A stretch of DNA of 64,000 nucleotides. Source: Bolinopsis microptera. Taxonomy: Eukaryota > Ctenophora > Tentaculata > Lobata > Bolinopsidae. Position numbers and translations under genes: made by a program. How positions within the stretch are numbered: the first letter of the stretch is position 1; each line of letters opens with the position of its first letter. The notes beneath the pieces are model-generated. The model was given only the letters and a program-made list of their open reading frames with translations. It was not told the DNA's origin and did not search any database. Location of the stretch: positions 13,226,340 to 13,290,339 of the forward strand of contig NC_087081.1 in the NCBI RefSeq assembly GCF_026151205.1, read 5' to 3'. Below are positions 1 to 64,000 of the stretch, piece after piece.

Positions 1-242
1 ACCTTTATTATAGCGTATAATACAGTATATTATTCAATTTATACGGAGCTCAACTTGTAGTACCCTTATTATACTCAGATTAGTCTGGTTATCCCTTATT
101 AGGGGTGAGAATGAAAGAATAAAGTTGGTGAAAAGCTCAAATACGGTCTAAATTATTGTAGGTGGTTCTGTCAGTAAAGGTTTCTGTCCGATTACACAGG
201 ATTGTGGTGTAGAATGTAGATCTCTGGTGTTGACATGTTATA

Positions 243-353
243 CAATCAGCTGTCAGTATTGACCAATCAGCAGTCATTATTAACCAATCAGCAGTCATTA
301 TTAACCAATCAGCTGTTAGTATTGACCAATCAGCAGTCAGTATTAACCAATCA
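243..353. repeat. 21-bp tandem repeat carrying CCAAT motifs
   Basis: About five copies of a 21-bp unit built on accaatcagcagtcattatt. Each unit contains a CCAAT pentamer followed by CAG. Divergence among units is low. The array lies in otherwise unrecognised DNA upstream of the first MITE. The phased CCAAT boxes could bind NF-Y, but no adjacent gene is visible, so a regulatory role is only a guess. Confidence 0.8.
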
Positions 354-539
354 AAACACTGAATCACTGTCACGTGTCTAAACCAGTTCACCTCCCCACC
401 ACTAACCAGTATCTTATTATAATTAATGTTATAAATGGTTTTATTAGCTCTGAAGACACACAAGTTACAAGTATAATACATTATCTATACGCTTGAGGGG
501 TGGGCTGTATCACAACAACATTATGTGACAAGTATAATA

Positions 540-777
540 CTTACTCGGGAATATTATAGCGGGTTAATTTATGACTTGGAAAATTAATGACCGGGAAAAA
601 TATGGCGGAATTTTCCAAAACCCACCAAGCATCAAAATGTATTACTATTAGTTTACCTTACTCGGGAACATTATAGCGGGTTAATTTATGACTGGGAAAA
701 TTAATGACCGGGAAAAATATGGCGGAATTTTCCAAAACCCACCACTTTATCCCAGTCATAATATTCCCGAGTAAGGT
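540..777 (+). mobile_element. MITE copy 1 (TA-flanked, CTTACTCGGG termini)
   Basis: The ends are inverted copies of CCTTACTCGGGAATATTAT, and the right end is followed by TA. Inside, a roughly 100-bp block (gcgggttaatttatgac through aaaacccacca) occurs twice in tandem, the second copy again introduced by CCTTACTCGGG. There is no coding capacity. The TA flank suggests mobilisation by a Tc1/mariner-type transposase, which is an inference. The same element recurs in inverted orientation at 7405-7646, and a related longer one lies at 40696-41861. Confidence 0.8.
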
Positions 778-859
778 ATATGATTTATACATTTGAGCGG
801 TGTGGGCTGTATCACAACAACAAAATACGCTGTGAACTTTAGCACGTTTACGCTGTTTA

Positions 860-957
860 GGTTACTTTTGGTTACTTTTGGTTACTTTTGGTTACTTTTG
901 GTTACTTTTGGTTACTTTTGGTTACTTTTGGTTACTTTTGGTTACTTTTGGTTACTT
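860..957. repeat. 10-bp tandem repeat (ggttactttt)n
   Basis: Ten near-perfect copies of a 10-bp unit. No gene is recognised around it. The short open frame across it only reflects the repeat. Confidence 0.9.
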
Positions 958-1553
958 AAGGTACCCCAGTATCACACTTTATCAGATTTCCGGCTAATTT
1001 TAGAGACGTGATTAAGTGTGGAATCTAATGGACGAATATTGTGGGTTGTAATAAAGTATCGTGTTACTGTATCTAATACACTTGGGAAAAGTGAGCAGCA
1101 CCTGGCATGAAGGAACAATGAACATCGTACAAGATCATTACAGATTGTAGCAACGCAACCCATGGAATGTTAAAATTACGATTAATTGAGTTGATTTGGC
1201 GCCAGGATGTTGGTTGAGAATGATAAAGAACAAAGTTTTGTTATCTTTGAATATTATACATGTAATAACGTTATAATTATGTTATAATGGTGTCTCATTG
1301 AAGCTGGTATAATTTGAGATAACAACTTATTTAAATTACAGCTGTAAGTCACTCAACTAACACACACATTACCCACAAACCCATGCACCTTGGCTGATAG
1401 TCGTGTAATATGATAATAATATGTTATATTTTATTAAATACTTTTCAAATTTTACAGAGTACAGTAATAAATGAATATAAAATAGAATCGTACAAAATAT
1501 TGCCCCCATCTGAATAAAAAGGTGTTTAGTTAGATGGGCAATATATACCCAGT

Positions 1554-2191
1554 AGGATGTAACGTGTGATTATCACAGGATGTAATGTGTGATTATCACA
1601 GGATGTAATGTGTGATTATCACAGGATGTAATGTGTGATTATCACAGGATGTAACGTGTGATTATCACAGGATGTAATGTGTGATTATCACAGGATGTAA
1701 CGTGTGATTATCACAGGATGTAATGTGTGATTATCACAGGATGTAATGTGTGATTATCACAGGATGTAACGTGTGATTATCACAGGATGTAATGTGTGAT
1801 TATCACAGGATGTAATGTGTGATTATCACAGGATGTAACGTGTGATTATCACAGGATGTAACGTGTGATTATCACAGGATGTAATGTGTGATTATCACAG
1901 GATGTAACGTGTGATTATCACAGGATGTAATGTGTGATTATCACAGGATGTAATGTGTGATTATCACAGGATGTAATGTGTGATTATCACAGGATGTAAT
2001 GTGTGATTATCACAGGATGTAACGTGTGATTATCACAGGATGTAATGTGTGATTATCACAGGATGTAATGTGTGATTATCACAGGATGTAATGTGTGATT
2101 ATCACAGGATGTAATGTGTGATTATCACAGGATGTAACGTGTGATTATCACAGGATGTAATGTGTGATTATCACAGGATGTAATGTGTGAT
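1554..2191. repeat. 23-bp minisatellite reaching into the vezatin start codon
   Basis: About 27.7 copies of the 23-bp unit gatgtaatgtgtgattatcacag. Units differ mainly by T or C in aaTgtg/aaCgtg, and the two types are interspersed. The last partial unit, aatgtgtgat, runs directly into the vezatin reading frame, and the ATG of that frame (2183) is inside the repeat. Every unit also contains ttatcacag, which resembles a 3' splice site. Confidence 0.95.
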
Positions 2192-4455
2192 GGAGAACTT
2201 ATCCTAGAGAACTCACCGCTACACCAGTACCTTCAAGAGATAGGCTGGGATGACACCCAGACAATTACACGTACTGCTGCGCCACAGGACGACCCCACGC
2301 AAACAGCACCTACAACAAATACACTGCAGTTAATTCTGAGTAACAGTAAATCACTTGCACGGACGGTTGTGTGTAGAGTTTGCAGCTATGTGCTTCTCAT
2401 GTACAGTGCACTGAGCACACAATCTGATCTCAATCTATCAGATCTACGTGAGGAAATAGAGCCACACTTACTGGCTCACCACAGAGACTCACTAGAGGAT
2501 CTTACCAACTCTGGTGTTATCAGCAACATTCCCCCTCGTGATCCCCCTGGGATTCCTATCAGTTTTGTTTCTACCATCTTTTACTTGGTTGTCGTTACTT
2601 CTGTTCTCTTAGTAGGGATTGTAACCAACTTCTCAAACATGTTAGTAAACACTGTTATAGCTGCAGTGTTGTGTGGAACCATGTACTGTTATTGGAGTAA
2701 CCATCAGAGAGGTAACCACAAATCACCAAACTATATCATATCTCAATATGTGGACTCCTTCAGAAAGTACAAACTGCTCAGTAAGGTGATGTTATCTTAC
2801 TTGCGTGATTGCCAGATTGCGCGCACTCCCTACGCAACAGGCGTGACCTGGTCTAAGCTGGATAACATCGAGCAACAATGCAGTGAGGGACTGCAAAGTG
2901 CTACCATGCGCCGGAAACTGTTTGATTCCTTGAGATCAGTGTTCGTGGAACAGAAGAAAACAATAGAGGGGTGGTTGGAAACCTCTCCGCTTATCAGTGA
3001 GATTGACTGTGTTAACAGGTACATTTGTCTGCAGGACCATCTGGAAATATTATCAGAAAACGAGGTGATATCATCAGATATGGAGTTCTCCAGCCATACC
3101 CTGAGGTATCATCTGAAGTTGGTTGAGCACATGTCATCTGAAGTATTGTGGAGGTTTAGTGTTAGCACGTTCCCTGGTTCATGGCCGGAAGTCAGACTCA
3201 ACAACAAACAAGTTAACTCAATGCTGACAGTGCTCCACAGCTTACAAGAGATGGTCTCTGCACGCTGTAGTGAGTTGAGGAGGTTTTACGAGAAGCACAA
3301 TAACCCTGGTATAGAAAATGCAGTGTTAGCACCCGCTGAAGTGCTGGGAGAAACTAGCGCTTCACACCTCTCACACCAGCTCCGGCTCCTACACTCATCT
3401 CTTAACATTGCTACTATTCGCTGTCGGGATGCTCAATCACTCCTGTCACAAGAAGGCGTTACCGACCTTGTCTCAACTCTGAGCTTGATAAAACTGAACG
3501 TGGACCTTGCTGACGCCACATTACAAACCCTCTCCTCACTAACTAAAAGCAGCGCCCCCACACACGCACCACTACAGCGCGCAGAAACAGATCAGACTCT
3601 AGAGGAAGGAGAAGGGAGGGAAAGCATCCCTATCATACCATACAAACAGCTTGGCAACATGGTATTCACTGCTGTTAACGACGGTACAGATTCAGCAGGA
3701 CTTGATGTTGGTGGTCTGGATTCTGATGATGAGTTGGAGCTGAACATGCACCGTCATAAGCAGGAGAGTAAACTGATGTTAGCGGAGTTGAAGCATGTTA
3801 TTGATAATAACCCGACATGTCTGTATGAAGATGATTACCAGGAGTTTAAGCAGACAGGGTTGTTGAACCCTACCAAGTTGGACCTCAAGGTTGGTTTTCT
3901 ATTTAATGTGTTAGCAGTTTCTATAACATATTTTACTGAATAATAGTTATTGAATTCAAATTGATTGGAATCCCTCAACCTTATAAGATAATACCCTTTT
4001 GGATTTTGACTTGTTGGTCTTGTTCAGTGTAATGAAAAATTTCTCAAAAGTCTGATCTACCCTCAAAATTTCAGGAGATGTATGAGAACAGATCAGAGGA
4101 CGGATCGGACACAGAACTTCCAGAACATTCTGAACAGACCCCTCTGAGAATAGGCTTCAACCCTATGTCCTTACCCTTCCCCTCTCACCCCTTCTCTGGA
4201 GCTTCTTACCCTTTTCCTGGTGCTTCTAGCTTGTTTAGAGAGATGGAGGTTTGCGAGGCTTACGGAGATCTTTCTGAAGAGGAGGATGAAGAAGGAAATA
4301 CTGAGGAAGGAGGAGATTTAGAAAGAAAAGAAGTTTTAACTGGCAAAGCAATTGCTGAAATAGATGAAGAAATTAATGAAAATGAAGTAAAAGATGCAAG
4401 GGAAGAAGAGGAGAGAGCAACGGTTGTAAATTGTAAAAGGCAAGAAAATATTTGA
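2183..4455 (+). CDS. VEZT: Vezatin-like adherens-junction transmembrane protein
   Basis: Two exons, 2183-3889 and 4075-4455, joined in phase 0 (donor ctcaag|gttggt, acceptor tttcag|gag), give 695 residues; vertebrate vezatin is somewhat longer. The N-terminus has LENSPLHQYLQ, matching the ENSPLxQYLQ block near the start of vezatins. Two adjacent hydrophobic segments lie at about residues 126-148 and 150-171. A long helical region follows, then a conserved KQESKxMLxELK-like stretch near 535-550 and an acidic C-terminus with YGDLSEEEDEE. Vezatin is known to link the cadherin-catenin complex to myosin VIIa. The start codon is in the last unit of the upstream minisatellite; the N-terminus aligns with known vezatins from there, but a non-coding 5' exon is possible. 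Identification rests on remembered family motifs. Confidence 0.86.
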
Positions 4456-5620
4456 AGAAGAGGAGCAATCTACTCACACAATTGATGGGACTTTTAACGA
4501 AACTGAAGCCTTGGTGATATGATCTCCAATGTGGCTGCTAATATATTAACTGATTAGCTGCTGATATATCAGATGGTGTCTAATATTGCTGTTCAGGAAG
4601 GATTGTACATGAAATGGGACGTGTTTGATACGCATGTTCCGTGCATAATACCAACACAGAACATGCGTATCAAATATAGCAACGTTGGACTTACCTCAGC
4701 TTCAGATGTATTAGTTTGTACTTTGTGTAATATGGTGGGTTTCCTTTTCGGGCAGTTTTTATAGGATTTTACAGTTTTAACCTTTAAACTTATTTGCATA
4801 TTTGTTCATCACTGACCTCTTTATTCTTATTTTCGCTCGCTTACAAAGAAAGAGATAAAAGCTCACCAGAAATAAGACTTTTCAGCTCTACACAGTACAC
4901 ACTCCAAATTGTACTCGATAATTGAACGCTCAACACTTTTAGCAGCTTCTAAAATGTATTGTACATCGCATATTTTTGTACATTGCATATTTTTGGCACA
5001 CTATCGTTGTGTTTCTGGAGATAATTCGGTAAATATGATAACTTTTACAGGATTACAGGTAAATAGCTGTGTCTCGTGACGTCAATCAAGCATTATTCAT
5101 AATTCATAATATTATGCATTTACAATCACGTGACATGCAGTAAATTCTTTAATGCGTATTGTAATTGCTAATCACCAAATAAGTAGTGTGCGTGTATATT
5201 AACATATTTATGAAGACGCTGGCTACTTCAGCTGCAGACCTTTATTCCTTTATTGTATTGGTTTATATTAACTTTCTATTTAAAATGGTTTGATTACAAT
5301 GTTTTACATTGGTACATTAGAATGTATTTACATTGTTTTACAAAATACAGTGAAACTTCAAATCCCAGACCACAATTGTACCGGACTAATTTATTACCGG
5401 ACTAAAGGAATCGTGTCAAGTGCCAGAATCCAGATATTAGTTGTAATATTGTATTTTTAATAATTATTCCGGCAATAGAAGTTTTGCTGTAGTTACATTC
5501 CTTTACTGTTAGTAAAAAAGAAGAAATCGTGACGCAATCCGCAGAAGCACTCAAAAACCACTCACAAAGCATTCTAGAAGCACTCATTAAGCACTTGAGA
5601 CTTTAGTAGCACAATTGAAA
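4456..5620. other. Intergenic region with a hairpin, no gene recognised
   Basis: AT-rich sequence after vezatin. Its one clear structure is an exact 16-bp inverted repeat, TTTGATACGCATGTTC at 4624-4639 and its complement at 4659-4674, with a 19-nt loop. Short open frames on both strands across it look like chance. TGACGTCA-like and CACGTG motifs near 5085-5125 are isolated. No gene is seen. Confidence 0.6.
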
Positions 5621-5631
5621 CACTCTAGAGT

Positions 5632-6467
5632 CGAGAAGCACACTAGAGTCTAGAAGCACACTAGAGTCTTGAAGCACACTAGAGTCTAGAAGTACACTAG
5701 AGTCTAGAACCACTCTAGATTCTAGAAGCACACTAGAGTCTAGAAGCACACTAGAGTCTAGAAGCACACTAGAGTCTAGAAGCACTCTAGAGTCTAGAAG
5801 CACACTAGAGTCTAGAAGCACACTAGAGTCTAGAAGCACACTAGAGTCTAGAAGTACACTAGAGTCTAGAACCACTCTAGATTCTAGAAGCACACTAGAG
5901 TCTAGAAGCACTCTAGATTCTAGAAGCACACTAGAGTCTAGAAGCACACTAGAGTCTAGAAGCACACTAGAGTCTAGAAGCACACTAGAGTCTAGAAGTA
6001 CACTAGAGTCTAGAACCACTCTAGATTCTAGAAGCACACTAGAGTCTAGCAGCACACTAGAGGCTAGAAGCACACTAGAGTCTAGAAGCACACTAGACTC
6101 TAGAAGCACACTAGAGTCTAGAAGCACACTAGAGTCTAGAAGCACTCTAGAGCCTAGAAGCACACTAGAGTCTAGAAGCACACTAGAGTCTAGAAGCACT
6201 CTAGAGCCTAGAAGCACACTAGAGTCTAGAAGCACACTAGAGTCTAGAAGCACACTAGAGTCTAGAAGCACACTAGAGTCTAGAAGCACTCTAGAGTCTA
6301 GAAGCACTCTAGAGTCTAGAAGCACTCTAGAGTCTAGAAGCACACTAGAGTCTAGAAGCACACTAGAGTCTAGAAGCACTCTAGAGTCTAGAAGCACTCT
6401 AGAGTCTAGAAGCACTCTAGAGTCTAGAAGCACACTAGAGTCTAGAAGCACACTAGAGTCTAGTCTT
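5632..6467. repeat. 18-bp minisatellite with XbaI-site units
   Basis: About 46 copies of an 18-bp unit, agaagcacactagagtct, with variants agcactctag, accactctag and agtacactag. Most unit junctions create TCTAGA. Because 18 is divisible by three, a long minus-strand frame (leucine/serine/valine repeats) stays open; it is a by-product and not called as a gene. Variant units recur in blocks, such as the accactctagattctaga type near 5705, 5870 and 6013, suggesting duplications of several units at once. Confidence 0.95.
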
Positions 6468-6628
6468 TAGAAGCACTTGCAATGTAATTACGTAACACGA
6501 TAGTACTAGATAATAATAGGAAGTAATTTAAGCCGCTGAGCCGCAACTCATTGCTACACTGCACTGTACATGTTACCTGTTGTATTCGATGTGTTGTAAT
6601 ACTGCGTCTCTGTTTCTGCTGTTCAGTG

Positions 6629-7017
<389 letters not shown>

Positions 7018-7404
7018 AGCAGTTATCTGTTGACAGTGTTGTTAGACTGTTCGTGTAGTGTATGTTCTTTACATAGAAAAGGGTGTAGCCCTAACTCAGT
7101 ACCAACGGTGTATGTAATCACTAGGAAATCATTATGATTGTTTATTATTATTATTTATTGTTCCTGAACTCTGGTAGTCTGGTTGCTTGCACGTGCTTTA
7201 TCTCTTGACATTATTGTTACCGTTTTTTATAAGTGTTGACAGGGTTTACATAGTTTAAATAGTTTGAACATTGTGTGTAGTACTATCGAAATGTTCGGTT
7301 TCCTCACGTTCTGAGAGTGACCAATATGAATACTCACTACTCAGTTGGGAAGAGCTACTTTCAAACATCGCCCCATTTGGCTATTTATTTTTAAATTGTT
7401 AACA

Positions 7405-7646
7405 TACCTTACTCGGGAATATTATGACTGGGATAAAGTGATGGGTTTTGGAAAATTCCGCCATATTTTTCCCGGTCATTAATTTTCCCAGTCATAAATT
7501 AACCCGCTATAATGTTCCCGAGTAAGGTAAACTAATAGTAATACATTTTGATGCTTGGTGGGTTTTGGAAAATTCCGCCATATTTTTCCCGGTCATTAAT
7601 TTTCCCAGTCATAAATTAACCCGCTATAATATTCCCGAGTAAGGTA
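7405..7646 (-). mobile_element. MITE copy 2, inverted relative to copy 1
   Basis: TA-CCTTACTCGGGAATATTAT at the left and its complement ending in TA at the right. The body is close to the reverse complement of 540-777, including the internal duplication and the spacer with catcaaaatg (here cattttgatg). It ends 56 bp before the CMC4 start codon, so it may contribute 5' leader or promoter sequence to that gene. Confidence 0.85.
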
Positions 7647-7702
7647 TTTAACATATACTATCCAGCACATTTAACACACAATTAACATATCTATAGCCTA
7701 AT

Positions 7703-7903
7703 ATGGACCGTAAAAAGCACCTCTGTCAAAAGTGGGCGTGTTCCCTACAAGCCTGTCTGGCCGGACACCACTACAATATAGACAAATGTCAGAATGTTCT
7801 GGATTCTCTTATCTTGTGTTGTGCTGATAACAGATTACTTGACGGACCTTGTGATGGGTTTAAAGATAAGGTTAACGAGGCTATCAGCATTGGCCACAGC
7901 TGA
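7703..7903 (+). CDS. CMC4: CMC4-like twin C-X9-C mitochondrial protein
   Basis: Single-exon frame of 66 residues. It contains CQKWACSLQACL, then KCQNVLDSLILCC and GPCDGF, the cysteine pattern of CMC4 (p8 of MTCP1): CxxxxCxxxxC, two paired C-X9-C arms and a late cysteine before GF. Family length is about 65-70 residues, so it looks complete. Twin C-X9-C proteins are imported into the intermembrane space and oxidatively folded by the Mia40 relay; CMC4's precise role is poorly defined. The ATG is the first in frame, with a MITE ending just upstream. A degenerate copy of the 3' half of this exon lies about 120 bp downstream. Codons are typical and there are no breaks. Confidence 0.9.
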   Translation: MDRKKHLCQKWACSLQACLAGHHYNIDKCQNVLDSLILCCADNRLLDGPCDGFKDKVNEAISIGHS

Positions 7904-7904
7904 T

Positions 7905-8040
7905 AGGAACATTGTTAACATTGTTAACATTGTTAATATTGTTAACATTGTTAACTTTGTTAACATTATTAACATTTCGATATTGTCACATGTTGCGCTG
8001 ATAACAGACTTTTTGCTGTGTCAAAAGATAAGGTTAACAT
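7905..8040 (+). pseudogene. Partial duplicate of the CMC4 3' coding end after a (aacattgtt)n repeat
   Basis: After the CMC4 stop, about nine units of the 9-mer aacattgtt run from 7908 to 7973. They are followed at about 7988-8038 by a segment resembling the CMC4 coding region at 7817-7876: tgttgYgctgataacaga, a diverged middle, then aaagataaggttaac in both. The copy has lost internal bases and is not in a useful frame. It appears to be a tandem duplication that decayed. Confidence 0.6.
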
Positions 8041-8520
8041 TCACCACAGATGGGGGACAGATAGTTGTCGAGAGAAGTAAGTTCTCCCATTTTATTATGA
8101 AGTTTCAGTATTTGAAGAATGTTGGTCAGATCGTAAGAATGTGGATTTTATTGCTTCTCTTGAGCCTCGTGATCTGCAAAATGTGCCTATTCGTGACACT
8201 AGCATGTAAGAATTGCCCAATGACCCGGTAACTTATCCTGACCGGGCAGTTTGTCGAACTGCCAATATATGTGATAAGAAATGTGGCTGTACAACGCGGT
8301 TGTTTGCAGTATTAAGGGGCATACACCAAAACCCTCATAGGCAGTTCGGTGACCATCTAGCGCACCGTTTCCACATTTAAAAAAATTATTTTGAGAATAC
8401 TTATTTTCGTAATCGAGCATTTACTGGTTAGAGTGGAATTTTCGGAAAAACACAATTTGTTTCGTGGAGAGGCTATAAGTTAATTATTTCTTGCAGTATC
8501 GGGTTGAAATTTTGCTCGCC

Positions 8521-9056
8521 GTCTATTCACATCTATTCCAAGGTGTGTGTAAAATCTTGATATCGTATCTAAAAAGGCTGGTGTGTTATAAATTTTTAAA
8601 GTCAAAAAAAGTCAAAAAGCTGAAATTTTCCTTTTCAGACTTATTTTAACGAAAAAGTTAGTCAGGGAAGATCGGATTGATTTGATGCTTGACATGACAT
8701 TGTTCTCTTAATTCTGGCGCAGTTTTTGATGCCCTCAAAAATGTTTTTACTCATTTATCTTCAGATCTATTGGACCTCAAAGCAAAACAACAAATTTTGG
8801 CACATTTTTCGTTTTACATATTTACTGATTTTTCTAAAATTTTGATAGGAATGTGCTAGTGACTTTTTGAAGAGCGCAAAATAACCGCAACTAGCAATTT
8901 ATATATAAGTTATGAACAACAAACACCCTAAAATGCTTCCCTTTGAAGTTATGGGAGAAAATGTGATTTTTTGGCTTTGCGAATAAAAAATCACACCAGC
9001 CTTTTTAGATACGATATCAAGATTTTACACACACCTTGAAATAGAGGTGAATAGAC
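8521..9056. mobile_element. MITE-like element with 65-bp terminal inverted repeats
   Basis: Positions 8521-8585 and 8992-9056 are inverted copies of a 65-bp sequence (gtctattcac ... aaggctggtgtg) with only about two differences. The 406-bp centre has no open frame of note. This is the form of a non-autonomous DNA transposon. No clear target duplication was identified. Confidence 0.75.
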
Positions 9057-9835
9057 CGCAAGAAGTGACAGTGACTTACAGTGATTTACAGTGACTTACA
9101 GTGACTTACAGTGAAATATGTGCTTCATATACCGACTTATGTGGTCCAATCATGTGCCTCCAATCTCCGTTACAAAGGGGGCTGTCTTCACCCCGCGCCG
9201 CTGCAACACCATCTGTGGTATGTGTAGAATGTAGAGCGTGAGGAATGTATTGTATAACACTTAGTGTGGTGTCATGTTATATCAGCCAGGGTTGGTGTGA
9301 TACCTGAGAGAATGTTAGTGAGGATGTTAGTGCTAGAGGGAGAGTGTTAGTGAGGATGTTAGTGCTAGAGAGAGAGTGTTAAAAATATGGTGTTAGTGAG
9401 AGAGATATTGCTAGGGAGAAGTACTATTGAAACTGTAGAGACATAGTGGTGACATTGTAGCTGTTACTTAAGTGGTGACATTAGTTTCCTTGTAGTGTTT
9501 GGGAACACAACTGGACAGCGTGGACAAGTTTTGTAGTTTGCTGTGTTTGGGTTTATATGAGCTTTTTAGACTGCTACTCTTGATATATATAGGGGTTTTA
9601 TCAGAGAATAGGGGTTTTATCAGAGAATTTTCGAATATTTTAAATTATTGTCATTCCTATTTGATACTTCAATGTGTGCCTTTCTTTTGTATCGGAACTA
9701 GCTTTCCCAATAATATTTTTGTTGCGGTTAGATAGAATGTGTTATTCTACATAATTTATATGACATAATTTATGACATAATTCACACTCGATTCTTTGAG
9801 ATTTTATAAATTATTTATAATCTACTATGATTTCC
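9057..9835. other. Intergenic, short repeats only
   Basis: Contains a cagtgacttacagtga repeat (about 9066-9115) and two copies of gaggatgttagtgctagag (9330-9375). No gene is recognised; the 78-codon frame near 9500 shows no family features. Confidence 0.5.
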
Positions 9836-9839
9836 GTCA

Positions 9840-9968
9840 CAAACACTAGTGTAACCCTAGGCTTAGCGTAACCCTAGCGTAACATCTAGCGTAACATCTA
9901 GCGTAACACCTAATGTAACACCTAATGTAACATCTTATGTAACACCTAATGTAACACCTAATGTAACA
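9840..9968. repeat. 11-12-bp repeats (ctaatgtaaca type) upstream of twinfilin
   Basis: About ten units of cctaatgtaaca / tctagcgtaaca lie immediately upstream of the twinfilin start codon at 9996. They sit in the probable 5' leader or promoter of that gene. Confidence 0.8.
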
Positions 9969-9995
9969 GTATAACCCAAGAACTCCCCCTAGGCT

Positions 9996-12900
9996 ATGTC
10001 ATGTCAGACAGGAATAGTAGCGTCCTCACGCCTGGCTGCCTACCTAGCCAGCACCTCACACCACTCTGACAGGTGCATTCAGATTACTATTGAGGATGAG
10101 GAACTACAACTTATACAGAACAGGTTATTAAGTTGTTATTACGAGGGTGTTTCTAAGGTTATATGTAACCCTGCTGTTATATACAGCAGTCTTTCTTAAT
10201 CGCAGTCTTGGATTAATTTAAATCCCGATTCTCAGTCCTTACCTCAAATTTATGCCTAAACCTAAAAATGTATTCGTCCCAAACTCAAATTTATTACCTT
10301 TCTATTATGTACCTAGTTTCTAAGCTAAGTTAGTTTAATGTTGCAGGATAGCAGCCAGTACCTACGAGGCAGACTGGGACCGTAACGTTATGGTCTGTAT
10401 TGAAGACAGTGAGCCCTGTTACATCTTCTATCGGCTGGACGATAAAGTAAAGTGAGTTGTAACACTTTGTAACGCTATGTAACACTTTGTTTTGCTATGT
10501 AACGTTATGTAACGCTCACTTGGTAACATTATTCCTACATACAATGTCATTTCAATTTCATTCGCTCATCCCTTCAAGTAGCTTAACAGTGAACATGTTA
10601 CCACTTTTCATCATTCATTCACTTAAAATTCGCAGAGTAACCAAAGAAACAAAAGGGTGAGTAGTTCACACTCAATTTATAAAATTTATTTTCACCTGTA
10701 CCTCACTTTTCTTGACATTTTTTATTCAGCCACGATGTACATTTCGTGTACACTGTACAAGTACATTGTACAAATGCACACATGTACACATGCATATGAA
10801 CAATGTACATGTACACAACCTCATACATTCATTTAAAATCAAATTCGCAGATTGTTCAAACGCAAAAAGCCCGACTCCACTTCGTCACAATACCCATACA
10901 AGTAACCACATTTAACTCTTTACAGTGTATTGTAGTCACATGTTTCATACATTATCATTCATAACACCCGCAACTAGTATTGTTGCGAGATTTGGTGTAA
11001 GGACAAGTTATAAGGTAATATGTCAAAAATCATAATATCACAATAGTGTTACACGTATCTAACTTATAATGCAGAGTCAACTGATTTTACGTTGATTTAA
11101 CATTACTGTAACGTCGTTGAATTTTATGTTACGAATTGTAACCTTTATGTTACGAATTGTAACGTCACAGTTTATGTAACGTCTAAATGTAACATGTTAC
11201 ACTCTCAGTGACTGTAACGTCTAAATGTAACATGTTACACTCTCAGTGACTGTAACGTCTAAATGTAACATGTTACACTCTCAGTGACTGTAACGTCTAA
11301 ATGTAACATGTTACACTCTCAGTGACTGTAACGTCTAAATGTAACATGTTACACTCTCAGTGACTGTAACGTCTAAATGTAACATGTTACACTCTCAGTG
11401 ACTGTAACGTCTAAATGTAACATGTTACACTCTCAGTGACTGTAACGTCTAAATGTAACATGTTACACTCTCAGTGACGGTAACGTCTAAATGTAACATG
11501 TTACACTCTCAGTGACTGTAACGTCTAAATGTAACATGTTACACTCTCAGTGACTGTAACGTCTAAATGTAACATGTTACACTCTCAGTGACGGTAACGT
11601 CTAAATGTAACATGTTACACTCTCAGTGACGGTAACGTCTAAATGTAACATGTTACACTCTCAGTGACTGTAACGTCTAAATGTAACATGTTACACTCTC
11701 AGTGACTGTAACGTCTAAATGTAACATGTTACACTCTCAGTGACTGTGACGGGGTATTCTACTACGTGTTTATGTGTTACGTACCAAACGATACATCTGT
11801 TAAGAATAAGATGTTGTACGCTGCCACCAGGGCCACCCTCAGACGCATATTCGGAGATAACCGAATCTCTACGGAGGTTAGTATTTGTTGCATTACAATT
11901 TGTCGCATAATTAGCGCATAATTAGCGCATAATTAGCGCATAATGACTGGGTAATAATTTAATCTGCCCAGATCCTGCTGATTTATTCTAGCTGTCTTTT
12001 TATACTGGACGTAACGGTCATATTGATATTTTATAATCAAATATACTGCAGTAAGTGCACCTTGTCTTCTGTCAGTTTTTCATTTAGATGGATATCTAAT
12101 TTTATAGCACTACTTATGATAACATTCTTGTAATATTTCAGTACATGGGAACTGTACCAGAAGAACTATCTCTGCAAGGTTACAAGAACCACGTGCTCTC
12201 AGCTGGTTCTAATGCTCCCATGACAGAGGCTGAGAAAGAGCTGGCTCAGGTAAATTGTGAGGTTATGTGAGGTTTCAGGCACAGGGTAATGAGGTTATGT
12301 GAGGTAATGTGAGGTTTCAGGCACAGGGTAATGAGGTTCTGTGAGGTGTTGTGAGGTTTCTACCTAAACAATCCCCCCATTCTGCTATTTTTCATTCAAG
12401 AGATCGAGTCGCTAAAACGTTGAATCGTTCATCATACTTATTTGCTCCCAATATTGCAGAAATATTTTGTAACACCAATTTTTACCCTTTTACACTCTCC
12501 TTTAACACTCTCTTCACAAGGTGAAGAAAGATGAAGCAGCAATGCGGTCCCAGATGTCCACTAACAGTGCCACCCTCCCCGGTCTAAACCTCCCTGCCAC
12601 ACAGGACCTGCTCAACAACCTGGAGAAGTTCAAGAAGGGATTCGTCAATTACCTTCAGATTAAACTTGATACTGGTAAGTGTTGTTGTTTATTGTTTTAT
12701 TATTAGGGGTTATTGTTGGGTAACAGGATGGGAGCGGTGATATAACTTAGCATAAATTATATGTAATTATATGTAACTTAGCATAAATTATATGTAATTA
12801 TATGTAACTTAGCATAAATTCATCGATAAAAACAGTGATAGCTCAGTAAAATGTTATATTGCAACTGATAACAACCAGTGATCAATCATATTCTCCACAA

Positions 12901-15179
12901 TCTCTCATTCATCAGCCACTACTTTAGTTCTTTAACTGAACAGTAACTTCTATTTGTTGTGGGGTGGTGTTTGCATTGAAGAAGTGCAAACCTGTCACGC
13001 TTCAGCTTCTAGCACATGTAATAGCGCTGGTGCTCTCACAGTCACTACTTCTGTGGCCCTCCTATTTGGATAGTGAGGTTTAGCGAGGTTTCAGGCACAG
13101 GTAAATGATGTATTGTGAGGTTTAGCGAGGTTTCAGGCACAGATAAATGATGTATTGTGAGGTTTAACGAGGCCCCAAACCTGACATGATATCATGAGTA
13201 GTACTCTGACAATGAGTACTTGTGAGGGCTTCCTCAACCATACAACAACAACCACACAACAACAACAACAGCTACACAACAAATTAGGGGATAGAACGTT
13301 TTCTCTTTTCTGTTTCTCATGTTCACGTGTTTTGTTTCCATTATCTAAATTACACTTTTCTGCAGATAAAGAGGAGTTAAAGCTGTGGGACTGCGGAAAC
13401 ATCCAGGGTTCCGAGTTATCAGAGAAAATACCGCAAGACGAACCGCGATACCATTTGTTTAACTTTAATCACGATTTTGAGGGTGAAAAGATCTGGAAGG
13501 TTGTGTTTATATACTCCTGTCCTGGATATAGTGTGAGTAGTAGTAGTAGCGTGGGGGGGGGGGGGCCCAGGTCAAGATTAGTTTGAAATGGTCGCCTATG
13601 GCGTTTTTGATGGTCGTTTTTACACACTCGGCCTCGCCAGCCTTCGGCTGGCTCGGCCTCGTTAGAGTGAAGTCATCCTCAATCTCAGCCTCGTGAGAGT
13701 GATATCGGTCTCGGTGTGTCTATCATAAACAATTAAACTTCAAGTTAATTGGGTAGTCGCGAAATGAGACGACATGTCTTCAGTTTCACGACTAATGAGA
13801 CATAATTACATTCGGAAAATTATTACTAGGCAGTGAGTGCGTTTGATAAACTGGCACAGTAAGTGATATCATACCGATGGTTAAGTGTCAGTATTATTAG
13901 TTTCTCCAGAGGGAGCCGAGAGGGAGGTGAGTCTAGCCACTTGCAGGGGAGCAAGCTTCGTATCCTAGAATCATCTAGAGTATAACAGTGCAAGCGTAAA
14001 CAGTACTTTGAAATTGCATTTTCAAAAAATTTCTGATAATTCTTTGATTTATTTGAAACGCAAGGATATATTTTTCAAGCAGTTTATATATAGTCCACCA
14101 CCATCAACTACAGATGCCTCCCAACTCGCTAATTCGTTGGTGGGCCACGATTCTGGCACATCAGCATACTGTTTGATACGTCACTTTATGAGTGACTTCG
14201 GCATTGTGTTGATATTTTGCGTGCGATTTGTGAATCTGGAGCTTGCTTTAGACATGTCGCTTGTAAGCAAACGATATTAATTGTTAATGCTACAACGTCC
14301 CGGTGAAATGTAACAACTGTGAAACCGAATGGTGAGTTGTAATACATTGCGGGAGCAAGCAAATTGAAAATGCACTTATAAAGTACTGTTGGTGTTTACA
14401 CTAGCACTGTAGTCTTAGATGATTCTAGGATGCCAAGCTTACTTCACCTAGAACATATGAGTTCCCTGTATGTGGCTGGACTTCCCTCCCACTTGCACTG
14501 TTCAAGATGATTTCATGAGCACATCCTGGGAATTAAAAGGTAATTATGGTAAAGGATAATGACAGCTGTAGCGACAATATTAAATTGATTTGTGAAAATC
14601 GGTCTCGGATGTGAAGCTTCCTTAAGCCAAACCCTAATAATACTGTACCACTCGAACTTCGAGAATTTTCTAAATGAATCTAGACTAAAGGAACCAACTT
14701 GAATCCATACAATTTTGAATGCTAAAGTTTAAAATACCGCTTTATATTATCACCATTCACCAGACACTATGGCTGGAGAGGGATTGTTTGTCCCAGTTTT
14801 GGTCGTCACCATGACAACTGAACTTGTTTTTACAGAATCGCGGATTTATATAGTAAATTTGGTCAAATCGGGCGACCAATTTTAACTAGCTAGATTTGGC
14901 GCCAAATTTAAAATATGGTCGTTCAGTCGCCATACGACCAAAAAAAAACTAGCGCGGCACTTGCTAGATAGTTAAAATATGGTCGTTTAGTCGCCATACG
15001 ACCATAAAAAACTAGCGCGGCACAAAACTATTTATTTGCTAATTGGAAATTATTTGCGTGTGAACGACCAATTATTGGTCGTATGGTACTAATAAAAACA
15101 AAAGTTTGATACATCAAACTGGGCAATCTTGTGTGATTGGTCGGCTTGGAGATGGCTAGATAGTTAAGGATCTTGACCT

Positions 15180-15210
<31 letters not shown>

Positions 15211-15916
15211 CGGCGGTATTAGCCATTAATTAATACAGTAATCATTAATATAGTTAACATTACAATCCATTCAAGATTTATTATACCCTGGATCTATAAT
15301 ACACGACTAGAATATATTATAATCGTATCTATACTCTTACCCATGCATGAACACACTGGTACCTATACAATGTATAGTATACATGGCACTGATATAGACT
15401 CCAAAGGTACCAGTGAAACAGAGAATGATGTACAGTTCTACCAAGTCCTGTTTCCTCGACAGTCTCGCTAAAATGGACATTGAAATCGCTGCTAAGCGGG
15501 AAATATCCGGTTAGTTATTTATATTGAATTAGTTACTTACTTACTTACTTGTTGTTGAATAGTTACTTACTTACTTACTTACTAATTAACTTGAAGTTAG
15601 TTTAGCTACTTAATAATTAATACTATAATATAACCATTTCAAAAAGTCTTTAATTTGGTACATCTATAAATGCGAATATGCCATATCATCTTAGGTAAAA
15701 TTGTATTTTAATTGCATTATAATTAATTAGTTGTATTTTAATTGTATTATAATATAAGTAAGCTGACCAGCTAAATTTGTCCCAGAGGGTGAAGAAGTAA
15801 AGGAAGTTGATGTTTACGAAATGATACATCCTCAGAAACACGCCTCAAGAGCTCACTTTATTAAACCAAAGGCTCCCTCCAAAGGAGGACGACGTCTCAT
15901 TAGAAATAATAATTAA
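9996..15916 (+). CDS. TWF: Twinfilin, complete eight-exon gene
   Basis: Exons 9996-10123, 10347-10451, 11741-11876, 12142-12249, 12521-12674, 13366-13532, 15407-15509 and 15786-15916 join in consistent phase into 343 residues, the usual twinfilin length. It starts MSCQTGI, as in the family (MSHQTGI). The first ADF-H domain includes EPCYIFYRLDD and KNKMLYAATRATLRRIFG. The linker has LQGYKNHVLSAG. The second ADF-H domain includes YLQIKLDT, RYHLFNF, FIYSCPGYS and RMMYSSTKS. The C-terminus, VYEMIHPQKH then KAPSKGGRRLI, is the conserved tail that binds capping protein. Twinfilin binds ADP-actin monomers and barbed ends and promotes filament depolymerisation. The ATG at 10001 is out of frame. Exon 3 begins inside a 38-bp minisatellite, and intron 6 carries a large insertion. 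Confidence 0.97.
11176..11747. repeat. 38-bp minisatellite overlapping the twinfilin exon-3 acceptor
   Basis: Fifteen nearly identical 38-bp units (taacgtctaaatgtaacatg ... ctctcagtgactg). The last unit supplies the acceptor ctctcag and the first bases of exon 3 (tgactgt). All upstream units therefore carry the same ctctcag|tgactg sequence, giving about fifteen identical candidate 3' splice sites. Differences are rare (tgacGg for tgacTg in three units). Confidence 0.95.
12255..12360. repeat. Repeats of gaggtttcaggcacagg in twinfilin introns
   Basis: In intron 4, units of about 40 bp combine gaggttatgtgagg with tttcaggcacagggtaatgagg. Related units recur in intron 5 at about 13075-13165. The unit resembles the exon-4 donor region ctggctcaggtaaattgtgagg, so it may derive from that junction; this is uncertain. 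Confidence 0.55.
12740..12818. repeat. 29-bp repeat in twinfilin intron 5
   Basis: About two and a half units of aacttagcataaattatatgtaattatatgt in tandem. Purely intronic. Confidence 0.8.
13546..15208. mobile_element. Insertion bounded by G-runs in twinfilin intron 6
   Basis: The intron between exons 6 and 7 holds about 1.6 kb bounded by cccaggtcaagat at 13566 and its inverted copy atcttgacctggg ending near 15183. A G-run of about 14 bases lies at the left edge and one of about 29 bases at the right. Inside, a 57-bp block with the hairpin tggtcgt ... acgacca and aaaactagcgcggcac occurs twice (about 14920-15022). A 90-codon frame at 14008-14280 is not recognisable. It is probably a non-autonomous mobile element, class uncertain; the G-runs may also mark assembly difficulty. 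Confidence 0.5.
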
Positions 15917-17668
15917 TCTATGAATTAATTGAACTCAATCAATAACAGTAATATAACGAAAAAGAATTGGTGCGAACGTGCTTTTAAAAGAATTAATTGA
16001 AATTGTTGGTGTTATATTTGTTTCACGCTTTGTATTCATCAATATACGGGTTTTGCCGTTTTGTAGTTTTTAAATGTTCCGTTTCGTGCAATACTGTAAC
16101 TAAAGTTTCTTAACAAATTTATTAAGGGATTTTTTGTGATTAGACAAGTAATGATCCCGTTTGGCGTTAAAATTTTGACAGTCCCATACATTTCCAATTT
16201 AATAGTTGAATAATTTTTGTATCTTTGTCAATAACCATATTATTGTAATTTAACAAATTTTTATTAGTTATTTCGTCACTTTCAAAAGAATTATACGGCG
16301 TGAAATGTGTAGTAATAACTAAATAGAATGAGATCTTTAAGTCGTGAACTGTGTGATAACACCCAGAGCAAATAAATTGAGACCCTTGACTCTTGAGACC
16401 CAGGAATAATACTTGGGAGTGCCTACTTTAATCATGTGAAATGATAGTTAATCCCTCTACAGTATACACTGGAGTATCATAACGCGTTCTCTGTATGGCT
16501 CTGACAGAAAATTCAAAACCATTACCCTCTACTCTGACCCCAACCTTATCCAAATTCCTGGCCAAAGCATATGCAGTTATCAACAACACAGTTTTTTTTC
16601 ATCGATTACTCTTCAGGAAAGCATTGAAACACATTTTAAAACTGTCATGTTTGGAAACCGCGAACACATATAATAATGATATCTTGGCGCAAGAAAAACG
16701 CTATACCGCGCGCGCGCGCGCAGCATAATCGAACGATATTTTAGATATTGTCTTCTGTTAAAAGAGCACAATTTCACACAGCAAACCCGGCTAGCTAATG
16801 GCTAGTTACATGTCAAAAAACACCACAATTTGATCGGAATTTCGATAACGATGCATTTTTATAAGTAACCACAAGCATCTATTATTTAAAGCATTACAGG
16901 ATCATACAAAGATTGACCGGTTAAAACTTCTCGCTGTGAGAATTGAAAATCAGCAGATTGAGCGACAAAATCACCTGATTATTCCTCTTTATCGCTCTGT
17001 GTTAACAGCTCTATAAATTGAAAATTAATCTGAACCGCTGTTTTTAACACTCGTTATTCGATTGTAATAGCATTGAACTGATCAGTGATCATGTATCCAC
17101 ATATGGGCACTGACAGAAACTTGGGCTATGTAAAAACTAAAATGTGAACGATCTCTTATTGTCACAAACACATACAGGTGAACTAACATTGGCCAAAGTT
17201 GGCTGCATCTTGGTATAACAGTTAACAGTTACACTGAACACTCACATATATCCCTATAAATATAAGTGATGTGTTGGAACTGGCATATGGGTCATTTCAT
17301 CAGAGGATCAAGTATTGTTGTTATCTTTTTGTCTCCAAGTTATATTGGGTATGGTCATTGGTAACTCCGGAAACTCCTAGAAATCTTCAAAAACTGAAAA
17401 TGGAACAACATGATTTTTCAATTTTCTTCGGGAAATCGACTTTCAGTACCTCAATTTGGTTTCATAACATCAATTAACTGAATAATTGGTCTCTGGGCAA
17501 AAAGTCCATCCAATCTGTCAAATTTGTGTCTATAAATTTTCATAGTTCACGCCACACAAATTGCATTCGTTTGTAATTTTGTTGTCTCTTATCAGCTTGC
17601 TTAGCTCGCCTAGTTTAACGGCGAGATTACTGTGTGTGCTTCATGCTTGTAGCGTATAACTATAAGCC
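15917..17668. other. Intergenic region, no gene recognised
   Basis: AT-rich sequence after twinfilin. The only notable local features are a short (CG)n tract at about 16708-16721 and scattered poly-A/T. Short frames at 16495 and 17271 show no motif. Confidence 0.5.
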
Positions 17669-19890
17669 ATGATGGCTATAACTGTTAACGACAAGGAGTT
17701 GGAGGATCTGCTCGGGAAATGTTCTGCTTGGATACCTAAAGCGATGGAACAAGTCGGGTGCACTGCTCCAGTTGACGTGACGTCAGCAGTGTGTAAACGT
17801 GCGATGAAGGACACTTTGGCATTACTGTTTTCTGAATCGTTCCACTTTGTGCGGTTTCAGGCGGAAAAAGTGAAACAGCTGAAGGCTGAGCTGAGCTCCA
17901 TCAAGAGCCAGCTAATCGAGAATCCTAGACGTGGGTAATCAGCTTACAGGAGCAGATTATCGACAACAAGGACAAACAGCTCGACGCAGTAAAAACTGTG
18001 GTCAAGTCTTCAGTGGAGAGCAACTTGAAAGAACAGTTCAAGTCATACAGTGAAGCTGCTGCGGAGAACGTTATCGAGCGTGCTAAATCACTCCACAGTC
18101 GATCTTCCTTCTTCGAGATTGTTCTAAAAGGGCCCCCAACAGTTGTAATCAACTTCAATCGATGTATTTTCGGACGCTGATTCCGAATCACCCCCATGAC
18201 ATAAGGGGTAAAATGCTCCCCTGACGAGATATTGGCGAAAAACTGTCTCGATCACGTGATTTGACCGTATAAGGAAGTTAGTATAATTTCTCGTTAGGGC
18301 TAGGGTTTCAGCATATGCTTTTGCTAAGGATTGGGTTAGGGTTAGGGTTGGGATCAGATTAGAGGGTCAGGGTTTCGAATAGTTGTTCAGGACCAGCTAG
18401 AGAATGGGTTGAAAAAGTCACGTGACAGTCGAGTGTAGAGTGATTAATCATCATCCGAACGTTATGGTCTACCAGACTGATAGTTAGGCAGATCCGGCTA
18501 CTCTGAAGAAATTGGTCAAGTCCGTCGTCCAGAAGGAGGATCGGAGCAGGAACGTTGTATTATTTGGACTGTCAGAACAAAAGGACGAGAATGTCGAAGA
18601 GCTAGAGCGGGTACAGGAGGTATTCCGGAAGACTAATCGTAAAACCTACTCTGCAGGCTACCAGAGTAGCGAAAGATTCGTTAAAAGAGAATTCGAAGCC
18701 GACGGCCCAGTCAAGGTTTCGTTATCAAGTCACAGCGCTGTCCATCAAGTGCTATGTCAAGTCAAGAAGCTGCGCCACTCAGCGACTTTCAACAAAGTGT
18801 ATGTGAGACCAGATCTCTCCGAAGAAGAGCGACCTCAGGACAGGCTCCTGGTTCATGAACTGGTGAAGAAAAGAGAACTGGAACCGGATAAACTGCATTT
18901 CATACGATCGGGGACAATTCATTCAAAAGACAAGCCAATCGAGTGATGATGTGTGTTGTGGCTGTGGAGCTGTGGTACTGGTATGCACTGGGAGACTTTG
19001 GGTCAGAAAACTGATCCGGCCCCCAAGAGCTCAATCTAGCCTTTCAGTCATTTGAAACGGTAAGTTCCTCAAATAGGACCAGAATCGAGGCACTTGAAGT
19101 AAACCATGAGAGTCTGACGCAGGCTATTATCAGTTCACCACAGCCTCCGACGAACCACAAGCCCGCCCGGCGCGACACACCGGCCTCTGTCGATGATACG
19201 AACAGGGAAAGCGAACAGGGTATCCTGTGGTCCGGGATCGTTGAGAATGGAGGCTCCGAGACGTTCACTACATCGAACAAGAAGAACAGCAAAAACCACA
19301 AAGAGAATCTACCTGTACCAGCAACCAGACAGGACAACCGCAGTGAGTCAAAACATTCAGAGACCACCGCATGCGAGGCACAACCTAATCAACCGAGTCG
19401 TGAAGCCAAGGAGAGTAGAAACAAATCTTCCAGGCGAATAAGGGAAAGTTACAGACAGCACACTTTCTTCTGATCCACGATAGTAACTTTGATCACTTCA
19501 ACCCTATATAAACTGTTCAATAGTCAATTCAATGTACACTGCCTCAAGTTTGACAGCTATGAGGATACGACTAAAAAAACAAAGCTATTGAACAGCACCA
19601 TCAAACGACTCAAGCCCGAATGCATATATGTTCACACGGGGATAAATGACCTTCTCAAAAAGAAATCTGGTCTCGTGAGTATCGTTGAGGAGTTTTCCGA
19701 GCACCTGATGAACACAACCAAAGCCCTAATATGCTTCTCAGGACTGATTCCATCGAGCAACGATAAAGTCCTCACCGAGAGAATCAGCATCGTCAACAAA
19801 GATGTTGAAGACTATGTGAGCTGGCTCCACAAACACAAGCCGGTTGCAAAAGATAGGATTTTTTCCATCCACCATTTTGAAAAAATATAA
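17669..19890 (+). pseudogene. Decayed non-LTR retrotransposon ORF1 with SGNH esterase remnant
   Basis: Discontinuous frames in one direction form a broken protein. 17669-17938 has an N-terminal helical part. A shifted frame at about 17940-18130 carries a coiled coil (KDKQLDAVKTVVKSSVESN). 18480-18946 has RSRNVVLFGL and VYVRPDLSEEER, typical of the RNA-binding region of non-LTR ORF1. 19455-19890 has IHDSNF and VHTGINDL, which resemble SGNH-hydrolase blocks I and III. Frameshifts, stops and an insertion of about 350 bp (18131-18480) interrupt it. ORF1 proteins of CR1/L2-type elements are known to carry an esterase. No endonuclease or reverse transcriptase follows; another esterase-encoding unit begins about 500 bp downstream. 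Confidence 0.7.
18318..18356 (+). repeat. Short TTAGGG-like tract
   Basis: gggttagggttagggttggg plus nearby gctagggttt and gtcagggttt. It lies inside the segment that interrupts the decayed ORF1. Only two to three exact units, so a chance or interstitial telomere-like tract. Confidence 0.5.
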
Positions 19891-20084
19891 AGTGGATGGT
19901 TACGAATGGAGGTTTTTGCAGAAAAACGCGGATTTTGGAGATTGCGGTAGGTAGGTATGAATATGTCGTCAGTCCTTCCGTTAGTAACCATGTCAACGGA
20001 AAAGCTGCGCGCGCGCACAAAAATTAATCACTGATGCATTGTGCTTCCTACAGACGAGGGGTCTACTTAGGACTCTGCCTCGCG

Positions 20085-20092
20085 TGACGTCA
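20085..20092. promoter_or_regulatory. TGACGTCA CRE palindrome upstream of the 2A-SGNH-AlkB unit
   Basis: A perfect CREB/ATF-type octamer in a CpG-rich stretch (gcctcgcgtgacgtcacgtt), about 300-500 bp before the first coding exon of the downstream unit. It may be part of that unit's promoter; the role is inferred from sequence and position only. Confidence 0.4.
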
Positions 20093-20396
20093 CGTTAATG
20101 TAGATAAATGATCGCGCGACAAAATTCAGTCTTTCTGCTTATTACACTTAAAGTTACGTTTCCATTCTTTTCAATTGCAATTTACGAACCTTTAATCTTA
20201 ATTAATAGATTTCACCTCGAGGAGTTTGGTTAATGTGCAATATTACTTTTGTCATAATGTACACATTTGGTTATTATTCAATCGACTGACGTTCGTTTAC
20301 AAGCACTCTGACTACGGTGTCAGCTCATTCTACACCTTCACGAGAACATTCTTCGTGCGGGGAGCTTTAGCGGCTACTTCTGTCCTGGTTGTGCTG

Positions 20397-23300
20397 ATGT
20401 TTGCGTCGTCGATGAACACTGGAGTTCTCGTCGGTTATGGTGAGTTCGTTTAAAGTTGAAATTGCACGTCTGCTACCTGAAGTTTCGTTTCCTTGAGCTT
20501 TTCTGTGCTCGATTAGATTGGTTGTTGAAGATATCATTGTATAATAAAGAGCTAACATATTTATAGGTCGTCTGCTCTCTACACCCAGTCTGTGGACGGT
20601 TCTAATGGACCCTCAACAGCTTTTCGTGGTCGCCCTTCAACCACAGAACACCTTGGTTTTGGCTTCAGGAGCGGTGTTGAGTGTTGAATTTTATTTGGAG
20701 TTTATTTATCTAAGTTGTTGCAACGTTAACATCATGTCAACATTGAATTTAATTTATAATCTGGTTTTGGCTCAATTGATTTATTTGACATCTACAGTTG
20801 AAGCTGTTAGCGCTCAGTTACAGAACCTCGATGTTGCTGGCCTACTGCCATCTAGTCCCGCCATCCTCGTTCTTCAACTGGTCGTAAACGCCATAGCTGG
20901 TGATTTGTCTCCCTCTGTTGTTTGGTCCAGGATGTGCCTAATACTATCGGGCGATGTGGAAACTAACCCGGGACCCGCACAGTTTAAGTGCAACACCGCC
21001 AGATCCTCTCCTGAGGAGTTCGTCTATACGGATAAGAACGTGAGTAATTAAATGTTATGCTTTTACTATTTAAATGTACATGTCTAGACGCATTTTCTAA
21101 ATTTTTGTACAGTAAACCCCAACAGATGTACAAGCATTACAACTTTCAATCTTACTTTCATTTATGTTTGTGGGAGCTTTACATTATACGATTATTGAGA
21201 AATACATTTTTTCAGGTTGTGGTTATAGGAGATTCGATGATTAAATACATTAATTCCGAATGTCCCGAAGAACCTACACGTTTATATCCGAAATCATTCC
21301 GGGGACTACATGTTTTTTCTTATCGTGGTATGGACACCGAGCACGTGGCAGACGAGGTAACCAACATCAATCCTCGGAACCTGCCGCAGATAGATGCTGT
21401 GTACGTCATGGTGGGAACTAACAATATAAAAGGTAGGTGTTCGTGTGATAGTGTGACGTTTGCAGAAATGTTTACTGACCTCATAAACTGTGTGCATCAT
21501 AAGTTTCCGAAGGCTACTGTTTTTGTGAATATTGTTTTGCCTCGTTTTGATTATCCTAATTGTGAAAGATCACATTATCTTTCTAAAATTAATGCCTTTA
21601 ACGCTGAATTGGTTTCTTTACGTAATAAACTTAATTTCGTATTAGTTTCTAACCCTTTTCACATTACTCCTAATGATGCTTTCAATTACATCCAGCGTAC
21701 GGATAATTTACATTTCAGCTACACAGGTAACATTTTGTTTAAGAAAATTGTAAAGGCTAACATTCACTGCTATTTTTATGGCTTTGCTAGTATCCCCACT
21801 CATCTCCGTTATCTAGTAGACAGTACACTGATCCCCGCATCCCCTTTACCCTCACAATTTCCTGATCAGTCTGATAGCTTGTGGGATTTAACTCCGGGTT
21901 ATTCTCCATCTCCTGCCTCTGCACCTGCTCCATTTGCTGCTCCGGCTCCTCCAGCTTCTGCTGCTCCGGCTCCTCCTGCACCAACACCTGCACCTCCGGC
22001 TCCTCCTGCACCTGCTCCATCTGCTGCACTTGCTCCATCTTCTGCACCTGCTCCTGCTGCACCTGCTCCTCTTCCTCATGCTGCACTTGCTCCATCTGCT
22101 GCTCCGGCTCCTCCAGCTTCTGCTGCTCCTGCTCCTGCTGCACTTGCTCCATCTGCTGCTTCTGCTGCACCTGCTCCTGCTGCTCCACCTGCTGTATCTG
22201 CTCCATCTGCTGCACTTGCTACATCTTCTGCTCCTGCTGCACCTGCACCTGCTCCTCCTGCTCCTGCTGCACCTGCTCCTGCTGCTCCATCTGCTGCAAC
22301 TGCTCCATATTCTGCTCCTGCTGCTCCTACTGCACCTGCTCCATCTGCTGCTTCTGCTGCACCTGCTCCATCTGCTGCACCTGCTCCTGATGCACCTGCT
22401 CCATCTGCTGCACCTATTGCACCTGCTCCTGCTGCACCTGCTCCACCTGCTCGAGTACCTGCTCCTGCTACACCTGCTGCACCAAAACCTACTCATGCTG
22501 CACCCGTACCTGCACCTGATACACCTGCACCTGCACCCGCACCTGCTCCTGCTCCTGCTTCATATATTTCGTCGAAGTGTCCGAAATGGCTTCGTACAAG
22601 GCTAGCCTATTACAAAGATCTACTCCCTGTGCATATTGCAAACCATGTTGAGGAACTTTTACTATCTAAAGTTAAACAAGGTCTTTTCATTAGACAGGGT
22701 ATCAACTCCTCGCAGGTCCTTCTGTTCGGCAAAGATAGATATGTTTACAACAGGGCTACTAAACATCTAAATCCTATCCCCATTCATTCAGAGCCTATAA
22801 TACAAACAATTTTGTCCATTGTAAATGTTACATTGTCAGCTAATTTTAACAGCATATTGGTCAACTTTTATAAAGACTCCTCTACCATCCTACCATATCA
22901 TAAGGACGATGAACGGCACTTGGACAAATCTGCCAAAATTGCTACACTATCAATTGGGGCTACACGTTACATGGACTTTGCCACGTGTAAAAGGAACCGC
23001 CCCTCGTTCAGTCAGCAGCTTCTGTCTAATTCGTTGTTTGTTATGGATCCTGAGTCACAGGTAGAGTACTTCCATCGTATAGCTCGCGGTAGTAACTCTC
23101 GTCTTTGCCAAGGCTACCGTTTCAGTCTTACTTTCAGAACACTTAAGCCCAGCACCCTCGATAAGACTGAAGGGGTGTCCTCATCCGGCGCTGTTTCTTT
23201 AAAGCCCTATACCCTCGATAAGACTGAAGGGGTCTCCTCATCCGGCCCAGTTTCATTAAAGCCCTATACCCTCGATAAGACTGAAGGGGTCTCCTCATCC

Positions 23301-23489
23301 TGCCCTGTTTCATTACAGCCCAGCACCCTCGATAAGACTGAAGGGGTGTCCTCATCCGGCCCGGTTTCTTTAAAAGGGGTGTTTTCGTCTTACCATCTTC
23401 CACACATCCCAGCACCCCTGATGAGAATAACCGAATACATTTGTCATCATCATCCTCCGTTCTTCAAACACCTAGTGTCCCTAGTGTGA
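20397..23489 (+). CDS. Leader-2A-SGNH hydrolase-Pro/Ala linker-AlkB dioxygenase polyprotein (5' part of a mobile element)
   Basis: Probable exons: up to 20439 (earliest in-frame ATG seen 20397), 20567-21039, and 21216 to about 23400. Intron phases are 1 and 0, with clean gtgagt donors. Numbered from the ATG at 20605, a hydrophobic leader precedes the 2A motif GDVETNPGP (116-124). An SGNH hydrolase follows: GDS 150-152, GTNN 212-215, DNLH 308-311. About 220 residues are almost wholly Pro, Ala and Ser. An AlkB-like 2-oxoglutarate/Fe(II) domain then shows NFYKDSSTILPYHKDD (HxD, His 707 and Asp 709), a distal His near 765 and RFSLTFRT. This resembles ALKBH2/3. It ends in DKTEGVSSS repeats, and the frame shifts near 23400 relative to the next part. 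All catalytic residues appear intact. Function in the element is unknown. Confidence 0.8.
20911..20979 (+). other. 2A-type ribosome-skipping sequence
   Basis: Encodes RMCLILSGDVETNPGPA. The core D-V/I-E-x-N-P-G-P is exact and is preceded by a hydrophobic helix-like stretch, as in active 2A peptides. Known 2A sequences stop peptide-bond formation between Gly and the last Pro, releasing the upstream peptide. Here that would separate a leader of about 123 residues (from the 20605 ATG) from the SGNH-AlkB protein, which would start with proline. Such motifs are known at the N-terminus of some non-LTR retrotransposon proteins of marine animals. Confidence 0.85.
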
Positions 23490-26176
23490 GCAACAACCCT
23501 ATTTCTACTGAGATTCGTCATCTACCTCTTTATCTTCGGATCCCTGCGCCTTTTATAAGACTTACCGGCTGTCACCGTCTGCCACTGCTTCCCTGTACCC
23601 CCCATATGACTGAAGAGACCGGGGTGTCATTATCTGCTGCTCATCCTACGGAACCGCTTATCCCTGATATGACTGAAGGGACCGGGGTGTCATCATCTGC
23701 TGCTCATCCTACGGAACCCTTTATCCCTGATATGACTGAAGGGACCGGGGTGTAATCATCTGCTGCTCATCCTACGGAACCCCCTATCCCTGATATGACT
23801 GAAGGGGCTGGGGTGTCATCATCTGCCACTCATCCGACGGAACCCCCTATCCCTGATATGACTGAAGGGACCGGGGTGTCATCATCATCTTCCGCATATG
23901 CAGCCTCTATTCCCCACAACGTTAGTCACACCACTAAACAATCTCGGTCACTAATGTATGGTGGTGGCCGACATAACAATCCTTTCATCGACAATGAAGC
24001 TCAAGATGAAGAAGCTCACGTATCCCAAGAGTCTGGCAACTCTCATAATTTTGCAGCTTCGCCAGGTGATATGGAAAATTTCATTGATGACACTGAATCG
24101 CTTCAATCTCAGGAGTATAGACCCTATTATGACCGCCAAGCTGATAGCTATGTACAAAGTTCCACTCATTTGACCTCATCTGTCCAAAATGACTCTTATG
24201 CTTCAACTGTTACAAAGAAAAAGAAAACGGCTGCCTCTACGAAATGTGACACTCTTTCTAATATGACAGATAAAGAGCTTAAAAAAGAGGAAGATCGCAA
24301 TTCTGCTCGAAATGGAATGCGGCAGCATCGTGCTTCTATGACAAGCCCACAGCGTTCACAACAACTTCAGTATGATTGTTATCGAAAGTCTCAAACTCGG
24401 GCCTCCATGACCACCACCGAGCTCACGAGACTCCAACAAACTGAATGTTCTCGAAAGTCGAAAGCTCGGGCCTCCATGTCAACCCCTGAACGCGACGCAA
24501 AGAAAGAGCAAAATCGTTTAAGCAAAAAGGCAAGTCGCGCAGCTATGACAGATGAGCAAAAGAGAATGGCGAAAGAAAAGCGACGCACTCGTATTTCTCT
24601 CAATAAAGCTAGGAACATTACTTCTCAGAAAATTTGCTCTCCTGTTCTCCTTCGTCAAGATAGCCGAAGTAATATGAGCGGTTACAAAACACCACCAACT
24701 CCCTCTGCATTTTATCATCACAATCATTCACGGTCTCCAGCTTCGTCTCTGAAAACTGCTTATTCACCCCACGACATTTCATTTCACAAAGTTACTGTTA
24801 ATAGAAATAATAAAGTTGCATCTCCTTTAAATGGATACGGAACTTTCTCCAAAACCTTTGCATGCCAAACACCTCCAAAATACACAGCTCATAAATCAGG
24901 AACTGATTCGCATAATTCTCCAGTACCAACGAGGCTTATTCCTACTTTGGATTGGGACTTTGTTCGTTTTCCTCATGGCTCCAAATTATTAGCTGAAATT
25001 GAACTTAACTGTGCTAATAAATGCACCTTCTGCCCAGGTTTTATGGAGAACTGCCCCTTTTCTCATATCCAAAGTGTCTCCCCAAAACAACATTTTACTA
25101 TTTCATCGGTACCATCAGCCTGCCATTCACCCCCCATGGAATATTCTAGTCTGCATAACTTTTTTTTTGAGGACCAGCCCGAGGTACCACAGAGGCCTAT
25201 TTCTACTTTGGATTGGGACTTTGTTCGTTTTCCTCATGGCTCCAAATTATTAGCTGAAATTGAACTTAACTGCGTCAATGAATGCACCTTCTGCCCAGGT
25301 TTCATGGAGAACTGTCCCTTTTCTCATATCCAAAGTGTCTCTTCAAATCTACATTTCACTCCTTCATCGGAACCACCAGCTTGCCAATCACCACCCATAG
25401 AATCTTCTAGCCTGCATAACTTTTTCGTTGAGGACCAGCCTGATGTGCCACCCAATGCTTCAAAGGCTTCTCCAGTGCCCCTTAAGCATCACTCTAAATC
25501 ACCTCCCAAACCCTCATTTGATCCAAAGACTGACAACATTGTGAAGACTTTCCGTGCTAAAATGCGAGAGTACCCAGAATATGCGTGTATTAAATGTCAC
25601 AAGCTTTTCTTCCGTGAAGGTGTTGTTAAGGCAAAGGACACTTTTAAGTTTAAGCTCAATATTCCTTCGGTTACTAAAGCAGATAATAAATGGATTTGTA
25701 AACGTTGCAATAGTTATTTAAAGCGTGGAAAGTTCTCCCCTATAGATGTAAATGAAATGTTCCTGGCATCAGGCGATCTCCCATCCTCCCTTCAGCCAAA
25801 CCCCACCGAATGCCGCTTAGTATCCCAAATCATTCCATTCATGAAAATTTTATCCCTTCCTGCTGGAGGTCAAAGTTGTATTAAAGGCCCTGTTGTAAAT
25901 GTCCCCATCCAACCTGACAGAAACTGCATGCAGCTCCCTCGTAAACTTTCTGAGTCTGGTATTTTAGCTGTCCGTATAAAACGTAAGGTTGAGTACAAGT
26001 CTGTTGTAATGTCTGATGTTGTTAATCCTGATAAATGTATAACATTATTAGTATGGCTTAAGAAAAACAATCCTTTTTATAAAAAAAAAATTCAACATTT
26101 AATTTTGAAGATATTCAAAATAGAAAATGCAGAAATCAACGGCCACATTTTAGATCTGCAAGAAAACAGAATTTGA
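23441..26176 (+). CDS. Helitron-type protein fragment with DUF6570-like domain (3' part of the 2A-SGNH-AlkB unit)
   Basis: One frame, interrupted by a single TAA at 23753-23755 where neighbouring repeat units have TCA. It starts with MTEGTGVSSS repeats continuing those of the preceding frame. Next come four basic RASMT...ER...RKS repeats (24240-24640), then two 87-residue repeats (24942-25464) with CxxxCxFCPGFMENC. Finally there is a DUF6570-like region: CIKCHKLFFREGVV, CKRCNSYLKRGK, IPFMKILSLPAGGQ and GPVVNVP (about 25585-26070). Arg-rich repeats followed by DUF6570 are characteristic of the N-terminal part of many animal Helitron/Helentron proteins. No HUH Rep or PIF1 helicase follows before 26.8 kb, so the element is truncated or a cargo-only derivative. 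An AT-rich frame at 26177-26385 may be a decayed continuation. Confidence 0.7.
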
Positions 26177-26389
26177 AATACAAAAAAAATCAGTACACAT
26201 TTTTCAAGAATAAACGAAGAACACACCTTTATTTACGGCTTAGTAATAAATTTGAAATCAGACTTAAAAACATAGAAACTAACACAGGTTCCACACTTAA
26301 TCTGAATTCTGAGGATATGTTGCTTTCTGATACTAACAAGCACAATTTCAATAAATCATCATCATTAACAAGTTATATATTTTAAAAAT

Positions 26390-26800
26390 CACTGGAAACC
26401 ATAATCCAATTCTGTGAATTTAAATCAAAAACTTAAACACTGCTTCCTCGGCGAAAAGGAACCATTACTTCTCCTGTATAGTTCAAGAATCTTAAGAATA
26501 TCGCTTCTATAAATTAGTACGTATGACAACAGCTACCGGTGGCAACTGCTGATCGTAGATAATTATACTTACTACTATACGTACTATAGGTCGGAATTCT
26601 GTTCAGTCACCCGAAGCTTCTTACATACGGTAGTAACACTTGCAGTAGACAATCATTATTTTTGAAACGTCCACTGCTTGCCATCACTGAAACAAACTTA
26701 AATATAATAGTTAGAGAGGATATGTCAGGAATATCAATGGCGTGGGATTAGTTTGTTAGAAGCAATTTGACTTCAAGAATCACTAGTTGGAAGCCTAAAC
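26390..26800. other. No feature recognised
   Basis: AT-rich sequence between the DUF6570-like frame and the following duplications. No Helitron terminus could be identified with confidence. Confidence 0.4.
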
Positions 26801-26879
26801 TAAAGGATTTTTATAGGTGGCAATTTTTATTTTGGCGGGAACACCCATATACGGGCCACGCCCTTTTTCAGGGTTTCGC

Positions 26880-27215
26880 GGTCACTCGAATTTTTGTATT
26901 TCAGCCCAGGAAGGTCTTAAAGACTATTCCGATACACCAAAATGTGCCTAATAGCCACATTTATATACAACTAATGAAGCAACATATACCTTAAAATGCT
27001 TCGTTTCGGAAATATGGCCGAAAAACGGTTTTTGGCTTGATGCAGTTCATAATTTCCGTGATTTTTGGCATTTCCACCTAGGAAGGTCGTAGAGACTATT
27101 CTGATACACTAAAATGTACATAATGGCCACATTTATATACAACTTATAAAGCAACATATACCCTAAAAGACTTATTTTCGGAAATGTGGCTGAAAAACGG
27201 ATTTTTGCCGAGCGA
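26880..27215. repeat. Diverged tandem duplication (period about 174 bp)
   Basis: The block with caggaaggtcttaaagacta ... gccacatttatatacaact ... cggaaatatggccgaaaaacgg occurs twice, at about 26900-27035 and 27078-27210. Divergence is moderate. It may be part of a transposon of unknown class. Confidence 0.65.
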
Positions 27216-27274
27216 ACAATGACAATATTCACAAATGGGCTATTGGACTGTTAACTAGAAAGATCTTAAAGACT

Positions 27275-27940
27275 CATGAGCAACACAGCATTTGTCACAA
27301 GATGTAAGATGACTCACTTTGTGTCCAGAAGCACCTACAAAATTGGAGAATGATCTACTTTATTGGGCATCTCTCTTAATGGGCCAGGCCAGCAGCATAT
27401 TTGTGTCTTACGAAAGGGCAATTTTTCAAAATTACGGTTTCTTTAGTAAAGTTCAATGGGTCAGTTGCTAACAGCAAATTGTTCGCAATTGCCGACTCAT
27501 GCACATCATATACTCAAAAACGCTCACTTTAGGAGTCGTTAATAAATAACTACTACATGATTTGTGAAAACTCCAACAATTTTTCCTTGGCACCAATTTA
27601 GCCAAAATGTCATGAGCAACACAGCATTTGTAAGATTACTCACTTTCTGTCCAGAAAAACCTACAAAAATTGGAGATTGATCTACTTTATTGGGCATCTC
27701 TCATAATGGGCCAGGCCAGCAGCATATTTGTGTCTTACGAAAGGGCAATTTTTCAAAATTACAGTTTCTTTAGTAAAGGTGAATGGGTCAGTTGCTAACA
27801 GCAAATTGTTCGCAATTACCGACTCCTGCACATCATACTATACTCAAAAACGCTCACTTTAGGAGTCATTAATAAAAAACTACTACATGATTTGTGAAAA
27901 CTCCAACAATTTTTCCTTGGCACCAATTTAGCCAAAATGT
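27275..27940. repeat. Tandem duplication of about 330 bp
   Basis: 27275-27610 and 27611-27940 are adjacent direct copies starting catgagcaacacagcattt and ending accaatttagccaaaatgt, with a few indels and substitutions. Neither copy encodes anything recognisable. It looks like a recent local duplication. Confidence 0.9.
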
Positions 27941-27993
27941 AATGACCAAAATTCAACTTTTGATTTATTCATTCCATGAAACCATTATATGTA

Positions 27994-28161
27994 CCCTCCC
28001 TCCCTCCCTCCCTCCCTCCCTCCCTCCCTCCCTCCCTCCCTCCCTCCCTCCCTCCCTCCCTCCCTCCCTCCCTCCCTCCCTCCCTCCCTCCCTCCCTCCC
28101 TCCCTCCCTCCCTCCCTCCCTCCCTCCCTCCCTCCCTCCCTCCCTCCCTCCCTCCCTCCCT
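27994..28161. repeat. (CCCT)n microsatellite
   Basis: About 42 uninterrupted CCCT units. Frames across it (Leu-Pro-Pro-Ser or Arg-Glu-Gly-Gly) are artefacts. Confidence 0.98.
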
Positions 28162-28865
28162 GCTATCTCGAAATGAAGTTTCACAAAAAAATACCCTTGA
28201 CCCCCCCCTAAAAAAATAAAAATACGTGTCTGCGCTAACTGGAAGCGAACAAAGGAGAGAAAAATGTTTCGCTTATTTATAGAAAATTTTACGATCAATT
28301 TGTATAAAATGACATTCACTCCGACCGAGTTATAATTAGTTATCCGCTGAATCAGGCGAAGAAATACATTCTCAGACACACACGTCCCAGAATATTGAAC
28401 TGAAGTCAGAGATTACGGGATGTGAGGAAGCTTCTATGATATATTCTATGGCATGTAATTTTTACACGTTTTGTAAATCAATGAGGAAAAAATTCCTCAA
28501 ATACCACGATCCATAACGAGGTCCGCGTTATAACGAGGTCCTAAAACTGGTGTATGTGTTTTACTGGACGGCACTCAGCCTGTCACCTCACCATATCTTC
28601 ATTTGTTTTACTATAACACATCTTCATGTGTTTATGATCACATTTTTATGATGTGCATGAATTAAATACGGTATCTCAAGCATAAAATTATTTGATAAAA
28701 AATAATGATTTTGTATGTACTACAATATTTTATAAGATCCTCGATAAAGATTTGACATGTACCTTCTTGTTATGAGGATTTGCGTTAAAAATGTGAACTA
28801 CAGTATTCATGCATTACATGTAATTAATAACTTTATAAGTCTGACTATAAATAATGCTACCATAT

Positions 28866-29165
28866 CGGACTTTAGTGTGAGATTTCCACGAGACACCAAA
28901 GACTCTATACGGAAAGATTCCACCGGTGACAGATACCATAAAGACACGACGACTTCGTTTTGCAGGACATGTGTACCGTCTACATAACAAGACCAACCTG
29001 CTCAGCAACTCCTTTTCTGGCAACCCTCCTATGGCCATCGGTATAGAGGACGACCACATAAGACCTTTCCGGACGTCCTACAAGAAAATACTGGATTGGA
29101 TCCTGAAAAGTTACGTTGGCTCATGAGTGATAAAGATAAATTTCATATATCAGTTAATGACTATT
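28866..29165 (+). pseudogene. 3' end of a non-LTR retrotransposon reverse transcriptase ORF
   Basis: The frame at 28900 reads LYGKIPPVTDTIKTRRLRFAG then HVYRL, matching the RRLRFAGHxxR block near the C-terminus of many endonuclease-RT polyproteins. After a frameshift near 29025 it continues YRGRPHKTFPDVLQENTGLD then LRWLMSDKDKF, also typical. Only this tail remains, which fits 5' truncation on insertion; the frameshift shows it is dead. Confidence 0.75.
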
Positions 29166-29641
29166 AAACTTGGACTCGTGACCAAACCTTTAAAAGGATC
29201 TTGTACCTAAAACGCTAAAGCGCACTGAGAGTTTCGACCCTTTGGATCCTCTTTGGTTGGCTAATTTCATTGCGGCATATCCTGCATAATTATATATAGA
29301 TCGTCACGCACTGTAGTTCTTCACGCAATGTGTCTGTAGTTCGACACTCATGTAGTTCGACAGAGATAATCTCTGGCAAACTGTTTTGTGCCCAACTACA
29401 GTTACTAAATGTGCTTCCAATTATTATCTTTATCAATACTTCTGAGTTTAGACATTCTTGGTACTATACGACAAGTTTTGCCCGTCAATAAAAACAAAAA
29501 TAAACAATTCATTACAAATACAACAAATCATCAAATTTTAACAGCTGTCAGCCGCAATAAATCTAAGTGAAATATTTAATCATAACCAGCTGAAAAGCAA
29601 ATTATCAAAAATAACAACAGCAAAAAAAAATATTCTAACAT

Positions 29642-31708
29642 TTAAATTTGTTTCTTTCTCTGGTAGACTAGTGCCCTAGACTTAGACGACTTAAGCTTGA
29701 ACCTTGACCACACAACGAACTCCTGATAAACATCAAGCAGGGTTTGCATATCTACCATTTTAGCCGTGGTAAGGCAGCTATCATCCATAAACAGCTTAAG
29801 GGGTGGTATAGCTGTTCCATCCTTAATGTACTCGACACTCCTGGGTACCTTCATCTTCAAGTACTCGTCAGAAAGGTTCATGCATAGCACAAACAAGATC
29901 ACCGAGATGACACAGCCCATAAATATTCCTATCTCGAACTGCTGCCACTCTGATGTCACTGTTTTAGAGGAGAATCTTCCGTAAACTTCCGAGAAGTATT
30001 TGATTACGATGTTGATAACTTTCTCGGGGATATGATAGAATTAGCGGAGTGCTTTCACAATAAGTAAATGTGGAACAGCCCCGTAAGCATTCGCCAAGTC
30101 TAACCAGACAACACTCAGATCCTTTCTCTTAACTCTAGCATCTTTGAGCACCTCCCACATAGCTCCAAAGTGCTCTGTACATCCGTGTACACCAGGAACT
30201 CCACCCTTCTGCACAGAGAGATCCACATACCCGTTAGCGACAACAAAGTTGGTTAATCTTTTCGCCAACACAGCGAGGTATATCTTCCCCTGAATGTTTC
30301 CTAGCGATATAGGCCGTCCTGTGCTGGGTCCAAAATCTCCATCCGCCTTAGGAATGTAGATCCCTTCAAAGTACCTACAGTTGTCTGGGTACTCCTCAGC
30401 CTTGTAGCCTCCTCTCAGCACATGCCACAAGTTCTGAGATATACCTGGGCACCTCTTGTACACCGTATACGGGATGCCGTTGTTACCAGGTGAACTCTTA
30501 CCTCTGGCTTTCTTAACAACCTCTTCGAACTCCTTCTTGGTTATATTCCTGCTGTCAAACCCCACAGTTGGGCTAGGAGCTGCCTCAGGTAACCCATTCA
30601 GAACGCCAAGAGGAACTGCCCGACTGGCATCACTATACGTATTAGACAGGTGGTTGTCTAACTCCTCCTTACTACACTTTAACTCTCCCACAGGGCTTGG
30701 TTCAAGAATACCTTTAATAGCCTTGAAAGGATCTCGAGTAAACCCACCTCTCTGTCTCCTCACTTCTCTCTGCTTCTTCCTCCTTGCCTCTGCTCTTCTC
30801 AACTTACACAGCTTCTCTGCCAGGCCTCTAAGCAAAGCATTGAAACCATCCTTTACAGACTGGGAACAAGCTTTCCTGGCTTTCCTCCTCAGCACTCTCC
30901 TCTCAATGACCAACTTATCAATCTCCTCCTGTCTCCTGTTGGCAAACCTGAGACCTTTACCTGACTCTGCACCATCAATCACGAGCCCAAACCATTTCAC
31001 ACCATCATCATACACCGTGTCGCAATGGCTCACCATCTTCTCCTGGAATGGCTTCCCCTTCTGCTCCTGTCTCACTCTCTTACTAACACTCACATCAAAC
31101 TCTACCCACCTCTCATCCTTTGCGGCCGGCCACTTCACCTTGGGCTTCTTAGGGGCAGGTGGGTCAATAGAAGAACTCTTTGAAAGAAGGGCCTGGATAT
31201 CCCTGGCACTGTGGTTATCGTCCTGGCCAGGTACCTCCACCGAACTTACAGATGCAACATCTAACGGTTGCTCCCCTTCCCAAGAGCACTTCATCCTTCC
31301 TCGATGAATGTTCCTACCCCTTTCCGTTGTAAAGCGTCGACCACACACGCAGCTAAACTCCTCTGCTACATCAGAATCAGGGGTCGAGAGTTCTCGACTG
31401 TTTGTATAAGTCCTTTTCTGATTCGTGGCAGGACGTGGTGGGTGTCCACAAAGCCTTTATTTTTCACCCGGGCAACTCGTCCCTAAATAGGGACTCCCGG
31501 AACCTTAGAGAGGCAGGAGGCGCAGGACCGATGTGGACTGAGGTCTCCGCTCGTTAAAACCCCATCACACCTCTCTATTGCAGTAACCGCTGCAGGCACG
31601 GATCTCAACCCAACCCAGAAGCCAATTCCAAGCGTAGCATCTGTTCAAATCAGGTGGGCCTTACCCCACGGTAGCTGGCCAATCCCAGCAGTATCATAAA
31701 GTAGCATA
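29642..31708 (-). pseudogene. R2-like non-LTR retrotransposon, 5' half: zinc finger and reverse transcriptase, 3' truncated
   Basis: Minus-strand frame from about 31400 to 29642 interrupted by one TAA at 30041-30043, after which the same frame continues. It has an N-terminal CxCx12HxxxxC zinc finger (CVCGRRFTTERGRNIHRG), a basic region and reverse-transcriptase motifs: GKSSPGNNGIPYTVYK, GRPISLGNIQGKIY, LDLANAYGAVPH (catalytic Asp) and LFMDDS (FxDD form). The frame stops before the thumb and endonuclease. 31349-31708 is the probable 5' UTR, directly abutting the 3' end of another copy at 31709. The zinc finger and RT, with the RLE endonuclease of its relatives next door, point to the R2/NeSL/Hero group. 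Confidence 0.85.
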
Positions 31709-33582
31709 GAGTAAAGATACAGTTAAACTGCGAAGGCACAACACCAAACCAACCTTACTCTATCTCCCAAAAACAACCTTCTCCTGGTCAGCCATGTCCC
31801 TCATCCTGCACTTGACCCCCGCAGAGGTCACAAGCCCATCGGAGCACAAATGAGCGAGAAACGGGGAAGCCTTAGCTACCGGGCTAAGGACTGCATCACT
31901 AGCAGCGAAATACGGATATACCCTCCCTTTTACATGCGTTCAACCGGCACCCGAACCACACGCTGTTTCTTAGACATAACTTCCCACTTACATCAGTGTC
32001 TTCTCGCATCAACTGGCATCGGCAAGTGGCGACACTGTGTAGACTCAACCCTGAGCTTGATCAGAATCTTCAGTCACAAACCTGACACCGTTTCGGGGCT
32101 TTCATTGCGATACGGTTTTCTGTCAGGTGCCCCAGCAGTCTCTCTTGGACCACCATCTGATCTGACAATCACCCGAGGATACCTGCTAGAGCTCGCGATT
32201 TACGACGAGTTAGCTTATGGCACCTCTGGCTGTTAGGTGAAGTCATAAAGCTCAAACAGCTCTCATCTCCCACTCTCTTTTCCTAGACAGCAGATAAATC
32301 CATCTTGAACAATGGGCTGCATCCTTCCCACAATCTCTGACCAACTTCTTGAGGGCTCTCCCAGTCAGACCAATCTTCCTTGATGCACACTCCAAACTTG
32401 CTGCGACCACACCTCTAGCACCAACCTCAACAGCAAAGCTGAAACATGACCACCCATTAGCTTGTATTTCCGCTTGTAGACTGTTATACCGATCAAGCTT
32501 CAGCTCATGGGATGCAGCTATTCTCTCTTCCGACGGTACTGTAAGCTCCCACCAGATTACTCTCTTGGAAGCTTTCGAGAAAAGAACCAAATCTGGTCTT
32601 AATCTGGTCGTTGCTATATCCGACGGGAATTTCAGCTGCTCATCCAGGTCTGCTAATACTATCCAATCAGTGGCCCCACTCAGAATCCCAAACTCACTGA
32701 CTTTCGACCTCTTCACCTCCTTAAACCTCCCTCCTGCTGGAACAAACTTAATGGCTTTCCGAGTGACACAAGAGCTCTTCCTCTTGTTGACTCTCCGCTC
32801 ACAATGGAATTTCACTTGGTCTGCTATTTGTTTAAGCACCTTATCGTGGCGCCATCGGTATCTCCCTTGACTTAGTGCCACAGGACAACCAGCCAGAATA
32901 TGCGGCACAGTTCCCAACTTGTCACCAAGTCCAATCACCGAAACCAATTCCCGCTCTACTAAGAGGTTGCACCATACCTCGCACTGACTCACACACCAAG
33001 TCTCTTTCAGCTTCGTGAAGCTGAGCATCTGCCTTCCAAACTCTCCCAGACCGCACCTGGGGTTGCACCGCTCTGATCAAAGCATCCTGAGATGTTTGAT
33101 ATGACTGCAAGAGACGGCACTTTTCTACTTTCCAAGTGTCGGTTAGGCTGTCGATGGGGAGAGCAACACTGGATGAATGACTAAACAGGCAAGAGCTACT
33201 AAGCGTGTGTCCCACTCCTAGCCATTTTCTGAGATGACTGTTAGTTGTTTGCTCCCAGCGAGAAACAGTGCTGATCGGGATATCATAAATGGCAAGTGGC
33301 CACTTCATTTTTGGAAGGACCATATACTGATACCCCCAACATTTCTGCAGGCCGGTGAGGGAGCTAAGATCGAGTCTACTGAGGTATGTAACAAGATCCT
33401 CGTGTGTTTTCTCGATTATAGCTTTGTCCTTTCCTTCTGCCCGAATCCACCTCCCTAGAAACTTGATTGGTTTCTCAGATACATTCGGGATCACCTCCCC
33501 GCTAAGCTGCAACCTCGCCTGACTACCTTCTGAACTCTCTACAACCCACTCCACTGTCACTCCAGCTTTAGCATCCAAGTGT
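31709..33582 (-). pseudogene. R2-like non-LTR element copy B: thumb, restriction-like endonuclease and 3' UTR
   Basis: Minus strand. The 33560-32927 frame holds the region after the RT palm (KFLGRWIRAEGKDKA, RWEQTTNSHLRKWLG, GIGFGDW). It then jumps by an internal deletion, probably at the repeated ggtga, into VPHILAGCPVALSQGRYRW and the nuclease motif RPDLVLFS ... WWELTVPSEER, the PD-(D/E)XK core of R2-type endonucleases. The deletion removes the first cysteines of the CCHC knuckle and shifts frame. 31709-32251 is 3' UTR. The part 31709-32926 is an inverted copy of 33616-34833. Confidence 0.85.
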
Positions 33583-34833
33583 AGCGAGGATGAGGATGGG
33601 ATGTGCAAGCTGTGTGGTGACAAGTTGGGAACTGTGCCGCATATTCTGGCTGGTTGTCCTGTGGCACTAAGTCAAGGGAGATACCGATGGCGCCACGATA
33701 AGGTGCTTAAACAAATAGCAGACCAAGTGAAATTCCATTGTGAGCGGAGAGTCAACAAGAGGAAGAGCTCTTGTGTCACTCGGAAAGCCATTAAGTTTGT
33801 TCCAGCAGGAGGGAGGTTTAAGGAGGTGAAGAGGTCGAAAGTCAGTGAGTTTGGGATTCTGAGTGGGGCCACTGATTGGATAGTATTAGCAGACCTGGAT
33901 GAGCAGCTGAAATTCCCGTCGGATATAGCAACGACCAGATTAAGACCAGATTTGGTTCTTTTCTCGAAAGCTTCCAAGAGAGTAATCTGGTGGGAGCTTA
34001 CAGTACCGTCGGAAGAGAGAATAGCTGCATCCCATGAGCTGAAGCTTGATCGGTATAACAGTCTACAAGCGGAAATACAAGCTAATGGGTGGTCATGTTT
34101 CAGCTTTGCTGTTGAGGTTGGTGCTAGAGGTGTGGTCGCAGCAAGTTTGGAGTGTGCATCAAGGAAGATTGGTCTGACTGGGAGAGCCCTCAAGAAGTTG
34201 GTCAGAGATTGTGGGAAGGATGCAGCCCATTGTTCAAGATGGATTTATCTGCTGTCTAGGAAAAGAGAGTGGGAGATGAGAGCTGTTTGAGCTTTATGAC
34301 TTCACCTAACAGCCAGAGGTGCCATAAGCTAACTCGTCGTAAATCGCGAGCTCTAGCAGGTATCCTCGGGTGATTGTCAGATCAGATGGTGGTCCAAGAG
34401 AGACTGCTGGGGCACCTGACAGAAAACCGTATCGCAATGAAAGCCCCGAAACGGTGTCAGGTTTGTGACTGAAGATTCTGATCAAGCTCAGGGTTGAGTC
34501 TACACAGTGTCGCCACTTGCCGATGCCAGTTGATGCGAGAAGACACTGATGTAAGTGGGAAGTTATGTCTAAGAAACAGCGTGTGGTTCGGGTGCCGGTT
34601 GAACGCATGTAAAAGGGAGGGTATATCCGTATTTCGCTGCTAGTGATGCAGTCCTTAGCCCGGTAGCTAAGGCTTCCCCGTTTCTCGCTCATTTGTGCTC
34701 CGATGGGCTTGTGACCTCTGCGGGGGTCAAGTGCAGGATGAGGGACATGGCTGACCAGGAGAAGGTTGTTTTTGGGAGATAGAGTAAGGTTGGTTTGGTG
34801 TTGTGCCTTCGCAGTTTAACTGTATCTTTACTC
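33583..34833 (+). pseudogene. R2-like non-LTR element copy A, 3' end: zinc knuckle, restriction-like endonuclease, 3' UTR
   Basis: Plus-strand frame to 34290 with an intact CCHC knuckle (CKLCGDKLGTVPHILAGC), GRYRWRHDKVLK and the endonuclease core RPDLV, WWELTVPSEER and the downstream LKLDRY. The 3' UTR runs to 34833. The copy is severely 5' truncated and opposes copy B head to head. From 33616 on it matches the complement of 32926-31709 without a difference that I noticed. The terminus at 34833 is shared with copy B, which defines the element's 3' end. Confidence 0.85.
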
Positions 34834-34840
34834 TCAACAA

Positions 34841-35148
34841 TCTTACTATATATAAAGCGAGACGATATATATGGTTCCGTGCCATTTTACTGACACCATG
34901 GCATCAACTTTAACGCGACTTTCCGCAAAAACCGTAAAAGATATACAACTGAAACTTTTTTGACTGGGTCAAATGCTTTAATGGCCTTCAAATCAGCATG
35001 AAAAAGTAAAAAATTGGCCAAGGAATAAGAATTTTAGTGCCCAAAATTTGGACTCCCAAGTGGTGTCAAAAACGCAAAATAAATAGGTAATAATTATTTT
35101 AGTCTCTCGAGTCTTGACACCACTTTAGGGTAGACGGGTTCCTGCTAG
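34841..35148 (+). mobile_element. Non-autonomous Helitron-like element, copy 1
   Basis: A 308-bp unit beginning TCTTACTATATATAAAGCGA and ending ACGGGTTCCTGCTAG. It sits between A and T, with a small CGGG/CCTG hairpin just before the CTAG end. These are Helitron hallmarks (5'-TC, 3'-CTRR, A-T target, no TIR or target duplication). A second copy lies at 63233-63537. It has no coding capacity. Confidence 0.75.
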
Positions 35149-35287
35149 TTATAGTAATCTGTGAGTTACATATTTCTGAATTTATTTCAACATTTTCCTG
35201 AACTGTTGTGAAATGAAATTTGACCGGACATTGCGTAAACGGACATAATTTTGAACGAACATTCGAACAAAGTCCGATAATTTTACA

Positions 35288-38200
35288 TCATTCTGCTATG
35301 TCTAGTGTATGATTTCCTGACGAGTTAGTGGCGAGGTCATCTGCACTGTTAGTGTTACTGGCAGTGTTCATAGTGTTGTTTGGAGGTTGTAGTTCATGAC
35401 TTCTGGGTGTGTTACAGTTACCACCACTCGGGGCCTGTTTACACCCTAATAGCGTTATTGATGGTTCAATCAGCGAACACCTGAAGAATGGAACTGTTAT
35501 ATAACTCTGATAAAACAGGGTAATCACTAAAATTACTAATTCTGATTTTCAATGTATTACTTAAAATGAAATGAACTCGTTTTCTTACCACATTTTAGAC
35601 TTAAAGCTGATAATTAATTTTATGTAGGCCCTCCTGAAGAACGGGTTGACGATGCCGTAAAGTACCGGATTCACGGCACTGTTACTCAGCAACAACCAGT
35701 GAAATGCTATGAAGAACTCTGAGATTTTGATACTGTGAAAGTAAAATAAAAGTTTTAAAAATAGGTATACTACCATGAATTAGGTGGTCGTCAAAAATGG
35801 TTGGATTAACAGACAAGTTCAAAATGTAAAATATGCTGCTCCCACGTTGGAAAAAATCTTTTAGATAAGACGAGGAATGTAACTTGAAATTGTTACTATT
35901 ATTTACCACTATTTTACCACTATTTACCACTATCATTACCTGGTCCAACCTGGATCAGAGAACCGTCTATGAAGTGGATAAACCCGACAAATGTAACGGG
36001 GAGAAAACACGACATCATAACACCTGCAAACATTTTAGATACAGAAAATATAAATGAGAGCTTCTTGATCGTTAAATAGTAGTAAAAGATCAAATAGATA
36101 AATAATCTATGGGTAACCCCGACCAAAGCGTAACTGAAACTCAATAGAAATTAGAAATTAGAAATTAGATATGATCACTGTCTTACAAAGCCTAAATTTC
36201 ACAATTGCTCAAATAAATTGAGTCACTTGCTTAGTCACTTGCTTAGTCACTTGCTTACCTATCAGCTGCACTTACCAATAATAACTTAAACAGTGACAGT
36301 ATTACTTACCAATAAAAAGCTCAATCAGTGACAGTATTATTTACCATTAATAACTTATAACTTACCAATAATAACTAAAACAGTGACAGTATTACTTACC
36401 AATAATAACTAAAACAGTGACAGTATTACTTACCAATAATACCTAAAACAGTGACAGTATTACTTACCAATAATAACTAAAACAGTGACAGTATTACTTA
36501 CCAATAATAACTTAAACAGTGACAGTATTACTTACCAATAATAACTAAAACAGTGACAGTATTGCTCTTATTATGTCGCTTCCTTATCAACATAGAATCA
36601 GAAGCAGGTCCGGAACCACCAACATGACCAGGTACAAGGCTAGACACTGATCTCTTGAGGACAACAGACACAGCACTCCCGTTCCGCTTCACTATTCTGG
36701 AGCTCAGAGACGCTGATCTGGGCAGCTGTAGATCCGTCCGGAACCTGTCCACGTCACTTTTACACCGTAAAGTTTCGGTTGAAGCGACTCTTTTTATTTC
36801 TACCAAGTTGATTGAATTAGCCATGAAGCTTCTACATTGACTGGACGATTCGAGTGCTTTTACTAAGGCCTGAAATGGGAGTCCTGAGGTTAGTATTAAG
36901 TATTATAATGAGATACTCAGCAAGTACATCATTGGAAAGAGCACTAGTAAACCTTATAATTATCACTATGATAAGTATCATCATAAAATCCAAACCCCTG
37001 ATCTCAGTATATCCCCAGCAAACCCCTGATCTCAGTATATCCCCAGCAAACCCCTGATCTCAGTATATCCCCAGCAAACCCCTGATCTCAGTATATCCCC
37101 AGCAAACCCCTGATCTCAGTTTATCCCCAGCAAACCCCTGATCTCAGTATATCCCCAGCAAACCCCTGATCTCAGTATATCCCCAGCAAACCCCTGATCT
37201 CAGTATATCCCCAGCAAACCCCTGATCTCAGTATATCCCCAGCAAACCCCTGATCTCAGTTTATCCCCAGCAAACCCCTGATCTCAGTATATCCCCAGCA
37301 AACCCCTGATCTCAGTTTATCCCCAGCAAACCCCTGATCTCAGTATATCCCCAGCAAACCCCTGATCTCAGTATATCCCCAGCAAACCCCTGATCTCAGT
37401 ATATCCCCAGCAAACCCCTGATCTCAGTATATCCCCAGCAAACCCCTGATCTCAGTTTATCCCCAGCAAACCCCTGATCTCAGTATATCCCCAGCAAACC
37501 CCTGATCTCAGTATATCCCCAGCAAACCCCTGATCTCAGTTTATCCCCAGCAAACCCCTGATCTCAGTATATCCCCAGCAAACCCCTGATCTCAGTATAT
37601 CCCCAGCAAACCCCTGATCTCAGTATATCCCCAGCAAACCCCTGATCTCAGTATATCCCCAGCAAACCCCTGATCTCAGTATATCCCCAGCAAACCCCTG
37701 ATCTCAGTATATCCCCAGCAAACCCCTGATCTCAGTTTATCCCCAGCAAACCCCTGATCTCAGTTTATCCCCAGCAAACCCCTGATCTCAGTATATCCCC
37801 AGCAAACCCCTGATCTCAGTATATCCCCAGCAAACCCCTGATCTCAGTATATCCCCAGCAAACCCCTGATCTCAGTTTATCCCCAGCAAACCCCTGATCT
37901 CAGTATATCCCCAGCAAACCCCTGATCTCAGTATATCCCCAGCAAACCCCTGATCTCAGTTTAGCCCCAGCAAACCCCTGATCTCAGTATATCCCCAGCA
38001 AACCCCTGATCTCAGTTTATCCCCAGCAAACCCCTGATCTCAGTATATCCCCAGCAAACCCCTGATCTCAGTATATCCCCAGCAAACCCCTGATCTCAGT
38101 ATATCCCCAGCAAACCCCTGATCTCAGTATATCCCCAGCAAACCCCTGATCTCAGTATATCCCCAGCAAACCCCTGATCTCAGTTTATCCCCAGCAAACC

Positions 38201-41200
38201 CCTGATCTCAGTTTATCCCCAGCAAACCCCTGATCTCAGTATATCCCCAGCAAACCCCTGATCTCAGTATATCCCCAGCAAACCCCTGATCTCAGTATAT
38301 CCCCAGCAAACCCCTGATCTCAGTTTATCCCCAGCAAACCCCTGATCTCAGTATATCCCCAGCAAACCCCTGATCTCAGTATATCCCCAGCAAACCCCTG
38401 ATCTCAGTATATTTCCCAGCAAACCCCTGATCTCAGTATATCCCCAGCAAACCCCTGATCTCAGTATATCCCCAGCAAACCCCTGATCTCAGTATATCCC
38501 CAGCAAACCCCTGATCTCAGTATATCCCCAGCAAACCCCTGATCTCAGTTTATCCCCAGCAAGCCCCTGATCTCAGTTTATCCCCAGCAAACCCCTGATC
38601 TCAGTATATCCCCAGCAAACCCCTGATCTCAGTATATCCCCAGCAAACCCCTGATCTCAGTATATCCCCAGCAAACCCCTGATCTCAGTTTATCCCCAGC
38701 AAACCCCTGATCTCAGTATATCCCCAGCAAACCCCTGATCTCAGTATATCCCCAGCAAACCCCTGATCTCAGTATATTTCCCAGCAAACCCCTGATCTCA
38801 GTATATCCCCAGCAAACCCCTGATCTCAGTATATCCCCAGCAAACCCCTGATCTCAGTATATCCCCAGCAAACCCCTGATCTCAGTATATCCCCAGCAAA
38901 CCCCTGATCTCAGTTTATCCCCAGCAAGCCCCTGATCTCAGTTTATCCCCAGCAAACCCCTGATCTCAGTATATCCCCAGCAAACCCCTGATCTCAGTAT
39001 ATCCCCAGCAAACCCCTGATCTCAGTTTATCCCCAGCAAACCCCTGATCTCAGTATATCCCCAGCAAACCCCTGATCTCAGTATATCCCCAGCAAACCCC
39101 TGATCTCAGTTTATCCCCAGCAAGCCCCTGATCTCAGTTTATCCCCAGCAAACCCCTGATCTCAGTATATCCCCAGCAAACCCCTGATCTCAGTATATCC
39201 CCAGCAAACCCCTGATCTCAGTATATCCCCAGCAATATGAAAGATAATATCCTTCTGTTCTCCACACTCACGTTATCACTTTTTGAAATAGATTTGGCTA
39301 TGGTGAAGATCTTTACGTAGCAGATCGTTATCATGAGCAATGGTAACGGAACAAATATCACAGAGTACGTAAGACAGTAAACCTGATGAAAAATACTTTA
39401 TTTAATTAAAAATACCTTGTTTATTTAAGAATGTTTTGTTTAATTAAGAATATTTTGTTTAATTAAGAATACTTTGTTAACTTTATCGACAGGAGGGATT
39501 GAGACATTGAGATTAATGTCGGAGGATTTCTAGAAACCTGGATACTCTTTAATTTAAGATTCCTAGTAACAAAAATTAATTTATTATGAACTTTTACAGT
39601 TTTACTATTCAGATTTATAAAATTGACCGTGACACACTGAAACTAAATGTTATTATCAATTTAAGGGGTCCTAAAAAACTGAAATAAAATCGACCTATCT
39701 TGTTATTTCTTACCTGCCCATACAGTTCCGAAGGACATACCAATCCACAGCTATAAGACAACTTAGAGTAGCCGAACTTAAGTCCCTGGTAGTTGAAGAG
39801 AGGAGGGGAGTTACACAGTCCTGCTGTAACCCAGATACAAACTGGAGGGTATTTATTTGTTTATTTAATTATTATTTTATAGTTTTTATTAGTTTATTTA
39901 TATTTTTTTATTTGATTGATGGAATAATTAATATGATAAAATGACGACCAATTCAAAGATATTCACACGTAACAAAACATGATATCAGTCTCAGGAAGTT
40001 AACATAGTTCTTACTTCTTATCTCTGACATTTATTTACTGTTCAATTCATCATGATAAGGATAACAATATCAAAAAAACATTGTTTGTTATTTGTAAAGA
40101 GGTTCAGTATTTTTAAAAATCAGTTCGACAATCTTTGGCGATTTCTTCTATTTGAATATTCAAAGAATCAAATTGAAGTTGTCACATTGTCATATTAGAT
40201 CATCTTCATAATTTCATAACTTTGGTGATTTGTACTTTATTTCCTTATGCAAAGAAACATAATCGTCTCACAGAAATAAAATTGAAGATGTCACACTGTC
40301 ATATTTGATAATTTTCAGGAATTAAACAGGAATTAAACTAAACCAGGTAACGTGCAATAAAATGACAAAATAGTCGTTTGAGACAGGAATGTTTAGCATC
40401 TTTAAACCACTTACCACATCATGACGGCATAACTCAAGGTATTTAAGGGGTTGCAACGGAATCAACTAGTTGTCAAAGAAAAAACTTTTCTTAAAATAAA
40501 GAATCAGTAAACTGGGAACTGACCTATAAGTTTGGTGACTCGAGTCCAGGTGATGTTGCGATTGTAATGTAGTGGATACTGGATCATGTAAAACTTGTCC
40601 AGTGAGGAACAGGCTACTGTCCACACACTTATCAACAACATTGTGTTGTCCACAAACGCTGGAGTATAAAATTAGTAATATTTGATAATAATAATTACCT
40701 TACTCGGGATTATTACGACGGGTTTATTAACGACCGGTTAAAATATGGTTCGGGAAAAATATGGCGAAATTGCTCAAAACCCACCACATTTTCCCGGTCG
40801 CCATTTTACCGGTGTCCAACCTTTCAATTTTAGATTCAAAAATTTTGTCTCAGATGTAAATTTCCTTATTATAGATAAGCAAGTTTAGAAATTTTCGCAT
40901 TGCTAAAACTTGTGAAACAAGTCGAATTATCAATAATTGTTGAAAGTAGACAGAAATAATGACTCGTGGTTAATCAAACTAGATGGAAAATAATTTTAAA
41001 CATTTGAAGCGTAACAACCAGATCGATATTAAGATAAAGGGAGAGCTGTTTAGTCTTCCAATAAGTTGTAATCATCTTCGTTATCTTCATCTGGATCATC
41101 CCTTTCATCAGTTTTAATTAATTCAAGTTTTAATTTAACTGTTACTTTTACTTTTAACGGCCAGGTAGCGCAGTTGGTTAGCCAGCTTTGCAATCGTGAG

Positions 41201-42560
41201 ATTGCGGGTTCAAATCCCACTGCCTGCCTGGTCGTGGGGTGAGTGTCGTTGACATTCAGCTAAGGATCGTGAGTGGTCTATGCAGCCCCCCGGTCTACTC
41301 AGCCGAATACTCGAGAAATCGGGTGTGAGGGTTAAATGAGGAGCTGCACATTGCAGCAAAGTCTCGGGCGAAGAAAGTATGGTACACACTACCTTAACCG
41401 TCACTGGCTAAAAACAAATCCTTCGGCTTCCTGTAATTGGCTGGTTGCACTTGTGTAACAATATGGCTGTTGGAATACTCCGAAGTAAAATAAGTGTCTA
41501 GATAAAAAAAACTTTGAGTCCTATTTCATTATGTAGAGATAGTCAATACCTAAGAAATTAAAAATTGGCCTATTTAAATCAAATTTGACAATAAGGATAT
41601 ATGACCAGAATTGGGCAAAAAGGTGAATTTTTTGCAATTTTAGCCAAATGAAGTCGAAAAACCTACAAAAAGTGTCCCAATAGTCTTCTTTAGTGAATAT
41701 AAGACAACGATTAAAATATGAGCACCCATACCCCTTGGGAACCCTAAAAGCTGAGTAGGCGGGTTTATTAACGACCGGTGAAAATGTGGTTCGGGAAAAA
41801 TATGGCGAAATTACCCTAAACCCACCACTTTATCCCGGTCATAATAATCCCGAGTAAGGTACCATAATATTTATTAGAAACAATTTTACGTTATTGTATA
41901 TATAACTGGATCTGATGAACTTTAACCTGAAAATTTGCAAACTTGTAACAAATTTTCAAGAATCAACATTCCTTACCCGAGAAGTTGCAGAGAGCGTTAC
42001 CAAGCGGCCACTTGTTTGCAGCCACAGAAATGACTGTTATAGGCATGTTCCACAAGCCAACAACAAAGTCAGACACGCTCAGGTTGACAAGGAATGCGTT
42101 GCTTATACCCAATGCCTGTGGGGAAAATTGTCAAATATTTTGGTTCTTGGATCGGAGACGATGTTTCGATTTTGATAAAATTGTACGTGTAAAGAAGTTG
42201 GCAGACAGAGTTGTGACATCGTAAAGTGGAAGTGTCAAATCTAAAATAGAACATCACGACAGTTGATTATGTACGATTATAAAACTCAAAGATGTCAATA
42301 ATCAAAGGTTGATGATCAAATGTCTAATCAAAATTCTACGTATTTGAACATCATGTCTGACAGGTGCTACAGTGATTGACCAATCAGCTTCAACCAATAC
42401 ATAAATCACCTGTACAAATTATACAACCTACCCGCTTATCACAAAGAAGAGCGAACCAAAACAGCACATTCCCAAGGACAGCGACCACGGCAAACACTGA
42501 CATGCTCAAGCCCAGGGCTATCCTCTCTGCTTCCCCCGCCATTCCAGCCGGGTTAGTCAT
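35288..42560 (-). CDS. Rhodopsin-family GPCR 1, complete nine-exon gene
   Basis: Exons in transcript order: 42432-42560, 41977-42115, 40524-40658, 39714-39841, 39272-39382, 36536-36869, 35940-36023, 35589-35718, 35288-35480. Phases agree throughout, giving 460 residues. TM1 has GN; TM2 NLSVSD; the conserved ECL1/TM3 Cys is in ALCNFS. TM3 ends DKFYMIQYPLHY, so the usual D-R-Y is D-K-F. ECL2 has the partner cysteines SYSCGLVC. TM5 is IFVPLPLLMITICY; ICL3 is about 110 residues and Ser-rich; TM6 has CFLP; TM7 LLLSNSAVNPVLYG. The C-tail is Asn/Ser/Thr-rich. Features fit an amine- or opsin-like class A orphan; the ligand cannot be deduced. Introns contain a 28-bp array, a TIR element and donor-derived repeats. 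Confidence 0.94.
36270..36563 (-). repeat. 34-bp repeat made of the exon-6 end and its splice donor
   Basis: About eight units. On the minus strand each reads aatactgtcactgttttag, then ttattattg|gtaagt: the last 28 nt of GPCR 1 exon 6 (coding TVTVLVIIG of TM6) plus its donor. Most downstream units keep a consensus-like ggtaagt, so several equivalent donors lie in series within intron 6. Confidence 0.9.
36992..39234. repeat. 28-bp minisatellite, about 80 copies, in GPCR 1 intron 5
   Basis: Unit aacccctgatctcagtatat + ccccagca. Units differ mostly in AGTATAT or AGTTTAT, with rarer types (attTcccagc, agcaaGcccc, tttaGcccc). The rare 29-bp attTcccagc unit occurs near 38412 and again 365 bp later, and agcaaGcccc near 38571 recurs 364 bp later. 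This indicates a 13-unit block duplication. The array ends about 37 bp from the donor side of exon 5. Confidence 0.97.
39400..39475. repeat. Short 24-bp AT-rich repeat in GPCR 1 intron 4
   Basis: Three to four diverged units of tttaattaagaatattttgt. Intronic; the rest of the intron is unremarkable AT-rich sequence. Confidence 0.6.
40696..41861. mobile_element. TIR element in GPCR 1 intron 2, related to the CTTACTCGGG MITEs
   Basis: TA-CCTTACTCGGGATTATTA at the left and its complement ending in TA at the right. Next to each end is a copy of gggtttattaacgaccgg ... gggaaaaatatggcgaaatt, both in the same orientation. The ends resemble those of 540-777 and 7405-7646, but the body is longer and includes a tRNA-like unit near its middle. 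It is either a longer family member or two MITEs with captured DNA between. Confidence 0.7.
41159..41460 (+). mobile_element. tRNA-derived SINE-like unit
   Basis: A pol III A box TAGCGCAGTTGG (41166-41177) and a B box GGTTCAAATCC (41207-41217) with tRNA spacing. Flanking ggccagg and cctggtc can pair like an acceptor stem, but the anticodon arm has the wrong loop length and there are extra bases before the 3' arm, so it is not a functional tRNA. A GC-richer tail (about 41232-41400) follows, as expected for a SINE body. The 3' end is uncertain. Confidence 0.6.
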
Positions 42561-43080
42561 TCTGAGATAGTGTCATCATAAGCTAGCTGCTAACATACAT
42601 CATGTATTTTATATACATTATGTATAGTGTAAACACATATGGTAACAAAATATTACATTACAATAATATATACCGAGGGCCACACGGTTTAATGAATAAA
42701 GAAAAAAGTTAAAACTCAGTTGAAAGTTTCTCCGTCAGCAAATTGAGTTCAAAAATCAAAATGCAGATAGTGATTAGATATCAGTAAATTTGAACTAAAT
42801 TGAGGCTATGTTAAAGGATACTGGGCCGAGTGACTTAGGTTTAGCGACACCCATTGGGTATGGTCATAGTCTCAAGGAGAAAGATACCCAGAATTGCCCT
42901 TGATATATCAGTTTTGGTGGAACGAAGCACTGAAATTGAATCTTGTATCCTACGATCTGAAAGTACACGTCCTCACAAACAGTTCAAATCAATGCCTTAA
43001 ACTCTTAAAGCGTCGGTTATAGTTCTTTAAAGCTTTAAAAGTTTAAAAACACCGAAACTATGCTTAGCCTAGACAAATCG
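42561..43080. other. Upstream flank of GPCR 1, nothing recognised
   Basis: AT-rich; presumably contains the promoter of the minus-strand receptor gene, but no specific element is evident. Confidence 0.4.
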
Positions 43081-43081
43081 T

Positions 43082-44146
43082 TTTAAAATAGATTATTTAA
43101 AATAGATTATTTAAAATAGATTATTTAAAATAGATTATTTAAAATAGATTATTTAAAATAGATTATTTAAAATAGATTATTTAAAATAGATTATTTAAAA
43201 TAGATTATTTAAAATAGATTATTTAAAATAGATTATTTGAAATAGATTATTTGAAATAGATTATTTGAAATAGATTATTTGAAATAGATTATTTGAAATA
43301 GATTATTTGAAATAGATTATTTGAAATAGATTATTTGAAATAGATTATTTGAAATAGATTATTTGAAATAGATTATTTGAAATAGATTATTTGAAATAGA
43401 TTATTTAAAATAGATTATTTAAAATAGATTATTTAAAATAGATTATTTAAAATAGATTATTTAAAATAGATTATTTAAAATAGATTATTTAAAATAGATT
43501 ATTTAAAATAGATTATTTAAAATAGATTATTTAAAATAGATTATTTAAAATAGATTATTTAAAATAGATTATTTAAAATAGATTATTTAAAATAGATTAT
43601 TTAAAATAGATTATTTAAAATAGATTATTTAAAATAGATTATTTAAAATAGATTATTTAAAATGTATTATTTAAAATAGATTATTTAAAATAGATTATTT
43701 AAAATAGATTATTTAAAATAGATTATTTAAAATAGATTATTTAAAATAGATTATTTAAAATAGATTATTTAAAATAGATTATTTAAAATAGATTATTTAA
43801 AATAGATTATTTAAAATAGATTATTTAAAATAGATTATTTAAAATAGATTATTTAAAATAGATTATTTAAAATAGATTATTTAAAATAGATTATTTAAAA
43901 TAGATTATTTAAAATAGATTATTTAAAATAGATTATTTAAAATAGATTATTTAAAATAGATTATTTAAAATAGATTATTTAAAATAGATTATTTAAAATA
44001 GATTATTTAAAATAGATTATTTAAAATAGATTATTTAAAATAGATTATTTAAAATAGATTATTTAAAATAGATCATTTAAAATAGATTATTTAAAATAGA
44101 TTATTTAAAATAGATTATTTAAAATAGATTATTTAAAATAGATTAT
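43082..44146. repeat. 14-bp AT-rich minisatellite, about 76 copies
   Basis: Unit aaaatagattattt. A contiguous block of about twelve units near 43237-43395 has ttGaaat in place of ttAaaat, flanked on both sides by the common type. Two isolated variants (aatGtatt near 43664, gatCatt near 44073) are seen. Confidence 0.97.
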
Positions 44147-46278
44147 GGTCGCACTTTCTTACAGAGTGATAGAACAAACAACGATTCATCCTTCTGCAGA
44201 CTATAGACTAGTTTGTTGCATAGTTACATGAAGCCAAGCTGATGTAGGTACCTTGTATTTTCATACATAAGACTATAAGATATAGTCTTATATGTATGTC
44301 ATTGTCAAGAAAGCAATAATACACGGATGAATTGTGTTCAAAGTTCAAACTTAAACAAAACAACAAAGAATAAAGATTAAAGATGCTATTGCTAAATTAT
44401 ACTGAGATTAAGAAAAGGGTCCAAATGCTTTTTGATTAATTCAGTTGTTGCAGAACTTCATTGTCTAGAAACTGTTTTATTTCAAAGGGTTGATCATCGC
44501 ATCAAAATTCGATAATTCAGATCATCCATATGCAAAGTCAGAACATGGTCTGTCTACGAAATCGCTAATGGATCGCAGTATGGTTAAGTGGAACGAGATC
44601 TCAGCAAACTAAACGGAATTTAGAATCAATCACACGGTAAACTCGACACATATTTGCCCATCATTCGGAGGATGAGATCAAAGATCTCCCATTATCGAAC
44701 TTGGGAAATGCTGGAAATGAATATCGAAATAAGTAATAACGTTACCCTCTTAAACCTGAACCGCTGCGAAATTGGAAGCTTTTCTTCAGAAAAGTAATTT
44801 CATAGAGATCAATCCGGGGCTTTGATCATGCATCCACAAAACTGGGATCAAGAAGATGGTGTCCAACGTGACCTAAATTTCAGGATACCCAATCATAACT
44901 TGCGTACAAGTCACGCAGCAGTGTGTCAGTTCAAAAAAATAAGGTTTCCCGCCATGCCAGAAACACCCACTAATGTGATCGAAGTTTACTTTACTAGATG
45001 AGAAGTACTGAAATCTACAATAATGGTGATGCCTGGTGTGTGCGCCTTACTAAAGTATACTGTGTACTTCTCCGGTTATAATATTATGTAACCCTTGGAT
45101 AATATGAGATCTTTTAGTTGGACGCGTGGAGTTCATAATACGGTGATTATAATAACCTTCGAAATCCTATGATTAAGTCCTAATCCTCGCTTCACGTCCC
45201 CTACTCATCTCCTTCAACGTCCCATCACCTTATGTACTACATACATAATATGTAGTTTAACATATCTCCTTGGACTTGCTTTTATGCACACATCCAGAAT
45301 TTCTATTAGCATTTAAATTATTATATTTGATTTTATTTCCACTTCGTGATATTGTAACGCGGTTAAATTTTAAGATTTTATTTTCATACTTTTATTCGGC
45401 TTTTGTTTTATATATGAACTTATTTATGAATTGATGTATAGCCAAAACGAGTCCGTTAGTGTTCTCCTTGGTAATTTCAAGTTTAATTCCAGTTTAATTT
45501 ATAATACTTCGAGTACCTTGACGACGGACGATGTTCTAAATTATCTTACGAGAAATACTAAAAATTGCTTACTACCGTAAAGTAACCAAGTGATGACCAT
45601 ATAAAGATATAAAGAGTGTTACGGCTAGACATAGCTTACTGCCATATTGTACTCTTTTTCTCGTTTTTAAAGGGGGTATGTGATTATTACAGGTCCACGA
45701 TAAGACGTATTGTCTAGCACTTCGCTTCTCCCTAGGTTTGGCGCGCGGAGATGGTGCTTTCAGACTGAAAATCAAAAGACTATCAAAGGAAAACAGTGGT
45801 AAATGAGTAACCATGTGTAAGTGAGACATAAGTATGAAGTTAACCACGGTTCAAACATGAACTGTGTTTGTTGTCCAGCTTCATCTTGGCACTTCTTGGT
45901 ATATTGGTTGCTCAATCCTGTTACTAGAGTATATTCACTTTGTGATTGATTTATATTCGATGTAAATTATAATCATAAGATTGCAGAACAGTGTAAATCG
46001 CAATGTCTGTCCTGTTTTGCCTGTTCGTCAGCTTGTTCATTACCCCATAGTCATAATACTGACTGGGCACCAATTCATCTGACCTCTATAAGTTGTTCAT
46101 CTATTCTAGGTTATTGAGAGGGTTGTGGTAGTCTGAGTCTCTAATGGCCCTGAAAGTCTCCGACTCCGCGGTGGTCATGGAACTGTTTTGTCATTAGTGA
46201 TAGTGATACTATTGATGGTGATAACGTATCTGTAGTCGGCATGGTTCTTAATCTGTCTAAACAGCATACTTTTGTGGC
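44147..46278. other. About 2.1 kb with no recognised gene
   Basis: Unique-looking AT-rich sequence. The small frame at 45572-45847 on the minus strand has no family features. No repeats of note. Confidence 0.5.
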
Positions 46279-46662
46279 AAGTTGGTCGTTTAGCTCCGGA
46301 CAGTCTATACACACTCCCTGCACGGTCTATACACGGTCTATGCACGGTCCCTGCACGGTCCCTGTACAAGTGTACAGTAACATATGAACACCGGCTACTA
46401 ACCGGCTACTGTGCAGGGACCGTGCAGGGACCGTGTATAGACTGTGCAGGGAGTACATGCATAGACCGTGCAGGGAGTGTGCAGGGACTGACCGTGCAGG
46501 GACCGTGCATCAAGTGTTCATTGTGCAGGGACCGTGCAGGGACCGTGCAGGGACCGTGCAGGGACCTTGCAGGGACCATGCATGGAGTGTTCTTTTGTTG
46601 TTGCATGGAATTGGACCGTGCAGGGACCGTGCATAGACTGTCCGGAGCTAAACGACCAACTT
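46279..46662. mobile_element. Fold-back element with 30-bp perfect inverted ends
   Basis: 46279-46308 (aagttggtcgtttagctccg ...) and 46633-46662 are exact inverted copies. Inside, the 11-12-mer ggaccgtgcag is repeated many times in plus orientation on the right half and as ctgcacggtcc on the left half, so the whole unit can fold into a long hairpin. There is no protein. This is typical of Foldback-type or MITE-type elements. Confidence 0.75.
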
Positions 46663-46808
46663 CCCTGCTTTTGTTTCATTAGGGGTGTAACAAATCACTG
46701 TTTTTCAAAAGTTGTGTTCTAAGAGCCGTGGTAACACTACTTTATAATTAACAGACCTCTATCAAATATTTGATCTCTGTGCTTAGTATATCATTATATT
46801 ATATTTTA

Positions 46809-48050
46809 CTAGAAAACCCGTGGTCACAGGGAGGAACCTAATAGTATTTTTTGGAATTCAGTTTTGATCGTGTCAGAAAGTATTCATCCCCACCGAAGAT
46901 ACAGCCAAATAAAATGTTGCTCGTACTATTACTAAACACAGCGTAATATCAACAAAACCGATTAAAATGACGTTAAAACAATCATTGCACGCGCGTGTAA
47001 CAATCCTCGTTACCATGGTACTACCTATTTCTTATCTATTTGCACGTGGGCGGTCGTACAGTGTACAAAAAGAATTCTCTGAATTATAAGTAAGACTTGA
47101 AAACCCTTGGTCACAGGGAGGAAGCTAATAGTATTTTTGTTAGTAAGTTTAAATCGCGTCAAAAAATATCCTACACAACCGAAGATACAGCCAATTAAAA
47201 AGATGCTCGTACTAAACACAGCGTAATATCAACAAAACCGATCAAAATGACGTTAAAACAATCATTGCACGTGCACGTGCGTGTAATAACCCTCGCTACC
47301 ATGGTTACTACGCAAGTTCATATTTTTCGTCTGATTTGCACGTGGGCGGTCGTACAGTGTACAGTATACGTACAGAACTACAGAAAGAATTCTCTGAATT
47401 ATAAGTAAGACTAGAAAACCCGTGGTCACAGGAAGGAGGCTAATAGTATTTTTGTTAGCAAGTTTAAATCGCGTCAAAAAATATACTACACGACTGAAGA
47501 TACAGCCAATTAAAATGTTGCTCGTACTAAACACAGCGTAATATCAACAAAACCGATCAAAATGACGTTAAAACAATCATTACACGTGCACGTGCGTGTA
47601 ATAACCCTCGCTACCATGGTTACTACGCAAGTTCATATTTTTTCGTCTGATTTGCACGTGGGCGGTCGTACAGTGTACAGTGTACAGAAAGAATTCTCTG
47701 AATTATAACTTTATAAGTAAGACTAGAAAGCCCGTGGTCACAGGGAGGAACCTAATACTCTAATAGTATTCTTTGGAAGTCAGTTTTAAGCGTGTCAAAA
47801 AGTATTCATCCCCACCGAAGATACAGCCAAATAAAATGTTGCTCGTACTAAAGTACTAAACACAGCGTAATATCAACTAAACCGATAAAAATGACGTTAA
47901 AACAATCATTACACGTGCACGTGCGTGTAACAATCCTCGTTACTATGGTTGCTATGCAATTTCCTATTTCTCTTCTGATTTGCACGTGGGCGGTCGTACA
48001 GACAGACAGACAACAGAAAGAATTTAGAATTCTCTGAATTATGATATAGA
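46809..48050 (-). mobile_element. Four-unit head-to-tail array of Helitron-like elements
   Basis: Minus-strand units 48050-47723, 47722-47411, 47410-47096 and 47095-46809 (287-328 bp). Each begins TCTTACTTATAATTCAGAGA (first: TCTATATCATAATTCAGAGA) and ends CACGGGTTTTCTAG (CTTG in one degraded end in plus-strand view), joined directly end to start. The outer junctions are A before TC and T after CTAG, the Helitron target. Units share tgcacgtgggcggtcgtaca and accgatnaaaatgacgttaa. No protein is encoded; small frames are incidental. Confidence 0.7.
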
Positions 48051-48825
48051 TTATACATAGTCCAATCCTATTTATACCTACTACCTAGACCTTTCTTAAT
48101 CATGCTAGTTCAATAATGCTATAATGTTAGTCCTGTCAGTGACTAGATCAAATTAAGCCAACGATTTGTCAAATCTTCAAATGTGCATTGTGATGAAATC
48201 GTATCTTTATCAGACAAAGTTTTGTCAGTTATCGAATATTTGCTACTGTACATTTTGCAAGGAATCAACATAAATTACATGCCTTATATTTAGAATTTCA
48301 GTGTTTTCGATTCCGTGAGACGTTAAATATGTCTAGTTGGGATCACAAACTGCATCACGTGTGACGTGATGCAGTCTGTGGCATGGTGCTAGCTATAAAC
48401 TTATAACTTTATAAAGACAGAATTTACTGCAGTACGTGACCGAGTCGTAACACTCCTTATATGGCCATCACGTGACCGAGTCTCTGGTGCGTGACTCGTT
48501 TTATACCGTCTTACTTTGAATATTCAGCTTGACCTCTGTAGACTGTCCGACCCGCTTTTTGTCAAATCTTAAGAGCTGAAGCTCTAGCTCAACTCTCAAG
48601 CCGGATATCAAGATGAAATGCATCAAATTTATTATCTTCATAACTTTACCTTTGTAACCATGATGAAGGTCTCAAAAAACGATTTAACCCCTCGTTAACA
48701 ATAAAACTATAACTCATTAAGTTACGTGTCATACTCCACTTTCTCATCAGTTGATTGTGTGAGCAGCTTGTTGTTCTCGAACAAGTGATATTAATTGAAA
48801 TGCAAAGGAAGATCATCTCCTGGTG
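48051..48825. promoter_or_regulatory. Upstream region of GPCR 2 with a 25-bp perfect palindrome
   Basis: 48350-48374 reads CTGCATCACGT-gtg-ACGTGATGCAG: 11-bp perfect arms with overlapping TCACGT/ACGTGA sites of bHLH or CREB type. No coding sequence is recognised in this stretch. Confidence 0.45.
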
Positions 48826-48925
48826 CACGTGGCGGCCGGCGGGACAGAGAAGCTGGTCGCTGATTGGATGCCGTTCACGTGAGCCCGGCTGTGATTGGCC
48901 AATGATGGTCTCTCAACACCACGTG
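48826..48925 (+). promoter_or_regulatory. Candidate promoter of GPCR 2 with E-boxes and CCAAT boxes
   Basis: A GC-rich island in AT-rich surroundings. It has three CACGTG E-boxes (48826, 48876, 48920), an inverted CCAAT at 48863-48867 and the palindrome ATTGGCCAAT at 48894-48903. It lies about 270-370 bp before the GPCR 2 start codon. Motif density supports a regulatory role; the transcription start is unknown. Confidence 0.55.
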
Positions 48926-49198
48926 TTTGACGTGCCTCCAATATCAATTTGCAATGCGTTAAAAAAACGATATGACACAGTTTTTGATGATCGCAGTTAC
49001 TTAAATGAATATTAAAGGCGGCCGTGTTCGTCGTCCGTCGATTTACGTTAAACAATTAAAGAAAAAAAGCCGTTACTTTTACTGTTCCATTTGTTTAATG
49101 AAGTTTCTGGCTCTTGCTTGAGTTGAGCGGACGGTTATTTCTAGTGAAATTGTTTTCAATAAGGTAAAGAAGGAGATCCTCAACAAATTGTTGCAATT

Positions 49199-52100
49199 AT
49201 GGGTGACGATCATAGTTTGATAACAGAAGCGCAAAAGACTTATTTTGAAATAGTTTTGGTGTTCATTGGCTTCACTATCATATGCGGAAATGTCTTTGTA
49301 TTGGTCACAATGTACAGGTTATTTCTTATTTCTCACATTTTCAGCAATTGCTCCTTTTTCTCCTTTAAAAAATCATTTATTGTTAGAAGTCATCATTTTT
49401 TCAAATAAATGCGCTGCACTAATTTGCAAAAATTTAAAATTATCTTTAACTACAACATGATAGCAACTTAGGGCTAGGCCGTTGCACTAACAATATCTTG
49501 ATCATATCTTGAAATTCACCATAATAACAACCACAGGTACCCGAGGGTAAGGACAGTTTCTAACATGTTTATCATCTCCCTGGCGGTTAGTGACCTCATT
49601 GTGGGCCTGCTCACTGTTCCCGTTACTGTCACATCACTTCACACCGACCGTTGGATCTTTGGAAGTGGTAGCATTTTTTTCATAGTTGATTTTTTTATAT
49701 AGTCGTTTTTTTTCTTTTCATAATTGAAAGATTATTTTGTTTAGGATTCAATAATGAATTCGTTATGCGTCAAATTCTAAGATTTTATTTGGCCAAATTT
49801 AATTTCTTAAGCCCTCGCCACTATTATTTAAAGAATAAACATTTTGTGTGAAATTAGGTATCTAGCCGTAATTGATAACTTATATTTCAGGTTTGTGCTC
49901 CTTCTCGGCATTTATGGACAATATGGCTATAGTGGCTAGTATATGGAATCTGCGTAAGTTATTATAGCTTTATAGAAAATATGGCTATATAGTGGCAAAA
50001 AACCCAGGGCATCAGGTCGGTCGCCGGACATCATATGCACTTTTATCATTGACACTTATGACCGGTACTAGTCACAACCATGTGTCTACACTCCATTTTT
50101 AATAACCGGTGTTAACATCACATCCCCCTAGAGATGAGCAGTATAGACAGATACGTGGCTATAACACGGCCTCTCCGCTATAAGAGTCTCATTACCTATA
50201 AACTCAGCTACATTATGATTGCTGTGGTGTGGTTTATCTGCGCTGTTCTCGCTATGTTTCCTCTCGTTGGTGAGACACCTGCTTTAAATTGCTATTTACA
50301 TTAGGCTTGACTCTCAATATATCAAGATCACGGATGTTTTTAAACTCTTGAAACGAAGAAACGCGTTGCACCAAATTTTATTTAACCCGTTCATCGTTTC
50401 TAATTTCTATCATTGTAAATGCTGGTTAATAATTGTCTTGCCTTTGCAGGATGGGACAGGTACATTTACAGCAACAAGAGCTACAGTTGTGGTATTGACG
50501 GTCACTCCAACTACTTCCTGTGTTTCCTGGTTCTGGGAATATTCGTGCCTCTGTTCGTTACTATTTATAGTTACATCAACATCGGGTACTGTGCCATCAG
50601 ACATTCTCTGTGTAAGTGAAAAAATGTATTTAAAAAAGATAAAAAGTGAAATCAGACATTCTCTATGTAAATGAAAACTGTATTTTTAAAAAGATAAAAA
50701 GTGAAATCAGACATTCTCTATGTAAATGAAAACTGTATTTTTAAAAAGATAAAAAGTGAAATCAGACATTCTCTATGTAAATGAAAACTGTATTTTTAAA
50801 AAGATAAAAAGTGAAATCAGACATTCTCTATGTAAATGAAAACTGTATTTTTAAAAAGATAAAAAGTGAAATAAATTGTACAACATCTGAGATCTCGTGA
50901 GTTTTATATGCCCGGAATATTATTTAGGATTTCTTAGAACATGTTAACAAATGAAACACAGGTTTGTTATGCTGGGGGACTATGAACTATGATATATATA
51001 TATATCGCCTTATTCTTTATTAATCTTTATCATTATTATTATGCAACACTCAACAGGCCATTCAAATAACTTGGAATAGCTGTGGAAAAGTTGATATAAA
51101 ATTTATTATAAAATTTATTAGACAAATGTTTTCAAATTTTGCGTAATGCTTATTTGTTTCAGCATCGAAGCAGACAAAAGAAATGCAAGGAATCGCCATG
51201 CAAAAGCAAGCAGTAAAGAAACGGAACCTAAGGTAAATTAAAACCTTGATAGTGAGTTACGAAAATCACTTTATTAAACTATTAAAAAGCTGTCATGGAC
51301 AGTTCACCGTTTAGAAATAAATTAAAATCGACATAGTGACTAGTGAGCCAGGACAAATATTGTAAATTGAGCATCGAACCATCAAAAAGCTGTCATAGTC
51401 AAATCATAGTGACGGATTAAGAATAAAAATAGATTATTGGACAGGAGTAAAACCAAGTTATAGTATAATAATTATTATAATGACGGATTAAGGATAAAAA
51501 TAGATCGGACAGGAGTAAAACCAATTAATTTACAGAATCTCCGTCACTGTACTCTCCATTATTGGTGCCTTCATCGTGTGCACCCTGCCACTGTTTGTAA
51601 TGGGACTACTACAGTATTGTGGAGTGCAGTTCCGAACTAAACACCTTACTGATATGGTATTGTATAACTTTGATATTTCTTTTTCCAAGAATTTCAGAGA
51701 ACTTTCTAGAATATGCTCGTCGGTAATGGCATTTAAGAGTGGGATGGGCTTTAAACTATTTAAATTTAAATGATCATTTTCAAGAATAAGTTAATCAACC
51801 ATTGGGTTTTAAAGTCAAATTAGGATCTGACTATTTAAATTCTTAATGCATTAAAATATGGAATCCCAAATAAGGGTTCTTTTTACATTCTCTTATTAGC
51901 CACCAGGTATACAAATTACAAAGTCAAGGGGTTACAAGGTTGTTAAATTGGGATGAAGTTAAAATGGATTAGAAAGCGTTCACATTTTACGTCAGCAACC
52001 GACGGAATGTCCACATTCTTCTACTGACAATAACTTTGAAACTTTCAGTTTGTTCATGTCCTGTTACTGAGTAATTCAGCGCTGAACCCCATCCTCTACA

Positions 52101-52903
52101 GTTTCGGAACATACCAATTCAGGGAGGCCTTCGTGGACTTGATATACTGTCGGACTACAAGTTATCAGCTTCAGACTAGACAATTCAGGTACTTGATATA
52201 CTGTCGGACTACAAGTTATCAGCTTCAGACTAGACAATTCAGGTACTTGATATACTGTCGGACTACAAGTTATCAGCTTCAGACTAGACAATTCAGGTAC
52301 TTGATATACTGTCGGACTACAAGTTATCAGCTTCAGACTAGACAATTCAGGTACTTGATATACTGTCGGACTACAAGTTATCAGCTTCAGACTAGACAAT
52401 TCAGGTACTTGATATACTGTCGGACTACAAGTTATCAGCTTCAGACTAGACAATTCAGGTACTTGATATACTGTCGGACTACAAGTTATCAGCTTCAGAC
52501 TAGACAATTCAGGTACTTGATATACTGTCGGACTACAAGTTATCAGCTTCAGACTAGACAATTCAGGTACTTGATATACTGTCGGACTACAAGTTATCAG
52601 CTTCAGACTAGACAATTCAGGTACTTGATATACTGTCGGACTACAAGTTATCAGCTTCAGACTAGACAATTCAGGTACTTGATATACTGTCGGACTACAA
52701 GTTATCAGCTTCAGACTAGACAATTCAGGTACTTGATATACTGTCGGACTACAAGTTATCAGCTTCAGACTAGACAATTCAGGTACTTGATATACTGTCG
52801 GACTACAAGTTATCAGCTTCAGACTAGACAATTCAGGTTAATGTTACATAGTGATGTTGGTGTAAAACTTGGCTATAAACGAGAAGATCTGATAACTTAT
52901 TAA
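49199..52903 (+). CDS. Rhodopsin-family GPCR 2 with tandem-repeat C-terminal tail, complete eight-exon gene
   Basis: Exons 49199-49317, 49537-49667, 49891-49953, 50132-50269, 50450-50611, 51163-51232, 51536-51656 and 52049-52903 join in frame into 552 residues. TM1 has CGNVFVLV; TM2 ISLAVSDLIVG; GLCSF holds the conserved Cys; TM3/ICL2 is SSIDRYVAITRPLRY. ECL2 contains SYSCGI. TM5 LGIFVPLFVTIYSY; TM6 VCTLPLF, lacking the usual Trp of CWxP; TM7 LLLSNSALNPILYSF, then helix 8 QFREAF. From residue about 298 the tail is thirteen copies of an 18-residue repeat (YLIYCRTTSYQLQTRQFR), then 21 unique residues. This is a class A orphan receptor, possibly amine-like; no ligand can be inferred. Confidence 0.94.
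50596..50870 (+). repeat. 55-bp repeat made of the GPCR 2 exon-5 end and its donor
   Basis: Five units. The first spans the end of exon 5 (atcagacattctctgt|gtaagt) and runs into the intron; four more follow, with the donor changed from gtgtaagt to atgtaaat. The copied exon fragment therefore lies in the intron with weakened donors. Confidence 0.92.
52136..52837 (+). repeat. 54-bp coding tandem repeat, 13 copies, in the GPCR 2 last exon
   Basis: Thirteen 54-bp units with no difference noticed except at the left edge (gtggacttg instead of gtacttg start). The unit is in frame and both strands stay open. Each unit has two Cys/Tyr/Thr-rich turns and TSYQLQTRQ, with potential phosphorylation and palmitoylation sites. 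Near-identity at silent positions implies very recent expansion. Confidence 0.97.
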
Positions 52904-53097
52904 AATAATTCTATTGCATGCTACAAACAGCTAAAAGAAAACTTATTGATAAAGGTCATTTACATGTAGCTTATAATTCTCGTGTATTGACTATTGACCT
53001 TATCGGGAAACGATGCTTTGCAAACAAATGTGTGTTTATGTTCAATTTCCAAGAAAAATAACTCTAGGCTATCAACGTATGTTTTAATGAATTAGAT

Positions 53098-53248
53098 ATA
53101 TAACAACATCAATATATAACAACATTAAGAACAACATTAAGAACAACATTAAAAACAACATTAATATATAACAACATTAAAAACAACATTAAGAACAACA
53201 TTAATATATAACAACATTAAGAACAACATTAAGAACAACATTAAGAAC
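53098..53248. repeat. (aacaacattaag)n repeats abutting a start codon
   Basis: About a dozen units of aacaacattaagaac / aacaacattaatatat end directly before the ATG at 53249. The preceding bases ttaagaac belong to the repeat. Confidence 0.85.
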
Positions 53249-53676
53249 ATGGTTAACTCCAGGGCCAGAACAACAACTCGTGCTGAACCAGCCAACTCCC
53301 AGTCACAACGATTCACTGATGAAAACGTCAGAGCCAAACGTGTTGTCAAGGTAACAAATAAGTTTTAAAGGGCGTATCACGCTGTAGTTGTGTTTGTGGT
53401 TGTCAAACACAATAATATTTGTAATATGATTAATCTATGGACCTATGGTGCTTAAGTTTTAAAACCTTCTTTATTTGATTGTTTATTGCATATTTTGTTT
53501 AATGAATGAATGAATAAACTTCCCTGCAGCGTGCGAGCAGTGATGACTTGACAGTGGCAGTGGATACAATGAGAAAGGAGAAGGAGGGTAATGTGAAGGA
53601 GGAACACAATGCTATTAGGTTATCTGAGATTAAGAGCATCAAATTCGGGAATACGGATGAGATTCTTCAGATTTAG
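53249..53676 (+). CDS. Small two-exon protein of unknown function
   Basis: Exons 53249-53350 and 53530-53676 (gtcaag|gtaaca, ctgcag|cgtgcg, phase 0) give 82 residues. The protein is hydrophilic and charged: a basic N-terminus rich in Arg/Thr (MVNSRARTTTRAEP), then RVVKRASSDD, a potential basophilic kinase site, and a Lys/Glu-rich helix (RKEKEGNVKEEH). No transmembrane segment or recognised domain. The ATG is fixed by its position after the repeat and by continuity of the frame. It could also be the 5' part of a longer transcript or a spurious model; the clean splice signals and coding-like composition of both exons favour a real gene. Confidence 0.5.
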
Positions 53677-54621
53677 GGATTGGTGATGGCTTATTTGAGT
53701 TATAAGCTCAAAGAAGAGAATTGCGTAGGTTTTGGACATTTTCGTGAGTGGAATAATTGATTTTGGAGATTCTTAACTATTAAGAAATGGGCTATCTATT
53801 TAGCTTTTGAGTTTATTGAGCAGCTATAAGGTGAACTGGAATGCTAAAAAAGTCAAAGAACAAAGTAATTATGTGTTGATGTTTTGTGATTTTCTGTTGA
53901 ATATGGCGATGGAAGAATTTAGTTCCTACGATATTTATATAACGGAATCAACCGCTTATACTAGTCCCATTAATGCAATGTCCGGCCCCTTTGCGGGTCT
54001 ACAGCTAAAATTTTGTGCTGTAGTAAGCTGAATTTTTATTGCTTGCTTGTTTGTTAAATGATCAATTTGTGTTTCAACCAAATTCTATTTTTGTTTTAAG
54101 AAAATGATCTTCGTGGAATATAAAACAGCATTGTAATCAAAACGGCCGTCGGACTGTAATCCAACTTGAAGATTACGAATGGTGAATAGCAGGTTACAAA
54201 GTGATTTACATCTGTAAAGTTACAAAAATAAAAAGCAAAATATCAAAAAATCGTCAGAAACCACCACCAAAAGGTATCTTGCACCACCGTAACGCTATTT
54301 ACTCAAACCCCAATCATGATATTGAATCACTTGTTGCATATGTAAATATGTATTTTTATGATTGGTAGAGCTCCTCACCCGACCCCCTTTTGTGTGATTG
54401 AGAAAGCTCCCCACCCGACCCCACCCTCCCCCCTCTTGTTTGATTGATACTTGTTTCACTTTTATATATCCCAGCTGGCTTACGCAATGTGCAAGCTCAT
54501 CCTCCCAAAACACAGATGGTATTTCCGGCACATTTGTAATGCTTGCTACACATATGATACAAGCTGTTTTGTTGTTTGCTCTTATCTGATAAGGAGAAGA
54601 GAGGACTGATTATTACCAAAC
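53677..54621. other. Spacer between the small gene and the coiled-coil gene
   Basis: Probable 3' UTR of the small gene and promoter of the next. A direct repeat of gtgtgattgagaaagctcc / gattggtagagctcctcacc type with cacccgacccc occurs at about 54359-54425. No other gene is recognised. Confidence 0.4.
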
Positions 54622-57600
54622 ATGTCCGCGGTAAGATTTTAGACCTTCCAGTTGCAGAGTGCTGCAGACAAACTACTTATATTGATAAATTTTGTTCTTA
54701 GTCACAGCACAATTATGCTTTATTTTTCAATGGACGTTGTTAAAGGTTCTATCGGAGTGCTCCAGATTTTAACTAGATGTTGCTAAAACGTTGACATATT
54801 CTTTATCTCAGCTGGTGAATAAATTGGTAGGTAAGAAGGACGATGAGGAGGAGGAGCAGAGGAAAAAAGAGCACCTACACCATCATCATAGACACCACAA
54901 AGACAAGCATCGTCAACCGAGCGCTAAACTCGCAAAGGTCTTAACTTTACCCATCAGCCTGTTAACTCGATTCATAATCAGTCTTATTTACTGTGCAAAC
55001 TTAAGTTGAAGAGCGAGCTTTTAAATACACATGATCGGGACAAGACTTGGATATTTTATTTGCTTTGTAAGATTCAGTATGTTCTCAGGATGATACTCCA
55101 GCCCACACGGTGCCTCAGTTGGAGAGGAAGATACTGACCCTCCGAGATCACTTGGAACACGACCTTGGGGAGAAGGACGCTCTTCTTAAACTCATTATAT
55201 CTGGGATTCAGAACTTAAATGATAATTTAGATGGTAGGAATCCAATGTTTATTTGTAGGATTTTGGGTCGCTACCCTATGAATTTTGAAAATATGGATAC
55301 ATTTAAGCTTATGATAAATTGATCAACTCTTCCGATAAGAAAGACCTTTAAGACACTATTTGCTAAAATCAGTGCCACGTGAGGCTGATTTCATCAATCT
55401 GTCAGGAGAACGAAATGAGCGCTGTGACGATGTAGATGAACTACACAACCATTGTAAAAAGTTGAGACAAGCACTTGATCAAGAAGCTGACGAGCGATAT
55501 GGGGTGGATCAAAGTCTTCAAGCGTTTAAGTGAGTCATCACATGGTGAAATAAAGCGAATCTTTACAGCATCAAAGATTTATTAGCTAATATTTTGGCAT
55601 AATTGGATAAAATATCCAAATATGTTTATTTATTTTTGTAATGACAACATTTCTCACAAAGGTTCTTAACAAAATTGTATATTTCCCCAGGGATCATTCT
55701 GATTATGCAGATTTGGAACTGAAGGGAGATATTGAACTCCTTCAAGAATTTCAACGAGACACTATTGAGGACAAAAAGATTATCATGGGTAATGCTCTTT
55801 TCATACTTTCGAGTCAAAGTTTTTAAATATATCGTGAGAAATACTGGAACTGCACTTTTTTTGCACATTCTTTTAATTTCAATGGAATTACTTATAATGC
55901 TCATACAATTTTCAGGAGCAATAATGGAGTTGGAGGAAAAGTTAAATGAAGTTCGCTCATCCCATGGACACCGAATAGACGACATCAGCATTAACCAGGG
56001 TCAGATTAGGAAGGTAATGATAGTAGTCAATAAATAACTATAACTAAAAAGAATAGTAAGTTAAAATGTAAAAACCGTACCATCGGCGATTCGGCAGAAC
56101 AGACATTTTGCCACTGTGGTGTATATGATTCAAATTTCATTTGAATCATATACACCACAGTGTATAGATTAAATTAATGTAGATTAAATAAGATCCTTAC
56201 ACAAATGAATTCCGCAGATTTTGATTACCTGTGCACTATTTTCTGACTAGTCTGCATTTTTTCTGACTAATCTGCATATTTTCTGAGTAGTCTGCATATT
56301 TTCTGACTAGTCTGCATATCCGGTTATATAAATTACATTTTGATACTAAACTAACTTTTAGAGTATCGAAGAACAGATACAGATCATACACAGGATACAA
56401 TTGAGCGACTTTGAAAACGCAACCCTGAAAATAACCGATATCCAAAGTAAACTTCAAGAGCAAATCAAGACTCAAGCTGAGGATTTTAGGTGAGAATTAA
56501 TGGACCACTTAAGCTTTTAGCACTTATTCTCACAGGAAAAGAACAAGCTCCCGTATATTTGATTTATAAATCATTTAAAAAGCATTTAAATAAATGTAAA
56601 TGCTTTAACGCTATATTTACAACCATTTATTTTTATTTAAACGGTCACCATGTCATATGTATCAAAAGAGCCGCTCGAATATTGAATCAGTAATAAATTC
56701 TCGAAACTCAGGCTGTTTACCATGAGATTAAAAAATTAAAACAACTATCTGATCTCACTAATCTCACTCTATTATAGGGAGCTAACTGTGGAAGCGAACA
56801 AGTCGATGGCACGACAAAGCAAAGAGATGCAAGTGATAAAGAGGCAGGTTGAAGATCGGATTGAGTCCCTGAACGGTACTGTGGATAAAAAGGAAAGAGG
56901 GCTCAGTATCAAGCTGCAGGAGACCAGAGACAAATTTGTTAAGGTAAACGGTGTGGATTTATAAAGTTGCTGTTCGGAATTGGTGTTGGTCGAATTTCAT
57001 TCAGGTTATAAACGGTTACGTTTGTTTTCTGAAAAATTATTGAAATCGTATTTGAAATTGAATTTCAAAGGAAAATCTTCAGATTGAAGATAGGTTCAGT
57101 GAGGTTACAACTAAATTTGCGACAGTAAGCGGAATAGTTGAGACTGCTATCGACCAAATCCATTCGACACGAGCGAGAGCTGAGGAAGCAACGGATATTC
57201 AGAAAAATAGATTCGAATATTTTGATATGTTCATGCAAAGCTTGAAGCAATCCCAAGCAACGATTGATAGTCGAATAGGGTTCTTGTACACTATTGGTAA
57301 GTATTAATTTTATTTTATCGGTACAAATTGGAATTTTAGATCGAGTCCAAATTCTCTCGGAGGTTTTAAACTTAAATGGACCTTATGCAAAATATCACTT
57401 TATCGGGTAATCAACCCACGTACTGTGCAGTGAACGAACTGCGGTGGAGGGAACGCGCGGAAACAGCTCGAACTAACCGAGTTACTCGCCAGCACAGCTC
57501 CTCTAACTTGGTAGGGGATGATGTAAAGTCCACCAAGTCCGGCAAGTTTGTTACCTACAGTCATGCTTGTGAGTATAGTTTGCCGCTGATACTTTAGATT

Positions 57601-60600
57601 AATTCACCGCATTTGTACAACTTTTAAGTTTTATTGTCACCAGGATTTACCCGTAAGAGCTTACAAGGAAATTGTCCTTGAGTGCTGATAACGTGCATAT
57701 ATAATTTAAACTGTTCAATAATTAATATGAATGAGGATGATAATTCTCGAAGATAGCTTTAAAAATACTGTTTCAGCTGTGGACTTTGTAGAAGTCGACA
57801 ACTTAACTCAAGCGGTCAACGACATTGAAATGGAAATGAAAGGTATAAATAGCATTTATTGGAAATATTTAGAATATTTAGAACATTTGGAACATTTAGG
57901 ACATTTAGGACATTTAGGACATTTAGGACATTTAGGACATTTAGGACATTTAGGACATTTAGGACATTTAGGACATTTAGGACATTTAGGACATTTAGGA
58001 CATTTAAGACATTTAGGACATTTAGGACATTTAGGACATTTAGGACATTTAGGACATTTAGGACATTTAGGACATTTAGGACATTTAAGACATTTAGGAC
58101 ATTTAGGACATTTAGGACATTTAGGACATTTAGGACATTTAGGACATTTAGGACATTTAGGACATTTAAGACATTTAGGACATTTAGAACCTTAAATTGA
58201 TTTGTTATCAACAAACCACCTCCAGGTGTCTATCTAATTACTAATCGGTGGAATTTTGGAGAAGAAATTTCCTTGTGTTCAAAATGAATAAACTTTTGAT
58301 TTGTCAGTTTTTCAGTTAGATTTATGAGGTTAGCAAAGAAAAACATGCTAGAAAATTAAACTCGGGTCCTTTAAATGGGCGACAACTTTTGTATGATGAC
58401 CGAGCCATACCACGAGAATGACAATATAATTACAAATTTATAAGAAATGATTTTCAAAATCGCCTTCAATGCATTTGACGTCTCGGTCACCATGCTTTTG
58501 TTTCAGGGCATATCAATATAACTTGACAAAATCAGCATATTGGTGTCAAATCATTCAGCGATGAACGCAAAACGAGGCATTTATTGAACTCTTAAGTCTT
58601 AGTCTTACTCTTAACCATATTTAACCAAGGGAAACAAACTCTGACAAATTTAAATTTTATTTGTCAAATTTTGTTTCCTGTGAACAAATATGGTTAAGAT
58701 TTAGACTTAAGAGTTTAATAAATGCTGCGTTAAAACCAATCGCTGAATTTATGACTGATCGCTCAAGAGTTGATATTCAGTCGACTGTGATGTAAAACTT
58801 TACCTGGGGAGTAGGGACCCCAGGCTATACATTATAATGTTCATAAACACAGGCTGAGCGCCGCCCAGTAAGTAAAACTTTGTACTTGTTCAGCTATTAT
58901 GAGAGTAAGAAAAGCAACTCACAAATCTAATAGTGATGACATAATATCACAAGACGTCCTCATGTATAATGGTATGCGTAAAGATTTCGATAGACTTTGA
59001 TATTCAGAGACGTCACAAAAACCATTAAATTCCCAGCAAAGAGCGAAGTTTTGACAAATAAAATATTTATAACCATTTGTATGGGGTGTCGTATAATTAT
59101 CGAATTATTGCAGCAAAGATCGAGGTTTTGACAGATAATCTCGAGCAGCACCGAAAGGAAACTCTACATGCAATCAGCAGAGCACGAGATAAAAGTCTGA
59201 GTTCCACCACTGCAGTAGATAAACTTCAAACTGTAGTTGAGAGAATGAACGAGAAGTTCTCTGATATAACCAGGTAAATAAAATAGACTTGCAATAGGTG
59301 GATAGGTTAAACGACCCATGATTCGATTGAAATCTTCGTAGGTCAAAGTATTAGTTTAAGGTAGACTCGCCACTGCTATTTAAAAAAGGATTGCACACTT
59401 CATTGCAATATATTGGGTTCTGTGATTCTGCAACAAATTTGCAATCAGTTGATTTGAAAATTTTAGGATAGAACAGAATATACCATGTCAATGAAACCAT
59501 CACCTGCTACACAGACGGATCACGCACAGACTCAGGTAGCGGGGCTGGTTATATTATCACCACTGACAACAACAACACTACACTAGAGGAAAGATCATTC
59601 AAGTTTCCCGAATATTGCACCGTTTATCAAACAGAACTCACTGCCATAATCGATGCTTGTAAATATCTGTCAAGTTAATATACCAACACACACATCATCA
59701 TATGGTCAGACAGTCTCTCCTCTATTCAAGCTATATCCTCACCCTCAACGAGGAGTATAACTACTAGAGACTGTTACGACACCCTCAATACACTCGGATC
59801 CACTAACACCTTAGAGATCAGATGGATAACTGCACACATCGGATTGTGGGGTTAAAAAAAGCAGACGAGCTGGCCAAAATTGGCACAACCAGTGAATCCA
59901 CTTTGAATTGCCCAATTGCACAATCTTACATCAAACTCCTGATCGACGACAAGGTCACCAAACTTAATCAAGAATCATGGATTACTGATGGTCCCAGACA
60001 CACTAAACTGACACTCGGACACAAAAACATCAACATCATCAAAAATCTCAACACTACACTCAGTAACAACAGACAAAATTACAGAACTGCAGTGCACCTC
60101 ATCACGGGACATTGTGGCCTTAACAAACACCTACATACCATTCGCAAATCAGACACAAGTGCTTGTCCTAAATGATATTGTTTATCTATATTTTCATAAT
60201 ATGAAGTCAAATCAAGGGTCCCGGAAAAAAAGGTTTTGGTGTATGTCCTCTTAAGCTTTTATGATAGTGATGCATACAAATTGTAGCGAAACAGTAAAAG
60301 GTCAAGAGCTGAGAGAAGGTGGAGATATGGCAAAAAAAGTAATAAATCGAATTCAGGTACTTTTGGCTAAGATTTAAATTAGGGCACATATAAAGTTATT
60401 TATACGACATAATGTATGTGAATTATAATATGCGAAATGCGAATATGTGGACATCTTACAAATAATCTTTATAACATTAATACGAAGACAACTAATCGAG
60501 AGTTTCTTAGCGATGATGAATCATAACTGCAGACACCACGTGACTCAATAAAATTTAATCAACGATATTTAACGTCCATGGCTGTAGTTGTAATAGTTAA

Positions 60601-63600
60601 ATTAATATTAAATCAATTTATGAAATTAGTGTGCTATTAAATTCCGACGAAAAATAATCGCATATTTGACGTAAATACAGCATACCAATAAATGACAAAT
60701 CTAATATTATATTTCTTAATTAAAAGTCAATCCATAAAATAATCCACCCATATCAAAATTAAACTCCCGACATCAGGTTAGAGAACGAACTAGGAGCAGT
60801 CCAGAAGAAAAGTGATCACATGGAAGAGAAAGTGGACCACCTGGAGGGAGTGAGTGAGAATGCCAGCACTAAGGTAGACGTCCTGGCCAGAAAACTGTGG
60901 GACGTGTTTGATAGTGATATGAATCTCAACCAGTTTATTGACTACCATCTTAAAGATGATAAGGTTTGGGGTTTTGTAGCGTATTGTAATAGCTTAAGTG
61001 AAAATTGAGAGTGGGGACTTTTATGTAACCGTATAATTCTTAATAATATCCTTATTCTTAATATCTTGATATGTATGATGTATATAATATATGGATATAG
61101 GATACAGACGATTGGGATGTTAGTGTTTAGCCAGTATAATAACTCTATAAAATATAAAATATAGATATAACACTACTATTCAGCCTTGGCAGTATAATTA
61201 AAGAAATGACACCTTGCTCACAGGAAAGGCTTTGGAGGTTGGAGTACGATACAAATCATCTGAAACACATGACGATAGGGGAAAACGTTGAAGAAGACAC
61301 CCTCCCCCTCCACTTACAGGTATGATGTAAACTGGCACAGTTGTACAATCACGGCTACAATTCATAATTTAATGCAAACTTTCGTGAGGTTGATAGTTTA
61401 ATATGAAATTTGCAAATGTAATATTAATTAACGTTAAAGTTGTCACGTTCAAAATGCAATGTCTGTTCAGATTAGTATATATGCATAATTTGACAGTTTA
61501 AGTGCATCAGGTGCTGCCTAGCCAGTACTGTCAAATTCGAATGTTTGTTCGATATATAATTAGCAAGTACGACAGTTTATGAGTGCATCACATGTTCAAC
61601 CTCACATGTTCGATATCTAATTAGCAAAATAGCAAATACGACAGTTTATAAGCAAGTGCATCACATCCTCGGAAGGACATCACATTATAACGAGTGTTTG
61701 TATTTTACACGGTCGGTTAACCCCAGAACACAACAAGTTGAAGAAGAACATAAAATAATCTTGTCAGTTATATTTATAAACATGGTAAATTATTTAATTA
61801 ATTAGGAATGTAATTAATCACACAATTAACTACATAATTAACCACCTAATATGTAACATAACACAGAGCCCTCCCCCCAGAACACCACAGTGATAGGAGA
61901 AGTTGACCATGTGAAGAAGAACATATCACGGTGTTTGGTGAAGAGCGAGCAGCTGGTTGATGACGTCACTAACATAGCCAAACAGAACGATATGATACGC
62001 AATGATATGAGGGACCTCAAGCTGTTGTGTGATTATCTTAGCAGCAAAAACGATGAAACTCAGAGGTAGAGCTTATTGCTTAATAACAGATTGAACGATT
62101 AATAATCTCCTTGATTAAATCAGATTCAGCGAATCCAAGTTTCCATCGCACTTACATCGTCCAAAAACTGAGTAACGGTAGATTTAATTATTTCGCCGAT
62201 TTAATGCCGAGGATAATTACTGGCATTGGCAATGAAGTAAATGACCCGAGCTGTAATATTGTAAAATATTGTTGACTACTTGAGCTAAAGGAAGCTTGAC
62301 TAGCCGAGCTAAATAGTTTAGAAAATACAAGAGTTCTGGGGAATAGCTAGATAATCCGATGATAATTCCACTGCTTGCCACAAGTTTTATAATCCTCCAA
62401 AGCTCCAAGTCAACTACTGCCGTGTCAGTTATAAGGAGGTTTAGGTCGTTTTGAAGCATTGTCTAATGTAACTTCAACCCGCTTAATTTTCATCATAGAT
62501 GGTAGATCACTAAACTGCAAAGAGCAGATAATATTTACAAAATTTGTATTTAATTGAAAAGCAAATTTTGGAAGCTCTGAGCGAAAAACTGTAATTTTCA
62601 CATTGCTGATCGCTTGTATGAAAGACGAAATTTAGAAAACATTTCCTTCCACAAGATTCAAATTATGCAAACAAGGCCATTTATAGTTAATAGTAAACGT
62701 CAAGTCCTAAAAATTTTTAGTCAATCGTACTTAACAACTTAAACCAACAATTCTTTTTTTCGCAGGTACTGTAGTGCATTGAGAAAACACTTAGAGTACA
62801 CAAACAGAAAGCTGGATGCCTATGAAACAGGTGGAAAAATACCCTTCCGAATTTTCAGGAGCGAGAGTCAGATTTATGACTTTGAAGGTGAGAAAAGATA
62901 TTTTGAGTTGGCTGGATAGTCTTTAGTTCCAGCTTAATCCAATGTAACTAATGAATATTCAGCGTGTCTGCGCGATGAGCACTTTTACTTAAATTATACT
63001 AAAGTGACCGTGCGATAACATATTACACTTTCAGAAGATTTACCGCCGCTAGAAAAGAAAAAGAAAACACCTCTTGAGAGCCCTAAGCCATCCACGCCAA
63101 TCTTTAACCTTTTTATGAAGTAAGTTTTATAACTTTTGCCCATTACATGTAATTGAAAGTGAAAACAAAGCTCGTTATATCCTTGTCAATATGTTAATGT
63201 AATGTATAATGTATGTAATGTGTAAGCTTACATCTTACTATATATAAAGCGAGACGATATATATATATATTTATCTGTGCCATTTTACTGACACCACGGC
63301 ATCAACTTTAACGCGAATTTCTGCAAAAACTGTTAAAGATATACAACTGAAACTTTTTTGACTGGGTCAAATGCTTTAATGGCCTCCAAATCAGCATGAA
63401 AAAATAAAAAATTGCCCAAGAAATAGGAGTTTTAGGGCCCAAGATTTGGTACCCCAAGTGGTGTCAAGAACGCGAATTAAATAGGTAATATTGTTTTAGT
63501 CTTGACACCATTTTAGGGTTAGACGGGTTCCTGCTAGTGTATATAATGTATAATCTTACATGTATGTAATGTATAAGCTTACATGTATGTAATGTATAAG

Positions 63601-63774
63601 TTTACATGTATTTAATGTATAAGCTTACATGTATATAATGTATAAGCTTACATGTATTTAATGTATAAGCTTACATGTATTTAATGTATAGCTTACTATA
63701 CCATCTATTTGTCCAGAAACACTACCATATGGACAGATGATTGGGAGTTAGTCAAGAGACCAGTAATAGCATAG
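54622..63774 (+). CDS. Large coiled-coil protein, 18 exons, identity unknown
   Basis: Exons 54622-54630, 54812-54937, 55089-55233, 55373-55529, 55691-55788, 55916-56013, 56362-56489, 56778-56943, 57083-57296, 57431-57568, 57777-57842, 59114-59273, 60777-60963, 61224-61319, 61869-62065, 62766-62887, 63035-63119 and 63717-63774 join in consistent phase into 749 residues. The N-terminus has an acidic run (DDEEEEQ) and a His cluster (HLHHHHRHHKDKH). Most of the rest is heptad-like helix, such as LERKILTLRDHLEHDLG, MELEEKLNEV and VEDRIESLNGTVDKKERG. The tail has a Pro/Lys segment (LEKKKKTPLESPKPSTP) and ends VKRPVIA. No motor, kinase or membrane segment is seen. A cytoskeletal or scaffold role is plausible but unproven. 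The 9-nt first exon and the last exon are the least certain parts. Confidence 0.78.
56112..56162. repeat. Perfect 24-bp hairpin in intron 6 of the coiled-coil gene
   Basis: 56112-56135 and 56139-56162 are exact inverted copies (cactgtggtgtatatgattc ...) separated by ttc. No surrounding element was recognised; it may be a tiny MITE remnant or form a hairpin in the pre-mRNA. Confidence 0.9.
57884..58195. repeat. 9-bp minisatellite (acatttagg)n in intron 11 of the coiled-coil gene
   Basis: About 34 units, beginning about 40 bp after the exon-11 donor (aaatgaaag|gtataa). Because the period is divisible by three, long repetitive frames exist on both strands; they are not called as genes. Confidence 0.95.
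58547..58757. mobile_element. Fold-back MITE in intron 11 of the coiled-coil gene
   Basis: 58547-58640 and 58660-58757 are imperfect inverted copies about 90 bp long. They share attcagcga, catttatt.aactcttaag and aaccatattt, with a short AT-rich centre. No coding capacity. Confidence 0.7.
59491..60173 (+). pseudogene. RNase H-domain remnant of a non-LTR retrotransposon
   Basis: Lies in intron 12 of the coiled-coil gene. Reading through two stops gives CYTDGSRTDSGSGAGYI (first catalytic Asp), YQTELTAIIDACKYL (Glu), IIWSDSLSSIQAI (Asp), then IRWITAHIG and KKADELAK, the classic retroelement RNase H order. It continues into the region after RNase H (RTAVHLITGHCGLNKHLH). The stops near 59679 and 59852 show decay. 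The upstream RT is absent. Confidence 0.85.
63233..63537 (+). mobile_element. Non-autonomous Helitron-like element, copy 2
   Basis: A 305-bp copy of the unit at 34841-35148, with the same ends TCTTACTATATATAAAGCGA and ACGGGTTCCTGCTAG, again between A and T. It is inserted in the 22-bp repeat of the last intron of the coiled-coil gene. Confidence 0.75.
63538..63692. repeat. 22-bp repeat (taatgtataagcttacatgta)
   Basis: About seven units flank the Helitron copy; further units lie at about 63195-63232 and at the window end (63976-64000). The unit contains AAGCTT and the palindrome TACATGTA. Intronic up to 63716. Confidence 0.85.
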
Positions 63775-64000
63775 TAGGAGCGTAGAATGTTTGGGCCCAG
63801 AAAAACATGTTTAATACCGCTATGAACCCGTCATAAGCCGGGGACTACTATGAAAATGATGATGCTGTGTTGTTGAAAGACCTTCGACCAATCAAAGATG
63901 TACCTCATCACGCCAAGCAGTTATGCTTGTAGGTGAATATACACTTATAGAGTACAACAACTTTATAACACTCCTATAAGCTTACATGTATATAATGTAT

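Follow-up and report, generated by a model that had tools for sequence, protein, structure and literature searches.

A Helitron-like transposon of the ctenophore Bolinopsis microptera with an AlkB-type dioxygenase domain in frame with its Rep-helicase

Helentrons, Helitron2 and proto-Helentron elements are described, in the extracts of PMC4067079 used here, as having a Rep-helicase protein, subterminal inverted repeats, a nested 5′ inverted repeat, a 3′ stem-loop and insertion at TT without target duplication. The accessory domains named for the Helitron group in extracts of PMC6431247 are RPA, OTU and AP endonuclease. Transposons of fungi, Helitrons included, can carry 2-oxoglutarate dioxygenases of the TET/JBP family that are common to unrelated transposon types of one genome, and the extract of PMC12730594 states that no retrotransposon was found to carry one. 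An AlkB domain has been described within orchid Ty3/Gypsy elements, that is, in LTR elements, where it forms a separate ORF and is an ALKBH5-like m6A demethylase (extract of PMC9289625). Finally, CR1/L2-like elements can have an esterase in ORF1, ahead of an endonuclease-RT ORF2 (extract of PMC3905857; a term search of this paper for AlkB and dioxygenase returned neither), and 2A peptides following a hydrophobic N-terminal stretch have been described in non-LTR elements and in sea-urchin NLR proteins (extract of PMC4981915).

The window analysed here, a stretch of 64,000 nucleotides, contains the 5′ 6.2 kb of a Helitron-like rolling-circle transposon of about 14 kb. The 5′ end of this copy sits within an older CR1-like ORF1 and its 3′ end is broken off. 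Its features are the following.

19859..26085, + strand: Helitron-like 5′ fragment with Helentron-type ends, collinear with C10b, another copy in this genome, beginning at the 5′ end of C10b
19862..19899, + strand: 5′ subterminal repeat TTTCCATCCAC with nested inverted repeat CCATCCAC..GTGGATGG
20397..20439, + strand: exon 1, start codon to GT donor
20567..21039, + strand: exon 2, a hydrophobic leader with the 2A motif at its end, then about 20 codons
20953..20976, + strand: 2A ribosome-skipping motif DVETNPGP (skipping predicted from sequence)
21216..23489, + strand: exon 3, first open part, with SGNH, Pro/Ala-rich linker and AlkB
21222..21728, + strand: SGNH (GDSL-like) hydrolase domain (Pfam Lipase_GDSL_2, E 1.3e-8, above cut-off)
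22566..23147, + strand: AlkB-type Fe(II)/2-oxoglutarate dioxygenase domain (Pfam 2OG-FeII_Oxy_2, E 4.9e-22, above cut-off)
23154..23374, + strand: 57-nt tandem repeat array, an in-frame linker
23342..23489, + strand: frame change of the window copy, overlap of two open frames
23604..23886, + strand: array of 63-nt tandem repeats related to those of the 57-nt array
23753-23755, + strand: stop codon of the window copy, within the 63-nt array
24250..24620, + strand: basic repeats, which we take to be typical of Helitron proteins (from the translation; approximate borders)
24923..25444, + strand: 261-nt in-frame tandem duplication with a Cys-rich motif
25766..26085, + strand: DUF6570 domain (Pfam, E 9.8e-13, above cut-off)

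An earlier note on this DNA had read the 2A motif, SGNH, AlkB and DUF6570 in this order on one strand, interrupted by one frameshift and one stop, and both the order and the two interruptions stand; the profile searches that it had proposed gave the three above-threshold matches listed. The extent it gave, 20397..26176, was wrong at both borders: the element starts at 19859, and because it breaks off at 26085 the last 30 codons of the frame read there are not element sequence.

Copies of the element in the genome fall into two families. The junctions between the exons at 20397-20439, 20567-21039 and from 21216 are predicted to be in frame, and the start codon and the intron-1 splice sites are identical in all eight aligned family-1 copies, with a 5-nt indel within the intron. 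Exon 2 is stop-free in seven of the eight family-1 copies matched (one of the seven, C1, from residue 39 only), with 4 stops in C12c. A 2A NPGP motif precedes the main frame in 10/10 copies examined, and that of the window copy matches the pattern D(V/I)ExNPGP after a hydrophobic N-terminal stretch, as in the cases of PMC4981915 extracted here, from which it differs in belonging to a rolling-circle DNA transposon. The SGNH blocks with Ser, Asn and Asp-x-x-His are present as GDS, GTNN and DNLH, and the HxD...H iron ligands and RxxxxxR of AlkB are intact.

When we turned to the other copies, four were found to have single open frames of 3388, 3366, 3321 and 3226 codons. In C10b and C9b, full-length copies from the two families, Pfam places SGNH (above cut-off in C9b, as in the window copy, and below it in C10b), AlkB, DUF6570, a Helitron Rep and a PIF1 helicase in one chain. 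The respective E-values are 3.2e-22 and 1.7e-23 for Helitron_like_N and 2.7e-22 and 7.3e-25 for PIF1, which lies in the frame of Rep and has a Walker A motif; the HUH motif of Rep reads PHLHMLL or PHFHMML and the tyrosine stands in ..DKY. The full-length copies encode a leader ended by 2A, followed by SGNH, a repeat-rich linker, AlkB, a basic/DUF6570 region, an HUH-type Rep and a PIF1-like helicase. DUF6570, a name not found in the literature searched, is a domain linked to Helitron proteins, and its place in these copies, N-terminal to Rep in the same chain, bears this out. The large Helitron-like element with AlkB cargo proposed in the earlier note is borne out by these copies, while its other option, a domesticated derivative, fails for the window copy, a truncated and interrupted 5′ fragment; this is also why no Rep or helicase was found downstream of it in the three + frames to 36000.

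Since a frame change and a stop separate the two halves, in the window copy alone, one could suspect an assembly artefact or two unrelated elements that are neighbours by chance. This explanation is refuted: SGNH adjoins AlkB in 10 copies on six contigs, and four of the ten are open through DUF6570 and beyond, the opposite of what a split into separate elements would give. The two halves form one gene, given this single open frame of other copies, the relatedness (tblastn E 0.001, 43.6%) of the repeat arrays that flank the frame change, and third codon positions that are alike in SGNH, AlkB and the DUF6570 half and different in neighbouring elements. Programmed -1 frameshifting was considered and dropped, as the stop comes after the frame change and other copies are open; the downstream fold is also unremarkable (z -1.8; 11/200 shuffles as good). 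The CR1-like ORF1 that lies immediately upstream was discarded as a source of SGNH for want of similarity (E 0.37).

The ends of family 1 resemble those of Helentrons as extracted from PMC4067079. The 5′ motif TTTCCATCCAC, separated from the 5′ end by a few Ts, occurs in 8/8 family-1 and 0/2 family-2 copies and folds into an 8-bp stem (z -2.1); full-length family-1 copies have its inverse, GTGGATGGAAA, at a distance of 44 nt from the 3′ end. The predicted 3′ stem, 7 bp long and 10 nt from the end, has arms common to the copies but an energy no better than that of shuffles (z -0.85). For family 1, two paralogous empty sites were available; both lack a target duplication and have A-TT as the junction (n=2), the exact 3′ border being uncertain by 5 nt (TTGTT). 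Unlike in Helentrons, however, a C-terminal AP-type endonuclease was not found, either as a Pfam match in the C10b and C9b frames (E 0.01) or, at E 0.1, when the 3′ part of C10b was translated in three frames, and we therefore do not class the element as a Helentron proper. Instead of the accessory domains listed in the extracts of PMC6431247, the element has N-terminal SGNH and AlkB domains and a 2A leader.

The AlkB domain is under purifying selection, with dN/dS of 0.22 over 28 within-family pairs and 0.15 over 16 between-family pairs; the ratio was used for AlkB alone, the DUF6570 and Rep means having been set aside because the C1 row is badly aligned. It is stop-free in 10/10 near-full copies, and stops are present in at least three other AlkB fragments from this family (C10:4302179 and two on C11). 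When the two Helitron families are compared by residue, AlkB is the best-conserved domain, at 72-77% as against 63, 57, 50 and 40-41%. At the silent level, four-fold sites of five family-1 copies show AlkB as the least similar of six parts in 8/10 pairs (the exceptions are C10b-C3 and C12b-C12c), falling to 73% while PIF1 remains at 98-100%, which suggests that the cargo part may have been exchanged between Helitron copies. In a sliding profile the low stretch spans linkers and repeats as well as AlkB, with its minimum over the Pro/Ala-rich linker. The window copy differs from C10b at between 5% (DUF6570) and 22% (AlkB) of four-fold sites, so that the youth ascribed to it in the earlier note holds only in part. 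That AlkB passed recently from one family to the other is not supported, its four-fold similarity being 39-48% against 43% for PIF1 and 52% for DUF6570.

Helitrons can pick up fragments of genes (extract of PMC6431247), and the excess silent divergence of AlkB in those 8/10 pairs could also be expected of a neutral passenger captured by chance. This is largely refuted by the selection test and we give it hardly any weight, as AlkB stands in frame with Rep-helicase in 4 copies, is uninterrupted in every near-full one, and is shared by two families whose Rep domains are only 57% alike.

AlkB is also found in a second transposon class. At least 135 further, more distant AlkB matches (rows below 45% identity) occur in the genome, all match counts being lower bounds from the scoring of 150/740 candidates. 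All seven that were fetched from these 135 are AlkB-then-SGNH-like proteins, the type that opens non-LTR retrotransposons, with AlkB above the Pfam cut-off in each. Among the four loci with enough flank (L051-L053 had too little), RVT_1 follows the AlkB-carrying protein in L037 and L038, and an endonuclease match is above cut-off in L038 and L039 and below it in L037 and L040. The SGNH cut-off was reached in one of the seven (L039, Lipase_GDSL, 23.7 vs 23.6 bits), with sub-threshold matches in four; L040 and L053, where Pfam gave no SGNH match, can be aligned with L052 (E 1.8e-26 and 4.3e-23). These proteins resemble the esterase ORF1 of the PMC3905857 extract in having an SGNH-like region, then an endonuclease-RT ORF2 where the flank sufficed, but differ from it in the AlkB domain ahead of this region. 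Two transposon classes of one genome thus carry AlkB, as unrelated transposon types of fungal genomes carry TET/JBP; unlike in the extract of PMC12730594, the family here is AlkB, it is fused in frame to a Rep-helicase, the host is an animal and retrotransposons are included. In comparison with the orchid elements of the PMC9289625 extract, the domain lies in Helitron and non-LTR elements and is closest to ALKBH3 and ALKBH2.

Indeed, the closest solved relatives of the window AlkB are ALKBH3 (E 2.7e-13) and ALKBH2 (E 1.2e-8), and ALKBH5 is absent among the 31 chains matched (E up to 1). Relatives of AlkB act on DNA, RNA or protein. Searches outside the genome returned for AlkB two records of one phage only, at 29%; viral and prokaryote contigs yielded no relatives and phages no DUF6570 region, the best solved match of which (ribosomal protein S17, E 0.028) was taken as chance.

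It is conceivable that AlkB is catalytically dead and that its part in the protein is to bind single-stranded nucleic acid, since RepBase esterase-containing ORF1 proteins were reported to lack any structural RNA-binding domain (extract of PMC3905857) and here AlkB adjoins the esterase. We consider this unlikely, because the iron and 2-oxoglutarate ligands are all kept in the 17/17 domains compared (10/10 Helitron and 7/7 retrotransposon-type). We put the probability that the element has the anatomy described and a working AlkB, as predicted from sequence, at about 0.85.

How such an enzyme would serve the element can be outlined as follows. At the 2A site the ribosome would release the hydrophobic leader, and the AlkB-Rep-helicase chain would be made separately; Rep and helicase would peel off one strand and deliver it to a new A/TT site, and the fused AlkB could work on that single strand, or on the element mRNA, stripping it of alkyl or methyl groups that would otherwise hinder copying or flag the element for silencing. 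We give about even odds to an action of AlkB on the element's own single strand. The presence of AlkB with an SGNH-like region in the first proteins of non-LTR elements fits a need of single-stranded intermediates, ssDNA in one case and RNA in the other. If AlkB serves these, it would offer a testable answer to limits on transposons, be they alkylation damage or host marks, and explain the repeated acquisition of dioxygenases by transposons.

AlkB could instead undo a host mark that silences transposons, such as methylated bases in RNA or DNA, in an arms race in place of damage repair. Its occurrence in both transposon classes of a single genome speaks for this, as do the parallels with the TET/JBP enzymes of fungal DNA transposons including Helitrons (extract of PMC12730594) and with the orchid Gypsy m6A demethylase (extract of PMC9289625), but the solved relatives named above are of the repair type, and we see it as a serious though somewhat less than even possibility. 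For either role, the natural fusion of a predicted nucleic-acid demethylase or repair-type enzyme directly to a rolling-circle Rep-helicase, from a family that recurs in many retrotransposon-type proteins of the same genome, provides material for biochemistry.

An AlkB-SGNH module may be common to the two classes or may have passed between them. In the AlkB tree the Helitron domain groups with retrotransposon family L039 (98/97), a putative kinship that we treat as a lead only, the long branches being flagged. The domain order is SGNH-AlkB in the Helitron and AlkB-SGNH in the retrotransposons, and their SGNH regions are weakly alike (best E 2e-7), with no match to L039, the nearest in AlkB; we do not, for these reasons, propose a single transfer of the whole module. 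Tentatively, and with the balance slightly against it, AlkB and SGNH might be a portable accessory module that moves between rolling-circle and non-LTR elements and shields their single-stranded intermediates or removes modifications from them. If true, this would parallel, in an animal, the fungal TET/JBP traffic, though at the RNA/ssDNA level. AlkB seems dispensable for some Helitrons here, as 10/18 DUF6570 places are without a scored AlkB match within 4 kb (150/740 AlkB candidates scored). Copy numbers of the element are low, with at least 10 near-full AlkB copies and 11 places of the 3′ end.

The element copy in the window, on the plus strand, is the 5′ fragment of a Helitron-like element of about 14 kb. 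Its surroundings and parts are:

17860-19858: remnant of a CR1-like ORF1, host of the Helitron insertion, with what we take to be an esterase-like end
19859-26085, plus strand: the window copy, starting within this older ORF1 and broken off at 26085
20953-20976, plus strand: 2A motif DVETNPGP
23342-23489, plus strand: interval that holds the single frame change
23753-23755, plus strand: the single stop codon

The earlier note had read a 2A peptide, an SGNH esterase, an AlkB core and a Helitron-type DUF6570 region on the plus strand at 20397-26176, and all four are borne out: the 2A motif is present, and the matches to Lipase_GDSL_2 (E 1.3e-8), 2OG-FeII_Oxy_2 (E 4.9e-22) and DUF6570 (E 9.8e-13) each exceed the Pfam cut-off. 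Its proposal of a large Helitron-like element with AlkB as cargo also holds, since other copies in the genome add Helitron_like_N and PIF1 in the same frame. The window copy has three exons with in-frame junctions. It belongs to family 1, one of two Helitron families among the copies compared, and the splice sites of intron 1 and the start codon are identical in all eight aligned copies of that family, with an indel inside the intron. The tandem repeat arrays flanking the frame change are related to each other. Third codon positions are alike in SGNH, AlkB and three parts of the DUF6570 half (T 0.37-0.46, G 0.14-0.18), and differ from those of the CR1-like and PD-(D/E)XK retroelement frames nearby (T 0.18-0.30, G 0.19-0.35), while the leader exon lies in between (T 0.34, G 0.24).

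When the host genome was searched (264.65 Mb in 232 contigs, the window being C10:13226340-13290339), DUF6570 was found at 18 places, all over the cut-off and 14 within frames longer than 2000 codons, and at none in 14 control genomes. With the window AlkB as query, 150 of 740 candidates were scored and gave ten near-full copies (73-100% identity, the window's own counted), each with SGNH upstream of AlkB. A near-full AlkB copy stands within 4 kb of DUF6570 at 8 of the 18 places; at the other ten there is no AlkB within 4 kb among the 150 scored matches. Nine copies were fetched beside that of the window: four hold a single open frame (3388, 3366, 3321 and 3226 codons) while the remaining five have interruptions, are shortened or run off the fetched stretch. 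The two copies run through Pfam, C10b (loci L025 and L026) and C9b (L027 and L028), carry in one frame SGNH, AlkB, DUF6570, Helitron_like_N (E 3.2e-22 and 1.7e-23, respectively) and PIF1 (E 2.7e-22 and 7.3e-25), in that order, the SGNH score of C10b being under the cut-off. The Rep-helicase shows an HUH motif, a Walker A motif and a tyrosine within ..DKY. A 2A motif precedes the main frame in all ten copies compared (DVETNPGP in eight of family 1, DIELNPGP in two of family 2), and the leader is open in seven of the eight matched family-1 copies. The 3388-codon frame ends (L026 3300-3545) in a C-terminal motif, NTDDGHGVHWYTVILEI, which has no Pfam match and presumably resembles the ends of Ulp1-type or OTU-type proteases; this frame may continue in a further exon.

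The element ends were analysed in family 1, where eight copies share a 5′ end consisting of a T-run, CCATCCAC and a nested inverted repeat. The 3′ end lies within the fetched DNA of five of them; the inverse GTGGATGGAAA stands 44 nt from its last base, and a stem-loop of 7 bp is predicted in it, the 3′ fold alone being no better than shuffles. Of these five copies, complete at both ends, four measure 13.7-14.0 kb and one 16.1 kb. This 3′ end was reported at 11 genome places and seen in nine of the ten loci cut out; locus L043 had a reported 100% match, yet the end is absent from it as read. The paralogous empty site of C10b is the CR1-like sequence at window 18085-18200, and that of copy C12a is L040, a retrotransposon-type AlkB locus. 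Neither of these two insertions, compared with its empty site, shows a target duplication, and both have the junction A-TT, the last five letters, TTGTT, being ambiguous between element and target. Such subterminal repeats and duplication-free insertion at TT are among the Helentron hallmarks listed in PMC4067079; however, Pfam gave no match to the Helentron-defining endonuclease in the frames of C10b and C9b or in three frames of the 3′ part of C10b.

AlkB is free of stops in all ten near-full copies, whereas three further AlkB fragments hold stops, and its mean dN/dS is 0.22 within families (28 pairs) and 0.15 between them (16 pairs). Between families 1 and 2 it has the highest residue identity (72-77%), followed by PIF1 (63%), Rep (57%), DUF6570 (50%) and SGNH (40-41%). 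At silent sites AlkB shows no excess similarity over the other domains, so the figure reflects constraint rather than recent sharing. At four-fold sites in five family-1 copies, AlkB is the lowest of six parts in eight of ten pairs (73-85%), the two other pairs being C12b-C12c (91%) and C10b-C3 (99%), while PIF1 reaches 98-100% and Rep 93-100%. In the sliding profile of C10b against other family-1 copies, the Rep-helicase is near-identical and a more diverged stretch (C10b 3857-6857) spans linkers, repeats and AlkB, with its minimum at the Pro/Ala-rich linker before AlkB. This divergence profile hints that the 5′ cargo region may have been exchanged between elements.

Outside the Helitron copies and fragments (15 rows), the 150 scored candidates include 135 AlkB matches of 27-43% identity, a lower bound for the genome, on C1, C3, C5, C10, C2 and other contigs; many have frames of similar length (630, 646, 611, 697, 537 and 676 aa). 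Seven of the 135 were fetched (L037-L040 and L051-L053). In all seven, AlkB is over the Pfam cut-off, retains its Fe and 2-oxoglutarate ligands and is followed by an SGNH-like region, inside which L051 is cut. This region reaches the cut-off in one protein (L039, Lipase_GDSL), stays under it in four, and is recognised in L040 and L053 solely through similarity to L052. By our own reading, AlkB comes after coiled-coil or PHD-like parts; the sole PHD matches are those of L052, under cut-off. Downstream frames were assessed in L037-L040, the flank of the other three being too short: the next frame holds a clear reverse transcriptase and an endonuclease match in L037 and L038 (the latter match under the cut-off in L037), L039 has an endonuclease, and L040 no more than a sub-threshold endonuclease match. 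These proteins look like the esterase-type ORF1 of CR1/L2-like retrotransposons (PMC3905857). Their AlkB-SGNH order is the inverse of that in the Helitron-like element, and the SGNH domains of the two types are weakly alike. The AlkB of L039 is the nearest of the retrotransposon type to that of the Helitrons, and the tree groups its family with the latter (98/97), a long-branch warning applying to this grouping. On the minus strand of L039 (1131-2000), a degenerate 2A-like ...SILNPGP occurs in the frame that precedes the endonuclease.

PMC12730594 describes TET/JBP dioxygenases carried by fungal Helitrons and other DNA transposons, and PMC9289625 orchid Gypsy elements whose AlkB has in vitro m6A demethylase activity. 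Searches of the openly accessible literature, which took in neither Repbase and subscription journals nor protein databases of eukaryotes, brought up no AlkB-bearing Helitron and no AlkB-bearing non-LTR element, so priority for either is not certain.

Rep and helicase would mobilise the element in single-stranded form, as is established for Helitrons generally, and the fused AlkB would most likely act on this strand or on RNA of the element. Among solved structures, those closest to the window AlkB are ALKBH3 (E 2.7e-13), which prefers single strands, and ALKBH2 (E 1.2e-8); the same two are closest to L038 (3.5e-8 and 1.6e-7), and for L039 ALKBH2 (3.1e-8) is ahead of ALKBH3 (1.6e-4). The substrate of the retrotransposon-type AlkB would be RNA. 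Judged by sequence, AlkB might equally repair damage or strip off a mark set by the host. The leader would be freed by the 2A motif, and the esterase may act on lipids, as PMC3905857 proposes for retrotransposon ORF1.

Upstream of the element, on the plus strand at 11000-20400, two frames match Cofilin_ADF (E 2e-13, in two stretches, and E 0.023), probably a twinfilin gene. A retrotransposon lies on the minus strand at 30041-33671, presumably with a zinc-finger start, a reverse-transcriptase-like part and a PD-(D/E)XK-like end, and its end part also occurs inverted at 33523-34290. Long near-perfect tandem arrays of 28-nt and 14-nt units occupy 36991-39235 and 43082-44146, respectively.
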